DNA of 45,295 bases from Luminiphilus sp. (lineage in GTDB: Bacteria; Pseudomonadota; Gammaproteobacteria; Pseudomonadales; Halieaceae): positions 1 to 45,295 of the forward strand of contig JADHNP010000013.1 in NCBI GenBank assembly GCA_016779445.1. The letters are read 5' to 3'. Shown here piece by piece: positions 1 to 45,295 of the stretch. Numbering within the stretch: position 1 is the stretch's first letter; every line of letters begins with the position of its first letter. Position numbers and translations under genes: made by a program. A model generated the notes under the pieces. It saw only the letters and a program-made list of their open reading frames with translations. It made no database searches and was not told where the DNA came from.

Positions 1-2199
1 GATGATGTGGGTATCAATAGTTTCGTCGACTACGTCCGTTACCAACCCAATCTGACAGCTTCCGGCCGAGGGCCGGGTAATTCCACATTCTATATTCGCG
101 GCATGGCTACAGATCAGGCGACACTCAGTGCCGTCGAGCCGGCCGGTAATGCACCAAACGTAGCGCTATATCTGGATGAACAGCCGATCCAGGCAATCGG
201 ACGGAACCTCGATGTCTATATTGCCGATATGGATCGAATTGAGGTGTTGGCTGGTCCCCAGGGCACACTGTTTGGCGCCAGCTCTCAGGCGGGCACGGTA
301 CGACTCATTACTAAAAAGCCCGTGTTAAACGAGTTCCAAGTGGGCGTGCGAGCCAGCTTTTCAGACACCACAGACGGCGAAATGAGCACTGCTACTGAAG
401 CCTACATAAACCTGCCTCTCATAGAGGACGTTCTTGCATGGCGCACCGTCATTTACTCCGTCAACATGGGCGGCTTTATCGACAACGTTGTTGGTTCCGA
501 TGACCCGCTGGCAACTAATGCGGCACGGATCAGAAATTTCCCTGACGCCACGACGATCCCTGCCGTCAATACGACGCTCGCTCAGGACGATTTCAACGAT
601 TCCGATTACCTCGGTATTCGCAGTGCCCTGAAATACCAGGTCAATGATGACTGGAGTGTCCTGTTGCAAGTCATGCAGCAAGAATTGCAGACAGAAGGGA
701 CATTCGCGCAAGACCCGGCGGTCGGTGATCTTGAGATTTCGACCTTCTTCCCCGACTTCCAGGAAGACGAGTTTACGCAGCTTGCCTGGACAATTAACGG
801 CAACATTGGGGACTTTGAACTTATTTATACAGGTTCTTTTCTGGATCGCGAGGTAGACCAATCCACCAGCGATAACGCCTATCTGGAACAAGGTGCGTTT
901 ATACCAAGCTACCTGTGTAATGCGACACAGTGCTTCGATCCCGTGTACGGAGAACGCTTTACCGTTGAAACAGAGCGCTCAACCCATGAATTCCGTATCG
1001 CAACACCCGACGACAGGCGATTGCGCTTTATCGGCGGTGTCTTCTACGACGACTCAGACCTGGGTGCAAGCATCGATTTTACGGCGCCGGGCCAAATAGC
1101 GAGGGGCATCACTGCACAACAGCAGCCCCTGCCAGATTCAACTATCTTTAACCCGAACCCCCGTCCTCAAGGCGTCAACTTCGTCAACGATATTACCCGA
1201 TTTGAGACGCAAACTGCGATATTCGGCGAACTGACTTACGATCTGTTGCCCGACACATTGGCCGCGACCATTGGTGCCCGTTACTACGAACAGGAAGTGG
1301 GGCTGGCCGGATCGACTAACTTCTTCTTTGCCACTACCGATACCGATAGAGACTTTGGCATCAATATTGACAAGAATCTGGAGGGTATTTCCCCCGCGGA
1401 GGAGACTGACACCATCCTCAAATTCAGTCTCTCGTGGACCCCGAACGCCGATACGTTGCTTTACGCTACGTTTTCAGAAGGCTATCGACCCGGCGGATTC
1501 AACCGACGCGGTGGGCCTGGAAGCGTTAATCCCGATATTTTTGTGCCATTTGGGTACGTGAGTGACTCGGTCGAAAACTATGAATTCGGCTGGAAAACGA
1601 ATTTTATGGATAACCGACTGCGTTGGAACGGAACGTTCTATCGCGTTGATTGGAGCGACGTGCAGCTAACGGTGACGGATCTCAGCATTACCAACCTTAC
1701 CTTCACGACCAACCTTGGTGAGGCTGAGGTGACGGGTATCGATTCTGATATCGCGTTTGCGGTAACCGACAACCTGACTTTGTTTGCTTCGTTTGCCTGG
1801 AACGATACTGAGATGACATCCGTGGCAAATGACATTTTTGAGCCGTCGAATATTGCGCCGGCCGGCAGCTCGCTGGCATTCGCACCGGAGCTGCAATATG
1901 TGCTGCGGGGGCGTTACACCTGGCAATTCGGGGACTACGATGCGCATGCACAATTAGCTTTCCAGCATGCAGATGAGAGTGAAAACTCGATCGTGCTGTC
2001 GCAACAGGCAAAGATCCCCAGTTGGGATACCGTTGACGCGACATTTGGATTTGGCAAGGATAATTACGGGGTCGAGTTCTTTGTTAACAATCTCACCGAT
2101 GAGCGTGTTATTCGATTTGTTCGTGCAAACGGTGCAACGCCAGAGCAATTCGTAACGCGTCCGAGAACGATGGGACTGCGGTTCACTTACGATTATTGA
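1..2199 (+). CDS. TonB-dependent receptor, 5' end cut off by window
   Basis: Outer-membrane TonB-dependent receptor, which takes up a scarce ligand using energy from TonB-ExbBD. The frame is open from base 1, so the signal peptide, TonB box and start of the plug lie outside the window. The visible part begins inside the plug. RGMATDQ is followed by GPQGTLFG near base 253 and an ITKKP segment, the classic end of a plug domain. A long beta-barrel rich in aromatic and alternating residues follows and ends in LRFTYDY. At least 730 residues are visible, normal for the family. The ligand cannot be read from sequence. Its position before a nitrogen-compound catabolic island suggests substrate uptake, but this is inference. 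A strong terminator follows, so it is probably transcribed separately from the next gene. Confidence 0.95.
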   Translation, partial: DDVGINSFVDYVRYQPNLTASGRGPGNSTFYIRGMATDQATLSAVEPAGNAPNVALYLDEQPIQAIGRNLDVYIADMDRIEVLAGPQGTLFGASSQAGTVRLITKKPVLNEFQVGVRASFSDTTDGEMSTATEAYINLPLIEDVLAWRTVIYSVNMGGFIDNVVGSDDPLATNAARIRNFPDATTIPAVNTTLAQDDFNDSDYLGIRSALKYQVNDDWSVLLQVMQQELQTEGTFAQDPAVGDLEISTFFPDFQEDEFTQLAWTINGNIGDFELIYTGSFLDREVDQSTSDNAYLEQGAFIPSYLCNATQCFDPVYGERFTVETERSTHEFRIATPDDRRLRFIGGVFYDDSDLGASIDFTAPGQIARGITAQQQPLPDSTIFNPNPRPQGVNFVNDITRFETQTAIFGELTYDLLPDTLAATIGARYYEQEVGLAGSTNFFFATTDTDRDFGINIDKNLEGISPAEETDTILKFSLSWTPNADTLLYATFSEGYRPGGFNRRGGPGSVNPDIFVPFGYVSDSVENYEFGWKTNFMDNRLRWNGTFYRVDWSDVQLTVTDLSITNLTFTTNLGEAEVTGIDSDIAFAVTDNLTLFASFAWNDTEMTSVANDIFEPSNIAPAGSSLAFAPELQYVLRGRYTWQFGDYDAHAQLAFQHADESENSIVLSQQAKIPSWDTVDATFGFGKDNYGVEFFVNNLTDERVIRFVRANGATPEQFVTRPRTMGLRFTYDY

Positions 2200-2235
2200 T
2201 GCGAAGTGCCGCAACGGGCCACAATGGGGCCGACA

Positions 2236-2268
2236 AAAAGGGGGTGGTTGCGACCACCCTTTTTTTTT
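2236..2268 (+). terminator. Rho-independent terminator after the TonB receptor
   Basis: Seven-base-pair stem GGGTGGT (2242-2248) and ACCACCC (2253-2259) with loop TGCG, followed by nine T residues (2260-2268). A run of A before the stem can pair with the T tract, so it may also work on the opposite strand. Confidence 0.9.
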
Positions 2269-2354
2269 ACACCAAAAAATACGCTTCATCCACCGGGAGT
2301 GCATAAGGCGCGTTGTACCGAGGTTCCGCGCAGCTATGCGACGTTATCGATGCC

Positions 2355-4352
2355 ATGAAAAACAATGATTCAGCCGTGAACCAGTTTGATACAGCAACAA
2401 ATGTCGAACTTCGCGAAGTCCAGAAGATGCTTCAAGCAAATCGACTGGAGGAAGCCGAGGCGGCCATCAATAAACTCGCGGCGGGGCAACCTTCGGATCC
2501 TGAGATCCTGTATACCTCGGCCGTCATCAAGCGATTACTGAAAAAGCAAGACGCGGCGTTGCTTGCACTGGATCAATTGCACGATACCTGGCCAGAGCAC
2601 AGCAGAGGCTACCAGGAAAAAGGCCTTATCTGGATGGCGAGGAGAAATTCAGGCCGCGCCGTCGCAGCTTTTGAGCAAGCCGTTGCCCTCGATCCGGCGC
2701 TTATCTCGAGTTGGAAGGCGCTATGCGGGTTATACCAACTGGACGGAAATCATCGAGGCCTCCTGGAGGCGAAGAACCGCTACGAACACCTCCGTTCGTT
2801 GCAGCCCGGGTTGCTCGCCATTTTAACGCTGGTCAACGAGAAACGTTTTGAGATCGCCGAGTCGCGGTGCAGACAGTTCCTGCAACAACATCCCGATAAT
2901 GTTGAAGCCATGCGACTACTGGCGAGAATTGGCAGTGAGGTCGGTATATTTGACGATGCCGAGCGCTTACTGGAAAAGGTATTGGCGTTAAGTCCAAATT
3001 TCGAAATGGCCCGGTTCGATTATGTCGTCGTGTTACAAAAGCGGCAAAAATTCTTCCAGGCATTTGATGAGGCCCTTGCGCTCATGACTGCTGCGCCTGA
3101 CGATTATAACTATCGCCGTCTGTATGCGAATACCTGCGTGGATGTCGGTCGCAATGAAGAGGCAATTAACCTATACCATGATGTGTTGACTGTGGACCCG
3201 GAAAACCCACAAATGCTTCTGATGTGCGGTCACGCAGCCAAGACGGCAGGGTTGGTTGATGATGCGATTAGGTACTATCAGCGAAGTTATCGTGCCAGAC
3301 CAGACTTTGGGGATGCCTTCTGGAGTCTTGCGAATCTGAAAACCTATCAACTGAGTTTAGATGAGCGTCAGATTGCTGAAGAAAACGAAGCATCAGCTAA
3401 GACGTCTTTGGAAGATCGAATACACCTCAACTTTGCGCTTGGTAAAGCTTACGAGGATTGCGATGAGATCGAACTTTCCTTCAAACACTATGAGCGAGGG
3501 AACCAACTACAGCTCGGAAAGACCAGTTATACCGCTCAGCAGGTATCCAATGAGTTCGATGCTCAAATCGATGCGTGTTCAGTAAGCTTTTTTGAGGACC
3601 GGAAAGGCTGGGGACATTCGGCGGCAGATCCGATTTTTATTGTTGGTTTACCGCGAGCTGGCTCTACCTTGCTGGAGCAGATTCTTGCATCACACAGTCA
3701 CGTGGACGGGACCCGAGAGCTGCCGAATATTCTGCAGTTGGTAGCCGAGCTGGGCGGGCGTCGAAGGCTCGGTGAGCGAGCCCGATACCCAGAGGTTTTG
3801 TCTGATCTGTCCAGAGGCGATGTTGAAGCATTGGGGAAAAGATACCTGGAGGAGACTCGGTCTCATCGAGCCAAGGCCCCTTATTTTACGGACAAAATGC
3901 CGAATAACTTTCGGCATATCGGCTTGATCAAGCTGATTCTGCCCAACGCGCGGATAATCGACGCTCGACGAAAACCCATCGCGTGCTGTTGGAGTGCGTA
4001 TAAACAGCTTTTCGCCGCTGGGCAGGCCTACACTTACGGCATTGAGGAAATCGCACGATACTATCGAGACTATCTCCGGTTAATGGACCACTGGGAAAAG
4101 GTTTTCCCGGGCCAGATACTGCGAGTCAACTACGAAGAAGTCGTTGACGATATCGAACCACAGGTAAAGAGAATTATGGAATTTTGTGATCTCGATATGG
4201 AGCCAGGCTGCCTCGAGTTCTACAAGACAAAAAGGAGCGTTAGCACCCCGAGTTCGGAGCAGGTGAGGCAGCCGATTTACCGTCAGGGCATTGATGATTG
4301 GAAAAAGTTCGAGAGCCATTTGCAGCCACTCAAGGCATACCTCGGAGTTTAG
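2355..4352 (+). CDS. TPR-containing sulfotransferase
   Basis: Protein of about 665 residues with two parts. Roughly residues 10-370 are tetratricopeptide-like helical repeats. The C-terminal 240 residues are a PAPS-dependent sulfotransferase: the 5'-phosphosulfate loop reads FIVGLPRAGSTLLEQ near residue 427, and a later ARIIDARRKPIACCWSAY segment fits the 3'-phosphate-binding region. It is expected to transfer sulfate from PAPS to a hydroxyl or amine. The acceptor is unknown and the TPR part probably binds a protein or peptide. The ATG at 2355 is preferred; the frame extends upstream to a TTG at 2313, and neither start has a clear ribosome binding site. It follows the receptor terminator. A TonB receptor followed by a TPR-sulfotransferase is a recurrent pairing in marine gammaproteobacteria. 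Confidence 0.88.
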   Translation: MKNNDSAVNQFDTATNVELREVQKMLQANRLEEAEAAINKLAAGQPSDPEILYTSAVIKRLLKKQDAALLALDQLHDTWPEHSRGYQEKGLIWMARRNSGRAVAAFEQAVALDPALISSWKALCGLYQLDGNHRGLLEAKNRYEHLRSLQPGLLAILTLVNEKRFEIAESRCRQFLQQHPDNVEAMRLLARIGSEVGIFDDAERLLEKVLALSPNFEMARFDYVVVLQKRQKFFQAFDEALALMTAAPDDYNYRRLYANTCVDVGRNEEAINLYHDVLTVDPENPQMLLMCGHAAKTAGLVDDAIRYYQRSYRARPDFGDAFWSLANLKTYQLSLDERQIAEENEASAKTSLEDRIHLNFALGKAYEDCDEIELSFKHYERGNQLQLGKTSYTAQQVSNEFDAQIDACSVSFFEDRKGWGHSAADPIFIVGLPRAGSTLLEQILASHSHVDGTRELPNILQLVAELGGRRRLGERARYPEVLSDLSRGDVEALGKRYLEETRSHRAKAPYFTDKMPNNFRHIGLIKLILPNARIIDARRKPIACCWSAYKQLFAAGQAYTYGIEEIARYYRDYLRLMDHWEKVFPGQILRVNYEEVVDDIEPQVKRIMEFCDLDMEPGCLEFYKTKRSVSTPSSEQVRQPIYRQGIDDWKKFESHLQPLKAYLGV

Positions 4353-4590
4353 TGCCAATGCGCGTTGCATCCCCGGACATCGGCAATACGTAACATAGCT
4401 TCGCGAGAGGCGGCCAATCTTAGTTATTGGGTGGATCGTTTGCGCTTTACTACCTCGCTTTCAGCTCCCTGCTCGAGCGCACATTGCGTTTCGGATAAAG
4501 CGCTGCGGGTGTTGTGACACTGACGCTTTGGCCCGCTAGTATGGTCACAGGGTGAAGAAAAAATATTCTAATTTATGACGAGAGCCGGCT

Positions 4591-5160
4591 ATGAGCGCAT
4601 GGATAAAAATGATTCCCGAGTCAGAGGCTACAGGTCCGCTTGTTGAGATGTACGATCAGGCCCGAACGCCGCACGGAACCGTCGACAACGTCATGAAGGT
4701 ACATTCTCTCAGGCCTCACACCATGCAGGGACACGTCGCGCTGTACCGAAGTGTGCTCCACCATCCTGATATTACCCTGCCTTTGTGGTTTCTCGAGGTA
4801 GTAGCCTCGTACACAAGTATTAAGAATAATTGTGCATACAGCCTTGCGCACCATTTCCACAACGCGCGTGAACTGATTGCAGACGACGACAGGGCCGATC
4901 GAATTTATGCGGCTTTGTCTGACGGGAAGCCTGAAGACCAATTTTCAGGCAAGGAACTGGCGTTATTGCAATACGCCGATAAGCTGACTTTACGCGTTGG
5001 AGAAATGGAAAAATCAGACGCTGACTTACTGCGTAATGCAGGTTGCGATGACGGCGAGATTCTGGAGGTCAACCAGGTGGTTGCCTACTTTAATTACTCG
5101 AATCGGCTGCTGAACGGCCTGGGCGTTACGACAGAGGGGGACGCTGTAGGTTATTACTAG
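4591..5160 (+). CDS. Carboxymuconolactone decarboxylase/AhpD-like protein, second Cys replaced
   Basis: A 189-residue alpha-helical protein of the AhpD/CMD peroxidase-related superfamily. The signature helix is NNCAYSLAHH (Cys81, Ser84, His87, His88). In redox-active members this is a CxxC motif followed by His. Here the second cysteine is Ser, so a two-cysteine peroxidase cycle is unlikely, and a non-redox or one-cysteine role is more probable. It stands alone on the plus strand after a 238-base intergenic region and converges on the M29-like gene 28 bases downstream. The GAGAGCCGG before the ATG is a weak ribosome binding site. The family call is fairly secure; the function is unknown. Confidence 0.82.
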   Translation: MSAWIKMIPESEATGPLVEMYDQARTPHGTVDNVMKVHSLRPHTMQGHVALYRSVLHHPDITLPLWFLEVVASYTSIKNNCAYSLAHHFHNARELIADDDRADRIYAALSDGKPEDQFSGKELALLQYADKLTLRVGEMEKSDADLLRNAGCDDGEILEVNQVVAYFNYSNRLLNGLGVTTEGDAVGYY

Positions 5161-5188
5161 GACGCACTGAGACTCGGTAGCATAGGTG

Positions 5189-6283
5189 TCAGCTCTCACC
5201 CAGTCCGAAGTCATGTTGGGGCTTGTCGAATAACTGCGCCATTCCGGGGTGGCCGTGTATCAGTTTCCGGATTTCTGGGGTATCAGCAAAAGACAGTCGT
5301 CCTTTATCCCAAAGAACGGTGTCGTCGGCAATAATCGTCGGATCGAACACCGATATACATATTTCGCCCGGAGCATAATCCCCGCAGGTGTGTAAATGCA
5401 GGTAACGGGGGTTTCCGAATGCCGAGCCGCTCCAGCGCGTCAGGTCATCTGCGGCTAGCCGCGCGTAGCCATTTTGTGGATGTATACCAGCATGCCATGA
5501 ATGAATAACGTCACGGTCAATATTGTATTTCTCTGCGACGAACTGATAATGCGACTCGACTTTTTCAACGTCATTTCGGTCGCCTTCAAAGCCAATAATG
5601 CGCCCGTTGTTCACGTTAGCAAACACGACACCGTTTATAAGCACGCCTGAGGGCTCGTAAAAACGTGAGCCTGTGGGGCTAAGCCATTTCGATATGGCGA
5701 TTCGTCCGGAAAATGTCGATGCGTCCACAGGGCGGAAGATGTTCATCGGAAATCGTTTTAGACCTACATCACCGGTATCGTCTCCTGCGCGAGTAGGTGG
5801 TGAAATGCCGACAAGATGTGTGCCTTCGCGGCAGCGAATTGTAATCATCTTGCGACCAAAAACAGCCTCGTTCACTTTGCGCTTAAGCTTCAGGAAAAAC
5901 CGGTAATCTGCGCCGCAAAAATCGGTGCCAAAGGTCTCCTCATCCAGTGCGCAGCACATGGCAATGTCGCTTCGATGCAGAAGAGTGCTGAATCGAACCT
6001 GATCGCCAATGCGCGCCAAAAAAAGTCCCTTGTCAGATTTTTCAATAGCGGCGGCAATGCTGTCCGGGAGTGTTTCGGTTGCTTCATTAAATGGCGCAAT
6101 GATAACCTCAACTTTGATACCGGCCTCAGCAGCTCTCTCGGCTATCGTGTCTGGGAGTGTAGGAGAATAATAATCGAGATCCGGCGGTTCCCGAATAATC
6201 GCCAGCGACTGCCCCGAGTCAAGTTCCAGGCAGTTTTCTAGCAGGTTATCGATGCCAGTCTGTATGGCGTTGGTGCTGTTCAA
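5189..6283 (-). CDS. M29-aminopeptidase-like / NicX-like metal-dependent hydrolase
   Basis: A 364-residue protein resembling the M29 (aminopeptidase T) superfamily, which also contains 2,5-dihydroxypyridine dioxygenase NicX. Visible candidate metal-binding elements are HSWHAGIHP (His264) and YLHLHTCGDYAPGEI (His296, His298), with conserved Asp and Glu around them. The reaction is uncertain: peptidase, amidase and non-heme iron dioxygenase are all possible in this fold. The start is a TTG overlapping the TGA of the upstream creatininase-family gene (TTGA), so the two are translationally coupled and probably act in sequence. It is the last gene of the MFS-creatininase-M29 unit. The family assignment is by motif memory and is moderate. 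Confidence 0.65.
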   Translation of the reverse strand: MNSTNAIQTGIDNLLENCLELDSGQSLAIIREPPDLDYYSPTLPDTIAERAAEAGIKVEVIIAPFNEATETLPDSIAAAIEKSDKGLFLARIGDQVRFSTLLHRSDIAMCCALDEETFGTDFCGADYRFFLKLKRKVNEAVFGRKMITIRCREGTHLVGISPPTRAGDDTGDVGLKRFPMNIFRPVDASTFSGRIAISKWLSPTGSRFYEPSGVLINGVVFANVNNGRIIGFEGDRNDVEKVESHYQFVAEKYNIDRDVIHSWHAGIHPQNGYARLAADDLTRWSGSAFGNPRYLHLHTCGDYAPGEICISVFDPTIIADDTVLWDKGRLSFADTPEIRKLIHGHPGMAQLFDKPQHDFGLGES

Positions 6284-7071
6284 GGCTGTACTTCAGCCAT
6301 AAACGCATGAAAGTCAGCGGCAAGGGCGGCGGCGGCGGCGGCAACAATGGCAGCGCCGACTTCAGGCCTCGCCATCGCCGAATCCGAACCGACACGACCA
6401 TCCGGGAATTCCCGGCGGTGCGTGGCCGCAGGGGGGTGAAAATCGCCGGCATGATCACGAATATAACGCTCCTCGAGTGGAGATTCGGGGCGGGGCGGGG
6501 GCTCGGCATCGGCGATGCGATAGAATTTCTGGGTTATTGAAATTTCGCTGGGCGTTCCATGCATGCCTTCCCATTGCCCAAATTCGCGTTGTCGTATGCT
6601 ATTGACCTCCTCGTAATCCCACCAGCTCCTGCAACGAATGATGGGAGAGGCATCACCGAGCCGACTGTAGACATCATGCATCGCGGTCCGTATCGGTGCG
6701 ATATTGGCGCCATGACCATTAAGAAAATAGATGCCTCTGATGTCTTGGCGGTGCAGGCTATCGATAATGTCTTCGATGAGTGACATGACGGTCCGGCTGC
6801 GAATCGAAATAGTTCCAGGGAATTCCATATTGAATTGTGAGGACGTGTAGGCGATGACCGGAGCAATGAGAATATTGCCAAGCTGACCTGCCTCCTCGGC
6901 AATGGTCTCGGCGCACAGCGCATCGCAGCCCAGCAGGCCGATAGCTCCGTGCTGTTCTATAGAACCAATGGGGATAATGACGCCCGGTGTCTGTTGCCTC
7001 GCGGCGTCAAACTCAGCGCTGGTCAGTGTTGCTAGCCTCAAAGCTTCAGTTCCCTGAATGTGCGCATGCAT
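6280..7071 (-). CDS. Creatininase-family amidohydrolase (copy 1)
   Basis: A 263-residue member of the creatininase family, metal enzymes that hydrolyse cyclic amides and related substrates. Metal-ligand motifs are visible: GSIEQHG (Glu39, His41), Asp50 in GCDA, NGHGAN (His120), and HGTPSEIS (His171, Glu176). Genuine Pseudomonas creatininase has Glu two residues after the NGH histidine; here that position is Ala122, so true creatinine hydrolysis is doubtful. The C-terminus has an alanine-rich helix encoded by a GGC-type triplet run (about 6325-6342 on plus). The ATG at 7071 overlaps the end of the MFS gene by 34 bases, and its stop overlaps the M29-like start, giving a tight three-gene operon. 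Confidence 0.85.
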   Translation of the reverse strand: MHAHIQGTEALRLATLTSAEFDAARQQTPGVIIPIGSIEQHGAIGLLGCDALCAETIAEEAGQLGNILIAPVIAYTSSQFNMEFPGTISIRSRTVMSLIEDIIDSLHRQDIRGIYFLNGHGANIAPIRTAMHDVYSRLGDASPIIRCRSWWDYEEVNSIRQREFGQWEGMHGTPSEISITQKFYRIADAEPPPRPESPLEERYIRDHAGDFHPPAATHRREFPDGRVGSDSAMARPEVGAAIVAAAAAALAADFHAFMAEVQP

Positions 7072-8381
7072 CGATAGAATGCAAAGTTACTGAAAAACGC
7101 CGTACCGATTGCCACGGTCAACATCGAGTAGCCAATCATCATTTCATCTTTAAAAACATAGTCAGTGATCAAGGCGACCCCGGTAGGTCCCAGGGTGGAT
7201 CCTGCCATCGTCATTACCATGAGCAAAACCGCGTAGACCTGTCCACGAAGCTGATTTGGCGTCACACGGAGTATCGCCGTCACAATATTGACAGTAATAA
7301 ACGCCATGCCGAACGGTATTAGCGCCAGACCCACCAGCGCGACGGTTGCATTCGGAAAAATGGGCGTCAGCAGCATACCGGGAACCATGAACAGGGACCC
7401 GGCAAAGGCTGCTTTGGTGTGCCCGCCGGCATCGCCCTTGAGCGCATAGTAGTCTCCCAGCCGACCACCTAGCGCGATCCCCAGCGGACCGAAAATCAGC
7501 AAGATAGTACCGAACGCGTACCCTATGCTCGAAACGTCCCAGGAATGAACGCGAATATAGAGCGTCGGAATCCAGGCGAGAAACATGAAATTCACCACCG
7601 CAACGACCGCCATACCAAGGAAAATTGGCCCGTAAATACCCCTGCGGGTCCAAACGTAACGAACCACATCGGGAAACGACAGCTCAGTGGCGTCACCGTC
7701 TTGCTCTCTTAATACGTCTTTTCGTGATGGCTCTCGGGTCAGGGCGATGATAAACGCCACGATCAGTCCCGGGATGCCGACGATGATAAAAGTCGTCTGC
7801 CAGGGAAGTAATTCCCCGATAAAGGGCGCGTCGATGGGGGGGGCACTGCTGACAATCTGGATGATCGCGCCACCGAGCAACATTGCCAGTCCCGAACCTA
7901 TATAAATTGCCGAATTGTAAAAACCGATGGGCGAGGTGCGTTTCTCTGGAGGAAAGCTGTCAGAAATCACTGACAGGGCAGCCGGGCTCAGCGCCGCCTC
8001 GCCTACACCTATGCCAAGGCGAGCGATGAACAGTTGAGTAAAGTTTCTGGCCAGACCGCTCGCTGCCGTCATCAGGCACCATAACGTCATACCGCCGACG
8101 ATCAGATTTCGGCGGTTGTACTTGTCCGCGGCACGCCCCAGTGGAATGCCCATTATCGTGTAGAACAGACCAAAGGCGAAACCCAGTAACAGGCTGATTT
8201 GCGTATCCGAGAGTTGGAGGTCGGCTTTTATGGGTTCAACCATCAGGTTGATAATTTGCCGGTCAACAAAAGAAATGGCGTAGGCAATGGTCAGCAGCAC
8301 CACCATCCCCCAAGCCCGGAACGGTGAGGGGTACTCATCGCCTTCTGCCGATCGAACTTCTTCAGGCACTTGCCTCGTCAT
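7038..8381 (-). CDS. MFS transporter (spinster-like)
   Basis: A 447-residue inner-membrane major facilitator protein with about 12 hydrophobic segments. The first helix carries the AYAISFVDRQIINLM pattern typical of spinster-like MFS carriers, and the loop 2-3 signature appears as GRAADKYNRRN. A charged cytoplasmic loop with TREPSRKD lies mid-protein between the two halves. It starts at ATG 8381 behind an AGGAG ribosome binding site. It is first in an operon with the creatininase-family and M29-like genes, so it probably imports their substrate or exports a product. It contains a run of eight C on the coding strand (G 7836-7843 on plus) but the frame is intact. Confidence 0.92.
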   Translation of the reverse strand: MTRQVPEEVRSAEGDEYPSPFRAWGMVVLLTIAYAISFVDRQIINLMVEPIKADLQLSDTQISLLLGFAFGLFYTIMGIPLGRAADKYNRRNLIVGGMTLWCLMTAASGLARNFTQLFIARLGIGVGEAALSPAALSVISDSFPPEKRTSPIGFYNSAIYIGSGLAMLLGGAIIQIVSSAPPIDAPFIGELLPWQTTFIIVGIPGLIVAFIIALTREPSRKDVLREQDGDATELSFPDVVRYVWTRRGIYGPIFLGMAVVAVVNFMFLAWIPTLYIRVHSWDVSSIGYAFGTILLIFGPLGIALGGRLGDYYALKGDAGGHTKAAFAGSLFMVPGMLLTPIFPNATVALVGLALIPFGMAFITVNIVTAILRVTPNQLRGQVYAVLLMVMTMAGSTLGPTGVALITDYVFKDEMMIGYSMLTVAIGTAFFSNFAFYRCMRTFRELKL

Positions 8382-8579
8382 TTTCTTGCTCCTGAGAATG
8401 TAGTCCGGAACGGGGAATGCGACACGCCAGTCCGTAAAGACCTCGGTTATACAGGCATAACTCAGTGCGGTCGATAGCTTTATTTGGATCCCAGAGCACC
8501 GCTCACGCTGTGCGGTTGCTACACACCCTCGGCCACACTAAAAGGGCTGATTCTCTCCGCATGCAGATCCGTAGGCTCT

Positions 8580-9524
8580 TCAGATCTTGGCAAAACAGTC
8601 GCGAAGAAGCCAATGTATCTTGGTCTGGCTGAGCTCTGCCTGCGCTTTGATCCAGCGGCAGAATTCGCGCGCAGAAGGGTTTCGCGAACGATTCTTCGGG
8701 CTGACAAGAAAATGGCCAAATCCCGATGGAAACGCTTTTTTTACGGGAATCACCAGCTCGCCTGAAATGAGGTCATCCACCACCAGAGCGCTGCGCCCAA
8801 GCGCAATGCCCTGTCCCGCGAGCGCAGCCTGAATCACCATGTTGGATTGACCAAATCGCTTGAAGGCTGTGTGCTTGTGAAAGGGAACATCGACGTGCTC
8901 AAACCAGCGTTGCCATGACGGGCTGTACCCGTCAATGCTGCGAGTATCGTCGATCAGTAGCGTATGCGACAGGAGATCACTGGGCGAATGAATCGGGCCG
9001 TTGTCACTTAAAAACGACCGACTACAGACAGGAAAGATATGATCGTCGAAAAGTCGCTCGACACTGACGCCCGCGTAGTTACCACGGCCGTAACGAATAG
9101 CCAGATCGCTATCACCCGCAGCAATATTCGCAAGTTCTTCTGTAGTTTCCAGTGACATCGAGGTGCCGGGAAAGCGCTGATCAAAGTCAATCAGTCTCGG
9201 GAACAGCCACTGCAACGCGAAGCCCGGCAGTACACTGATCCGAATGCTTTGACCGATTTCGGATGGCATAACTTCCTCTAATGCCTCGTGGATGCTGAGT
9301 AATGCGCCTTCGATTGCCCTCGCAAGACCCCTTGCGGCCTCTGTCGGAATTGTTCCGCGCGCCGTACGACGAAACAAATCGACCCCCAGTTTCACCTCTA
9401 AATCTTTGATTTTGTGTGAAATTGCACCTTGAGTGACATTCAGCTCCTCGGCGGCTGCCGAAAAGTTCTCGTGCCGAACGGCTGCTAGGAATGCGCGCAT
9501 AGAAGGTAACGAAGGTGTGAACAT
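8580..9524 (-). CDS. LysR-family transcriptional regulator (GcvA-like)
   Basis: A 314-residue LysR regulator. The N-terminal winged helix-turn-helix (about residues 8-65, including FSAAAEELNVTQGAISHKIK) is followed by a periplasmic-binding-like effector domain containing SDLAIRYGRGNY, as in the GcvA subgroup. It lies divergent to the VanA-type Rieske oxygenase and upstream of the MFS operon on its own strand. That suggests it controls the 9525-9632 region and possibly the MFS-creatininase operon. A LysR protein divergent from its target is the usual arrangement. The effector is unknown, most likely the pathway substrate or an intermediate. Confidence 0.93.
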   Translation of the reverse strand: MFTPSLPSMRAFLAAVRHENFSAAAEELNVTQGAISHKIKDLEVKLGVDLFRRTARGTIPTEAARGLARAIEGALLSIHEALEEVMPSEIGQSIRISVLPGFALQWLFPRLIDFDQRFPGTSMSLETTEELANIAAGDSDLAIRYGRGNYAGVSVERLFDDHIFPVCSRSFLSDNGPIHSPSDLLSHTLLIDDTRSIDGYSPSWQRWFEHVDVPFHKHTAFKRFGQSNMVIQAALAGQGIALGRSALVVDDLISGELVIPVKKAFPSGFGHFLVSPKNRSRNPSAREFCRWIKAQAELSQTKIHWLLRDCFAKI

Positions 9525-9632
9525 AGCTATTAAATCTATTCATGACGGTATGAAACACTGTGTATAGCAAATAATCACCGTTTAAGACAATGTAACGCCT
9601 AGAGCACGATCTGTTGGGAGGTAGAGACGCCT
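9525..9632. promoter_or_regulatory. Divergent control region between LysR and Rieske oxygenase
   Basis: A 108-base spacer between divergent start codons. It holds the palindrome ACACTGTGT (9555-9563) inside an AT-rich stretch, a plausible part of a LysR site, and the GGAGGT ribosome binding site (9617-9622) of the downstream TTG start. No unambiguous -35/-10 pair can be assigned by eye. Confidence 0.4.
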
Positions 9633-10658
9633 TTGTTCCTGGAAAACTGCTGGTACGTAGCCGCGCGAGGTGAGGATATTGGCCGTCACCTTACGCCGCG
9701 AAAGCTTCTAAAAAGAAATGTTGTCCTTTATCGTCTTGAAAACGGTGCCGTCGCAGCGCTTGACGACGCCTGTCCGCATAGACGCTTACCGTTATCAAAA
9801 GGGCAACTTCTCGGCGATCAGATCGAGTGCGGTTATCACGGCCTGCAATTCGATTGCAGTGGCCGCTGCGTCGCAGCACCGACCCAATCCCGTATACCGC
9901 CCAATGCAGTCGTGAAGTCATACCCGACCATCGAGAGATGGGGGTTTGTCTGGATCTGGATGGGTGAACGCGACCGCGCCGATGAGTCACACCTGCCCGA
10001 CATCCCCAATTACTCAAGTCCGGACTGGGGAATAACAGAAGGTGGCACGCTGAACATCCGTTGTAATTACCTATGGCTGACCGATAATCTGCTCGATCCC
10101 TCCCATGTTGCGTGGGTTCACAAAACCTCATTTGCAGCGCCGGGAGCTGACAAAACTGAACTCGAATTGCGCACATTCGACGACGGGCTCATTGTTTCTC
10201 GATGGATTAAAAATCAGCCGGTACCCCCATACTATGCGTCTTTGGTCAAATTTCAGGGTAAGTGCGACCGGCTTCAGCATTACGAAGTGCGGCTACCAAG
10301 CACCTGTATAAACCGTTCCATATTTACACCGGCTGGCTCCGGAGGCCAAGAAGACAGTGAACACGTAGACCAAGCTTACGTGATGATTTCGTACAATTTC
10401 ATGACGCCTGTAGACGATGACAATAGCGCCTATTATTGGTTCCAGCACTACAACACCGACCCAGACAACAAGGCGGTCGCGAAGCAGCTTAATCAAGGCG
10501 CGATTGCCGCGTTTAATGAAGACCGGGAAATTCTTGAAGCGGTGCATGTCGGTATGCGCGACCAGTTGACCCCGAATATCAACTTGGGGCTGGACGCGGG
10601 CGCAGTGCGGTTTAGGGAACTAATGAAACGATCGATCGCAGCGGAGCAGAAGGATTAA
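9633..10658 (+). CDS. Rieske non-heme iron oxygenase, VanA-like (oxygenase A)
   Basis: A 341-residue Rieske oxygenase alpha subunit resembling vanillate O-demethylase oxygenase. The N-terminal Rieske [2Fe-2S] domain has CPH (Cys47, His49) and CGYH (Cys66, His69). The catalytic domain has DNLLDPSHVAWVH, with His158 and His163 as mononuclear-iron ligands and Asp155 in the expected electron bridge. It probably removes a methyl group as formaldehyde or hydroxylates its substrate. The start is TTG with a strong GGAGGT ten bases upstream. No reductase gene is adjacent. It precedes the AhpD-soxBDAG genes by about 120 bases on the same strand, so it may start that operon and feed a demethylated product to SoxBDAG. 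Confidence 0.92.
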   Translation: MFLENCWYVAARGEDIGRHLTPRKLLKRNVVLYRLENGAVAALDDACPHRRLPLSKGQLLGDQIECGYHGLQFDCSGRCVAAPTQSRIPPNAVVKSYPTIERWGFVWIWMGERDRADESHLPDIPNYSSPDWGITEGGTLNIRCNYLWLTDNLLDPSHVAWVHKTSFAAPGADKTELELRTFDDGLIVSRWIKNQPVPPYYASLVKFQGKCDRLQHYEVRLPSTCINRSIFTPAGSGGQEDSEHVDQAYVMISYNFMTPVDDDNSAYYWFQHYNTDPDNKAVAKQLNQGAIAAFNEDREILEAVHVGMRDQLTPNINLGLDAGAVRFRELMKRSIAAEQKD

Positions 10659-10782
10659 GAGTTAATTAAGAGAATCAGAGTAACGCGACTGTGGCGATCG
10701 AGGTCGGTTTTAGTCGCCGGCGTGAATCACCAAGACAGGCACTGTCAAACAGTCACTCAATGTGACCATGGAGATTTTAGAA

Positions 10783-11121
10783 ATGGATTGGAAGCAATTT
10801 ATCAAGGAAGCGGAAAGTGAGCTCGCCATTTATGCCAAGGAACTTCCGGGCACCATGCAAGGTTTTGCAAAGATGGGAGCCGCCGCGAAACAAGAGGGTG
10901 TGCTCTCACAGAAGACCCGGGAGCTGGTCTCGCTGGCAATCGCGATACGAAGCCAGTGTGACCACTGTATTGCTTACCACGCACGGACTCTCGTTAAACT
11001 AGAAGCTGAACGTGAAGAAGTGGCCGAGGTCCTAGCTATTTGCGCGTACATGGCTGGTGGACCGGGTATCAACTACGGCGCGAAAGCGCTGCAGGCGTTT
11101 GATCAATTTTCAGAGGGATGA
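10783..11121 (+). CDS. AhpD/carboxymuconolactone decarboxylase-family protein with CxxC
   Basis: A 112-residue AhpD-like protein with the redox motif SQCDHCIAYH (Cys59, Cys62, His66) in the expected helix, and a glycine-rich C-terminus. It is likely an alkylhydroperoxidase-type or disulfide-exchange protein. The ATG at 10783 is chosen because GGAG (10770-10773) sits nine bases upstream; earlier in-frame GTG 10762 and ATG 10768 have no site. Its stop overlaps the soxB start (ATGA), so the two are coupled. In this setting it could deal with hydrogen peroxide or a reactive product of sarcosine oxidase, which is inference. Confidence 0.88.
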   Translation: MDWKQFIKEAESELAIYAKELPGTMQGFAKMGAAAKQEGVLSQKTRELVSLAIAIRSQCDHCIAYHARTLVKLEAEREEVAEVLAICAYMAGGPGINYGAKALQAFDQFSEG

Positions 11122-12353
11122 AATACTCTGGATTCAACCTGGCGCTGCAGTCCTTATTTAAGCACCGTGGCTGGCAGCCTGCTTGGCGGGCCGCGGAACC
11201 TCGTAAGGCCTATGATGTCGTCATAATAGGCGGGGGGGGGCATGGACTCGGTGCCGCCTTCTACCTCGCCAAGTACCATGGTATAACGCGCGTCGCCGTG
11301 CTTGAGAAGTCTTGGTTGGGTGGCGGCAACACTGCACGTAACACGATGACAATTCGTGATAATTTCATCTACCCAGACAGCGCCCGCTTTCATCGCGAAG
11401 CACTGAAGGCGTGGCGAGGCCTCAGCGAAGACGTCAATTTCAACGTCATGCTTTCCGAGCGTGGTATGACCACCATCCTGATGAGTGATCGGGATCTTTC
11501 AGATGCGCGGCGCATGATCAATACGACTGCTATGTTCGGTGCTGAACACCGTATTATCGGCGTCGATGAGCTTCGCCGCCGCCTGCCTCTAATGGATAAT
11601 TCAGAACGGTTTCCCGTCGTCGGCGGTGTCGATCATCCCGAGGTGACGGTTGCGCGACATGATGCCGTCGCATGGGGCTATGCCAGGGCGGCCAGCCGCC
11701 TTGGAGTAGACATCATCGAAAATTGTGAAGTCACCGATATTGTGCTCGATGCAAACGGAGTGGCAGGTGTCGAGACCTCACGCGGTCGCATCGAAACCCG
11801 AAAGGTCGGCATGGCGGTCTCTGGACACGGTACGCAGGTGGCGGCGATGGCTGATGTCACGCTCCCCGTCGAAACTTGTCCGTTGCAGGCATTTGTCTCG
11901 ACACCGATCAAGCCAGTGATCGATAACGTCGTCGTCATACGAAGTCTCAACACCTATTTTCTGCAAACCGATAAGGGGGAGCTCGTGATGGGATCAGTGG
12001 CTAACCCCTATCCGAGTTTTTCCCAACAGGGTTCATCTGCCATTCCGGAGCGCACGCTTGCGTCGATTTTGCAGCTTTTCCCGGCATTCGAGCGCCTCAA
12101 GTTCATGCGGCAATGGGCCGGTATTCTGGATCTGACGTATGACAACTCGCCGATAATCTCGAAAACTTCCACACCCGGATTTTACGTTGACGTGGCGGGC
12201 TCCGGGGGTTTTAAAACGACCCCCTTGGCCGCGAAAATGCACGCTGACCTGATCGCTCATGACCGTCCGGATCCGCTAATAGAGCCTTTTAGTCTTGATC
12301 GATTCGATACGGGCCGCTTGATACTCGAGCGGGCCAGCTACGGAAACCGTTAG
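11118..12353 (+). CDS. soxB: Heterotetrameric sarcosine oxidase, beta subunit
   Basis: A 411-residue FAD/FMN flavoprotein, the catalytic beta subunit of heterotetrameric sarcosine oxidase, which oxidises sarcosine to glycine and a methylene unit. The dinucleotide fold VVIIGGGGHGLGAA lies near residues 34-47, and GGGNTARNTMTIRDN is the SoxB-typical segment. ARHDAVAWGYAR places His181 where the covalent FMN histidine is expected. The paralogous N-methylglutamate dehydrogenase subunit MgdA looks alike and cannot be excluded. The gene overlaps the AhpD-like gene by four bases and is followed by soxD, soxA and soxG in canonical order. A run of nine G (11232-11240) encodes the glycine motif and is a slippage-prone tract, but the frame is open. 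Confidence 0.93.
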   Translation: MKYSGFNLALQSLFKHRGWQPAWRAAEPRKAYDVVIIGGGGHGLGAAFYLAKYHGITRVAVLEKSWLGGGNTARNTMTIRDNFIYPDSARFHREALKAWRGLSEDVNFNVMLSERGMTTILMSDRDLSDARRMINTTAMFGAEHRIIGVDELRRRLPLMDNSERFPVVGGVDHPEVTVARHDAVAWGYARAASRLGVDIIENCEVTDIVLDANGVAGVETSRGRIETRKVGMAVSGHGTQVAAMADVTLPVETCPLQAFVSTPIKPVIDNVVVIRSLNTYFLQTDKGELVMGSVANPYPSFSQQGSSAIPERTLASILQLFPAFERLKFMRQWAGILDLTYDNSPIISKTSTPGFYVDVAGSGGFKTTPLAAKMHADLIAHDRPDPLIEPFSLDRFDTGRLILERASYGNR

Positions 12354-12366
12354 AGCTGAATATGAC

Positions 12367-12621
12367 ATGATGTATATACCTTGCCCTCACTGCGGTCATC
12401 GCAACGCAGACGAGTTTGTTTACGGCGGCGACAGCGATAAGCGACGACCCGAGAATCCAGAGGAAGTCAGTGACGCTGGCTGGTCTGACTATATTTATAG
12501 CGTGCCAAACGTAAAGGGCGTGGCGGAAGAATACTGGCGACATAAACGTGGCTGCAATCGCTGGTTCGTGATTCAGCGTGATTCGCGGACCGACAGAATG
12601 ACGCAGTGCTCGGGAAATTGA
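12367..12621 (+). CDS. soxD: Heterotetrameric sarcosine oxidase, delta subunit
   Basis: An 84-residue zinc-binding delta subunit. Cys6, Cys9, His59 and Cys63 (motifs PCPHCG and RHKRGCNRWF) coincide exactly with the zinc ligands known for heterotetrameric sarcosine oxidase when the first of the two initial methionines is used, which supports the ATG at 12367. It stabilises the alpha-beta-gamma-delta complex in the cytoplasm. It begins 13 bases after soxB and ends three bases before soxA. Confidence 0.94.
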   Translation: MMYIPCPHCGHRNADEFVYGGDSDKRRPENPEEVSDAGWSDYIYSVPNVKGVAEEYWRHKRGCNRWFVIQRDSRTDRMTQCSGN

Positions 12622-12624
12622 TTA

Positions 12625-15585
12625 ATGACTGAGGAATTTCGCAATCCCTCCGGCGGCCGTATCCAGCGTGGGTGCCCGATTTCATTTCAGTTTAATGGGC
12701 GCCGCTACACGGGGTTTCTTGGCGATACGCTCGCTTCTGCCTTGATTGCTAACGGTGTGTCAGTGGTCGGTCGCAGCCAGAAATATCACAGGCCTCGCGG
12801 CATTATGAGCGCCGGCTTGGAAGAGACGAATGCATTTGTGCAACTTGCCGGGAACGACGACGAGCCTAATCGTCTTGCAACAACACTGCCAATCCATGAC
12901 GGCCTTGTGGCGCACAGCGTCAATGCAACGCCAAACGCCGATTTTGATGTGGCAAGCCTGCTTGGATTTTTTCATCGATTCATTCCCGCTGGCTTTTACT
13001 ACAAAACGTTCATGTGGCCGAGAGACAAGTGGGATTGGTACGGGCGGAGAATCCGAAAGATTGCGGGGTGGGGCACTGCCCCAGCAAAACCGGAGGGAGG
13101 ACGTTACGAACATAGAAACCACCACTGCGATGTGTTGGTGGTCGGAGCCGGGCCAGCCGGGCTTTCGGCTGCACTAGGCGCCGGTCGCTCCGGAGCCCGC
13201 GTTTTGTTGGTTGATTCTGACTCGGAGGCTGGAGGAAAACTGCTCTCAGATAATCTGACAATAAATTCGCGCCCAGCGTTAGAGTGGCTTGACAACACAC
13301 TCACCGAGCTGGATTTGATGCCAAATGTGATTCGGTTGAGCCGTGCTACCGCTACCGGTTATTTCACCGACAATTACCTGACGGTGCTGGAGGAGTGCCC
13401 GGACAAACCATGGGTGCGCGAGAGGCTATGGAAGGTACGGGCGAAACGAGTGATTCTGGCGACAGGTGCCATCGAACGCACACTCCTTTTTGCCAATAAC
13501 GACAGGCCAGGGATAATGCTGGCCTCTGCCGCAATGACGTATTGTTTGCGTTACGGGACGAGGCCAGGGAACACGGCTGTTGTCTTCACTAATAACAACT
13601 CAGGCTATCGTCATGCGATTGGGCTCGTAAAAGCGGGTGTCGCGGTGACAGCATTGATCGATACCCGCAAGGATGCCGATTCCAAACTGCGCGGGGATGC
13701 CGCAGACAGTGGTATTGAGGTCATTGCTGATGCCAGAGTGATCTCGGCTAAGGGCCGCCGGAGAGTGTCGGGTGTAAGTATTAGCGTCGGCAAAGATCAG
13801 TCTAGGCGACGCATTCGATGCGACCTTTTGGCTGTTTCTGGAGGTTGGAACCCAGCTATTCACCTATATTCCCAGTCTGGGGGGAAACCGATTTACAGTG
13901 AGCGGATCGCCAGTTTTGTTCCCGGCGAATCAGTGCAGAACGAACGCTCGGTTGGTGCCTGTAGCGGTGACTTGACGTTGCAATCAGCGCTGGCCCAGGG
14001 GGCCGAAGCAGGCCGCGAGGCATCCCGGCTGTGCGGTTTTACCGGGGCTGATGTTGCAACGCTCGACTGCGAGCATGAGCCCGACCCTTGTGTCGACCCC
14101 GTATGGGATTGCTCTCTGCCCGGGAGTCAGAGCAGCGCTTTTATAGATTTTAACAACGACGTGACCAGCGCTGACATCCGGTTGGCAATGCGCGAGGGTT
14201 ATCGTTCGGTGGAGCTCGTCAAGCGTTACACGACGGCCGGAATGGGTATCGATCAGGGAAAGAGCAGCAGCGTCAGTATCGTTGGTCTCATCGCAGAAAT
14301 TGCCGACGTCGAGCCGGGGTCCGTGGGGACCACAACCTACCGGCCGGCGTACACACCCGTGAGCTTCGGCGCTATGGCGGGCCCGATTAAAGGAAGGTTA
14401 ATTGTGCCTTGGCGGCGCACTCCCATGACGGACTGGTTTCTCGATAATGGCGGCCACCTGGATGAGACCGGCGCCCAGTTTCGTCGGCCGTTGTTCATTG
14501 CAAAAGCGAACGAGAGTGCAAGCGAGGCCGTTCAGCGCGAAGGTTTGGCGGTGCGAAATCAGCTCGGCATTTACGACAGTACACCACTCGGTAAAATAAT
14601 TATTCAAGGGCCTGACACAGTGGCTTTTTTGAATCGTGTTTACAGCAACAATTGGGACAAGTTGCCGGTCGGGCGGGGAAAGTTTGGTTTTATGCTGTAC
14701 GAAGATGGTCGTTTACTCGACGATGGTGTAACGATGCGAATCTCGGATACCCAATACCTGATGTCGAATAGTGCAGGCATGGCAGACGTTGTTCTGGATC
14801 ATCTTGAGAGGCTTCTGCATATTCACTGGCCGGACCTGAAGGTTTACCTAACCCCAGTTACGGATCAGTGGGCGGTAGTGTGTGTGTGTGGCCCGCAGTC
14901 GCGTCGCGTTTTACATGATGCCGGCATCGATATCGATATCAGCGGTGAGGCTTTCAAATTTCTGGACACTCGGTTGTGCACGGTAGCGGGGTTGCCTGCG
15001 CGGATCTCGCGAGTCACGTATACGGGAGAGCTCAGTTTTGAGGTTGCCGTAGCCACGAGGCATGGTCTCACGCTCTGGAATGCGTTGATCGCCGCTGGAC
15101 AGAAGTTTGACATTACGCCAGTAGGGTCGGATACCAGCATGTTGCTGCGCACAGAAAAAGGCTTTATCGCAGCAGGACTGGAGGGCGATGGCTATGCAGA
15201 TATCTACGATGTAGGCATGGGGTGGCTGGTGTCTGAGAAAAAAGCAGACTTTGTCGGCAAGCGCTCATTAGAGAAAAACAGGCGTTCTGGCGGCAAAAGG
15301 CCTGAAGTGGTGGGGCTTCTTCCCCATGACAGAAACTTTGTACCGCCAAAGGGTGCCCCAGTTGTCGAGTACGGTGACGATCAAGACGAACCTCGGCAGA
15401 TGGGTATGGTAACAATCGGATTTTACAGTCCTAACTTGGGAGGATCTATCGCACTGGCACAGCTACGCGATGGCCGCTCTTGTCTCGGCCAAACGGCGAC
15501 CATCTTTACAAACGCCGGTGTTGAAACAGCCAGCATATGTGAGCCGGTATTTATCGATCCTGATGGCGAACGGATGCGAGGCTGA
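12625..15585 (+). CDS. soxA: Heterotetrameric sarcosine oxidase, alpha subunit
   Basis: A 986-residue alpha subunit, the usual length. The N-terminal ferredoxin-like segment contains FLGDTLASALIANGVSVVGR. A dinucleotide-binding motif LVVGAGPAGLSAALG (171-185) belongs to the NAD-binding part. The C-terminal third (about 600-980) is a GcvT-like tetrahydrofolate-binding domain, which captures the methylene group as methylene-THF or releases formaldehyde. The subunit channels the one-carbon unit produced by SoxB. It lies between soxD and soxG with spacing of three and one bases. The homologous MgdC of N-methylglutamate dehydrogenase is the main alternative identity. Confidence 0.94.
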   Translation: MTEEFRNPSGGRIQRGCPISFQFNGRRYTGFLGDTLASALIANGVSVVGRSQKYHRPRGIMSAGLEETNAFVQLAGNDDEPNRLATTLPIHDGLVAHSVNATPNADFDVASLLGFFHRFIPAGFYYKTFMWPRDKWDWYGRRIRKIAGWGTAPAKPEGGRYEHRNHHCDVLVVGAGPAGLSAALGAGRSGARVLLVDSDSEAGGKLLSDNLTINSRPALEWLDNTLTELDLMPNVIRLSRATATGYFTDNYLTVLEECPDKPWVRERLWKVRAKRVILATGAIERTLLFANNDRPGIMLASAAMTYCLRYGTRPGNTAVVFTNNNSGYRHAIGLVKAGVAVTALIDTRKDADSKLRGDAADSGIEVIADARVISAKGRRRVSGVSISVGKDQSRRRIRCDLLAVSGGWNPAIHLYSQSGGKPIYSERIASFVPGESVQNERSVGACSGDLTLQSALAQGAEAGREASRLCGFTGADVATLDCEHEPDPCVDPVWDCSLPGSQSSAFIDFNNDVTSADIRLAMREGYRSVELVKRYTTAGMGIDQGKSSSVSIVGLIAEIADVEPGSVGTTTYRPAYTPVSFGAMAGPIKGRLIVPWRRTPMTDWFLDNGGHLDETGAQFRRPLFIAKANESASEAVQREGLAVRNQLGIYDSTPLGKIIIQGPDTVAFLNRVYSNNWDKLPVGRGKFGFMLYEDGRLLDDGVTMRISDTQYLMSNSAGMADVVLDHLERLLHIHWPDLKVYLTPVTDQWAVVCVCGPQSRRVLHDAGIDIDISGEAFKFLDTRLCTVAGLPARISRVTYTGELSFEVAVATRHGLTLWNALIAAGQKFDITPVGSDTSMLLRTEKGFIAAGLEGDGYADIYDVGMGWLVSEKKADFVGKRSLEKNRRSGGKRPEVVGLLPHDRNFVPPKGAPVVEYGDDQDEPRQMGMVTIGFYSPNLGGSIALAQLRDGRSCLGQTATIFTNAGVETASICEPVFIDPDGERMRG

Positions 15586-15586
15586 T

Positions 15587-16099
15587 ATGAGTGGATATAA
15601 CGCCAAGCTGGATGCAATTCCTCGCAAGGGTATGCTCGATTTGCGCGGCGACGCTGAAGCGGTGCGCCTGTGCGGTGAAACTCTTGGTTGCAGATTTCCT
15701 GAAGAAGCGAACGCCAAAATCGCCGTGTCTGATCACAGTGCGCTGATCTGCCTGAGCGATGATCATTGGATTTTTGAAACGGCGGATGGTCTTCAGGTGG
15801 AAATCCTGCAACAGCTCGAACTGGCCGCCGCAGACCAGTTCCACTCGTTCTGCGATGTTTCGGATATGTATGCCCATCTTGTGCTGTCGGGGCCGGAGGC
15901 GATAGAGGTGCTTGCCCAGTGCGTAGCAATCGACATCCATCCGCGTGTTTTCGGACCCGGTTCGACTGCCCGCTGCGCTTTTGCGGATACCGTTGCCCAA
16001 GTATCCTGTCTTGACAGCAGCCCGGCTTACGAAATCAGCGTACTCAGTTCCTATGAACGCTACTCGATTGACTGGTTATTAATGGCTATCGGGAGCTAA
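15587..16099 (+). CDS. soxG: Heterotetrameric sarcosine oxidase, gamma subunit
   Basis: A 170-residue gamma subunit with a degenerate GcvT/YgfZ-like fold. FHSFCDVSDMYAHLVLSGP and the final SYERYSIDWLLMAIG are typical of SoxG. The ATG at 15587 is chosen: it follows the soxA stop by one base. The open frame extends upstream inside soxA, but that part encodes no SoxG-like sequence. It completes the soxBDAG set, so the enzyme is predicted to be intact. Confidence 0.9.
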   Translation: MSGYNAKLDAIPRKGMLDLRGDAEAVRLCGETLGCRFPEEANAKIAVSDHSALICLSDDHWIFETADGLQVEILQQLELAAADQFHSFCDVSDMYAHLVLSGPEAIEVLAQCVAIDIHPRVFGPGSTARCAFADTVAQVSCLDSSPAYEISVLSSYERYSIDWLLMAIGS

Positions 16100-16124
16100 G
16101 CCAGCAGATTGACTGCGTCGAAGA

Positions 16125-16141
16125 CGCGGAGCCCTTCCGCG
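16125..16141. terminator. Possible weak bidirectional terminator
   Basis: Inverted repeat CGCGGA / TCCGCG (16125-16130 and 16136-16141) with a five-base loop, in the short space between the convergent soxG and Rieske oxygenase B genes. Only a TTT follows, so the call is weak. Confidence 0.3.
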
Positions 16142-16142
16142 T

Positions 16143-17270
16143 TTAGCCAAGGTTGACGCTGCTCCCTAGCCGATTCGCTATGTAGCGGTACATGTCATAG
16201 ATCGTACCTTCGAGGTCCGGCTTGGAGAGCCTGCCTGGCCTGTAGTAGCGGGATTGTAGCCCTTTCTGCAGCGTTTCTAGTTTCGCCTTATCCTCGAGAT
16301 TGACTGTATCCATAAAGGCTATCTGCTCGTCAGTGATGGGGTTATCCTCGTCCAGTGAAGACATCCCCCAGCGAATATTTACGGCACTACTGGAGTTTGG
16401 GCTGAGGCAGAGGTAGATAAGAATACTGGGTGCTGCAGCGACCACAAGGTTCGGAAAAGCACCGAACATAAACGAGCACCGCTTTTCTTTATCGGTCAGC
16501 TTGGGCGGAAAGGGGCCGCGTTCCGGATAGTCGGGATCATAATAGGAGTAATAAGCGTTAAAGTGGCCGTTCGAAGGCACGTGCTCACACAGTGCTGTAG
16601 GGGTCAGAGGCCGAAGCGTCTTTGGATGGGTTACGTCGAGGTGATAGCCCTCCATAAAATTTTCGGCGAGACACTTCCAGTTCGTATTCCACGTAGTCTC
16701 CTTGGCAAACGCGTATGGTCTTTTGCCAATTTCGTAGTTATCAATATAGGGTGCTAACGCCCCCAGTCTTGGAGCGAGTGGCGTGGCGTCCCCGGAGAGA
16801 TTCACAAAAAGAAAGCCCTGCCAGATTTCAGTCTTGAATGCGTGCAGCGCGCAGGAAGAAGGGTCAAATCCTTCGACGTCCTGCATGTGCGGTGCGCCCA
16901 CCAGTCGGCCTTTCAGGTCATAAGTCCAAGCGTGATAACTGCAGCTGAAACGAGATTGGTTTCCGGAGCCGGACGCGACGATGTTGCCGCGATGGCGGCA
17001 GACGTTAGATAAGACCGATATCTGGCCGTCCTTGCTACAGGTAACCAGGAGTGGCTCACCCACCAGACTGGTTGTGTAATACTGCCCCGGTGCGGCGACC
17101 TCGTCCGCTCGTCCCAGACACACCCATTCCTTCCTGAAAATGTGCTCTTCTTCCAGCTGTGTAAATGCGTCTGACGTGTAATACGCACTGGGCATCGCCT
17201 GCGCATGTTCCACTGGCGTGGAGTGAGTTAGATCAAGCGCCTTTCGGATTTTTTCCACATCCGCATTCAT
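16143..17270 (-). CDS. Rieske non-heme iron oxygenase, choline-monooxygenase/GbcA-like (oxygenase B)
   Basis: A 375-residue aromatic-ring-hydroxylating-type alpha subunit. Rieske ligands are CRH (Cys91, His93) and CSYH (Cys110, His113). The catalytic iron site is in NWKCLAENFMEGYH...TH (His210, His215). This layout resembles choline monooxygenase, GbcA and other betaine-acting Rieske enzymes, which remove N-methyl groups. The ATG at 17270 is chosen because GGGGGAG lies just upstream; an in-frame extension of 17 residues exists. It is convergent with soxG and divergent from the second MFS gene. N-demethylation of a betaine feeding SoxBDAG is a reasonable inference. No reductase is nearby. Confidence 0.9.
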   Translation of the reverse strand: MNADVEKIRKALDLTHSTPVEHAQAMPSAYYTSDAFTQLEEEHIFRKEWVCLGRADEVAAPGQYYTTSLVGEPLLVTCSKDGQISVLSNVCRHRGNIVASGSGNQSRFSCSYHAWTYDLKGRLVGAPHMQDVEGFDPSSCALHAFKTEIWQGFLFVNLSGDATPLAPRLGALAPYIDNYEIGKRPYAFAKETTWNTNWKCLAENFMEGYHLDVTHPKTLRPLTPTALCEHVPSNGHFNAYYSYYDPDYPERGPFPPKLTDKEKRCSFMFGAFPNLVVAAAPSILIYLCLSPNSSSAVNIRWGMSSLDEDNPITDEQIAFMDTVNLEDKAKLETLQKGLQSRYYRPGRLSKPDLEGTIYDMYRYIANRLGSSVNLG

Positions 17271-17331
17271 GTTCGCTCCCCCATGCTTTGGACAAAATAA
17301 CAATAACCGTGCTCTAATCAAAAGTAGACGG

Positions 17332-17347
17332 GGTGGTGCCCACCACC
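17332..17347. promoter_or_regulatory. Inverted repeat in the Rieske B / MFS2 divergent region
   Basis: Perfect repeat GGTGGTG-CC-CACCACC within the 143-base region between divergent starts 17270 and 17414. It could be an operator or an mRNA hairpin ahead of the MFS gene. Chance cannot be ruled out. Confidence 0.35.
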
Positions 17348-17413
17348 ATGCTAACAGCCCGGTTATGTCACGTCCGTGGGTATGTTGATGACGCCTCGCA
17401 GGAAATGTTCTTG

Positions 17414-18622
17414 ATGATCGGAAGTTACTCTCTTTTTTCGCAAAAACCCAGAACGGACGAAGAGGTCGCGGCGCAGATCAATCGCTACGCGACCATATCC
17501 TCCGCTATGTGGATGACTGTGGTCGGCACTCTGGGAATTTTATTTCTGCCGTTGATCGTCAGCGGACTCATTGACGATCTTGCTTTCACTAAGCAGCAGG
17601 CCGGTTACGTGGCGGCTGCCGAAATGGCCGGGGTGGCAATCCTGTCTGGCAGTGGCGTTTTTTGGGTGCGTCGGTTTGATTGGGTTGATGCTGCTGTTAT
17701 GGCGACATTGCTGTTCGTTGCCGCAAACGTTTTTTCTGCGCTAACCGACTCATTCGCTGGCATGTTTGCTTTCCGATTCCTGGTTGGTGCTTCCAGTGGC
17801 GCCTTGCTTGCCATCGGGCTCGCTTGCCAAAGTGACAGCAAGAATGCCGATCGGATATTCGGCTACTGGGTGGCCTGCCAGATGACGGTGTCCAGTATTG
17901 GTTACCTCTCGCTTCCTCTTGTCAGGTCCTCGTGGGGAACCAGCGGCATGTTTGTTGCCCTAGCACTAATAGGCGTGACCGCCATTATTTCGATCTACTT
18001 TCTTCCACGACGCGGCGTTATGCGCATGTCCTTGACTGCTGCACCCGCGCTCTTGAATGCGAACAACATTCTTGCACTCGTTGGAGCGCTACTGTTTTTT
18101 ACCGCGCAAGGCGGGATATGGGCTTTTGTCGAGAGACTGGGAATCGCCTCAAGACTATCGACAACTGAGATTAGCTTTGCTCTCGCAGTTTCCTCGTACT
18201 GTGGCATCGTGGGTGGACTGGCGCGAAACTGGATCGCCAACTTTATCGGCAGCGCTGGACCCTTCTATTTTGTCGTAGCAGGCGAGATTCTGATGCTATT
18301 GATGTTCGGGTTGGAGCATGGTCAGTTTCTGTATGCTCTTGCCGTATGCATGCTGCAGTTTTTCTGGGCTATGGGTATGGCGTCGCTGCTAGCGGGATTG
18401 AATATTATCGACGACTCTGGCCGACTGATTTTGTTGATGATGGCAACAGCGAAAGTCGGCTATTCAATGGGTCCGGCTTTGATGGGCTGGCTAATTTTTG
18501 ACGATGATTACACCTTCATGTTGGCGACGTCCGGCGCATGTGTCGTGATCGGCATGGTGATCTGTGTTGTCCTCGTCAATCAGAAATCCAGTACGCCGGC
18601 TGTCGCTTCGTCTGCCGATTAG
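17414..18622 (+). CDS. MFS transporter (second)
   Basis: A 402-residue inner-membrane protein with about 12 transmembrane segments and overall MFS character, for example FAFRFLVGASSGALLAIGLA in the first half. The canonical loop 2-3 motif is poorly preserved, so the subfamily is not assigned. The ATG at 17414 is chosen because AGGAA (17400-17404) lies nine bases upstream; earlier in-frame starts at 17333 and 17405 are less well placed. It is divergent from oxygenase B and its stop overlaps the stop of the convergent GntR gene. Being surrounded by catabolic genes, it likely carries the substrate or an intermediate. Confidence 0.85.
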   Translation: MIGSYSLFSQKPRTDEEVAAQINRYATISSAMWMTVVGTLGILFLPLIVSGLIDDLAFTKQQAGYVAAAEMAGVAILSGSGVFWVRRFDWVDAAVMATLLFVAANVFSALTDSFAGMFAFRFLVGASSGALLAIGLACQSDSKNADRIFGYWVACQMTVSSIGYLSLPLVRSSWGTSGMFVALALIGVTAIISIYFLPRRGVMRMSLTAAPALLNANNILALVGALLFFTAQGGIWAFVERLGIASRLSTTEISFALAVSSYCGIVGGLARNWIANFIGSAGPFYFVVAGEILMLLMFGLEHGQFLYALAVCMLQFFWAMGMASLLAGLNIIDDSGRLILLMMATAKVGYSMGPALMGWLIFDDDYTFMLATSGACVVIGMVICVVLVNQKSSTPAVASSAD

Positions 18623-19353
18623 AAATAACGTTTACCTGCAATTGTTGATGACATTACTTCCGCATCGACCGGCAACGGTCTTTCCAGTACCTGCAATACC
18701 TTTTTCCGGTATAGCGCGACGTCATGGTCAGCAATGTTACTGATTGCCCTGCAATCCCGTGTCTCCAATGCTGCAATAATCTCAGCGTGATCCAATTTCA
18801 ATACGGCGAAATGCGACTCCCAGTCATCGTCAATCAAGGATTTGTGAACAAGCGCTGACAGGCGTGAGCCGAATTCACGAAGTTTAATGTAGGAGTCGTA
18901 CAGAAATTTGTTCGAGCACCCCTCGGCGACCAGACCGTAAAACCTATCGTTTAGTTTTTTAATGGTCGCGATATCCTTATCAAGATAGGCAGTCGCGATA
19001 TCCTCTTCCACCCCCCTAATGGTGTCGATTTGGTCGCTGTCAATCCGACTGGCACTGAGAATAAAGATCGTTCTTTGAGTAATTTGATAAGCCTCAAAAA
19101 ATGCGCTGATTTCATCAAGCGTCAGCGTGCTTACATAAGCGCTGCGACGAGGCTCTATCGTTACAAGTTTGTCACCCGAAAGTCTCCGTAGCGCTTCTCG
19201 GACGGGCGTTCTGCTGACCTCAAAGCGTCTCATCAAGTCGCTTTCTTCCAGCAAGGATTCCGGTGGTATCTCGGCGTTTAGGATGTCTTCTTTGAGTGAC
19301 GTATAGATAGACTCCGCGAGGACTCTACTCGTGCTTCCAGCTACTTTAGTCAT
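18619..19353 (-). CDS. GntR-family regulator with FCD domain
   Basis: A 244-residue FadR-type regulator. The winged helix-turn-helix covers residues 12-75, with LMRRFEVSRTPVREALRRL as recognition region, followed by an all-helical FCD ligand domain. In FCD proteins a metal is usually held by Asp and three His, the first in a DxxxH arrangement. Here NDRFYG has Tyr139 at that place, while His residues in KLDHAEI and ADHDVA remain, so metal binding may be altered. It is the last gene of the creatininase2-GS-VOC-GntR unit and probably autoregulates it, together with the divergent Rieske C operon. Its stop overlaps that of the MFS gene. Confidence 0.92.
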   Translation of the reverse strand: MTKVAGSTSRVLAESIYTSLKEDILNAEIPPESLLEESDLMRRFEVSRTPVREALRRLSGDKLVTIEPRRSAYVSTLTLDEISAFFEAYQITQRTIFILSASRIDSDQIDTIRGVEEDIATAYLDKDIATIKKLNDRFYGLVAEGCSNKFLYDSYIKLREFGSRLSALVHKSLIDDDWESHFAVLKLDHAEIIAALETRDCRAISNIADHDVALYRKKVLQVLERPLPVDAEVMSSTIAGKRYF

Positions 19354-19360
19354 TATGAAA

Positions 19361-20335
19361 TTATTTTTGCGCTAGAGCATCGAGTACTTGGATACGGTAA
19401 CCATCTGGGTCTGAAAGATAGGCGGCCCGAGCACCACTGACTAGGTCGTGGTCCGATACTTTTGGCGAAATCCCCATTGCCTGTGCCCTCGAAAGCACAT
19501 CGTCAAGGTTTTCGCAGGCAATAGCCAGCCTTTCAAATCCTGATTTGTCACCAGTGTAATAACTGAAATCCGGGTCGTTTTCTGTTCCCCAGATGTGCTG
19601 CAACTCAAGTATTGTGTATGGACGACGCCAGAGCCACTCACGGTTGTCGATGTGATCAACGTCTGGTTCTGGTGGTGATTCATTTGTGGCCGCGAAAAAA
19701 TACAGTGTAAATTGCCTGGAATCTACGGTCTGTCTTGACAGCAAGCGCATTCCAAATAGGTTTTCATAAAAGTCCCGGCTCCTGTCAATGTCTCTGGCGC
19801 GCAACGTGATTAAGGAAAAAGTCGGTTTCGTTCCCAGAGGGAAATCGAGGCAAATTTGACCCACAGTATGATGATGCGCGAAGTCGTGCTGTATCAGCTC
19901 GATACAATAGCCATCAGGGTCAGAAAAATGGCACAGGTAGGCGATATCTGGTACTTGACGCGGGGTATCGACGTCGATGCCGAGAGCCAACAAACGATCT
20001 CTCGCGATGTCAACATCCCTTACCGCGATCGCAATTTTCCAATAGCCTTCCGACGGGTCGGGCTGCTTGGCAACCGTGGCTGGCGGTTGTGATGGCCGGT
20101 GTGCCAGCACCAAAAAGCAGTTATTTCCGGGCACAGCCAGCGAAGCTTCTTCCCCGGTTTTTGCCTGTTCTTTGCTGTCGTACGCCAACACATAGTGGGT
20201 GTCATCGCCATCGCAATGTTGACTTATCAGTGTGAAACCAAGCTTATCGGTATAGAAAGGAAGGCTTTCAGACGGCTCAGAAATTCGCAGCACATGTTGC
20301 GCGAGGCTGATTTGGGGCAATCGGTCAGGTGCCAT
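19361..20335 (-). CDS. Two-domain VOC protein, glyoxalase I-like
   Basis: A 324-residue protein with two vicinal-oxygen-chelate domains (about 8-150 and 165-320). Both end with a SDPDGY motif (DPDGYCIELIQ and DPDGYRIQVL), and the second contains ILELQHIWGTEND, close to the glyoxalase I consensus. Fused glyoxalase I of yeast type has this arrangement. Metal ligand candidates are His14, Glu in CIELI and Glu in LELQH. Possible reactions are a glutathione-dependent isomerisation or an extradiol-type cleavage; the former is better supported. It sits seven bases before the GntR gene and 21 bases after the GS-like gene in one operon. Confidence 0.8.
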   Translation of the reverse strand: MAPDRLPQISLAQHVLRISEPSESLPFYTDKLGFTLISQHCDGDDTHYVLAYDSKEQAKTGEEASLAVPGNNCFLVLAHRPSQPPATVAKQPDPSEGYWKIAIAVRDVDIARDRLLALGIDVDTPRQVPDIAYLCHFSDPDGYCIELIQHDFAHHHTVGQICLDFPLGTKPTFSLITLRARDIDRSRDFYENLFGMRLLSRQTVDSRQFTLYFFAATNESPPEPDVDHIDNREWLWRRPYTILELQHIWGTENDPDFSYYTGDKSGFERLAIACENLDDVLSRAQAMGISPKVSDHDLVSGARAAYLSDPDGYRIQVLDALAQK

Positions 20336-20356
20336 TTTTCATTCCCGCTTTAATCG

Positions 20357-21793
20357 TCAAAACCGCCGCAAGTAATGATGGTATTCCCAATCTGATACGT
20401 GGTTTTGGTAGCTCAGCCATTCCAGGCGCTTTGTTTCTGTCCAAGCGGTAAACATTTCATCTCCGAATACTGTTCGGCCAAGAGGATCGCTTTCGAACTC
20501 ATCAATGGCTTCCGCTAATGTTCTCGGCAGCCACCTCACGCCCGCAGCTTCCCTTTCACGGTCCGATTTCAGGTAGAGATTTTCCCTGTGAGGTGAGCCC
20601 GGATCTATTCCCTCTGAAATTCCCTCGAGGCCCGCGGCAACCATCATCGCAATTCCGAGATAAGGATTGCAGGCGCTGTCCGCAGATCGTAGTTCGATGC
20701 GGCCTCCACCTGAAGGAATGCGAACCGTGTTGGTTCGGTTGTTGTTGCCATACGAAACAAAACACGGTGCCCAGGTATAGCCTGAGCTGCTGCCTTTCAT
20801 TATCAGGCGTTTGTAGCTGTTAACCGTTGGTGCAGCAATAGCCTGAATTGCCGGCAAATGCTTCATGACACCACCAACGAACTGGTACCCCAGCTCAGTG
20901 AGCCCGCAGCCCCTTGGGTCTTCGTTTTGTCCGACGTCAAACAGGTTTTGACCGTCCTTGGTGGCAAGTGACACGTTGTAGTGCGCACCGCTACCCGCTT
21001 TATCAGCAAACGGCTTTGGCATGAATGTCGAGTAGGCACCGTATTTACGGGCGATTTCGTGGGTCATCACTCTTAGGAAGACAAAGCGGTCTGCCATGGT
21101 CAGTGCATCGGTATAGTCGAAGTCAATTTCGAACTGCCCGATGCCATCCTCGTGATCGAAAGAATAAACGTCCCACCCGAGTTCATTCATTGCATCGACA
21201 GTGTCACCCATCCAGCGGTCGAGATTGTCCATGAGTCGCACTGCATCGTAGGCTGGTTTCTCGAGGTTCTGAAGTGTGCTGACAGGGCAGAGTGATGCGT
21301 CGTCGTCCTGGAAAACGAAGAACTCAGCTTCGATCCCGCAGTTGACCTGAAAACCCATTTCGCTGGCTTTCTTCAATACTCTTTTCAGGATACCGCGGCT
21401 GCACGGAGGAAACGGCTGTTGCTGATAGTGCAAATCGCTGGCGAACCAGGCACTGTCGTTCCGCCAGGGTACTATCATGCATGAGTCAGGGTCCGGATGC
21501 GCCGCCACTTCGTCGTCTGCGACGTCCTGTGGCACTCCGTCAAGTGCCGCACCGGTGAATAGCTCAGACCCCGATAGCATGCGTTGTAGATGCGCAATTG
21601 GCACCATTTTTGTTTTCGGTATTCCGTGCATATCGACAAAAGCCGGAATGAGATACTTGACCTCGTTTCTCGCCAGCTTTTCCGCCAGGCTCTCGGTTAT
21701 TTGATCATTCACGCCAAATTCCTTTGATTTACCGTCGCTTCTTAATAAAAGCATCAGTGATTGAATAGAGGAATGGTCGGTGCTACCGCCCAT
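20357..21793 (-). CDS. GlnT/GMAS-type glutamine synthetase-like ligase
   Basis: A 478-residue glutamine-synthetase-superfamily enzyme. Visible motifs are GIEAEFFVF (153-161, metal glutamates), DHEDGIGQFEIDF, KPFADKAGSGAHYNVSL (ATP-binding histidine loop), SYGNNNRTNTVRIP and RIELRSADSACNPYL. The pattern matches GlnT (type III-like) and gamma-glutamylmethylamide synthetase, not housekeeping GlnA. It probably ligates glutamate to an amine, or ammonia, using ATP. The start is ambiguous: ATG 21793 lies four bases after the creatininase gene's stop, but a GTG at 21712 has a better AAGGAA site and would give about 451 residues, the family's normal size. The operon context suggests amine activation in the island's pathway. 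Confidence 0.88.
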   Translation of the reverse strand: MGGSTDHSSIQSLMLLLRSDGKSKEFGVNDQITESLAEKLARNEVKYLIPAFVDMHGIPKTKMVPIAHLQRMLSGSELFTGAALDGVPQDVADDEVAAHPDPDSCMIVPWRNDSAWFASDLHYQQQPFPPCSRGILKRVLKKASEMGFQVNCGIEAEFFVFQDDDASLCPVSTLQNLEKPAYDAVRLMDNLDRWMGDTVDAMNELGWDVYSFDHEDGIGQFEIDFDYTDALTMADRFVFLRVMTHEIARKYGAYSTFMPKPFADKAGSGAHYNVSLATKDGQNLFDVGQNEDPRGCGLTELGYQFVGGVMKHLPAIQAIAAPTVNSYKRLIMKGSSSGYTWAPCFVSYGNNNRTNTVRIPSGGGRIELRSADSACNPYLGIAMMVAAGLEGISEGIDPGSPHRENLYLKSDREREAAGVRWLPRTLAEAIDEFESDPLGRTVFGDEMFTAWTETKRLEWLSYQNHVSDWEYHHYLRRF

Positions 21794-21796
21794 CTC

Positions 21797-22552
21797 TCAC
21801 GATAGGGGCGCTTCCTCCACAAGTGCCTTTTCCAGCAGCGAGGCGAGGGAAATCACGCAGCTTTCCAGAACGAATTGCCCCTGTTCCTCTGTCCCCTTGC
21901 TCCCTTCACCCACGCCGCCGCAGTGGCTTTCCTTGTCAACGGTGTAGGAAAAGAAGCAGTCTGCCGAGCGATTCGGTTCGTCCTGAGCCTTCGCCATGTT
22001 TACGAGGTCAGGGCGCAAATGCATCATCAAGGAGGTCTCTGCGTTATTCGCGTGCCAGTTGTCGCCCGCATCTGCGGTATAAAAAGCCTCTACGTCCTCC
22101 GTCAACTCCCATATCGAACGCAGTGCGATCTTCATATCTGGAATATCGTTACGAATATTTTCCAGGGCACAGCGTAACGGCGCAAAGTTGGTGACGTGGC
22201 CATTGAGAATGAGAAAACGCTTGTACCCTGCAGAACTCACCCACTCAGCAAGTTCGGAGATAATAGTGGCGAGTGTTTGGGGGCGGAGTGGCAGGGTACC
22301 GGGCCACTTTTTGGAGTGTCCAAGTGAACAGCCGTAGGCTATTGGCGGTAGCATCGGTATGCCCGTTTTGGCGGATACCCCCGAGGCGATGGCCACTGCG
22401 GAAATCGTATCGACGCCTGTGGGAAGGTGCAGCCCGTGCTGCTCGGTGGCACCGACCGGGAGAATGACCATGTCCATCCCCGAGTCACGAATGGCAGCAA
22501 TTTCCTCCCAACTCAGCTCGTCCCACAGCACCGGCTTTTGATTTTCTAGCAT
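21797..22552 (-). CDS. Creatininase-family amidohydrolase (copy 2)
   Basis: A 251-residue creatininase-family metal hydrolase. Ligand motifs are GATEQHG (Glu37, His39), Asp48 in GVDT, NGHVTN (His119) and WHANNAETSLM (His167, Glu172). The position two after the NGH histidine is Thr, where true creatininase has Glu, so the substrate is probably not creatinine. The ATG at 22552 is used because GGAGAGGA lies just upstream; an 11-residue in-frame extension exists. It is first in the operon with the GS-like ligase, VOC protein and GntR regulator. It is clearly diverged from copy 1 and so likely acts on a different cyclic amide. Confidence 0.86.
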   Translation of the reverse strand: MLENQKPVLWDELSWEEIAAIRDSGMDMVILPVGATEQHGLHLPTGVDTISAVAIASGVSAKTGIPMLPPIAYGCSLGHSKKWPGTLPLRPQTLATIISELAEWVSSAGYKRFLILNGHVTNFAPLRCALENIRNDIPDMKIALRSIWELTEDVEAFYTADAGDNWHANNAETSLMMHLRPDLVNMAKAQDEPNRSADCFFSYTVDKESHCGGVGEGSKGTEEQGQFVLESCVISLASLLEKALVEEAPLS

Positions 22553-22634
22553 AGTCCTCTCCAAGTATCGGGAGTGTCGCATCAAGACGCATCCGCAGGT
22601 ACTTGCGTCCCTGCAGCAATCTCGTTACGTTACG

Positions 22635-22649
22635 TATACATCAAGTATA
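22635..22649. promoter_or_regulatory. Candidate operator in the creatininase2 / Rieske C divergent region
   Basis: Perfect inverted repeat TATAC-ATCAA-GTATA in the 137-base space between divergent starts 22552 and 22690, next to tandem GTTAC repeats. GntR/FadR-type sites are short AT-rich palindromes of this sort, and a GntR gene ends the leftward operon. Binding is inferred. Confidence 0.45.
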
Positions 22650-22689
22650 TGAAAGTCTCCACCGTTTTATAGCTGAGGAAGTCATCAAT

Positions 22690-24039
22690 ATGAAGCAACG
22701 GCTAACGGAACCTTATCAAGGCTATTTCAGGCAGCAAAATCTGCAACCGGATCTGGAAATAACACAGACGGGACCGAAGACGCCTGGTGGTGAATATTTG
22801 CGCCGGGCCTGGCAGCCCGTAGCCCTATCTGAAGAGGTCGGAGAGCATCCATTACTGGTTGAGATAATGGGCGAGGAATTGGTTCTCTTCAAAACAACGA
22901 AGGGTGTCTATGGGCTCATCGAAAAGCATTGCGCGCATCGCGGTGCGTCACTGGAATACGGTATTGCCACCGACAAGGGGATAAGGTGCTGTTACCACAG
23001 TTGGCTGTTTGCACCGGATGGCAGGATACTCGAAACGCCAAATGCGCCCTGTGGCGTGACTCTCGACAACTTCTTTCATGGCGCCTATCCCGTCGAAGAG
23101 TATAAGGGCATCGTGTTCGCCTATATGGGGCCGCCAGATACAAAGCCGGACTTCCCTGTGCTGGATACCTATAACGACTATCACGGCGAAGAAAGCCAAA
23201 TGGTTCCATACTCGCTGCACTACCCATGTAACTGGCTGCAGATTGCAGAAAATACCCAGGATCCGATTCACAGTTGCTTTTTACATACCTCGGTCAGCGG
23301 CACCCAATTTGATGACTCCTGGGGCGTGATACCGACAATTGACTGGGTCGCTACGCCCTATGGAATGATGAACGTCAATCTCCGTCGATGGGAGGACAAT
23401 ATATGGTTGCGAACGACCGAAACAATATTGCCTAACTACAATCAGGCAGGGGCTTTCTGGGAGCGACCCGACGAAGAAAAGGCCTTTCAGCGGGTCGCAA
23501 TGACGCGTTTTTTCAGGCCGATCAACGATACTGAAACCCAGGTCATGGGGTGGCGTTTCTTTAACGACGTTGTTGATCCACAGCATAAGGGCGACCCAGG
23601 TGCTGTGGGTAAAGAAAAAATGGACGCGATAGGTCAGTTGGATGACCGGGACTATTTGAGTCAGCAAAAAGAACCGGGCGACTTTGAGGCCATCACATCC
23701 CAGGGGCGCATTAACATCCATGACCGGGAAACGCTGTTGGTGTCTGATCGTGGCGTTTCGATGATGCGAAAACTGGTGCGAAAAGGTGTTCAAGCCGTTC
23801 GCGACGGGGAAGAATTTGTATCATTGCCGCGTCATTTCTCGGGCGTTATTCCCACGTTTACACAGGACTCGGTTGCCAGGCGGCCGGCGCTAGAGGGTGT
23901 GGACGACGACAAACTGATCCGCGAATACGGTTTGCGATATGCACAAATCGTTATCGAGTCAGCCAAATCAAGCCCAGACGAGCGCCGAGACTACCTGCAG
24001 GAAAAGCTCAATGAGCTCGATATCCAGAGCGTTGAATAA
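22690..24039 (+). CDS. Rieske non-heme iron oxygenase, phthalate 4,5-dioxygenase-like (oxygenase C)
   Basis: A 449-residue Rieske oxygenase of the phthalate-dioxygenase/CARDO-like class. Rieske ligands are CAHR (Cys81, His83) and CCYH (Cys100, His103). The catalytic motif is NWLQIAENTQDPIHSCFLH with Asn188, Asp191, His194 and His199. ATG 22690 is chosen with GAGGAAG upstream; the frame is open 29 codons further but without homology. It is first in an operon with the Gfo/Idh/MocA dehydrogenase and 5-oxoprolinase-like gene. It may hydroxylate or demethylate a ring compound. No reductase is encoded here. Confidence 0.92.
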   Translation: MKQRLTEPYQGYFRQQNLQPDLEITQTGPKTPGGEYLRRAWQPVALSEEVGEHPLLVEIMGEELVLFKTTKGVYGLIEKHCAHRGASLEYGIATDKGIRCCYHSWLFAPDGRILETPNAPCGVTLDNFFHGAYPVEEYKGIVFAYMGPPDTKPDFPVLDTYNDYHGEESQMVPYSLHYPCNWLQIAENTQDPIHSCFLHTSVSGTQFDDSWGVIPTIDWVATPYGMMNVNLRRWEDNIWLRTTETILPNYNQAGAFWERPDEEKAFQRVAMTRFFRPINDTETQVMGWRFFNDVVDPQHKGDPGAVGKEKMDAIGQLDDRDYLSQQKEPGDFEAITSQGRINIHDRETLLVSDRGVSMMRKLVRKGVQAVRDGEEFVSLPRHFSGVIPTFTQDSVARRPALEGVDDDKLIREYGLRYAQIVIESAKSSPDERRDYLQEKLNELDIQSVE

Positions 24040-24074
24040 TAACGATCCGTCCATTCTCTAACAGGAATTCACGC

Positions 24075-25121
24075 ATGCTTCGATGTGCAATTGTCGGTTT
24101 GGGAAGGTGGGGCCAGCTGCTGGTCAATTCATGTATGGAGCGGGGAGAGCCAAAGGGAAATGCCCTGGTCTTTACCCACGCAGTCGTCAGGTCGGCCGGG
24201 AAATACGATGAGTATTGCAGCCAACAGTCATTAACGGCGGTAACCGATTACCAGCGTCTGGTGGAGAGTCACGATATCGACGCTGTTGTGCTCGCAACGC
24301 CGCACAGTCAGCACTTTGAGCAGATCATCACAGCGACGGCACACAACAAGCACATTTTTGTGGAGAAGCCATTCACCATGGGGGCGGAAAACGCCCGTAA
24401 TGCTGCAGAAAGTGCGCAAAATGCCGGCGTTATTATTGCCGTTGGACACAACCGGCGTTTTCTTCCGGCTCTTCAGGAGCTGAGGGCTATGATCGACGCA
24501 GGCAAGTTGGGAACAATTACCCACATGGAGGGAAACTTTTCGGGTCCCTTTGCGCTTGGTTACGAATCATCGATGTGGCGTGCGAACGCTGACGAGAGTC
24601 CGGCCGGAGGAATGACTGCGATGGGGATACACATTGTTGATGCACTCATTTACCTTGGCGGCCCGATCGCCGGCGTCAATGCGCAGAGCCAAGGCTCGGT
24701 ACTAGATGTCGACATCGACGATACAACATCTGTACTGATGCGCTTTGAGAACGGGATATCAGCCTATCTGAGTACATTGTGTGCGACGGCAAGGCAGTGG
24801 CGGCTGCAGGTCTTTGGGACTCAGGGCTGGGCACAGTTGCGCGATCATCACATTCTTGATTTCTGTCCCGTGGGCCAGCAAGAAGCGAAGACGACCACTT
24901 ATGCGCCAGTTGATATTGAACGAGCTGAGCTGGAGGCTTTTGCCGGTGCTTGCCGGGGCGGAAAGCCCTATCCAGTAACGTTGGAGGAGGCGGTTCACGG
25001 CATCGCCGTGCAGGATTCAATCATTGAGTCGGCAGCTACACCTTCGCCCCTCTATCCAGTAGAACGGCAGGGTGGCTTTCATCCGCCTTCCCGCAGTGAT
25101 CGACCGTTCACAAAAAAATAA
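24075..25121 (+). CDS. Gfo/Idh/MocA-family oxidoreductase
   Basis: A 348-residue NAD(P)-dependent dehydrogenase. The Rossmann motif VGLGRWG (7-13) opens the protein, VEKPF (Glu97, Lys98) is the conserved active-site element of the family, and a second alpha/beta domain follows with GGMTAMGIHIVD (catalytic-region Asp and His). Typical substrates are sugars and inositols, but some members reduce imines or ketones. It lies 35 bases after oxygenase C behind an AGGAA site and 64 bases before the oxoprolinase-like gene, so it is a likely pathway step between ring oxidation and amide hydrolysis. Confidence 0.88.
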   Translation: MLRCAIVGLGRWGQLLVNSCMERGEPKGNALVFTHAVVRSAGKYDEYCSQQSLTAVTDYQRLVESHDIDAVVLATPHSQHFEQIITATAHNKHIFVEKPFTMGAENARNAAESAQNAGVIIAVGHNRRFLPALQELRAMIDAGKLGTITHMEGNFSGPFALGYESSMWRANADESPAGGMTAMGIHIVDALIYLGGPIAGVNAQSQGSVLDVDIDDTTSVLMRFENGISAYLSTLCATARQWRLQVFGTQGWAQLRDHHILDFCPVGQQEAKTTTYAPVDIERAELEAFAGACRGGKPYPVTLEEAVHGIAVQDSIIESAATPSPLYPVERQGGFHPPSRSDRPFTKK

Positions 25122-25185
25122 CCACCTGAAGAACCATTTTTTAGTGCTTGCTCGCCATCGCATACGTCTTTTGGAGATTAGCTGA

Positions 25186-28100
25186 ATGACAGATCATCAC
25201 GCCGGTTCTGCATGGGAATTTTGGATTGACCGGGGCGGCACCTTTACCGATATTGTTGCCCGACGTCCGGACGGCACGACGGCTATTCACAAGTTGCTGT
25301 CTGACAACCCCGAGCAATATCGCGATTCAGCAGTGCAGGGTATCCGAGACATTCTTGGCGTCGAGCAGACCGATAAGGTGCCAATTGAAAAAATTCGCGC
25401 GATCAAGATGGGCACAACTGTCGCAACAAATGCGCTCCTAGAGCGGAAAGGTGAGCCGACGCTACTCCTGACTACAAAAGGTTTTCGCGATGCGCTCCGT
25501 ATTGGTTATCAAAATCGCCCCGATTTATTCGCGCTCAACATCGAGCTTCCGGAGCAGCTTTACGCCGCAGTCCAAGAGGTCGATGAGCGTATCACCGCAA
25601 GTGGTGAAGTCCTGGTCGCACTGGACGAGTCTGGTGCCCGAGCCAGTCTGCAAAAATTTTATGATCAGGGACTACGCAGCGTAGCAATTGCCCTGATGCA
25701 CGGATACCGTTATCACGATCATGAAATTCGGCTTCTTGAGTTGGCGCAGTCTATAGGTTTTTCCCAAGTATCTGCGAGCCATCGTGTCAGCCCGCTCATG
25801 AAATTTGTGTCACGGGGCGATACGACTGTGGTCGATGCGTACCTGTCACCGATACTGCGCCGTTACGTCGAACAAATCTCCTCGGAGTTTGACGGGCTCG
25901 CCAGTCACAGTGGGCGCCTGAAGTTCATGCAGTCGAACGGCGGACTCACCGACGCTAGGTATTTCGATGGGAAAGACGCTATTTTGTCGGGCCCGGCAGG
26001 TGGCGTAGTCGGCATGGCTCGAGTCTGCGAAATTGCTGGTTTTGACAGGGTCATTGGTTTCGATATGGGAGGAACATCCACGGACGTCAGCCACTATGGC
26101 GGTGAGTTCGAGAAGGTGTTCCATGCCAATGTGGCAGGTGTCCGTATTCGCGCGCCGATGATGTTGATTCATACGGTGGCGGCAGGTGGCGGGTCGAAAC
26201 TCCATTTTGATGGAGCGAGATACCGGGTTGGCCCTGATTCTGCGGGCGCTCACCCCGGGCCAGCCAGTTACCGCAACGGAGGGCCGCTGACCGTTACCGA
26301 TTGTAATGTCATGCTCGGCAAGCTGCAGCCTCAGCTGTTCCCAAAAATATTTGGTCCAGGGGCAAACCAGGCTCTCGATAAGGACGCCTGTGCCGCCAAG
26401 TTCAGCGAACTCGCCGAAGCCATCCGGTTGGAAACCGGGAATGATCGCTCTCCCGAACAGGTTGCCGCAGGATTTCTAGAGATTGCGGTACAGAATATGG
26501 CGAATGCGATTAAAACAATTTCGGTACAGCGAGGCTACGACGTCACCACCTACACGCTCTGCTGTTTTGGTGGTGCCGGTGGCCAGCACGCCTGTTTTGT
26601 GGCCGACGCACTCGGCATTAGCCGTATATTTTTACATTCTTATGCGGGCGTTTTATCTGCTTATGGCATGGGTTTGGCAGACACAATTGTCAGCCGTCAT
26701 CAGGCGGTAGAAGCGATTTTTGATAGTGACCTGATGAACGAGCTCGGAGTGGTTTACGAGGACCTCGAAAGACAGAGCAGGGAGGAACTGGCAGAGCAGG
26801 GAGAGGCAGGCGAAAAAATCTCTGTGAAGCGGTCTGTGCATCTCCGTTACGAGGGGTCGGATACGGCGATTATTGTCAACGGGGACGAATTCGATGACGT
26901 TGTTTGTGAGTTTGAAAAACTGCACAAAATGCGCTTTGGCTTTATTTCGCCTAACAAGAACCTCATTGTCGAATCCGTAGAAGTTGAAGCGATCGCGATG
27001 GCCGCCTCTGTTCGTATCGAAGCCCATGGCGACACACAGGATTGTTCAGAAAAGAAAATAGAAAGTATTGAGTGTTTCATGGAGGATCGGTGGCGCACGA
27101 CTCCGGTATACGAACGAGCATTCCTGTCCCCAGAGTTAATGATTGATGGGCCTGCTGTCATCCTCGACCCTGTCAGTACGATAGTCGTTGAACCCGGTTG
27201 GCGTTGCAGTACGACAACGGGTAACGACATCATTCTCGAGCGTTTCCGAGAAAAAGAAGACGATACATCGACGGGCGAGACAGTCGATCCGGTGATGCTC
27301 GAGGTATTCAATAACCTGTTCATGTCCATCGCAGAACAAATGGGCGTTGTTCTCGAGAACACGGCTGCGTCAGTTAACATCAAGGAGCGGCTGGATTTTT
27401 CCTGTGCGATATTCGCTCCAGACGGGTCACTGATTGCCAATGCGCCGCATATGCCCTCGCACCTTGGGTCGATGGGGGAGACGATAAAGACAGTCATTCG
27501 TGAACGTGAGGGCGATATTAATGCAGGCGACGCCTACATTCTGAATGCACCATACAATGGCGGTACCCACCTGCCCGACGTAACGATAGTAAAGCCGATT
27601 TTTTCTGTCGAGGGTAAGTTGCTATTTTATGTCGCATCGCGGGGTCATCACACTGACATCGGCGGCACAGTGCCTGGTTCTGCGCCTGCAAATTCGACGA
27701 GTATCGAAGAGGAAGGGATTCTTATCGATAACTTCTTGCTTGTTGAGAATAATAACTTTCGTGAAGACGAGATTTACAATGTGCTGACTGCCGGCAAGTG
27801 GCCTTCACGCAATCCGGAGATGAATATTGCGGACTTCAAGGCTCAGTTGGCAGCGTGTGAAAAAGGAGCCTATGAACTCGGTCTCATGGTCGAACATTAT
27901 GGTGCCGATACCGTCCATTCCTACATGCGTCACGTTCAGGACAATGCTGAAGAGGCGATTCGCCGGGTTTTGGAGACACTGGAGGACGGTAGTTTTGAGT
28001 ACGAAATGGACTGTGGCAGCAAAATTTGCGTGTCCATAGCGGTGGACCGAGAAAAACGCGAGGCCACGGTTGATTTTGCGGGCACCAGTGCCCAACACCA

Positions 28101-28812
28101 GGGGAACCTGAACGCGCCCAAGGCCGTCGTTTACGCTGCCGTGCTGTATACATTTCGCTGCCTCGCGCGGGACAAGATCCCCCTCAATGAGGGCTGTCTC
28201 CGGCCATTGAACGTTCTGATCCCAGATAACAGCATGATCAGCCCTGAATATCCGGGCGCCGTCATATCAGGCAATACTGAAACCGCTCAGGCCCTGGTGG
28301 GCACCTTATTTGGTGCCTTGCGGGTTGCCGCCTCGTCGCAAGGGACAATGAACAACTTTATCTGGGGTAATGAGGAATTCCAGTACTACGAGACAATCTG
28401 CGGCGGATCGGGCGCAACCCCTGATCACGATGGTGTCGACGCTGTACAGACGCACATGACCAATTCCCGGCTCACCGACCCCGAAATACTCGAGTGGCGC
28501 TTTCCAGTTCTGCTGGAATCTTTCGAAATTCGCCACGGTTCTGGTGGTAATGGTAAGCGGAAGGGCGGCAACGGTGTTGTGCGACGCGTCAAATTCCTAT
28601 CCGATTTTAAAGCCAACGTCCTATCCGGGCACCGCCGAATTCCGCCGTATGGGTTAGATGGTGGGGAGAGCGGGGAAAACGGAGTGAACTTCGTCGAACA
28701 TCATGACGGATCAGTGACGCAGCTATCGGGTATGGATCAGATCGCGCTACAACCCGGGGACGTCTTTGTGATCAAGACCCCCGGCGGAGGGGGTTACGGG
28801 GAGAAAAAGTAG
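25186..28812 (+). CDS. Fused 5-oxoprolinase / hydantoinase A-B (ATP-dependent)
   Basis: A 1208-residue protein combining HyuA (about 1-690) and HyuB (about 700-1205) in one chain, as in bacterial and eukaryotic 5-oxoprolinase. The N-terminal FWIDRGGTFTDIVARRPDG and internal HTVAAGGGSKLHFDGARYR are highly characteristic of OplAH; NAPYNGGTHLPDVT marks HyuB. Known reactions are ATP-driven opening of 5-oxoproline to glutamate and, in related enzymes, hydantoin or N-methylhydantoin hydrolysis. The start has GGAG upstream. It is last in the oxygenase C operon. With a glutamate ligase and sarcosine oxidase in the same island, either 5-oxoproline or an N-methylated lactam or hydantoin is a reasonable substrate. 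Confidence 0.93.
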   Translation: MTDHHAGSAWEFWIDRGGTFTDIVARRPDGTTAIHKLLSDNPEQYRDSAVQGIRDILGVEQTDKVPIEKIRAIKMGTTVATNALLERKGEPTLLLTTKGFRDALRIGYQNRPDLFALNIELPEQLYAAVQEVDERITASGEVLVALDESGARASLQKFYDQGLRSVAIALMHGYRYHDHEIRLLELAQSIGFSQVSASHRVSPLMKFVSRGDTTVVDAYLSPILRRYVEQISSEFDGLASHSGRLKFMQSNGGLTDARYFDGKDAILSGPAGGVVGMARVCEIAGFDRVIGFDMGGTSTDVSHYGGEFEKVFHANVAGVRIRAPMMLIHTVAAGGGSKLHFDGARYRVGPDSAGAHPGPASYRNGGPLTVTDCNVMLGKLQPQLFPKIFGPGANQALDKDACAAKFSELAEAIRLETGNDRSPEQVAAGFLEIAVQNMANAIKTISVQRGYDVTTYTLCCFGGAGGQHACFVADALGISRIFLHSYAGVLSAYGMGLADTIVSRHQAVEAIFDSDLMNELGVVYEDLERQSREELAEQGEAGEKISVKRSVHLRYEGSDTAIIVNGDEFDDVVCEFEKLHKMRFGFISPNKNLIVESVEVEAIAMAASVRIEAHGDTQDCSEKKIESIECFMEDRWRTTPVYERAFLSPELMIDGPAVILDPVSTIVVEPGWRCSTTTGNDIILERFREKEDDTSTGETVDPVMLEVFNNLFMSIAEQMGVVLENTAASVNIKERLDFSCAIFAPDGSLIANAPHMPSHLGSMGETIKTVIREREGDINAGDAYILNAPYNGGTHLPDVTIVKPIFSVEGKLLFYVASRGHHTDIGGTVPGSAPANSTSIEEEGILIDNFLLVENNNFREDEIYNVLTAGKWPSRNPEMNIADFKAQLAACEKGAYELGLMVEHYGADTVHSYMRHVQDNAEEAIRRVLETLEDGSFEYEMDCGSKICVSIAVDREKREATVDFAGTSAQHQGNLNAPKAVVYAAVLYTFRCLARDKIPLNEGCLRPLNVLIPDNSMISPEYPGAVISGNTETAQALVGTLFGALRVAASSQGTMNNFIWGNEEFQYYETICGGSGATPDHDGVDAVQTHMTNSRLTDPEILEWRFPVLLESFEIRHGSGGNGKRKGGNGVVRRVKFLSDFKANVLSGHRRIPPYGLDGGESGENGVNFVEHHDGSVTQLSGMDQIALQPGDVFVIKTPGGGGYGEKK

Positions 28813-28948
28813 TGACTATTGTGCCGTCCCGTTCATGACAGGCCTTGAAAATAGGCCGTCGAAAGAGACTCGCGTTGCCGACGATACAAGGTGTGTGCCC
28901 GACGGTAAGCCTTGAGACTGTCTAATTTGCCGCGGTGGATCACAGCGA

Positions 28949-29317
28949 CTATGCCGCATCCGCCGGGTCGAGCAAGACTGCGTCCACCTCGGCATCAAAA
29001 TCGATAAAACTTGATTGGACCAGAGTGCCGGCTGCGCTGGGCGCTTTACACTACTCGCGATACACACGATCGAATTCGCCACAATCTTTATGGCGACACA
29101 GGTAGACGTTGACTATGTCGTCCGGCTTCAGTCCCCTTGCTCCCGCAACGGCCATCAGGTTCGCGAGCGTCTGGTGCACCTGTATCTCGAACGAAGCCTC
29201 GCTAAGGCGCTGCCCTTCAGTTTGGCGTGGCGTCTGCCCGGATATAAAAACCAAGCTTCCCGCAGCCCCGACAGCCCGCCATTTATACAGGGCCCGCTCG
29301 GGAGTGTAGAATCGCTG
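28949..29317 (-). pseudogene. ridA: RidA/YjgF-family pseudogene (in-frame TAG, no ATG start)
   Basis: Reading the minus strand in a single frame gives ERALYKWRAVGAAGS then LVFISGQTPRQTEG, VHQTLANLMAVAGARG, EFDRVYRE, a TAG at 29051-29053, and in the same frame GTLVQSSFIDFDAEVDAVLL ending at TAG 28949-28951. These are N- and C-terminal RidA signatures (enamine/imine deaminase). No frameshift is needed: one amber codon interrupts the protein where Tyr or Phe is usual. No ATG precedes the first conserved residues; only TTG or CTG are available. A small membrane-protein gene starts on the opposite strand nearby. It is most simply a decayed gene; a sequencing error at one base would be the alternative. 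Confidence 0.75.
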
Positions 29318-29341
29318 CAGCCAGAGAAAAAGGAGATGGCG

Positions 29342-29572
29342 ATGACCATGTTGCTAGATACGGCTCTGCATCTGAGCCTAGTTGTTCTGCCAGCAATTTG
29401 TCTTTTCTGGGCCCTGAGTAAGCTGGGGCTGGAAAGCGTTGTGGATGCATTTGGCGGGACCCTCGGTGCGCTAATCTTCACGGCTTGGATGGTCGCTACC
29501 ATTCCCATCGCTTTCGATCTGGGATTGTGGGGAGAGCTTAAAGTTGAGAGGATCGCCCAAGAGGGGAAGTAG
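29342..29572 (+). CDS. Small membrane protein, two predicted helices
   Basis: About 76 residues with two hydrophobic segments (roughly 8-27 and 38-60) and a short charged tail. ATG 29342 is preferred with GGAG (29332-29335) six bases upstream; the open frame extends far upstream over the RidA remnant but that part is not protein-like. It is not recognised as a known family. It lies between the RidA remnant and the Coq4-like gene. Confidence 0.6.
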   Translation: MTMLLDTALHLSLVVLPAICLFWALSKLGLESVVDAFGGTLGALIFTAWMVATIPIAFDLGLWGELKVERIAQEGK

Positions 29573-29636
29573 ATCGGGTAAAGCCCTCGGATTGAATAGT
29601 CTTCAAATCATTTTATGGGGTGTCTGGTAAAAGTCT

Positions 29637-30161
29637 ATGTCCCACATGAACTTACGCTATCAACAGCAGCATTGTGAGTTAACGCTCAGCGAGGGCGTGG
29701 CGGAATATCGGTCATATCTCCGAGATATCGACAGAAAAGCGATGACCGATGGAGAGGATTCCCGGCTGATTTTGGAGCATGACGCAACACACGTGATTTT
29801 TGGGATGGATACCTCGTTGGAGCAGGAGGCCGGCCTTGATACGTGGCTTATTTTCGGATGCCAATTTAAATGGCGGTACCTGCGGGGTTATTCGCAGCTG
29901 CCTGAGATTAAGGCCTTATACCAAGCGTTAATGACTGAAGGCGGCTGGCGCTTATTTCTGAAACTCTATTGGAAGTGCCTCGGTTTGAAGTGGCGGATCT
30001 TTCGCCGAACTCGACGTATGAGTCAAAAGTGGCCCTTTCAATTCCCCGAGGAGTGGCTGGCTCTGCCTATTTCAGCGTTGAGAGAACGTCACGGCATCGA
30101 CATCCTCACTTACGAAGAGCGCGACACCGGTGATTTACTCGAATGGAGCGGACAGTATTGA
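29637..30161 (+). CDS. Coq4-like metal-binding protein
   Basis: A 174-residue protein with the motif HDATH followed after eleven residues by Glu (His48, Asp49, His52, Glu64), which is the HDxxHx11E zinc/metal signature of Coq4 family proteins linked to ubiquinone biosynthesis. The rest is helical and rich in aromatic and basic residues (KLYWKCLGLKWRIFRRTRR), suggesting membrane contact. It is shorter than mitochondrial Coq4, as bacterial Coq4-like proteins often are. Start codons at 29637 and 29646 are both possible. It starts 64 bases after the small membrane gene. Its role in this strain is unknown. Confidence 0.6.
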   Translation: MSHMNLRYQQQHCELTLSEGVAEYRSYLRDIDRKAMTDGEDSRLILEHDATHVIFGMDTSLEQEAGLDTWLIFGCQFKWRYLRGYSQLPEIKALYQALMTEGGWRLFLKLYWKCLGLKWRIFRRTRRMSQKWPFQFPEEWLALPISALRERHGIDILTYEERDTGDLLEWSGQY

Positions 30162-30732
30162 TTGGTGTAGCCACCCCCCTGGTACTGAGGCCTCCGCGTT
30201 AGTGCTTCCCAACCCGTCGTCGCGTGAGACGGGCGCATGCAAAATGTCCATGGTCCCATGTCTTTTGGCCCAACATCACAGGAGGCTTTTATTGATGAAT
30301 GGCCATATATGATTCCGGCCGCCGTGATGACGGCAGGGTCACGGCATTGTTCAAGACGCTCAACTTGTTGGAGGGAGCGTGGGACTCATGCGTTGCCGTA
30401 GACGGCGGAAATCTTGTTTGCTCTCGTGCAAGGGTTTAGTACCCCCGCTCAAAATCGGTAGCGGATTTTATATATCCACCGTCCGGTGTGTGGGCCTTGG
30501 GGATATCGTTGGCTATCAGCCCTAAACCATCTGGTTGTGGCAGGTTATGATAATTCAATTTGCTGCCGCTGCTTGCGAACACCCAGAGTGGGGTCGTGTC
30601 GACTCGGCGAAGATTGAGTCGAGCGGGAAGCAATAAAAAGACGAGGGTAGAGATCGGGACACTTTTCGCAAAGAGTATTTACCGCAAGATAACGTCGCGC
30701 GCGGGTAATTGCGGTTAAGGCGTGGACTCGCC
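30162..30732. other. Region without a convincing gene
   Basis: About 570 bases. It holds a CCCGTC/GACGGG hairpin near 30211-30231 without a T run, and on the minus strand an open stretch (see next entry). Nothing else resembles a known gene. Confidence 0.5.
30436..30633 (-). other. Unassigned open stretch, possible gene remnant
   Basis: A minus-strand frame that starts with TTG and ends with DGGYIKSATDFERGY. The amino-acid composition looks protein-like, and the frame continues upstream with a hydrophobic LVFLLLPARL run after a stop near 30688, suggesting a lost signal peptide or a non-standard start. I recognise no family. It may be the 3' part of a decayed gene. Confidence 0.25.
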
Positions 30733-31515
30733 TTAATTCACTACCGAGGTGCCGCCATCAACTGGAATGACCTGACCGGTAATGAAGGCTCCTGCGGGTG
30801 AGGCCAGCATAATGGCGATACCAGCAATATCGGTGGCTTTTCCCCAGCGACGCATGGGAATGGTCTGCAGTTCGGCCTCATAGGCTTCTTGATCATTACT
30901 TAGGAATTCAGTCATCTTTGAAAAAAAGCGGCCGGGAGCAATAGCGTTCACGCGAATGTGATCTTTTGCCAATTCGGCTGACAGTATGCGAGTGAGTTGA
31001 TGAATACCTGCTTTAGAGACTGCGTAACTGAAGTTGTCGACAGCGTTCCCCACCATACCGGCGATGGAGCCAATGTTGATAATGCTAGCGGTGCTGTCGG
31101 CACTGGCGTTTGCCTGTAGCAATGGTGTCAGGGCCTGAATCAGGAAAAAAGGGCTTTTGGTATTAACGTTCATCGTTTTATCCCAGCCTTGCTCTGGGAA
31201 CTGGCCAAAGGGTGCCCCCCAACCAGCGCCTGCGTTGTTAACGAGCACATCGATATGCTGCTCGCAAGAATTCAACTCGGATACGAGATTCTGGAGCCCC
31301 TCAGAGGTTGCAACATCACCGGGGATGGCAACGCATTCGCCGTACTGACTCAATTCTGCCGCGGCGCTGATGCAGGCATCACGCTTTCGGGCAGTGATGT
31401 ACACACGCTTGGCGCCTGCCTCTAGGAACCCTTGCGCCATAAACGAACCCAGCCCGCGGCTACCCCCCGTAACAACACAAATTTTGTCTTGCATGGAAAA
31501 CAAGGATTCAATCAT
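30733..31515 (-). CDS. Short-chain dehydrogenase/reductase (FabG-like)
   Basis: A 260-residue classical SDR. The cofactor motif TGGSRGLG is at 16-23, NNAG follows near residue 92, catalytic Ser lies in INIGSIAGM, and YAVSK supplies Tyr and Lys. The C-terminus GQVIPVDGGTSVVN is typical. It is an NAD(P)-dependent oxidoreductase of an unknown alcohol or ketone. It stands alone on the minus strand downstream of the ABM-domain gene. No substrate can be deduced. Confidence 0.92.
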   Translation of the reverse strand: MIESLFSMQDKICVVTGGSRGLGSFMAQGFLEAGAKRVYITARKRDACISAAAELSQYGECVAIPGDVATSEGLQNLVSELNSCEQHIDVLVNNAGAGWGAPFGQFPEQGWDKTMNVNTKSPFFLIQALTPLLQANASADSTASIINIGSIAGMVGNAVDNFSYAVSKAGIHQLTRILSAELAKDHIRVNAIAPGRFFSKMTEFLSNDQEAYEAELQTIPMRRWGKATDIAGIAIMLASPAGAFITGQVIPVDGGTSVVN

Positions 31516-31606
31516 TCTTTCTTGCCTTTTTTATGAGCGCCAGATTATGAGAGTGTACCCCTCGTTTGTGACACCAAGCTCGCTTTTAGTCATTAGCAAC
31601 TGATAC

Positions 31607-31758
31607 CTAACCGAGCAGGGTGTGGATAATATAGCCAGCCACAATAGACATCAGGATGACTATGAAATCCCCTCTGAGCAAGGCATAGAATATCGGCACA
31701 CAGAGTGCCGCCGCGAGTAGGACTGATCGGTTCAGAGTGTGTTATCTCTTATCAACAT
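31607..31758 (-). pseudogene. Small two-helix membrane ORF, apparently frameshifted
   Basis: An ATG at 31758, overlapping the end of the ABM-domain gene, opens the peptide MLIRDNTL and stops at TGA. In another frame, LNRSVLLAAALCVPIFYALL followed by RGDFIVILMSIVAGYIIHTL and LG runs to TAG at 31607-31609. That second part looks like a genuine two-helix membrane protein but has no ATG, GTG or TTG at its beginning (only CTG at 31735, right after a stop). One inserted base would join the two into a 50-residue protein. Either a frameshift mutation, a base-calling error or an unusual start is involved. Confidence 0.35.
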
Positions 31759-32054
31759 GAAGAGGCATCTGCGATGCTGAAAATGCTGACAGTGGGTGCG
31801 TCCCTGCAGACGTCTGTGGCTCTATCCAAGGTGCCGACCGCTTGTCTGCTCTGCAGATATTTTCCGTAGTTTTCTTTGGCGTTCCATCGCTCGGTGATGA
31901 CCCGGTTGTTCGAATCTTCTAGGTTATCGGTCAGGTCTGTAGTTTGGAGTCCGTCAAAGGTTTTGGTGGGCCTGAGCTTTTCGTTGAGTAGCGCTGTGAA
32001 GCCGTCTCGCTCTCGGTCCTTAAAATGCCCCCGTAGCAAAATGTTTACCGTCAT
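31752..32054 (-). CDS. Antibiotic-biosynthesis-monooxygenase (ABM)-domain protein
   Basis: A 100-residue ferredoxin-fold protein of the ABM/quinol-monooxygenase-like superfamily. Features are FDGLQTTDL, the strand NNRVITERWNAKENYGKYL and the end PTVSIFSIADA, all in the positions usual for this dimeric fold. It may be a monooxygenase or a stress-related small-molecule-binding protein. It starts at ATG 32054 and faces the secreted-protein gene across a 167-base divergent region. The function is unproven. Confidence 0.72.
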   Translation of the reverse strand: MTVNILLRGHFKDRERDGFTALLNEKLRPTKTFDGLQTTDLTDNLEDSNNRVITERWNAKENYGKYLQSRQAVGTLDRATDVCRDAPTVSIFSIADASSC

Positions 32055-32221
32055 GTCAGTCTCTTCGGCGGTGTTTCGGCCTGTTTCAATACTCTGCTGT
32101 GTGTCTCAATGAGTATATAGCGTTCTTGCAGTAGATGGCCTCAAATCACCCTTTATGGGCTTCTGATGAAATTACAGTTATTCTTCATTAATCCAACGCA
32201 AATGATCAACAGGAGATCAAT

Positions 32222-32656
32222 ATGAAGTACCTCGCTTTTGCGATTCTTGCCGTTTGTGTCGCTGGGTCGGCTATTGCTGACGACCATAGCGCCAATTTAT
32301 CTTTTGAGCCGCGTCAAGAAAGTGCACCAATGGCTCTTACATCAATACATCTGTCTCAGGGCGGTGGAGTGATAACTGCAACAGGGGAGATGGGTAAATA
32401 CGGTCGTGTTTACACGACCTACACGCTGACAGCTGATCCGGGCGGCATGCAGGGCACTGTACTGGGAGAAGGTAGGGGAGCAATGGAGGACGGTACATTT
32501 GCGTCAGGCTCTGGTTCGGGCGCTTACTACCGAGAAGGAACGAAATTCACCATGCACATTTTTTTCAAAATCAGTGATGGCACTCAGAACCTCGATAAAA
32601 TTGTGTTCGACGCCGCTACAGGTGAATTAACGCATGATGCTTATATCGTGAAATGA
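32222..32656 (+). CDS. Secreted protein with signal peptide, unknown family
   Basis: A 144-residue protein with a clear Sec signal (MKYLAFAILAVCVAGSAIA then DDHS). The mature part is glycine-rich and beta-like, with repeated short turns (GEGRGAMEDGTFASGSGSGA), similar in style to small periplasmic beta-barrel or allene-oxide-cyclase-like proteins, but I do not recognise the family. ATG 32222 has AGGAG upstream. A strong terminator follows, so it is probably a single-gene transcript with its promoter in 32055-32221. Confidence 0.8.
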   Translation: MKYLAFAILAVCVAGSAIADDHSANLSFEPRQESAPMALTSIHLSQGGGVITATGEMGKYGRVYTTYTLTADPGGMQGTVLGEGRGAMEDGTFASGSGSGAYYREGTKFTMHIFFKISDGTQNLDKIVFDAATGELTHDAYIVK

Positions 32657-32687
32657 GCCTGAGATTCTATTGTTAAAGAGTATTACT

Positions 32688-32709
32688 GCCCGCCTTGTGC
32701 GGGCTTTTT
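32688..32709 (+). terminator. Rho-independent terminator after the secreted-protein gene
   Basis: Stem GCCCGC (32688-32693) and GCGGGC (32699-32704) with loop CTTGT, followed by TTTTT. Confidence 0.9.
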
Positions 32710-33024
32710 ATTTGCGCTCCTGAAAGTGAGTTGACCGCCCTTCGGAGTGTTTCAACACACCGCCTTAGCCTTTAGGAACCCCGTAGGTAATCTATCTCGA
32801 TGCATCTCCCAAATTAACGTTGAGTGGCCGACAACTCTATGCGCTTTCCTTAAGCGAAGTTCGGTACTACCATGCTGGCGGCGTCGTGGTCAGCGACTTA
32901 ATTGCTTCGAATATTTTTCGCGTCGTTTCAAGAAGCCTGTTCTACGTAAAAAAAGCGGACTTCCTAGCGATTTTTTTGAGTGGTTTATCAAATCAGTCAT
33001 GGCTAAGTATTCACGGGAGATGCA
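32710..33024. other. Intergenic, no convincing gene
   Basis: About 315 bases between the terminator and the O-antigen-ligase-type gene. Two overlapping plus-strand frames are open, but their products are basic or low in recognisable structure. The region probably carries the promoter of the next gene. GGGAGA near 33015 is that gene's ribosome binding site. Confidence 0.5.
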
Positions 33025-34290
33025 GTGACAATAAAACGCCTTTCTCGCATAGCCCTCTTGGCCGCGGCGCTACTGCCTGTAGCGCACCTGACTTCTTTGG
33101 GAGTGATGGAGGCGAGTGGTTTTATCTTGCTGGTGGCGAGTGGCGCGCTTTTTGCTTTGGAGTCCAGTGTGAATCCCTCGGCCTCGCTGGAGAGAATTCA
33201 CTCTGGCGCCGCTATGCCTATTGTGGGATACGCCGCTTTGACCCTGCTAAGCATCGGTGTGATGTTGGACCAGCCTCATGATCAGATAGCTGCGCTCCGC
33301 GAACTCAAATGGGTGCTCTATTTTTTTGCCTTTTTGTACTTTTTTGACCGTTTTTGGAGCGACGCGTGGAGGCGCTATATTCCTGTGCTGTCGAGTGCCG
33401 TGGCATTGATGGGACTCTTCGGACTTTGTCAGTTTGTATACGGGTGGGAATGGCCGCGACCAGAGTCAGTTTTGTCACCTTGGGGCGAGTACTTTCGTGT
33501 AACTGGATTTTTCAATCAGCCCCAATCCTTTGCTGGTAACTTGGGCATGGCAACATTGTTTTTGCTGGGCTTCACAATGAGTCATTTTGAAAGGGGATCG
33601 AGAGTCGTCGAGAATCCACCTTTTCATCTGCTGGCATTCGTGATCATGGGCTTGCTAGGTGTCATACTCACGTTGACACGTTCCGCTTGGCTCGGTGCTG
33701 CTGTCGTAGCGGTGCTCGCGTTCGGCCGAGTCAAAACAAGTTGGGGTGCTATTACCCTCGTGGTTTTCCTGGTGCTTACGGGTATAGGTTGGTATTCCGG
33801 CTCGCCATTCAGCGACAGATTATCAAGCGATGTAAGCGTCAACGAAGAGAGTATCGAGATTCGCCAAGAGCTATGGGAGGCTAATTGGCGTATGTTTCAG
33901 GACTCTCCCTATTTAGGGATTGGGCCGGGTCAGAATCTCAGTCGGCTTGAAGAGTATTACCAAGAGGCCGAGGTTGAATATGGGATTATTGACCGGGCGC
34001 ACAACAACATATTGGAGCATCTGGCTGGCCAAGGCCTCTTTGTAGCGGGCTTCTATTTGATCTTCTCAGGTTATTTTCTATGGGCAGCTTATTGCGTCTC
34101 AGTTCGGCAGGACGCAGATCGCTTTGTGAGAAGTATCGGCGCAGGGAGTCTTTGTGCTCAGGTTTATTTTCATATTTTAGGGTTGGTGGATAGCAATTTC
34201 TTTGATCAAGAGGTCAAAAATATTATCGTGTGGGTCTGGGCACTGACTGCTGCTGCGTATGGCCGCAATAGAGAGCCTGCCGTAACCTGA
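33025..34290 (+). CDS. O-antigen ligase / Wzy-type polysaccharide membrane protein
   Basis: A 421-residue inner-membrane protein with about ten to twelve hydrophobic segments. The Wzy_C domain is visible: LTLTRSAWLGAAVVAVLAF, then a large periplasmic loop (residues about 250-340) with GIGPGQN and DRAHNNILEHLAGQGLF, whose His is a signature of O-antigen ligases. It joins O-antigen to lipid A-core, or polymerises it. The start is GTG 33025 with GGGAGA upstream. It lies at the edge of the core-biosynthesis locus, which favours the ligase (WaaL) role over polymerase, but sequence alone does not decide. Confidence 0.85.
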   Translation: MTIKRLSRIALLAAALLPVAHLTSLGVMEASGFILLVASGALFALESSVNPSASLERIHSGAAMPIVGYAALTLLSIGVMLDQPHDQIAALRELKWVLYFFAFLYFFDRFWSDAWRRYIPVLSSAVALMGLFGLCQFVYGWEWPRPESVLSPWGEYFRVTGFFNQPQSFAGNLGMATLFLLGFTMSHFERGSRVVENPPFHLLAFVIMGLLGVILTLTRSAWLGAAVVAVLAFGRVKTSWGAITLVVFLVLTGIGWYSGSPFSDRLSSDVSVNEESIEIRQELWEANWRMFQDSPYLGIGPGQNLSRLEEYYQEAEVEYGIIDRAHNNILEHLAGQGLFVAGFYLIFSGYFLWAAYCVSVRQDADRFVRSIGAGSLCAQVYFHILGLVDSNFFDQEVKNIIVWVWALTAAAYGRNREPAVT

Positions 34291-34400
34291 AGAGCTGAAG
34301 TCACTCTGGCTGCAACTCACTGACTTAGCGCTAGAAATTGGCAGATCGATAGGCTATTCATCGTGGTGGGGTCAAATCGTATACCCTTTGCCTATTCTTG

Positions 34401-35165
34401 CTACTGAATATAAGACTCGGAAGCCAATTCTGACAAAGTGAAGACGGTGTTTTTGAGCGCGAAGGCGTTCAACGGGTTTTGAGCAGCATAATAATTGAAG
34501 ATGCGGTCGGCCTGCAGATGCACAGGCGTTTGATATGTCACAAATTTCTCAGCCGCCGATGCGGACACTGCATAGGCGTGTGCGCCGAGCACCTTGCCCA
34601 TCTGATAGACGTCCGGTGAGTGGGATCGCATGCAGATGTTGTCGATCCAACTTCGGCTGACCTTATGCCAGTTGGCGACCCGTAGGTAATGAAACCCCAG
34701 GTAGATCTGCTGTTGGAGACGGTAGCGTAGAGTCGGCAGCTTGTGGCCATAGTAGCCCAACATCAACAGTTCCCAATCTTCGGGTAGTTGCCCAATAACA
34801 CTGTCAAAGTATTGCAGTTGGTCAGGTTGCGGTAGGACGTCATCTTCCAGAATCAGTATCCGCTGATGCCCCTCATCCAACATGTTTTGATAGATATTGC
34901 GGTGAGACAAGGCGCAGGCGACCTCTCCCAGATTCATTGAACGTGAGGTTCTCTTGGTGTGTCTGTGCGCTACATCGTCATAGATTTGTTGTTCTATCAC
35001 CTGTGTGGAGGAGTAGTCCTTCTTATCTGTTCCCCAGAAATAACACCAGTTGAGCCCATCTAGTACCTTGGCGACATTGGCATGTCGTGCGGTAGTGTGG
35101 GGCAGACTCAATACATAAATCTTGTCGAAATACCGATTCAGCGGTTGGAATATATCTGGCGTCAT
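34401..35165 (-). CDS. Glycosyltransferase family 25 (LPS core)
   Basis: A 254-residue GT25 enzyme, the family of Haemophilus/Neisseria LOS galactosyl- and glucosyltransferases. It begins IYVLSLPHTTARHANVAKVL and contains GEVACALSHRNIYQ and the acidic ILEDDVLP, all hallmark GT25 motifs. ATG 35165 is preferred because it starts 20 bases after the preceding GT2 gene; a GTG at 35234 would overlap that gene. It probably adds a hexose to the outer core at the cytoplasmic membrane. Confidence 0.88.
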   Translation of the reverse strand: MTPDIFQPLNRYFDKIYVLSLPHTTARHANVAKVLDGLNWCYFWGTDKKDYSSTQVIEQQIYDDVAHRHTKRTSRSMNLGEVACALSHRNIYQNMLDEGHQRILILEDDVLPQPDQLQYFDSVIGQLPEDWELLMLGYYGHKLPTLRYRLQQQIYLGFHYLRVANWHKVSRSWIDNICMRSHSPDVYQMGKVLGAHAYAVSASAAEKFVTYQTPVHLQADRIFNYYAAQNPLNAFALKNTVFTLSELASESYIQ

Positions 35166-35185
35166 CGCACTACTAAGGCTATTGG

Positions 35186-35968
35186 TTACTCTGTATTCGA
35201 CTTGTCGCGGTGAGAGGCTTGGCTTAATGACCACAGCGCAGCGTATTTGTGGAAGGCGTATTGACTGAGTATAACAGCCATCAGAAGGCCTCGTTGGCCG
35301 TCCAGAAATCCCCCGCGGATCACGTATTGATGCAGAAAGTCGACAATGCTGCGCAAAAAAGCGAAAGTAATCGAGCTCTTTCGCCCAGCCTTGTCTTTTT
35401 CACCTGCACCCAGAACCCCATATTTCAAATGTTTTTCAATCACATGTTGGTAATCACGCCAGCTATGGTGAATAAGAGGAGACTTGAGTATCCGAATTCG
35501 ATATTCAGGTAGGAGCAATGTTTCATGAACACTGCGGTCCTTAAAACGCGCTCCAGTTTTTTCAAATAATTTTCCCTGAGGGGTCGCATAACGGCCGTGT
35601 TTGAGAGGCGCTCCAAATAAGTAGGTGTGCCAGGGAAATTTTAGAAAGTTAGCGCCCAGGTTGGGTTCGCTCAGCACAGAGTCAATTTCGTGTTTAAGCG
35701 CTTCAGTTACAACTTCGTCTGAGTCCAGAGATAGCACCCAGTTGTGCTCACACCAGTCCAGCGCTCGATTGCGTTGCGGACCAAAACCGGGCCAATCGGT
35801 TTCATATACGCGGTCTGCGTACTGGCGTGCAATCTCTAGCGTCCCGTCTGTACTGCCTGAATCAACAACGATTAATTCGTCGACCCAGCCAGCTACTGAC
35901 TGTAGGCATTGCTCTATGCGATCAACTTCGTTGCAAGTAATGACAAAGCAGGAAATAGGTCGTCTCAT
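35186..35968 (-). CDS. Family 2 glycosyltransferase (WaaE/KdtX-like)
   Basis: A GT-A-fold transferase of about 260 residues. It begins PISCFVITCNEVDRIEQCL, with VDSGSTDGT as UDP-binding region, SLDSDEV as DxD-type motif, and the WPGFGPQRNRAL and HYQH-like C-terminal region seen in the LPS core beta-1,4-glucosyltransferase WaaE. Candidate ATGs are at 35968 and further upstream to 36085; 35968 places the start right at the conserved fold. It is transcribed with the GT25 gene. It likely modifies heptose I of the inner core. Confidence 0.86.
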   Translation of the reverse strand: MRRPISCFVITCNEVDRIEQCLQSVAGWVDELIVVDSGSTDGTLEIARQYADRVYETDWPGFGPQRNRALDWCEHNWVLSLDSDEVVTEALKHEIDSVLSEPNLGANFLKFPWHTYLFGAPLKHGRYATPQGKLFEKTGARFKDRSVHETLLLPEYRIRILKSPLIHHSWRDYQHVIEKHLKYGVLGAGEKDKAGRKSSITFAFLRSIVDFLHQYVIRGGFLDGQRGLLMAVILSQYAFHKYAALWSLSQASHRDKSNTE

Positions 35969-36243
35969 GAAAATGAGTATAAGGTATTTCGGTAATTTCA
36001 TTCGCGTCATCAACTTACCAATCGAGGTTTGACTATCAGGCTCATGCGGGCGCTCGTTAGGGCGTCTTGGTGGTTCGATGGACATCGCGCCGGAGCATGA
36101 TGCGAGAAGCCGTCTGCACCACAGTGTTGTGATTCCCGCGCTCCAGCTAGGGCATAACGAGCTTGGAAATTCGAGCCGTTGAAATCGCCCCTTTCAGTCA
36201 AAAAAGGCTACTATCTATGTAAAGGAAAGGCAGTGAATTAAAG

Positions 36244-37161
36244 ATGTCGGCACCAAAACTGGACGCTATCCTGCCGCTGAAGATTGATGGCAGCTATGGC
36301 GTAGAGGACTTACGCCGCACCGATATCCTGATGGCTTCTTTGAGTGCGTTTTTTGAGCCAAATACACTCAGCACCTTTTTAGTCGTCACGCCTGGCGATG
36401 AGGTCGCCGCAGTACGAGATTACTTGTCTCGTTGGACCAGCTTACCTATCGAAGTGATGGCTGAGGAGAAGCTGGTGCCAGAGCTGCTGCGCTTTCCCGG
36501 CCTGCGCGGGTGGAGAAAACAGCAGCTTGTGAAATTGGCGTCGAGCCGCGAGCTTTGCAGTGAGTTCTGTGTGACATTCGATGCGGACGTATTTAGCACT
36601 CGACCCACATCGCGCAGTGATCTCCTTCCAGGTGGCAAGGCATTGATGCAGTATGAGGACAGAGCGCTGCACCCTCGGTGGTGGGCCTCATCGGCTCGGT
36701 TGCTCGCGCTGAGTGAAGATATCGGGGACCCAAAACGTGGTATGTCGATAACTCCTGCTATTCTCTCTAAATCCATTCTAGACTCGCTCGCGAGCACACT
36801 GTCAAGCAACCGTTATTCTTGGGCAGAGGTTTTATGCAGGCTGCATCGGCCCAAACATCCCAGCAATTGGACTCCCGCGCGATTTATGAAATCAAAGTGG
36901 ACCGAGTACTCGCTGTACTATCTCCATGCGGCTGCAATTGACGCGCTTGAGGAACATCACATAGAAGGGGGCACCGAGGCCACGCCGCAAATACTATTGG
37001 GACATGAGGCTCATCCCTTCGAGTCATGGCAGCCCGCCTTTACCTTTGGGCCTGATAATCCGGCCCTGTTTTGCCTTGTAGGGAGTAAAAGCGGACTAAC
37101 GCCCGCCAAGGTATGGGATGTCATTGGCGAATTTATTCCCAATAGCAGCCCAGTGAGATGA
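36244..37161 (+). CDS. DUF6492-type putative glycosyltransferase
   Basis: A 305-residue protein resembling DUF6492. Visible elements are DAILPLKIDGSYGVEDLRRT, the FPGLRGWRKQQLVKL segment and the acidic VTFDADVF, which fits a nucleotide-sugar/metal DxD. C-terminal ATPQILLGHEAHPFESW is also in keeping. It probably transfers a sugar in core or capsule synthesis. It is divergent from the GT2-GT25 genes across about 275 bases and convergent with the heptosyltransferase. The function is inferred from locus context. Confidence 0.7.
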   Translation: MSAPKLDAILPLKIDGSYGVEDLRRTDILMASLSAFFEPNTLSTFLVVTPGDEVAAVRDYLSRWTSLPIEVMAEEKLVPELLRFPGLRGWRKQQLVKLASSRELCSEFCVTFDADVFSTRPTSRSDLLPGGKALMQYEDRALHPRWWASSARLLALSEDIGDPKRGMSITPAILSKSILDSLASTLSSNRYSWAEVLCRLHRPKHPSNWTPARFMKSKWTEYSLYYLHAAAIDALEEHHIEGGTEATPQILLGHEAHPFESWQPAFTFGPDNPALFCLVGSKSGLTPAKVWDVIGEFIPNSSPVR

Positions 37162-37188
37162 TGTGCCGATACACATTGTGCGGGAATA

Positions 37189-38262
37189 TCAACTGGTCTC
37201 GATGGACCTTTTCTGATTGGGAATGGACAGGGCTTCGTCGACGAGCGAGGTTACTTCCTCGAGCTCAATTTTCTCCATTAATGCCGCCCCCTTGAGCCGA
37301 TAACCCCATTTTTTCATGTGCTTATGCAGCCCGCGGGAAGCCATGATGCCGGCATAGGCATTGGCGACAGTACTCAGCCCTTGGTAGGGGCCGGTTCGCA
37401 AAGGGTTGCTATGCGCATACAGACCAATCACGGGTGTTTGTTGAGTGGTCGCCATGTGCAAAGTGCCGGAGTCGGGTCCAATTACGAGTCGAGCTTGTTC
37501 ACAGAGCGCCAGTAATTCTTTCAGTGATGTCCTGCCCGCCGCATTGATAATTGAATTCGAGGCAAGTTCGCAGATCTGTCTTGCAAGATCAATATCACGT
37601 TGAGCGGCACTCCCTGTCACCAACACTCGTAAGCCTTTTGAATAGCAATAATCAGCCAGTGCCGCGTAGCGCTCAGGCATCCAAATACGTTCATTATGGC
37701 TAGCGCTAGGTGCCAGCAATACGTAATCGGGTTTCCCGTTAACTAATTCACTGGCGGTCTGTCGGTTTTGTTCGGATATCGGAATACGCCAAGCCGCAAC
37801 AAATGGAGGGACTCCGATGGTGTGAGCGAATTCCTTGAATACATCAAGCACATGAAATGCTTCAGAGGGAGCGACGTGCTCGCTGACGACAAGGTTATGA
37901 AGTTCTCTCCCGTATCCCGCAGGGAAGCCAATTTTACGTTTCGCTGATAGCATTCTCCCCAGCAGGTTAGCGCGCATAGAAGTCTGCATTTGCAGCAATA
38001 CATCAAAGGCGGGCCGTGTTCTGAGTTCTTGTTTGACCTCTCCGTAAGCCCGGAAACCTTTAGCTTTGTCAAAGACGATGAACTCTATTCCAGGAAGATC
38101 GCCGAGCAATGTGTATTCAAGGCGACCAATAATCCATGTGATTGCTGCCTGGGGGTAGTGCCTCTGAATGGCTTGTACTACCGCCGCGACATGACAAACG
38201 TCACCGATTGCGGAGAGGCGTACAATACAGATTGAAATAACTTCCCCAGAAGATGGAGGCAT
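37189..38262 (-). CDS. ADP-heptose:LPS heptosyltransferase family (GT9)
   Basis: A GT-B enzyme of about 357 residues. ICIVRLSAIGDVCHVAAVV is the usual N-terminus of GT9 proteins. The C-terminal donor domain contains LAPSASHNERIWMPERYA and GPDSGTLHMATTQQTPVIGL, the heptose-binding signatures. It adds L,D-heptose to Kdo or heptose of the inner core. The ATG at 38262 adds about 13 residues before the conserved fold and has no ribosome binding site. Upstream there is only a TTG (38277), while an ATT at 38238 would give a start exactly at the expected position with GGGGA just before it. It is divergent from kdkA. Confidence 0.9.
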   Translation of the reverse strand: MPPSSGEVISICIVRLSAIGDVCHVAAVVQAIQRHYPQAAITWIIGRLEYTLLGDLPGIEFIVFDKAKGFRAYGEVKQELRTRPAFDVLLQMQTSMRANLLGRMLSAKRKIGFPAGYGRELHNLVVSEHVAPSEAFHVLDVFKEFAHTIGVPPFVAAWRIPISEQNRQTASELVNGKPDYVLLAPSASHNERIWMPERYAALADYCYSKGLRVLVTGSAAQRDIDLARQICELASNSIINAAGRTSLKELLALCEQARLVIGPDSGTLHMATTQQTPVIGLYAHSNPLRTGPYQGLSTVANAYAGIMASRGLHKHMKKWGYRLKGAALMEKIELEEVTSLVDEALSIPNQKRSIETS

Positions 38263-38326
38263 ACAATATGAGACCAATAAGTGGGCGTGTGATGCGCGCG
38301 TCGCGCAGACATCGTGATTAGACTAC

Positions 38327-39046
38327 ATGACGCCTCTCAGCCACACAATTCTTGCAGCGACCGGTGACTTCATTATTTACGATGATGAATTGATATCGGC
38401 ACCGAGTCCTCGATTGTTTGACCCAAATGAGTGGGGTGAAAAAGCGACCCCGCATGCCGAGGGGCGAGGCACGGTGTGGTTCATTGAGCAGCCTGATGGT
38501 GAGTGGATCTTAAAAAACTTCCGGCGAGGAGGACTGGTCGGTCGATTTATCAAGCAGCGGTATTTTTTTTCGGGAAATCGGCGCACCAGAATGGCGCGAG
38601 AATATCTCTTGTTGTGTCGGCTTCATCAAATGGGTTTACCGGTTCCACGACCGGTTGCGGCTTGCTCAAGGAAAACCACTTTTTTTAGCTATTCGGGGAG
38701 CCTGCTGACTCAACGGCTGGTTGATGTGCGATCTCTCGCTTCCTGGCTCTCTAGCGAGGAACCTCTTGGCGATAGTCAGTGGCGCGAGATAGGGCGCACA
38801 ATAAGAAAGTTTCATGATTGCGGCGTTTTCCACAGTGATCTCAATGCGGGTAATATTCTGCTTAATGAAAATTGGGTCTACCTAATTGATTTCGATCGGG
38901 GCAGATTTAGAAGTAGCCGCTTTGGGCCCGACTGGAAACGCGCCAACCTCAAGCGCCTCAGGCGCTCTCTAGACAAACTACCTCCAGGTGCTCAACTCCA
39001 TGGTGAGGGCGGCTGGGAACTACTTTGCGCCGGATACGACGGGTAA
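38327..39046 (+). CDS. kdkA: 3-deoxy-D-manno-octulosonic acid kinase
   Basis: A 239-residue lipopolysaccharide kinase of the KdkA/protein-kinase-like fold. FHDCGVFHSDLNAGNILL carries the catalytic Asp and Asn, and VYLIDFDRGRF the metal-binding Asp. GRGTVWF and NFRRGG resemble the glycine-rich N-lobe of KdkA. It phosphorylates the single Kdo residue of Kdo-lipid A at O-4, at the inner face of the membrane. The ATG at 38327 has no strong ribosome binding site. It converges on waaA, and the pair fits the single-Kdo core known from Haemophilus and Vibrio. Confidence 0.88.
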   Translation: MTPLSHTILAATGDFIIYDDELISAPSPRLFDPNEWGEKATPHAEGRGTVWFIEQPDGEWILKNFRRGGLVGRFIKQRYFFSGNRRTRMAREYLLLCRLHQMGLPVPRPVAACSRKTTFFSYSGSLLTQRLVDVRSLASWLSSEEPLGDSQWREIGRTIRKFHDCGVFHSDLNAGNILLNENWVYLIDFDRGRFRSSRFGPDWKRANLKRLRRSLDKLPPGAQLHGEGGWELLCAGYDG

Positions 39047-39111
39047 CGGGCAAAGTTCCTGGCGATAGGATGATGAGGGGGTGACGCTTAGTCGTTCGCC
39101 TGTAGCTCGCG

Positions 39112-40347
39112 TCAGCCACGTGCCTTCACTGCTTGGTTAATGAGGGCGGTGTAGTCACCGACTCTATCTGGTAGCGCAGAATATGCTTCGCGCGCGCATG
39201 CCTCAAGGCGTTCCCTGAACACAAGGTCATGGGCCAACTTCTGCCAAGATTCGTAAAGTGCCTCGTCGGTTTCGACAATGCTGATTGCCTGTTTCGAGAT
39301 TAAATATTCGACTTCTGCGGTAAAGTTTTGTGTGTATGGGCCAACAATAATCGCTTTTCCCCAGCTTAGGGGCTCAAAAACGTTGTGACCCCCGGCATCG
39401 ATCATGGATCCACCGACAAAGACAAAACTGGCGTGCGCGCAATACGCGTCAACCTCACCTATTGTGTCCACTACAAGAACACCCATGTCGGCCCCTACAG
39501 CCGTCAAAGATGATGTTCTGCCTACTTTAAAACCGTCAGACTCTAGTGCCTTAATGATGCTCGGTACCCGGGGAGGGTGCCTTGGAATAAGGACCAGCAA
39601 GCTGGTGCTGGAAACGCCGCGCCAAACTTCTGTGATGATTCTCTCTTCTCCGGGGTGTGTCGAAATCGCCAGCGTAAAGTCCCGATGAGGAAGAGGGTTT
39701 TCTGGTTTTCTCTCATGAACGCGGCGGGTCATTTTTAGGCTGCCCGTGAAATGGACTTTCTCTGGTGGGCATCCCATTGCGACAAATCGTTTTGCATCAT
39801 CGGCTTCTCGGGCCCACACGGCGGTGACTCGTTTGAGTGCACCTGGATACAACCATCGTCTCGCAAGCACGGAGCGAAAAGTTTTGTCGCTAATGCGGCC
39901 ATTCACGATATGGATCGCGACGCCATCTCGGTGGCATTGCTCATAGAGTTCGGGCCAGACTTCGGTTTCGACCACAAAAACAGAAGAGGGTTGGTGCTGC
40001 TTAATAAAGATTTTTACAGATTGCGGATAATCGAGCGGGCAGTAGCGAATAGTGACCTTATCGTTGAATGTCGCGCTGGCCAGTCGGTGCGCTTCGGGCG
40101 TATTGCAGGTGACCAGCACGCCGTGCTCAAGCGCTTCGCTGATAAGCGGTGTTGCAAGTCGCATTTCCCCCACGGAGGCGGCGTGAAACCAAACGGGCGT
40201 GGCGCGCCGCGCCGTCCTATTAGCAAAGCCAAATCTTTCTAGCAGGTAGGTCAGCCCGCCACGACGAGTTATCGTTTGCTGCAAAGACCAGACGACGACC
40301 ACTGGCGTCATTAAAAACCAGAGTGTTCGATAGAGAATTAAGGACAC
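39112..40347 (-). CDS. waaA: 3-deoxy-D-manno-octulosonic acid transferase
   Basis: A 411-residue Kdo transferase. An N-terminal membrane anchor (about 5-22) precedes WFHAASVGEMRLATPLI, whose Glu61 coincides with the catalytic base known in WaaA. Later VVETEVWPELYEQC, GSLKM, ILIPRHPPRV-like and FVGGSMIDAGGHNVFEPLSWG motifs complete the CMP-Kdo GT-B fold. It adds Kdo to lipid IVA, an essential step. The start is GTG 40347. Given the adjacent kdkA it is likely monofunctional (one Kdo), which is inferred from known pairs. Confidence 0.95.
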   Translation of the reverse strand: MSLILYRTLWFLMTPVVVVWSLQQTITRRGGLTYLLERFGFANRTARRATPVWFHAASVGEMRLATPLISEALEHGVLVTCNTPEAHRLASATFNDKVTIRYCPLDYPQSVKIFIKQHQPSSVFVVETEVWPELYEQCHRDGVAIHIVNGRISDKTFRSVLARRWLYPGALKRVTAVWAREADDAKRFVAMGCPPEKVHFTGSLKMTRRVHERKPENPLPHRDFTLAISTHPGEERIITEVWRGVSSTSLLVLIPRHPPRVPSIIKALESDGFKVGRTSSLTAVGADMGVLVVDTIGEVDAYCAHASFVFVGGSMIDAGGHNVFEPLSWGKAIIVGPYTQNFTAEVEYLISKQAISIVETDEALYESWQKLAHDLVFRERLEACAREAYSALPDRVGDYTALINQAVKARG

Positions 40348-40503
40348 TGACTTCAGTCTCTTTTCTGTCGCTCGCGGGCCACGCTTTGGGGGTGGAATTG
40401 ATCAACCGCACACGTCATAGATTTGCCGATTCTCAAGATTACCGGCTACCCGTTCGCAAAGATATGCATCTAAACCGAGACGGATGATGCAGGTAACGAG
40501 AGC

Positions 40504-40656
40504 TTAATGGCGTTTTTCAGAGAGCTGACTTTTAGGTTCGGCGTAGTGGTGTTTTACCCATTTCTTATAGCTGGCCGCACTTCTAATGAACCAAACAACG
40601 GTTACCACGATTAGCAAACTGAATAATCCAAAAAACAGTTCATTGGACAAAGTCAT
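40504..40656 (-). CDS. Small single-pass membrane protein (50 residues)
   Basis: Short ORF with ATG 40656 and an upstream GGGG about ten bases away. The product begins MTLSNELFFG, has one hydrophobic helix (LFSLLIVVTVVWFI, about residues 11-24), then a basic, polar tail KKWVKHHYAEPKSQ. It fills most of the space between waaA and the DUF3604 gene and is read on the same strand. The family is unknown. It is below usual gene-calling length, so confidence is moderate. Confidence 0.55.
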   Translation of the reverse strand: MTLSNELFFGLFSLLIVVTVVWFIRSAASYKKWVKHHYAEPKSQLSEKRH

Positions 40657-40819
40657 GAGTGTTATTCCCCTATAGCGCTACTTTTTATCTAAACACGATG
40701 TTGGACATGGTTCAAAGTAGATTTCTGCCCCAGTGACAACGGTGGCTAAACGAGTATGAAGGGCTTCGATATTAAAAATGCGCTGTCCCGGTGCGCGTTC
40801 GGTTGGGCGCCACCTTTGG

Positions 40820-42814
40820 CTATGGTATTCCAGCGCGACCCGCCTCAAACCATATCGGCGCTGTCCATGCGCGCTCCTGTATCGTTGCCGGGATGCGCGC
40901 ATTATCACAGGCGTCGGGGCGACTCTCTTTGTCAAAGCTCAGGCACATTCTTGTCGACCAGCGGCAGCTAGGGTTTTCGATCACCCGAGCGTAGTACACG
41001 GCATCCTGCTCAGCATTAAAATCGCTGTCTTCCCAGACGCCACATAAAGTGGCATAGCCCTCGCCGTAAGCGGCGCAAGTGCTCGTGTCGACACCTGCGC
41101 CATTATTGGCATTACCCGCGACATCGACAACTGATTGCTCAAAGTGGCCGTCTGCATTGACCCAGCCTTTAATAATTTGCAACCGTTGCAGTGGATGCCC
41201 CGGCTTATCGGAGGTCCCGGCATCGGCGTTTGCAGAAACGACGAATCGTGGCTTTGCTGATTCATTGGGAGACGCCGGTAATACGCTTCCCATCGGCACG
41301 CCGTTTCGATACCCCTCACCCGCGAGATTGGTCTCGCTGCAGATGGTCTTAGATAACTCCCATCCAGCGAAAAAACGCGGTGCGATTCTAGGTCCGCTGG
41401 TAGCGAAAGTTTCTCGTCGTTTGAGCGCGTTAAATATTGAGTCGCGGTTATTAGCCTCAGCCCAGACGCCAGCTAAACCACCAGGGTTCTGAAAAGCAAC
41501 AGCGCGTGGTCTACCCGCAATCGTTAGCGCTTGGATAGCAGTAGTGCCATATTTGTAGGGTCGCTGATACTCGCTTACCGCACCTGGTGCCGCAGTATGG
41601 GAATCAGTGCTTCCTATGAAGCCAAATTGGTAGGGGTTTACACCCAAGCGTAGCCGTTCGCGGATGCCGTCTATCAGAGCATAGCGTACGTAATCGTTGC
41701 GGCTGGTGCAGCCTTTACCAGCTTGCGCCCCCTTACTGACCGTTTCGCCGCAGTCTGTGAGGTCGGGTTGACCGAAATCGCGGATTTTTTCGAATTCGCA
41801 CAGCTCATCCGGCGCGCCCACTACATTGAACATCCCGTTTCTGCATTCACTCTCGCCTTTGATCTGCATCATCTCTACCACGGGTTCTAGGCGCGCTCGG
41901 ACTGTGGCCTGATGCTGTTGTTCTGCCTGGGAAAGGCCTGCGTACTCGGCGCGGAATAACTGACCATTGGACATGTTAGGGTTGTGGGGAATAGCGATGG
42001 CATCACAACCCGAACCCGAATCATTGCACTGCTCGAGTAATTCACGGCGGAAATCCATTTCCAACGGTGTCTCAAGAGAGGAAATCGGCAGCTCGGGTAC
42101 AATTTCGTTGCGCAGAATAACGTTTCTATGGACCTTCGTGGATTGGGGAGAACGACTGTATTCCCATGCGTGAAAGGTCGTGAAGGCACAATCTGCTGAG
42201 CGGTCATACCATGCTTCCGCCGCGGCCTGTACCGATTGCCAGGTTGTTTTTAATTCGCGACGACAGGCATTGTCTGACTCCCCGCAGACATCGCTACGCC
42301 GGCCACCTAATGCAATGAATCCGCCTAATCGGGCTCTCCAGCCTTGCGCTCCTAAAAGCGTTGCGAGCAGTGACGAGTCTTCTCCGCGGTAGATGGCGCA
42401 GCCGGCACTGTTGTAAGAAGAGGACCCAGGAGCGGTGCACAGCGCCACCTCGGCCATCCATTCTGCATGGTCTGTGACCGCTGCAAAATCTAGCGGCCGG
42501 TCGAGTTTTAAGGAGATGGGCTCTGCATCTGGTGCGCCACCGTAGAGGGTAATAGCATCGCCTTTGGCAAATGCATAGGCGTCACTCGGCATCGTTTTCG
42601 TTCCGAGCAGGTTAGCATCCATCGACAGCGCAGTATGAAGGTGTAGATCGCCGAACAAAGCCTGTCTTTCCTCGACGACTTGATTGCATGCTGCTCGGGG
42701 GAGTGGATCACGCACAGTTGCTGGGGCGGGGGGCGGTTGCCACGGTTCAGCGGTAAGAAAAAGTTTGCCAATGTCGCATCCGGCAAGTGAGAGGCTCACC
42801 ACGGCCAGTGTCAC
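40820..42814 (-). CDS. DUF3604 lipoprotein (PHP-like)
   Basis: A protein of about 664-677 residues in the DUF3604 family. FGDLHLHTALSMDAN carries the HxH of a PHP-type metal site, DFAAVTDHAEWM and GSTDSHTAAPG add further ligand His/Asp, and TFATSGPRIAPRFFAGW and RAWTAPIWFE are family landmarks. It is likely a metallohydrolase or phosphoesterase at the envelope; the substrate is unknown. A lipobox LSLAGC marks it as a lipoprotein. The only conventional start is GTG 42814, which gives an uncharged, very short signal. An ATT at 42853 would give a proper FRRIWGRHCF n-region, is preceded by GGGAG at six bases and overlaps the upstream SDR stop. Confidence 0.88.
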   Translation of the reverse strand: MTLAVVSLSLAGCDIGKLFLTAEPWQPPPAPATVRDPLPRAACNQVVEERQALFGDLHLHTALSMDANLLGTKTMPSDAYAFAKGDAITLYGGAPDAEPISLKLDRPLDFAAVTDHAEWMAEVALCTAPGSSSYNSAGCAIYRGEDSSLLATLLGAQGWRARLGGFIALGGRRSDVCGESDNACRRELKTTWQSVQAAAEAWYDRSADCAFTTFHAWEYSRSPQSTKVHRNVILRNEIVPELPISSLETPLEMDFRRELLEQCNDSGSGCDAIAIPHNPNMSNGQLFRAEYAGLSQAEQQHQATVRARLEPVVEMMQIKGESECRNGMFNVVGAPDELCEFEKIRDFGQPDLTDCGETVSKGAQAGKGCTSRNDYVRYALIDGIRERLRLGVNPYQFGFIGSTDSHTAAPGAVSEYQRPYKYGTTAIQALTIAGRPRAVAFQNPGGLAGVWAEANNRDSIFNALKRRETFATSGPRIAPRFFAGWELSKTICSETNLAGEGYRNGVPMGSVLPASPNESAKPRFVVSANADAGTSDKPGHPLQRLQIIKGWVNADGHFEQSVVDVAGNANNGAGVDTSTCAAYGEGYATLCGVWEDSDFNAEQDAVYYARVIENPSCRWSTRMCLSFDKESRPDACDNARIPATIQERAWTAPIWFEAGRAGIP

Positions 42815-42845
42815 CGGAGAAAAACAGTGTCTCCCCCAAATCCTT

Positions 42846-43610
42846 CTAAAAATGTGAGACTCCCAGGCCGATGCCGCCGTCTACCTCTAGGGCTACGCCG
42901 GTGACCCACTCGGCTCTCATTAGGTACTCGACACCCTCGGCAACTTCAGTGCCGGTGCCGATTCTGCCCAACGCATGGAGGCCGGCTACTGCATCATATC
43001 GCTCACTCGCTTCATCCGCTGCGAACAGCCCGGCGCGAAGGTTCAGTTCGGTCGATACTGCGCCGGGAAGAATGCACCCTACACGGATGTTTCTTGGACC
43101 CAACTCAGCGGCCATCACTTTAGTTAATCCCTCCAGCGCAGCTTTGGTTGTTGCGTAGGGTGAGGCGCCCGGAAAGGCTCGTTTGGTATGAGTAGAACCG
43201 ATGAAAACAATAGCCCCGGCAGTTTTCTCTAAGTGGGGTACCGCGGCGCTTGAGAGCATCATTGCGGAGATCACATTAGTCTCAAAAGCCTCTCTCAGAA
43301 AGGCCTCTGTGTACTGATCTACGGGCTGCCGGTACATGTTGGCAGCATTGTTTAAGAGAGCATCAAGCTTGCCCCCGCCATGCTCCAGACAGCCTCGTAA
43401 CATCTCAGCGCGATCCTCGTCACGGGTAACATCGCCTTGCACAATGTGGCAGCGCTCACCGATGTTCTCTTGGATCTGCTGCAGTTTTTCCAGTCGTCGG
43501 CCACTAATAGTGACCCGAGCCCCTTGATCACAGAAACGGCGGGCGCAGTCGGCCCCGATACCGGACCCTCCTCCGGTGACTAAAATAGACATTCCATCCA
43601 TGGATCTCAT
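42846..43610 (-). CDS. Short-chain dehydrogenase/reductase
   Basis: A 254-residue classical SDR. TGGGSGIG (12-19) binds cofactor, NNAA follows near residue 88, IGSTHTKRAFPGASPYATTK carries Ser, Tyr and Lys, and the end is GVALEVDGGIGLGVSHF. The start overlaps the stop of the upstream flavin monooxygenase gene (ATGA), and its own end overlaps the DUF3604 frame. The three therefore form one coupled operon, suggesting oxidation of a monooxygenase product. Confidence 0.93.
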   Translation of the reverse strand: MRSMDGMSILVTGGGSGIGADCARRFCDQGARVTISGRRLEKLQQIQENIGERCHIVQGDVTRDEDRAEMLRGCLEHGGGKLDALLNNAANMYRQPVDQYTEAFLREAFETNVISAMMLSSAAVPHLEKTAGAIVFIGSTHTKRAFPGASPYATTKAALEGLTKVMAAELGPRNIRVGCILPGAVSTELNLRAGLFAADEASERYDAVAGLHALGRIGTGTEVAEGVEYLMRAEWVTGVALEVDGGIGLGVSHF

Positions 43611-44716
43611 TCGCGGAGTCCCGCCTGTCGCATCATCGGGAGAAGGGTGTCCTGAAACTGAATAAGCCCCTCTTCATAGTTTACCCAGCTGAGGGTAATG
43701 CCATCGAGGCCCGCATCCGCGAAGGCTAGCATGCCATCCACCACCTGTTCTGCTGTGCCAACTAGTGGGATCGCGCCATAGCCAGCAATAAGATTCGCGG
43801 CCATGGCTTCCCAGCCGTCTCCCAATGCGCTCTGGGAGTTGGGTACCAGCACGTCCAGTAGGTTACGTACACCTGTCCAATCACCGCGGTCATAGACATA
43901 CTCCCGCACAAAATCCTGCGCTTCTTTTTCGGTTTCTCTGCAAACAATGTAGGCCTGACCGAATATTTGCATCTTACGCCCGCATTTGTTCGCCAATTTC
44001 CTGCCATTGGTGGCCACCTCTGCTGCGGCTCCAATGTCCTTGGCCACAACGAAGTTGAAGTCGGCGTGGGCAGCGGCGAAAGCTTGTCCTCTAGGGCTAT
44101 TGCCTGCACTCATCAGAGCCGGCCACGGGCGTTGCAGGGGTTTGGGCTCTGAGTAGCAGCCGGGAGACTGGAAGTGAGGTCCGTCGTAGTCGAATTCATC
44201 TTCGACAGTCCAAAGTTCCTTACACAGGCTAATCCAGTCGTCTGCGACGTCATAACGAATATCATGTTCTTTCTGCGGCACACCAAACATGGCGATTTCA
44301 CGCTCATTCCAACCAGCAACGATGTTGAGGCCAAACCTGCCGCCAGAAATATGATCGATGGTGGCGACTTCCTTAGCCGCTCTCACCGGATGGACTGTAG
44401 GCACGTGAAAGGTTGCGAACACACCGATTTCCTCGGTTTTTGCCGCGAGGCCAGCGGCCCAGGTGAATGTCTCGAAATTACGGTGATTAAAATTCACGGC
44501 GCCGCCCATGCCTTTCCAGCGCGCCACTGGAATAATCGCTTCGATACCCGCTTTTTCTGCGAGTAGGGCGATTCGAACAGATTCTTCCCATTCCGCCTTG
44601 AGCGTGTCGTGGCGGTCAGTCATGGCACATCCGCTACTGACATTCAGGCCAAAAACGCCCAGTTTTAGCCTGTGGGGACTACGTTTTAAGGGGTGGGTTG
44701 CGTCAGTTGATGGCAT
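43607..44716 (-). CDS. Luciferase-like flavin-dependent monooxygenase
   Basis: A 369-residue LLM-class oxygenase using FMNH2. Motifs are GGAVNFNHRNFETFTWAAGL, GRFGLNIVAGWNEREIAMFG and EHDIRYDVADDWI, close to the alkanesulfonate/dimethylsulfone/RutA group. The ATG at 44716 is chosen since the upstream part of the frame encodes no family sequence. A partner NADH:flavin reductase is not in the window. First gene of the LLM-SDR-DUF3604 unit; its promoter lies beside the 44811-44829 palindrome. The substrate is not known. Confidence 0.9.
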   Translation of the reverse strand: MPSTDATHPLKRSPHRLKLGVFGLNVSSGCAMTDRHDTLKAEWEESVRIALLAEKAGIEAIIPVARWKGMGGAVNFNHRNFETFTWAAGLAAKTEEIGVFATFHVPTVHPVRAAKEVATIDHISGGRFGLNIVAGWNEREIAMFGVPQKEHDIRYDVADDWISLCKELWTVEDEFDYDGPHFQSPGCYSEPKPLQRPWPALMSAGNSPRGQAFAAAHADFNFVVAKDIGAAAEVATNGRKLANKCGRKMQIFGQAYIVCRETEKEAQDFVREYVYDRGDWTGVRNLLDVLVPNSQSALGDGWEAMAANLIAGYGAIPLVGTAEQVVDGMLAFADAGLDGITLSWVNYEEGLIQFQDTLLPMMRQAGLRE

Positions 44717-44810
44717 AGTGAGTGGCCAATTCTCTTTTCCGCAGTGTCGCAGACTATCGGGTGATTTGATAGCCAGCCCATAAACTCTATAAAGCATTAT
44801 AAAACAGTAT

Positions 44811-44829
44811 CTTATGTAGAATACATAAG
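44811..44829. promoter_or_regulatory. Strong palindromic operator candidate
   Basis: Perfect inverted repeat CTTATGTA-GAA-TACATAAG (eight-base arms, three-base spacer) in an AT-rich region between the divergent monooxygenase and hypothetical genes. This size and symmetry is typical of TetR- or MarR-type operators. The regulator is not in the window. Confidence 0.6.
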
Positions 44830-44947
44830 AAAATAAATTATATTTTGCACGACTGCTTCGAGCGTTAATGGATGCTGCGTGCTCGTTTTGGGAAAACCAC
44901 TGCGCCCGCAGCATCGTACAAGTTCTGATAATGAATTGGAGCGACTG

Positions 44948-45292
44948 ATGGCTGACCTAAGATACCTCGAGAGTGTGATTCCTGCGGATATGTGTAGTCG
45001 CAGCCAGTTCAAGGCGCAATACGACAAACTGGAGGCGATGCTGAGAGCTGTTGGCCAGACCGATTCGCTAGAGAGCAGTGCTTCCACATCTGTGACTCGA
45101 CCCGGAAATGGCGGACAGCCTGAGATCGAAAAAATCCTCCAACGGGTGATTGTGCGCGCCAAGGGAATGGTATCTGAAGAGATGCTGATTCGACATCAGC
45201 GCGAAATCCCTGTTGATGAGATTCCCGACTACGCCGTGACGCACTTACTGGCGGACTTAGGCGAGCAGGAGGTGCAGGGGTTAGCGCGTTAG
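44948..45292 (+). CDS. Hypothetical protein
   Basis: About 114 residues, mostly acidic and helical, starting MADLRYLESVIPADMCSR and ending with stop 45290-45292. ATG 44948 is chosen because GGAG lies six bases upstream; the open frame reaches 44879 (GTG). I recognise no domain. It is divergent from the monooxygenase operon across the palindrome and may share its control. Confidence 0.6.
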   Translation: MADLRYLESVIPADMCSRSQFKAQYDKLEAMLRAVGQTDSLESSASTSVTRPGNGGQPEIEKILQRVIVRAKGMVSEEMLIRHQREIPVDEIPDYAVTHLLADLGEQEVQGLAR

Positions 45293-45295
45293 TGC

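Follow-up and report, generated by a model that had tools for sequence, protein, structure and literature searches.

Related systems and organization of the locus

GmaS, the gamma-glutamylmethylamide synthetase of the N-methylglutamate (NMG) pathway, is a member of the GlnT-type family that has the catalytic Asp/Glu/Arg residues, lacks Asp50' and the flap Glu, and possesses a Q/N/W amine pocket. The aniline and 1-naphthylamine systems (PMC11335346) combine a glutamine synthetase-like ligase with a Rieske oxygenase and a glutamyl-amide hydrolase that is glutamine-amidotransferase-like. Guanidine carboxylase operons with Guanidine-I/II riboswitches are described in PMC12186494. The fused 5-oxoprolinase of the gamma-glutamyl cycle is a one-chain Hydantoinase_A/B protein, and creatininase is characterized by the NGHYEN motif.

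We analyzed a 45,295-nt stretch of a Luminiphilus sp. genome (the window), in which a GlnT-type gamma-glutamyl ligase of a non-GmaS clade (GS; 20357..21793, minus strand) and a fused 5-oxoprolinase-type enzyme (OPLAH; 25186..28812, plus strand) belong to divergent gene sets with one common 137-bp region. This arrangement, claimed in a preliminary description, was confirmed by the ORFs and domains. GS shares with GmaS the family, the catalytic residues and the loss of Asp50' and the flap Glu; unlike GmaS, it has an S/D/F pocket and is paired with a creatininase-family protein (creatA; 21797..22552, minus strand), which also distinguishes the locus from the aniline and 1-naphthylamine systems, as do the additional OPLAH and the absence of a recognised reductase beside the RieskeC oxygenase. 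The same GS clade is found in or beside guanidine carboxylase operons, several of them with the creatA-GS pair, whereas Guanidine-I was detected in none of six island or ortholog genomes, and no carboxylase, DUF1989 or arginase-type match occurs in the window. OPLAH has the one-chain form of the gamma-glutamyl-cycle enzyme but is placed in a catabolic island, and creatA differs from creatininase by its NGHVTN motif.

The explanation that we prefer, and to which we give an even chance of being right, comprises a catabolic island, a glutamate carrier run by GS and creatA, and salvage of 5-oxoproline by OPLAH. Gene content, order, conservation, residue signatures and GS-hydrolase pairing are observed; from them we predict every reaction, what the substrate is, that the genes are co-transcribed and what OPLAH does. 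A methylated nitrogen compound would enter by way of a TonB receptor and the two MFS transporters, and its methyl groups would be stripped or oxidised by three Rieske oxygenases and a soxBDAG complex. GS would spend ATP to link glutamate, through its gamma-carboxyl, with an amine- or guanidine-type nitrogen, and creatA, encoded directly upstream on the same strand, would then hydrolyse the gamma-glutamyl bond (an acyl-amide or acyl-guanidine), so that glutamate would serve as a carrier. Finally, OPLAH would convert 5-oxoproline, derived from cyclised gamma-glutamyl intermediates or from the substrate itself, to glutamate.

Extent and conservation of the island

Positions 1-28812 of the window probably constitute a catabolic island of ~29 kb for the breakdown of a methylated nitrogen compound, with the GS/creatA/OPLAH block as its probable core. 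This core is part of a seven-gene block, GntR-VOC-GS-creatA / RieskeC-Gfo-OPLAH, whose order and orientation are kept in two Woeseia MAGs (L003 and L004), so the arrangement is not due to chance. Protein identity between the window and L003 ranges from 46 to 79% within the block; in L004, OPLAH is interrupted by the contig end. Moreover, 21 of the 22 compared window genes before 28812 were found again on one Woeseia contig, which identifies a common catabolic island. GS was found in 3 of the 107 searched genomes of the family of the L003 genome, and the window's genome is not one of the three; Woeseia thus belongs to a different family from the window host, and the island is common to two bacterial families. 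Among 58 genomes (the window's own, 36 of its genus and 21 of its order), the window's own was the only one with a match to GS at E≤1e-60, and likewise the only one with a match to OPLAH at E≤1e-150. Base composition (53.0 vs 52.0% GC) gives no sign of foreign origin. The conservation of the island suggests that a methylated nitrogen compound is broken down by a catabolic route not recognised so far.

The outer end of the island is formed by a TonB-dependent receptor, truncated by the contig start, and a TPR-sulfotransferase protein (7..4352, plus strand; 80 and 58% identity in Woeseia). They are followed by CMD0 (4591-5160, plus; 82%), a 364-aa protein (5189-6283, minus; 57%), creatB and MFS1 (6280..8381, minus; 71 and 72%), a VanA-like RieskeA with a CMD/AhpD-type protein (9633..11121, plus; 68 and 67%), a soxBDAG-like sarcosine-oxidase-type operon (11118..16099, plus; 73/60/66/47%), the Ring_hydroxyl_A-type RieskeB (16143..17321, minus; 69%) and the MFS2 transporter (17333..18622, plus; 60% on the Woeseia contig). 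The extension of the cluster back to the window start had been overlooked in the preliminary description. The seven-gene block begins with a GntR/FCD regulator, likely a local one (18619..19353, minus; 56-57% in L003/L004), and a two-domain glyoxalase/extradiol-type VOC protein (19361..20335, minus; 46-49%). On the other side of the common region, RieskeC (22690..24039, plus; 71% in both MAGs) and a Gfo/Idh/MocA-type dehydrogenase (24075..25121, plus; 70% in L003 and 63% in L004) precede OPLAH.

The GlnT-type ligase

GS (478 aa) was classified by Pfam and NCBIfam models, PDB alignment and a residue survey of 92 proteins. It matches Gln-synt_C (E 1.4e-97) and scores 528.7 bits, over the curated cut-off of 469.6, against the NCBIfam model for 'type III glutamate--ammonia ligase' (TIGR03105); its best PDB match is a glutamate--methylamine ligase, 9qur. 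The signature residues are T80, S211, D213, E222, D224, F225, W341 and R353. Among them, D213, E222 and R353 correspond to the catalytic D177/E186/R312 of RhGmaS, T80 and W341 replace the ammonia-specific Asp50' and flap Glu (Ala and Trp in RhGmaS), and S211, D224 and F225 replace Q175, N188 and W189 of the GmaS pocket. The S/D/F pocket is present in 90 of the 92 aligned GS proteins, the two exceptions being GmaS-type; the survey excluded proteins interrupted by stops, those with ≤380 aligned query residues and the duplicate loci L124-L133. Since the GmaS catalytic residues are retained and the ammonia-specific ones are lost, an amine-type acceptor is likely. The interpretation in the preliminary description is thus supported in part, including the amine-type acceptor of the ligase.

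These residues argue against both a plain glutamine synthetase and GmaS. An ordinary glutamine synthetase assimilating ammonia freed by the pathway would agree with the NCBIfam family name and with the occurrence of GS relatives in guanidine operons, whose pathway frees ammonia; with Asp50' and the flap Glu exchanged and four further GS-family matches in the window genome, this role is quite improbable. A role of GS in making gamma-glutamylmethylamide from methylamine freed by the island is very improbable. The 9qur match would suit such a function, and canonical NMG genes (gmaS-mgsCBA/mgdABCD) adjoin the island in Woeseia, but the pocket is unlike that of GmaS, and gmaS homologs exist alongside the block GS in G058, G059 and G061 (with one in-frame stop in G061), so the block GS is not the GmaS of these genomes. 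In the window genome (86.8% complete), no closer GmaS match and no MgsC-type match were found; PF01645 is represented there only by a 1511-aa frame of glutamate-synthase size and a 27-bit match. The label 'type III glutamate--ammonia ligase' is probably wrong for the S/D/F-pocket group, and genes bearing it are easily misread as nitrogen-assimilation or methylamine genes.

GS-hydrolase pairing and the guanidine link

The creatA gene ends 3 nt ahead of the GS start. Its ORF reaches 22585, and an ATG with a ribosome-binding-site-like sequence is located at 22552. The product belongs to the creatininase family (PF02633, E 4.1e-61) but does not reach the cut-off of the creatininase model TIGR04448 (134.9 bits vs 235). 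Glu48, His50, Asp59 and His130 occupy positions aligned with creatininase, and Thr132 stands in place of creatininase Glu122, a metal ligand.

A search of 369 genomes from the class of the window host gave nine creatA-type matches (own included), and in all of them GS is located directly downstream. The pair also occurs at L047, L054 and L064, the genome of L054 being the only one of 292 cyanobacterial-phylum genomes that possesses creatA. Within 2 kb of GS in 89 loci, we found creatA in 13 cases, a MetX-like alpha/beta hydrolase in 60, neither in 16 and both in none; eight of these 89 loci were retrieved by creatA itself, and in a set of 80 GS loci creatA is near GS in 5. GS and its adjacent hydrolase likely form a ligase-plus-hydrolase module, although the MetX-like partner resembles acyltransferases and may not be a deglutamylase. 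For removal of the glutamyl group, creatA is the better candidate, and the idea that the creatininase-family partner could perform it proved the strongest part of the preliminary description.

The preliminary description, which drew on the isopropylamine and aniline routes, overlooked that this clade is associated with guanidine operons and not with those routes: a Guanidine-I riboswitch was detected near 32 of the 89 GS loci. No Guanidine-I/II aptamer was found in the window, L003 or L004. One can speculate that the S211/D224/F225 clade makes gamma-glutamyl guanidine or gamma-glutamyl N-alkylguanidines, that the acylguanidine is handled by the partner, whether creatininase-family or MetX-like, and that the island reuses the pair for a guanidino/N-methyl natural product, with the oxoprolinase closing the carrier cycle. 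Creatinine is itself a cyclic acylguanidine. We regard this scheme as unlikely; if true, it would represent a third guanidine route besides carboxylase and guanidinase. The different pocket, the usual hydrolase neighbour and the guanidine riboswitch at about a third of loci make the candidate substrate of the clade testable.

The 5-oxoprolinase-type enzyme

OPLAH (1208 aa) carries Hydant_A_N, Hydantoinase_A, Hydant_A_C and Hydantoinase_B (Pfam) on a single chain, an architecture that suggests a fused ATP-dependent 5-oxoprolinase-type enzyme; a resemblance to human 5-oxoprolinase was given no weight. It shows 54-59% identity to full-length one-chain homologs from island-less genomes and up to 58.6% to plasmid homologs, vs 30-33% to the next full-length relatives. 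The best PDB match is a one-chain N-methylhydantoinase (7hk5, 465.6 bits), and no fused oxoprolinase is among the 10 PDB matches. According to PMC8453981, the wider family takes in hydantoinases and caprolactamase, the one-chain form marks oxoprolinases, and a lysine, at a position that is not placeable on the OPLAH alignment, separates oxoprolinases from lactamases. D737, H795, D798 and H821-822 match the CapB metal site numbered there, in spacing rather than by alignment with CapB.

The glutamate-carrier reading is weak at the oxoprolinase step. In a full carrier cycle, GS would glutamylate the amine, RieskeC would oxidise the product, 5-oxoproline would leave spontaneously or through cyclisation by creatA, and OPLAH would regenerate glutamate. 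This is consistent with the presence of GS, creatA and OPLAH in a single conserved block in three genomes, with the grouping of OPLAH with the one-chain homologs, and with its occurrence, together with the island, in a single genome of 58. However, among the 89 other GS loci, just 2 have OPLAH in the flank. The draft genomes that encode close GS orthologs (L005 and L006, 75-76%) contain no OPLAH ortholog, their best OPLAH-like match being 31-33% (this comparison took in 16 of 80 GS loci). A GGACT-type cyclotransferase (PF06094) is absent from the window genome and from G058, a Woeseia genome with the complete island, and is present in Woeseia G059. The earlier suggestion of glutamyl release in the form of 5-oxoproline thus found no support, and we consider the full cycle fairly unlikely.

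Alternatively, OPLAH could act independently of GS, sharing only the pathway with it and opening a lactam, hydantoin or 5-oxoproline derived from the island substrate. The three oxygenases and the sarcosine-oxidase-type complex could give rise to a lactam, family members include the hydantoinases and caprolactamase of PMC8453981, and OPLAH is usually away from GS. On the other hand, it sits in the 54-59% one-chain group, apart from the 30-33% group, and the one-chain form, reported in that source to mark oxoprolinases, favours 5-oxoproline as substrate. We consider this alternative doubtful. On plasmids, OPLAH relatives were found in 421 records, and neither of the two examined contains a GS relative.

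Other island genes and the control region

The creatB product is a second creatininase-family protein, outside the GS-paired subfamily. The 364-aa protein at 5189-6283 has no Pfam, NCBIfam or PDB-sequence match, and its AlphaFold model, built on a two-row alignment, has a mean pLDDT of 44; a dihydroxypyridine dioxygenase-like assignment was a guess and was dropped. In the sarcosine-oxidase-type operon, soxD (12367-12621) is an 84-aa ORF, below the 100-aa limit of the ORF list, soxB, soxA and soxG score under the curated cut-offs, and soxA has an ortholog in the second Woeseia genome as well (65%). The closest NCBIfam model of RieskeB is glycine betaine monooxygenase, with a score far under its cut-off. 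The VOC protein (PF00903, E 1.3e-25) exceeds the cut-off of TIGR00068 (134.8 vs 120), and it matches lactoylglutathione lyase structures.

RieskeC (PF00355, E 4.9e-15) has both the Rieske motif and the D..H....H site intact, and a putative phthalate 4,5-dioxygenase (7fhr) is one of its PDB matches. No Rieske reductase was recognised by the Pfam scan of 35 window ORFs. RieskeC relatives occur in 16 plasmid records, of which six were examined; those of Aminobacter, Rhodococcus and Caballeronia adjoin PDR/VanB reductases, and none of the six stretches contains a GS or OPLAH relative. A plasmid cluster of Ruegeria conchae, comprising a RieskeC relative, DUF1116, an amidase and sox genes, suggested homarine as the island substrate, and Mgd is mentioned in homarine breakdown in PMC13390433. 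Homarine was kept as a lead only, as the DUF1116 and amidase genes of that cluster are absent among the scanned island genes.

The start codons of creatA (22552) and RieskeC (22690) are conserved in Woeseia and thus delimit the common control region, 22553..22689. A TATAC-N5-GTATA dyad at 22635-22649 is a candidate operator of the GntR regulator. The exact dyad is absent from L003 and L004, where the aligned stretch has GTATAC-N16-GTATAC.

Gene organization and control region

The window is an entire contig of 45,295 bases from a 2.47-Mb draft genome (86.8% complete). We confirmed five genes of its seven-gene block: the GlnT-type ligase gene GS (20357-21793) and the creatininase-family hydrolase gene creatA (21797-22552) on the minus strand, and RieskeC (22690-24039), a Gfo/Idh dehydrogenase (24075-25121) and the fused 5-oxoprolinase-type enzyme OPLAH (25186-28812) on the plus strand. 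The minus-strand genes follow the order creatA-GS-VOC-GntR, and the two sets diverge from a 137-bp control region bounded by starts conserved with Woeseia, which bears out the divergent arrangement of GS and OPLAH around one control region given in the preliminary description. A GS-based scan of genome contigs, in which the best 80 of 563 relatives were retained, revealed homologs of all seven genes in unchanged order in two Woeseia metagenome-assembled genomes, L003 and L004 (in L004 the contig stops within OPLAH). Within the control region, the dyad TATAC-N5-GTATA at 22635 is a candidate GntR operator; this exact dyad is missing in both Woeseia loci, whose aligned stretch contains GTATAC-N16-GTATAC.

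The ligase

The top two PDB matches of GS are the glutamate--methylamine ligases 9qur and 7cql, which rank ahead of any named glutamine synthetase. We take 7cql to be RhGmaS, a gamma-glutamylmethylamide synthetase (GmaS), since the loop and residues named in PMC7948447 fit it with an offset of 20. In the alignment to 7cql, GS keeps the catalytic trio D213, E222 and R353, lacks the ammonia-specific Asp50' and flap Glu (T80 and W341, where RhGmaS has Ala and Trp), and has an altered amine pocket (S211, D224, F225). The S/D/F pocket is present in 90 of 92 GS proteins, the other two being GmaS-type proteins with Q/N/W. In the Woeseia genome G058, a gmaS-mgsCBA and mgdABCD set, assigned by sequence similarity, gene order and PF01645, directly follows the transporter gene MFS2 (L122, about 2347238-2357417). 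Genomes G059 and G061 likewise have both a gmaS homolog and the block GS, the G061 copy of gmaS being read with one in-frame stop. Given the replaced ammonia-specific residues, the changed pocket and the coexisting gmaS in Woeseia, the block GS is unlikely to be either a plain glutamine synthetase or a GmaS. The set adjoining the MFS2 homolog in Woeseia suggests that the island's substrate may release methylamine. In the window genome, at 86.8% completeness, nothing matches the G058 GmaS better than the block GS does, and an MgsC-type match was likewise not found.

GS orthologs with 75-76% identity lie beside an arginase-family gene in L005 and, in L006, among clustered genes for an ABC transporter, an amidase, AllG, a RieskeC relative and an aldehyde dehydrogenase. 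RieskeC relatives (41-44%) occur in L006 and in L116 (Ruegeria conchae plasmid NZ_CP081104.1), with two uncharacterised proteins of about 210 aa, DUF1116/AllG, an amidase and an aldehyde dehydrogenase as neighbours; these clusters could possibly be homarine-type genes.

Hydrolases paired with the ligase

Searching creatA alone in 369 genomes of the window's class gave nine matches at E<=1e-55, its own included, and GS is directly downstream of creatA in all nine (GS identity 48-59% in the other eight). In the cyanobacterial phylum creatA was found in one of 292 genomes, that of L054 itself, thus the pair is uncommon there; two further cases are L047 (an actinobacterium) and L064 (Stenomitos). 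GS-linked creatA proteins have NGHVTN at the NGHYEN site of creatininase (13 aligned sequences including the window's own, with L138 left out), and the second creatininase-family gene, creatB, differs. No report of the creatA-GS pair was found among the listed titles and abstract openings of the open literature, in some searches a small share of the matching papers, and the pair may already have been reported.

Across 89 GS loci (the best 80 of 563 plus nine regions, eight of them fetched through creatA), the hydrolase within 2 kb of GS is creatA in 13 and a MetX-like alpha/beta hydrolase in 60, with both in none and neither in 16. Among the best 80 only, the numbers are 5 and 59; many of these loci are closely related (Marinobacter, Arthrobacter), so the counts are not independent events. 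In a FastTree phylogeny, the window GS falls into a group (local support 0.984) whose loci, with the exception of L003 and L004, have the alpha/beta hydrolase or neither partner beside GS; the other creatA-paired proteins lie elsewhere in the tree, in which other nodes are weak. The window GS lineage therefore looks re-paired with creatA.

The best matches of the alpha/beta hydrolase are homoserine O-acetyltransferases, and its combination with GS is an uncharacterised gene pair. An example lies beside the GS clade in L038 (8836-10089), and many such loci have a Guanidine-I riboswitch nearby.

Guanidine operons

Several GS loci are guanidine operons with an ABC transporter, creatA, GS, DUF1989, a 1200-aa biotin-dependent carboxylase and allophanate hydrolase. 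Such operons are described without creatA and GS in PMC12186494, whose main text contains neither 'glutamine' nor 'creatin'. Carboxylase homologs flank 31 of the 89 GS loci (two, at 38%, may be other carboxylases) and DUF1989 flanks 28, seven of each coming from the creatA-fetched set. Rfam profiles, applied at the gathering score to the window and 35 loci, detected Guanidine-I in ten loci (L013, L014, L021, L036, L078, L080, L081, L134, L135, L141) and Guanidine-II in six (L081, L134, L136, L137, L139, L141). A Guanidine-I covariance model found 46 sites in 32 of the 89 loci, and in 29 of the 80 best GS relatives, including by construction the eight sites of five loci from which it was built; in the 35 Rfam-scanned loci it gave the identical ten positives. 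As a rough background, Guanidine-I is present in one of 14 well-known control genomes.

In L134, L135 and L141 the aptamer heads a same-strand gene run holding creatA and GS. In the Marinobacter loci it lies on the strand opposite GS, hence its control of GS there is only putative. By Rfam, neither riboswitch occurs in the window, L003 or L004; Guanidine-I is absent from all six island or ortholog genomes, and a search of the window and of the 84-kb stretch from Woeseia gave no homologs of the guanidine operon. The lack of both switch and operon homologs counts against a direct transfer of the guanidine link to the window.

The oxoprolinase and the proposed glutamate cycle

OPLAH is built as one chain. 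Six island-free genomes among 16 searched have one-chain homologs that share 54-59% identity with it, and plasmid-borne ones reach up to 58.6%; after these, identity to full-length relatives drops to 30-33%. Its best PDB match, the N-methylhydantoinase 7hk5, is also one-chain, so this form alone is no proof of the substrate, which is likely 5-oxoproline. The link of OPLAH to GS is weaker than this assignment: OPLAH flanks two of the 89 other GS loci, some of which are short contigs, the L005 and L006 draft genomes gave no ortholog, and the GGACT family was not found in the window genome or G058 (G059 has one member).

GS and OPLAH had been proposed to form a glutamate-carrier cycle. The hydrolase creatA beside GS speaks for the carrier part, and GS and creatA of the island may work as a glutamate-carrier ligase plus hydrolase; the weak OPLAH link speaks against the closed cycle. 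In the GGACT-family search, neither the window genome nor G058 yielded an enzyme for departure of the glutamyl group as 5-oxoproline; this release could occur by spontaneous cyclisation or through creatA. Any membership of this candidate system in one of the known kinds (aniline, isopropylamine, GmaS, guanidine) is hypothetical.

Extent and distribution of the island

The L003 contig also carries homologs of CMD0 (82%), CMD (67%), RieskeA (68%), RieskeB (69%), MFS1 (72%), MFS2 (60%), creatB (71%), soxBDAG (73/60/66/47%) and a TPR-sulfotransferase (58%). The TonB-dependent receptor (7-2199, cut at the contig start) is 80% identical in Woeseia, the highest value among the large island proteins. 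In total, 21 of the 22 compared window genes before 28812 are matched on the L003 contig, the LysR regulator being the sole miss, and none of the six compared genes behind it; we thus place the island end at 28812. Outside the seven-gene block, gene order differs between the window and Woeseia. A second Woeseia genome also has a soxA ortholog (65%).

GS and OPLAH are each found in one of 58 genomes, the window's own, among it and its relatives, and GS at E<=1e-120 in three of 107 genomes of the L003 family, one of these at merely 60%. The island is therefore rare and has probably moved between families; its GC content is not distinct.

The soxBDAG-like sarcosine-oxidase-type operon is complete (11118-16099), with soxD (12367-12621) an 84-aa ORF in the soxB-soxA gap; soxB, soxD and soxA are merely 32-40% identical to the separate mgd-type set of Woeseia. 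A 364-aa protein (5189-6283) is conserved at 57% in Woeseia despite having no Pfam, NCBIfam or PDB-sequence match. Beyond the island, 33025-40347 contains lipopolysaccharide-type genes (O-antigen ligase, glycosyltransferases, Kdo transferase and kinase).
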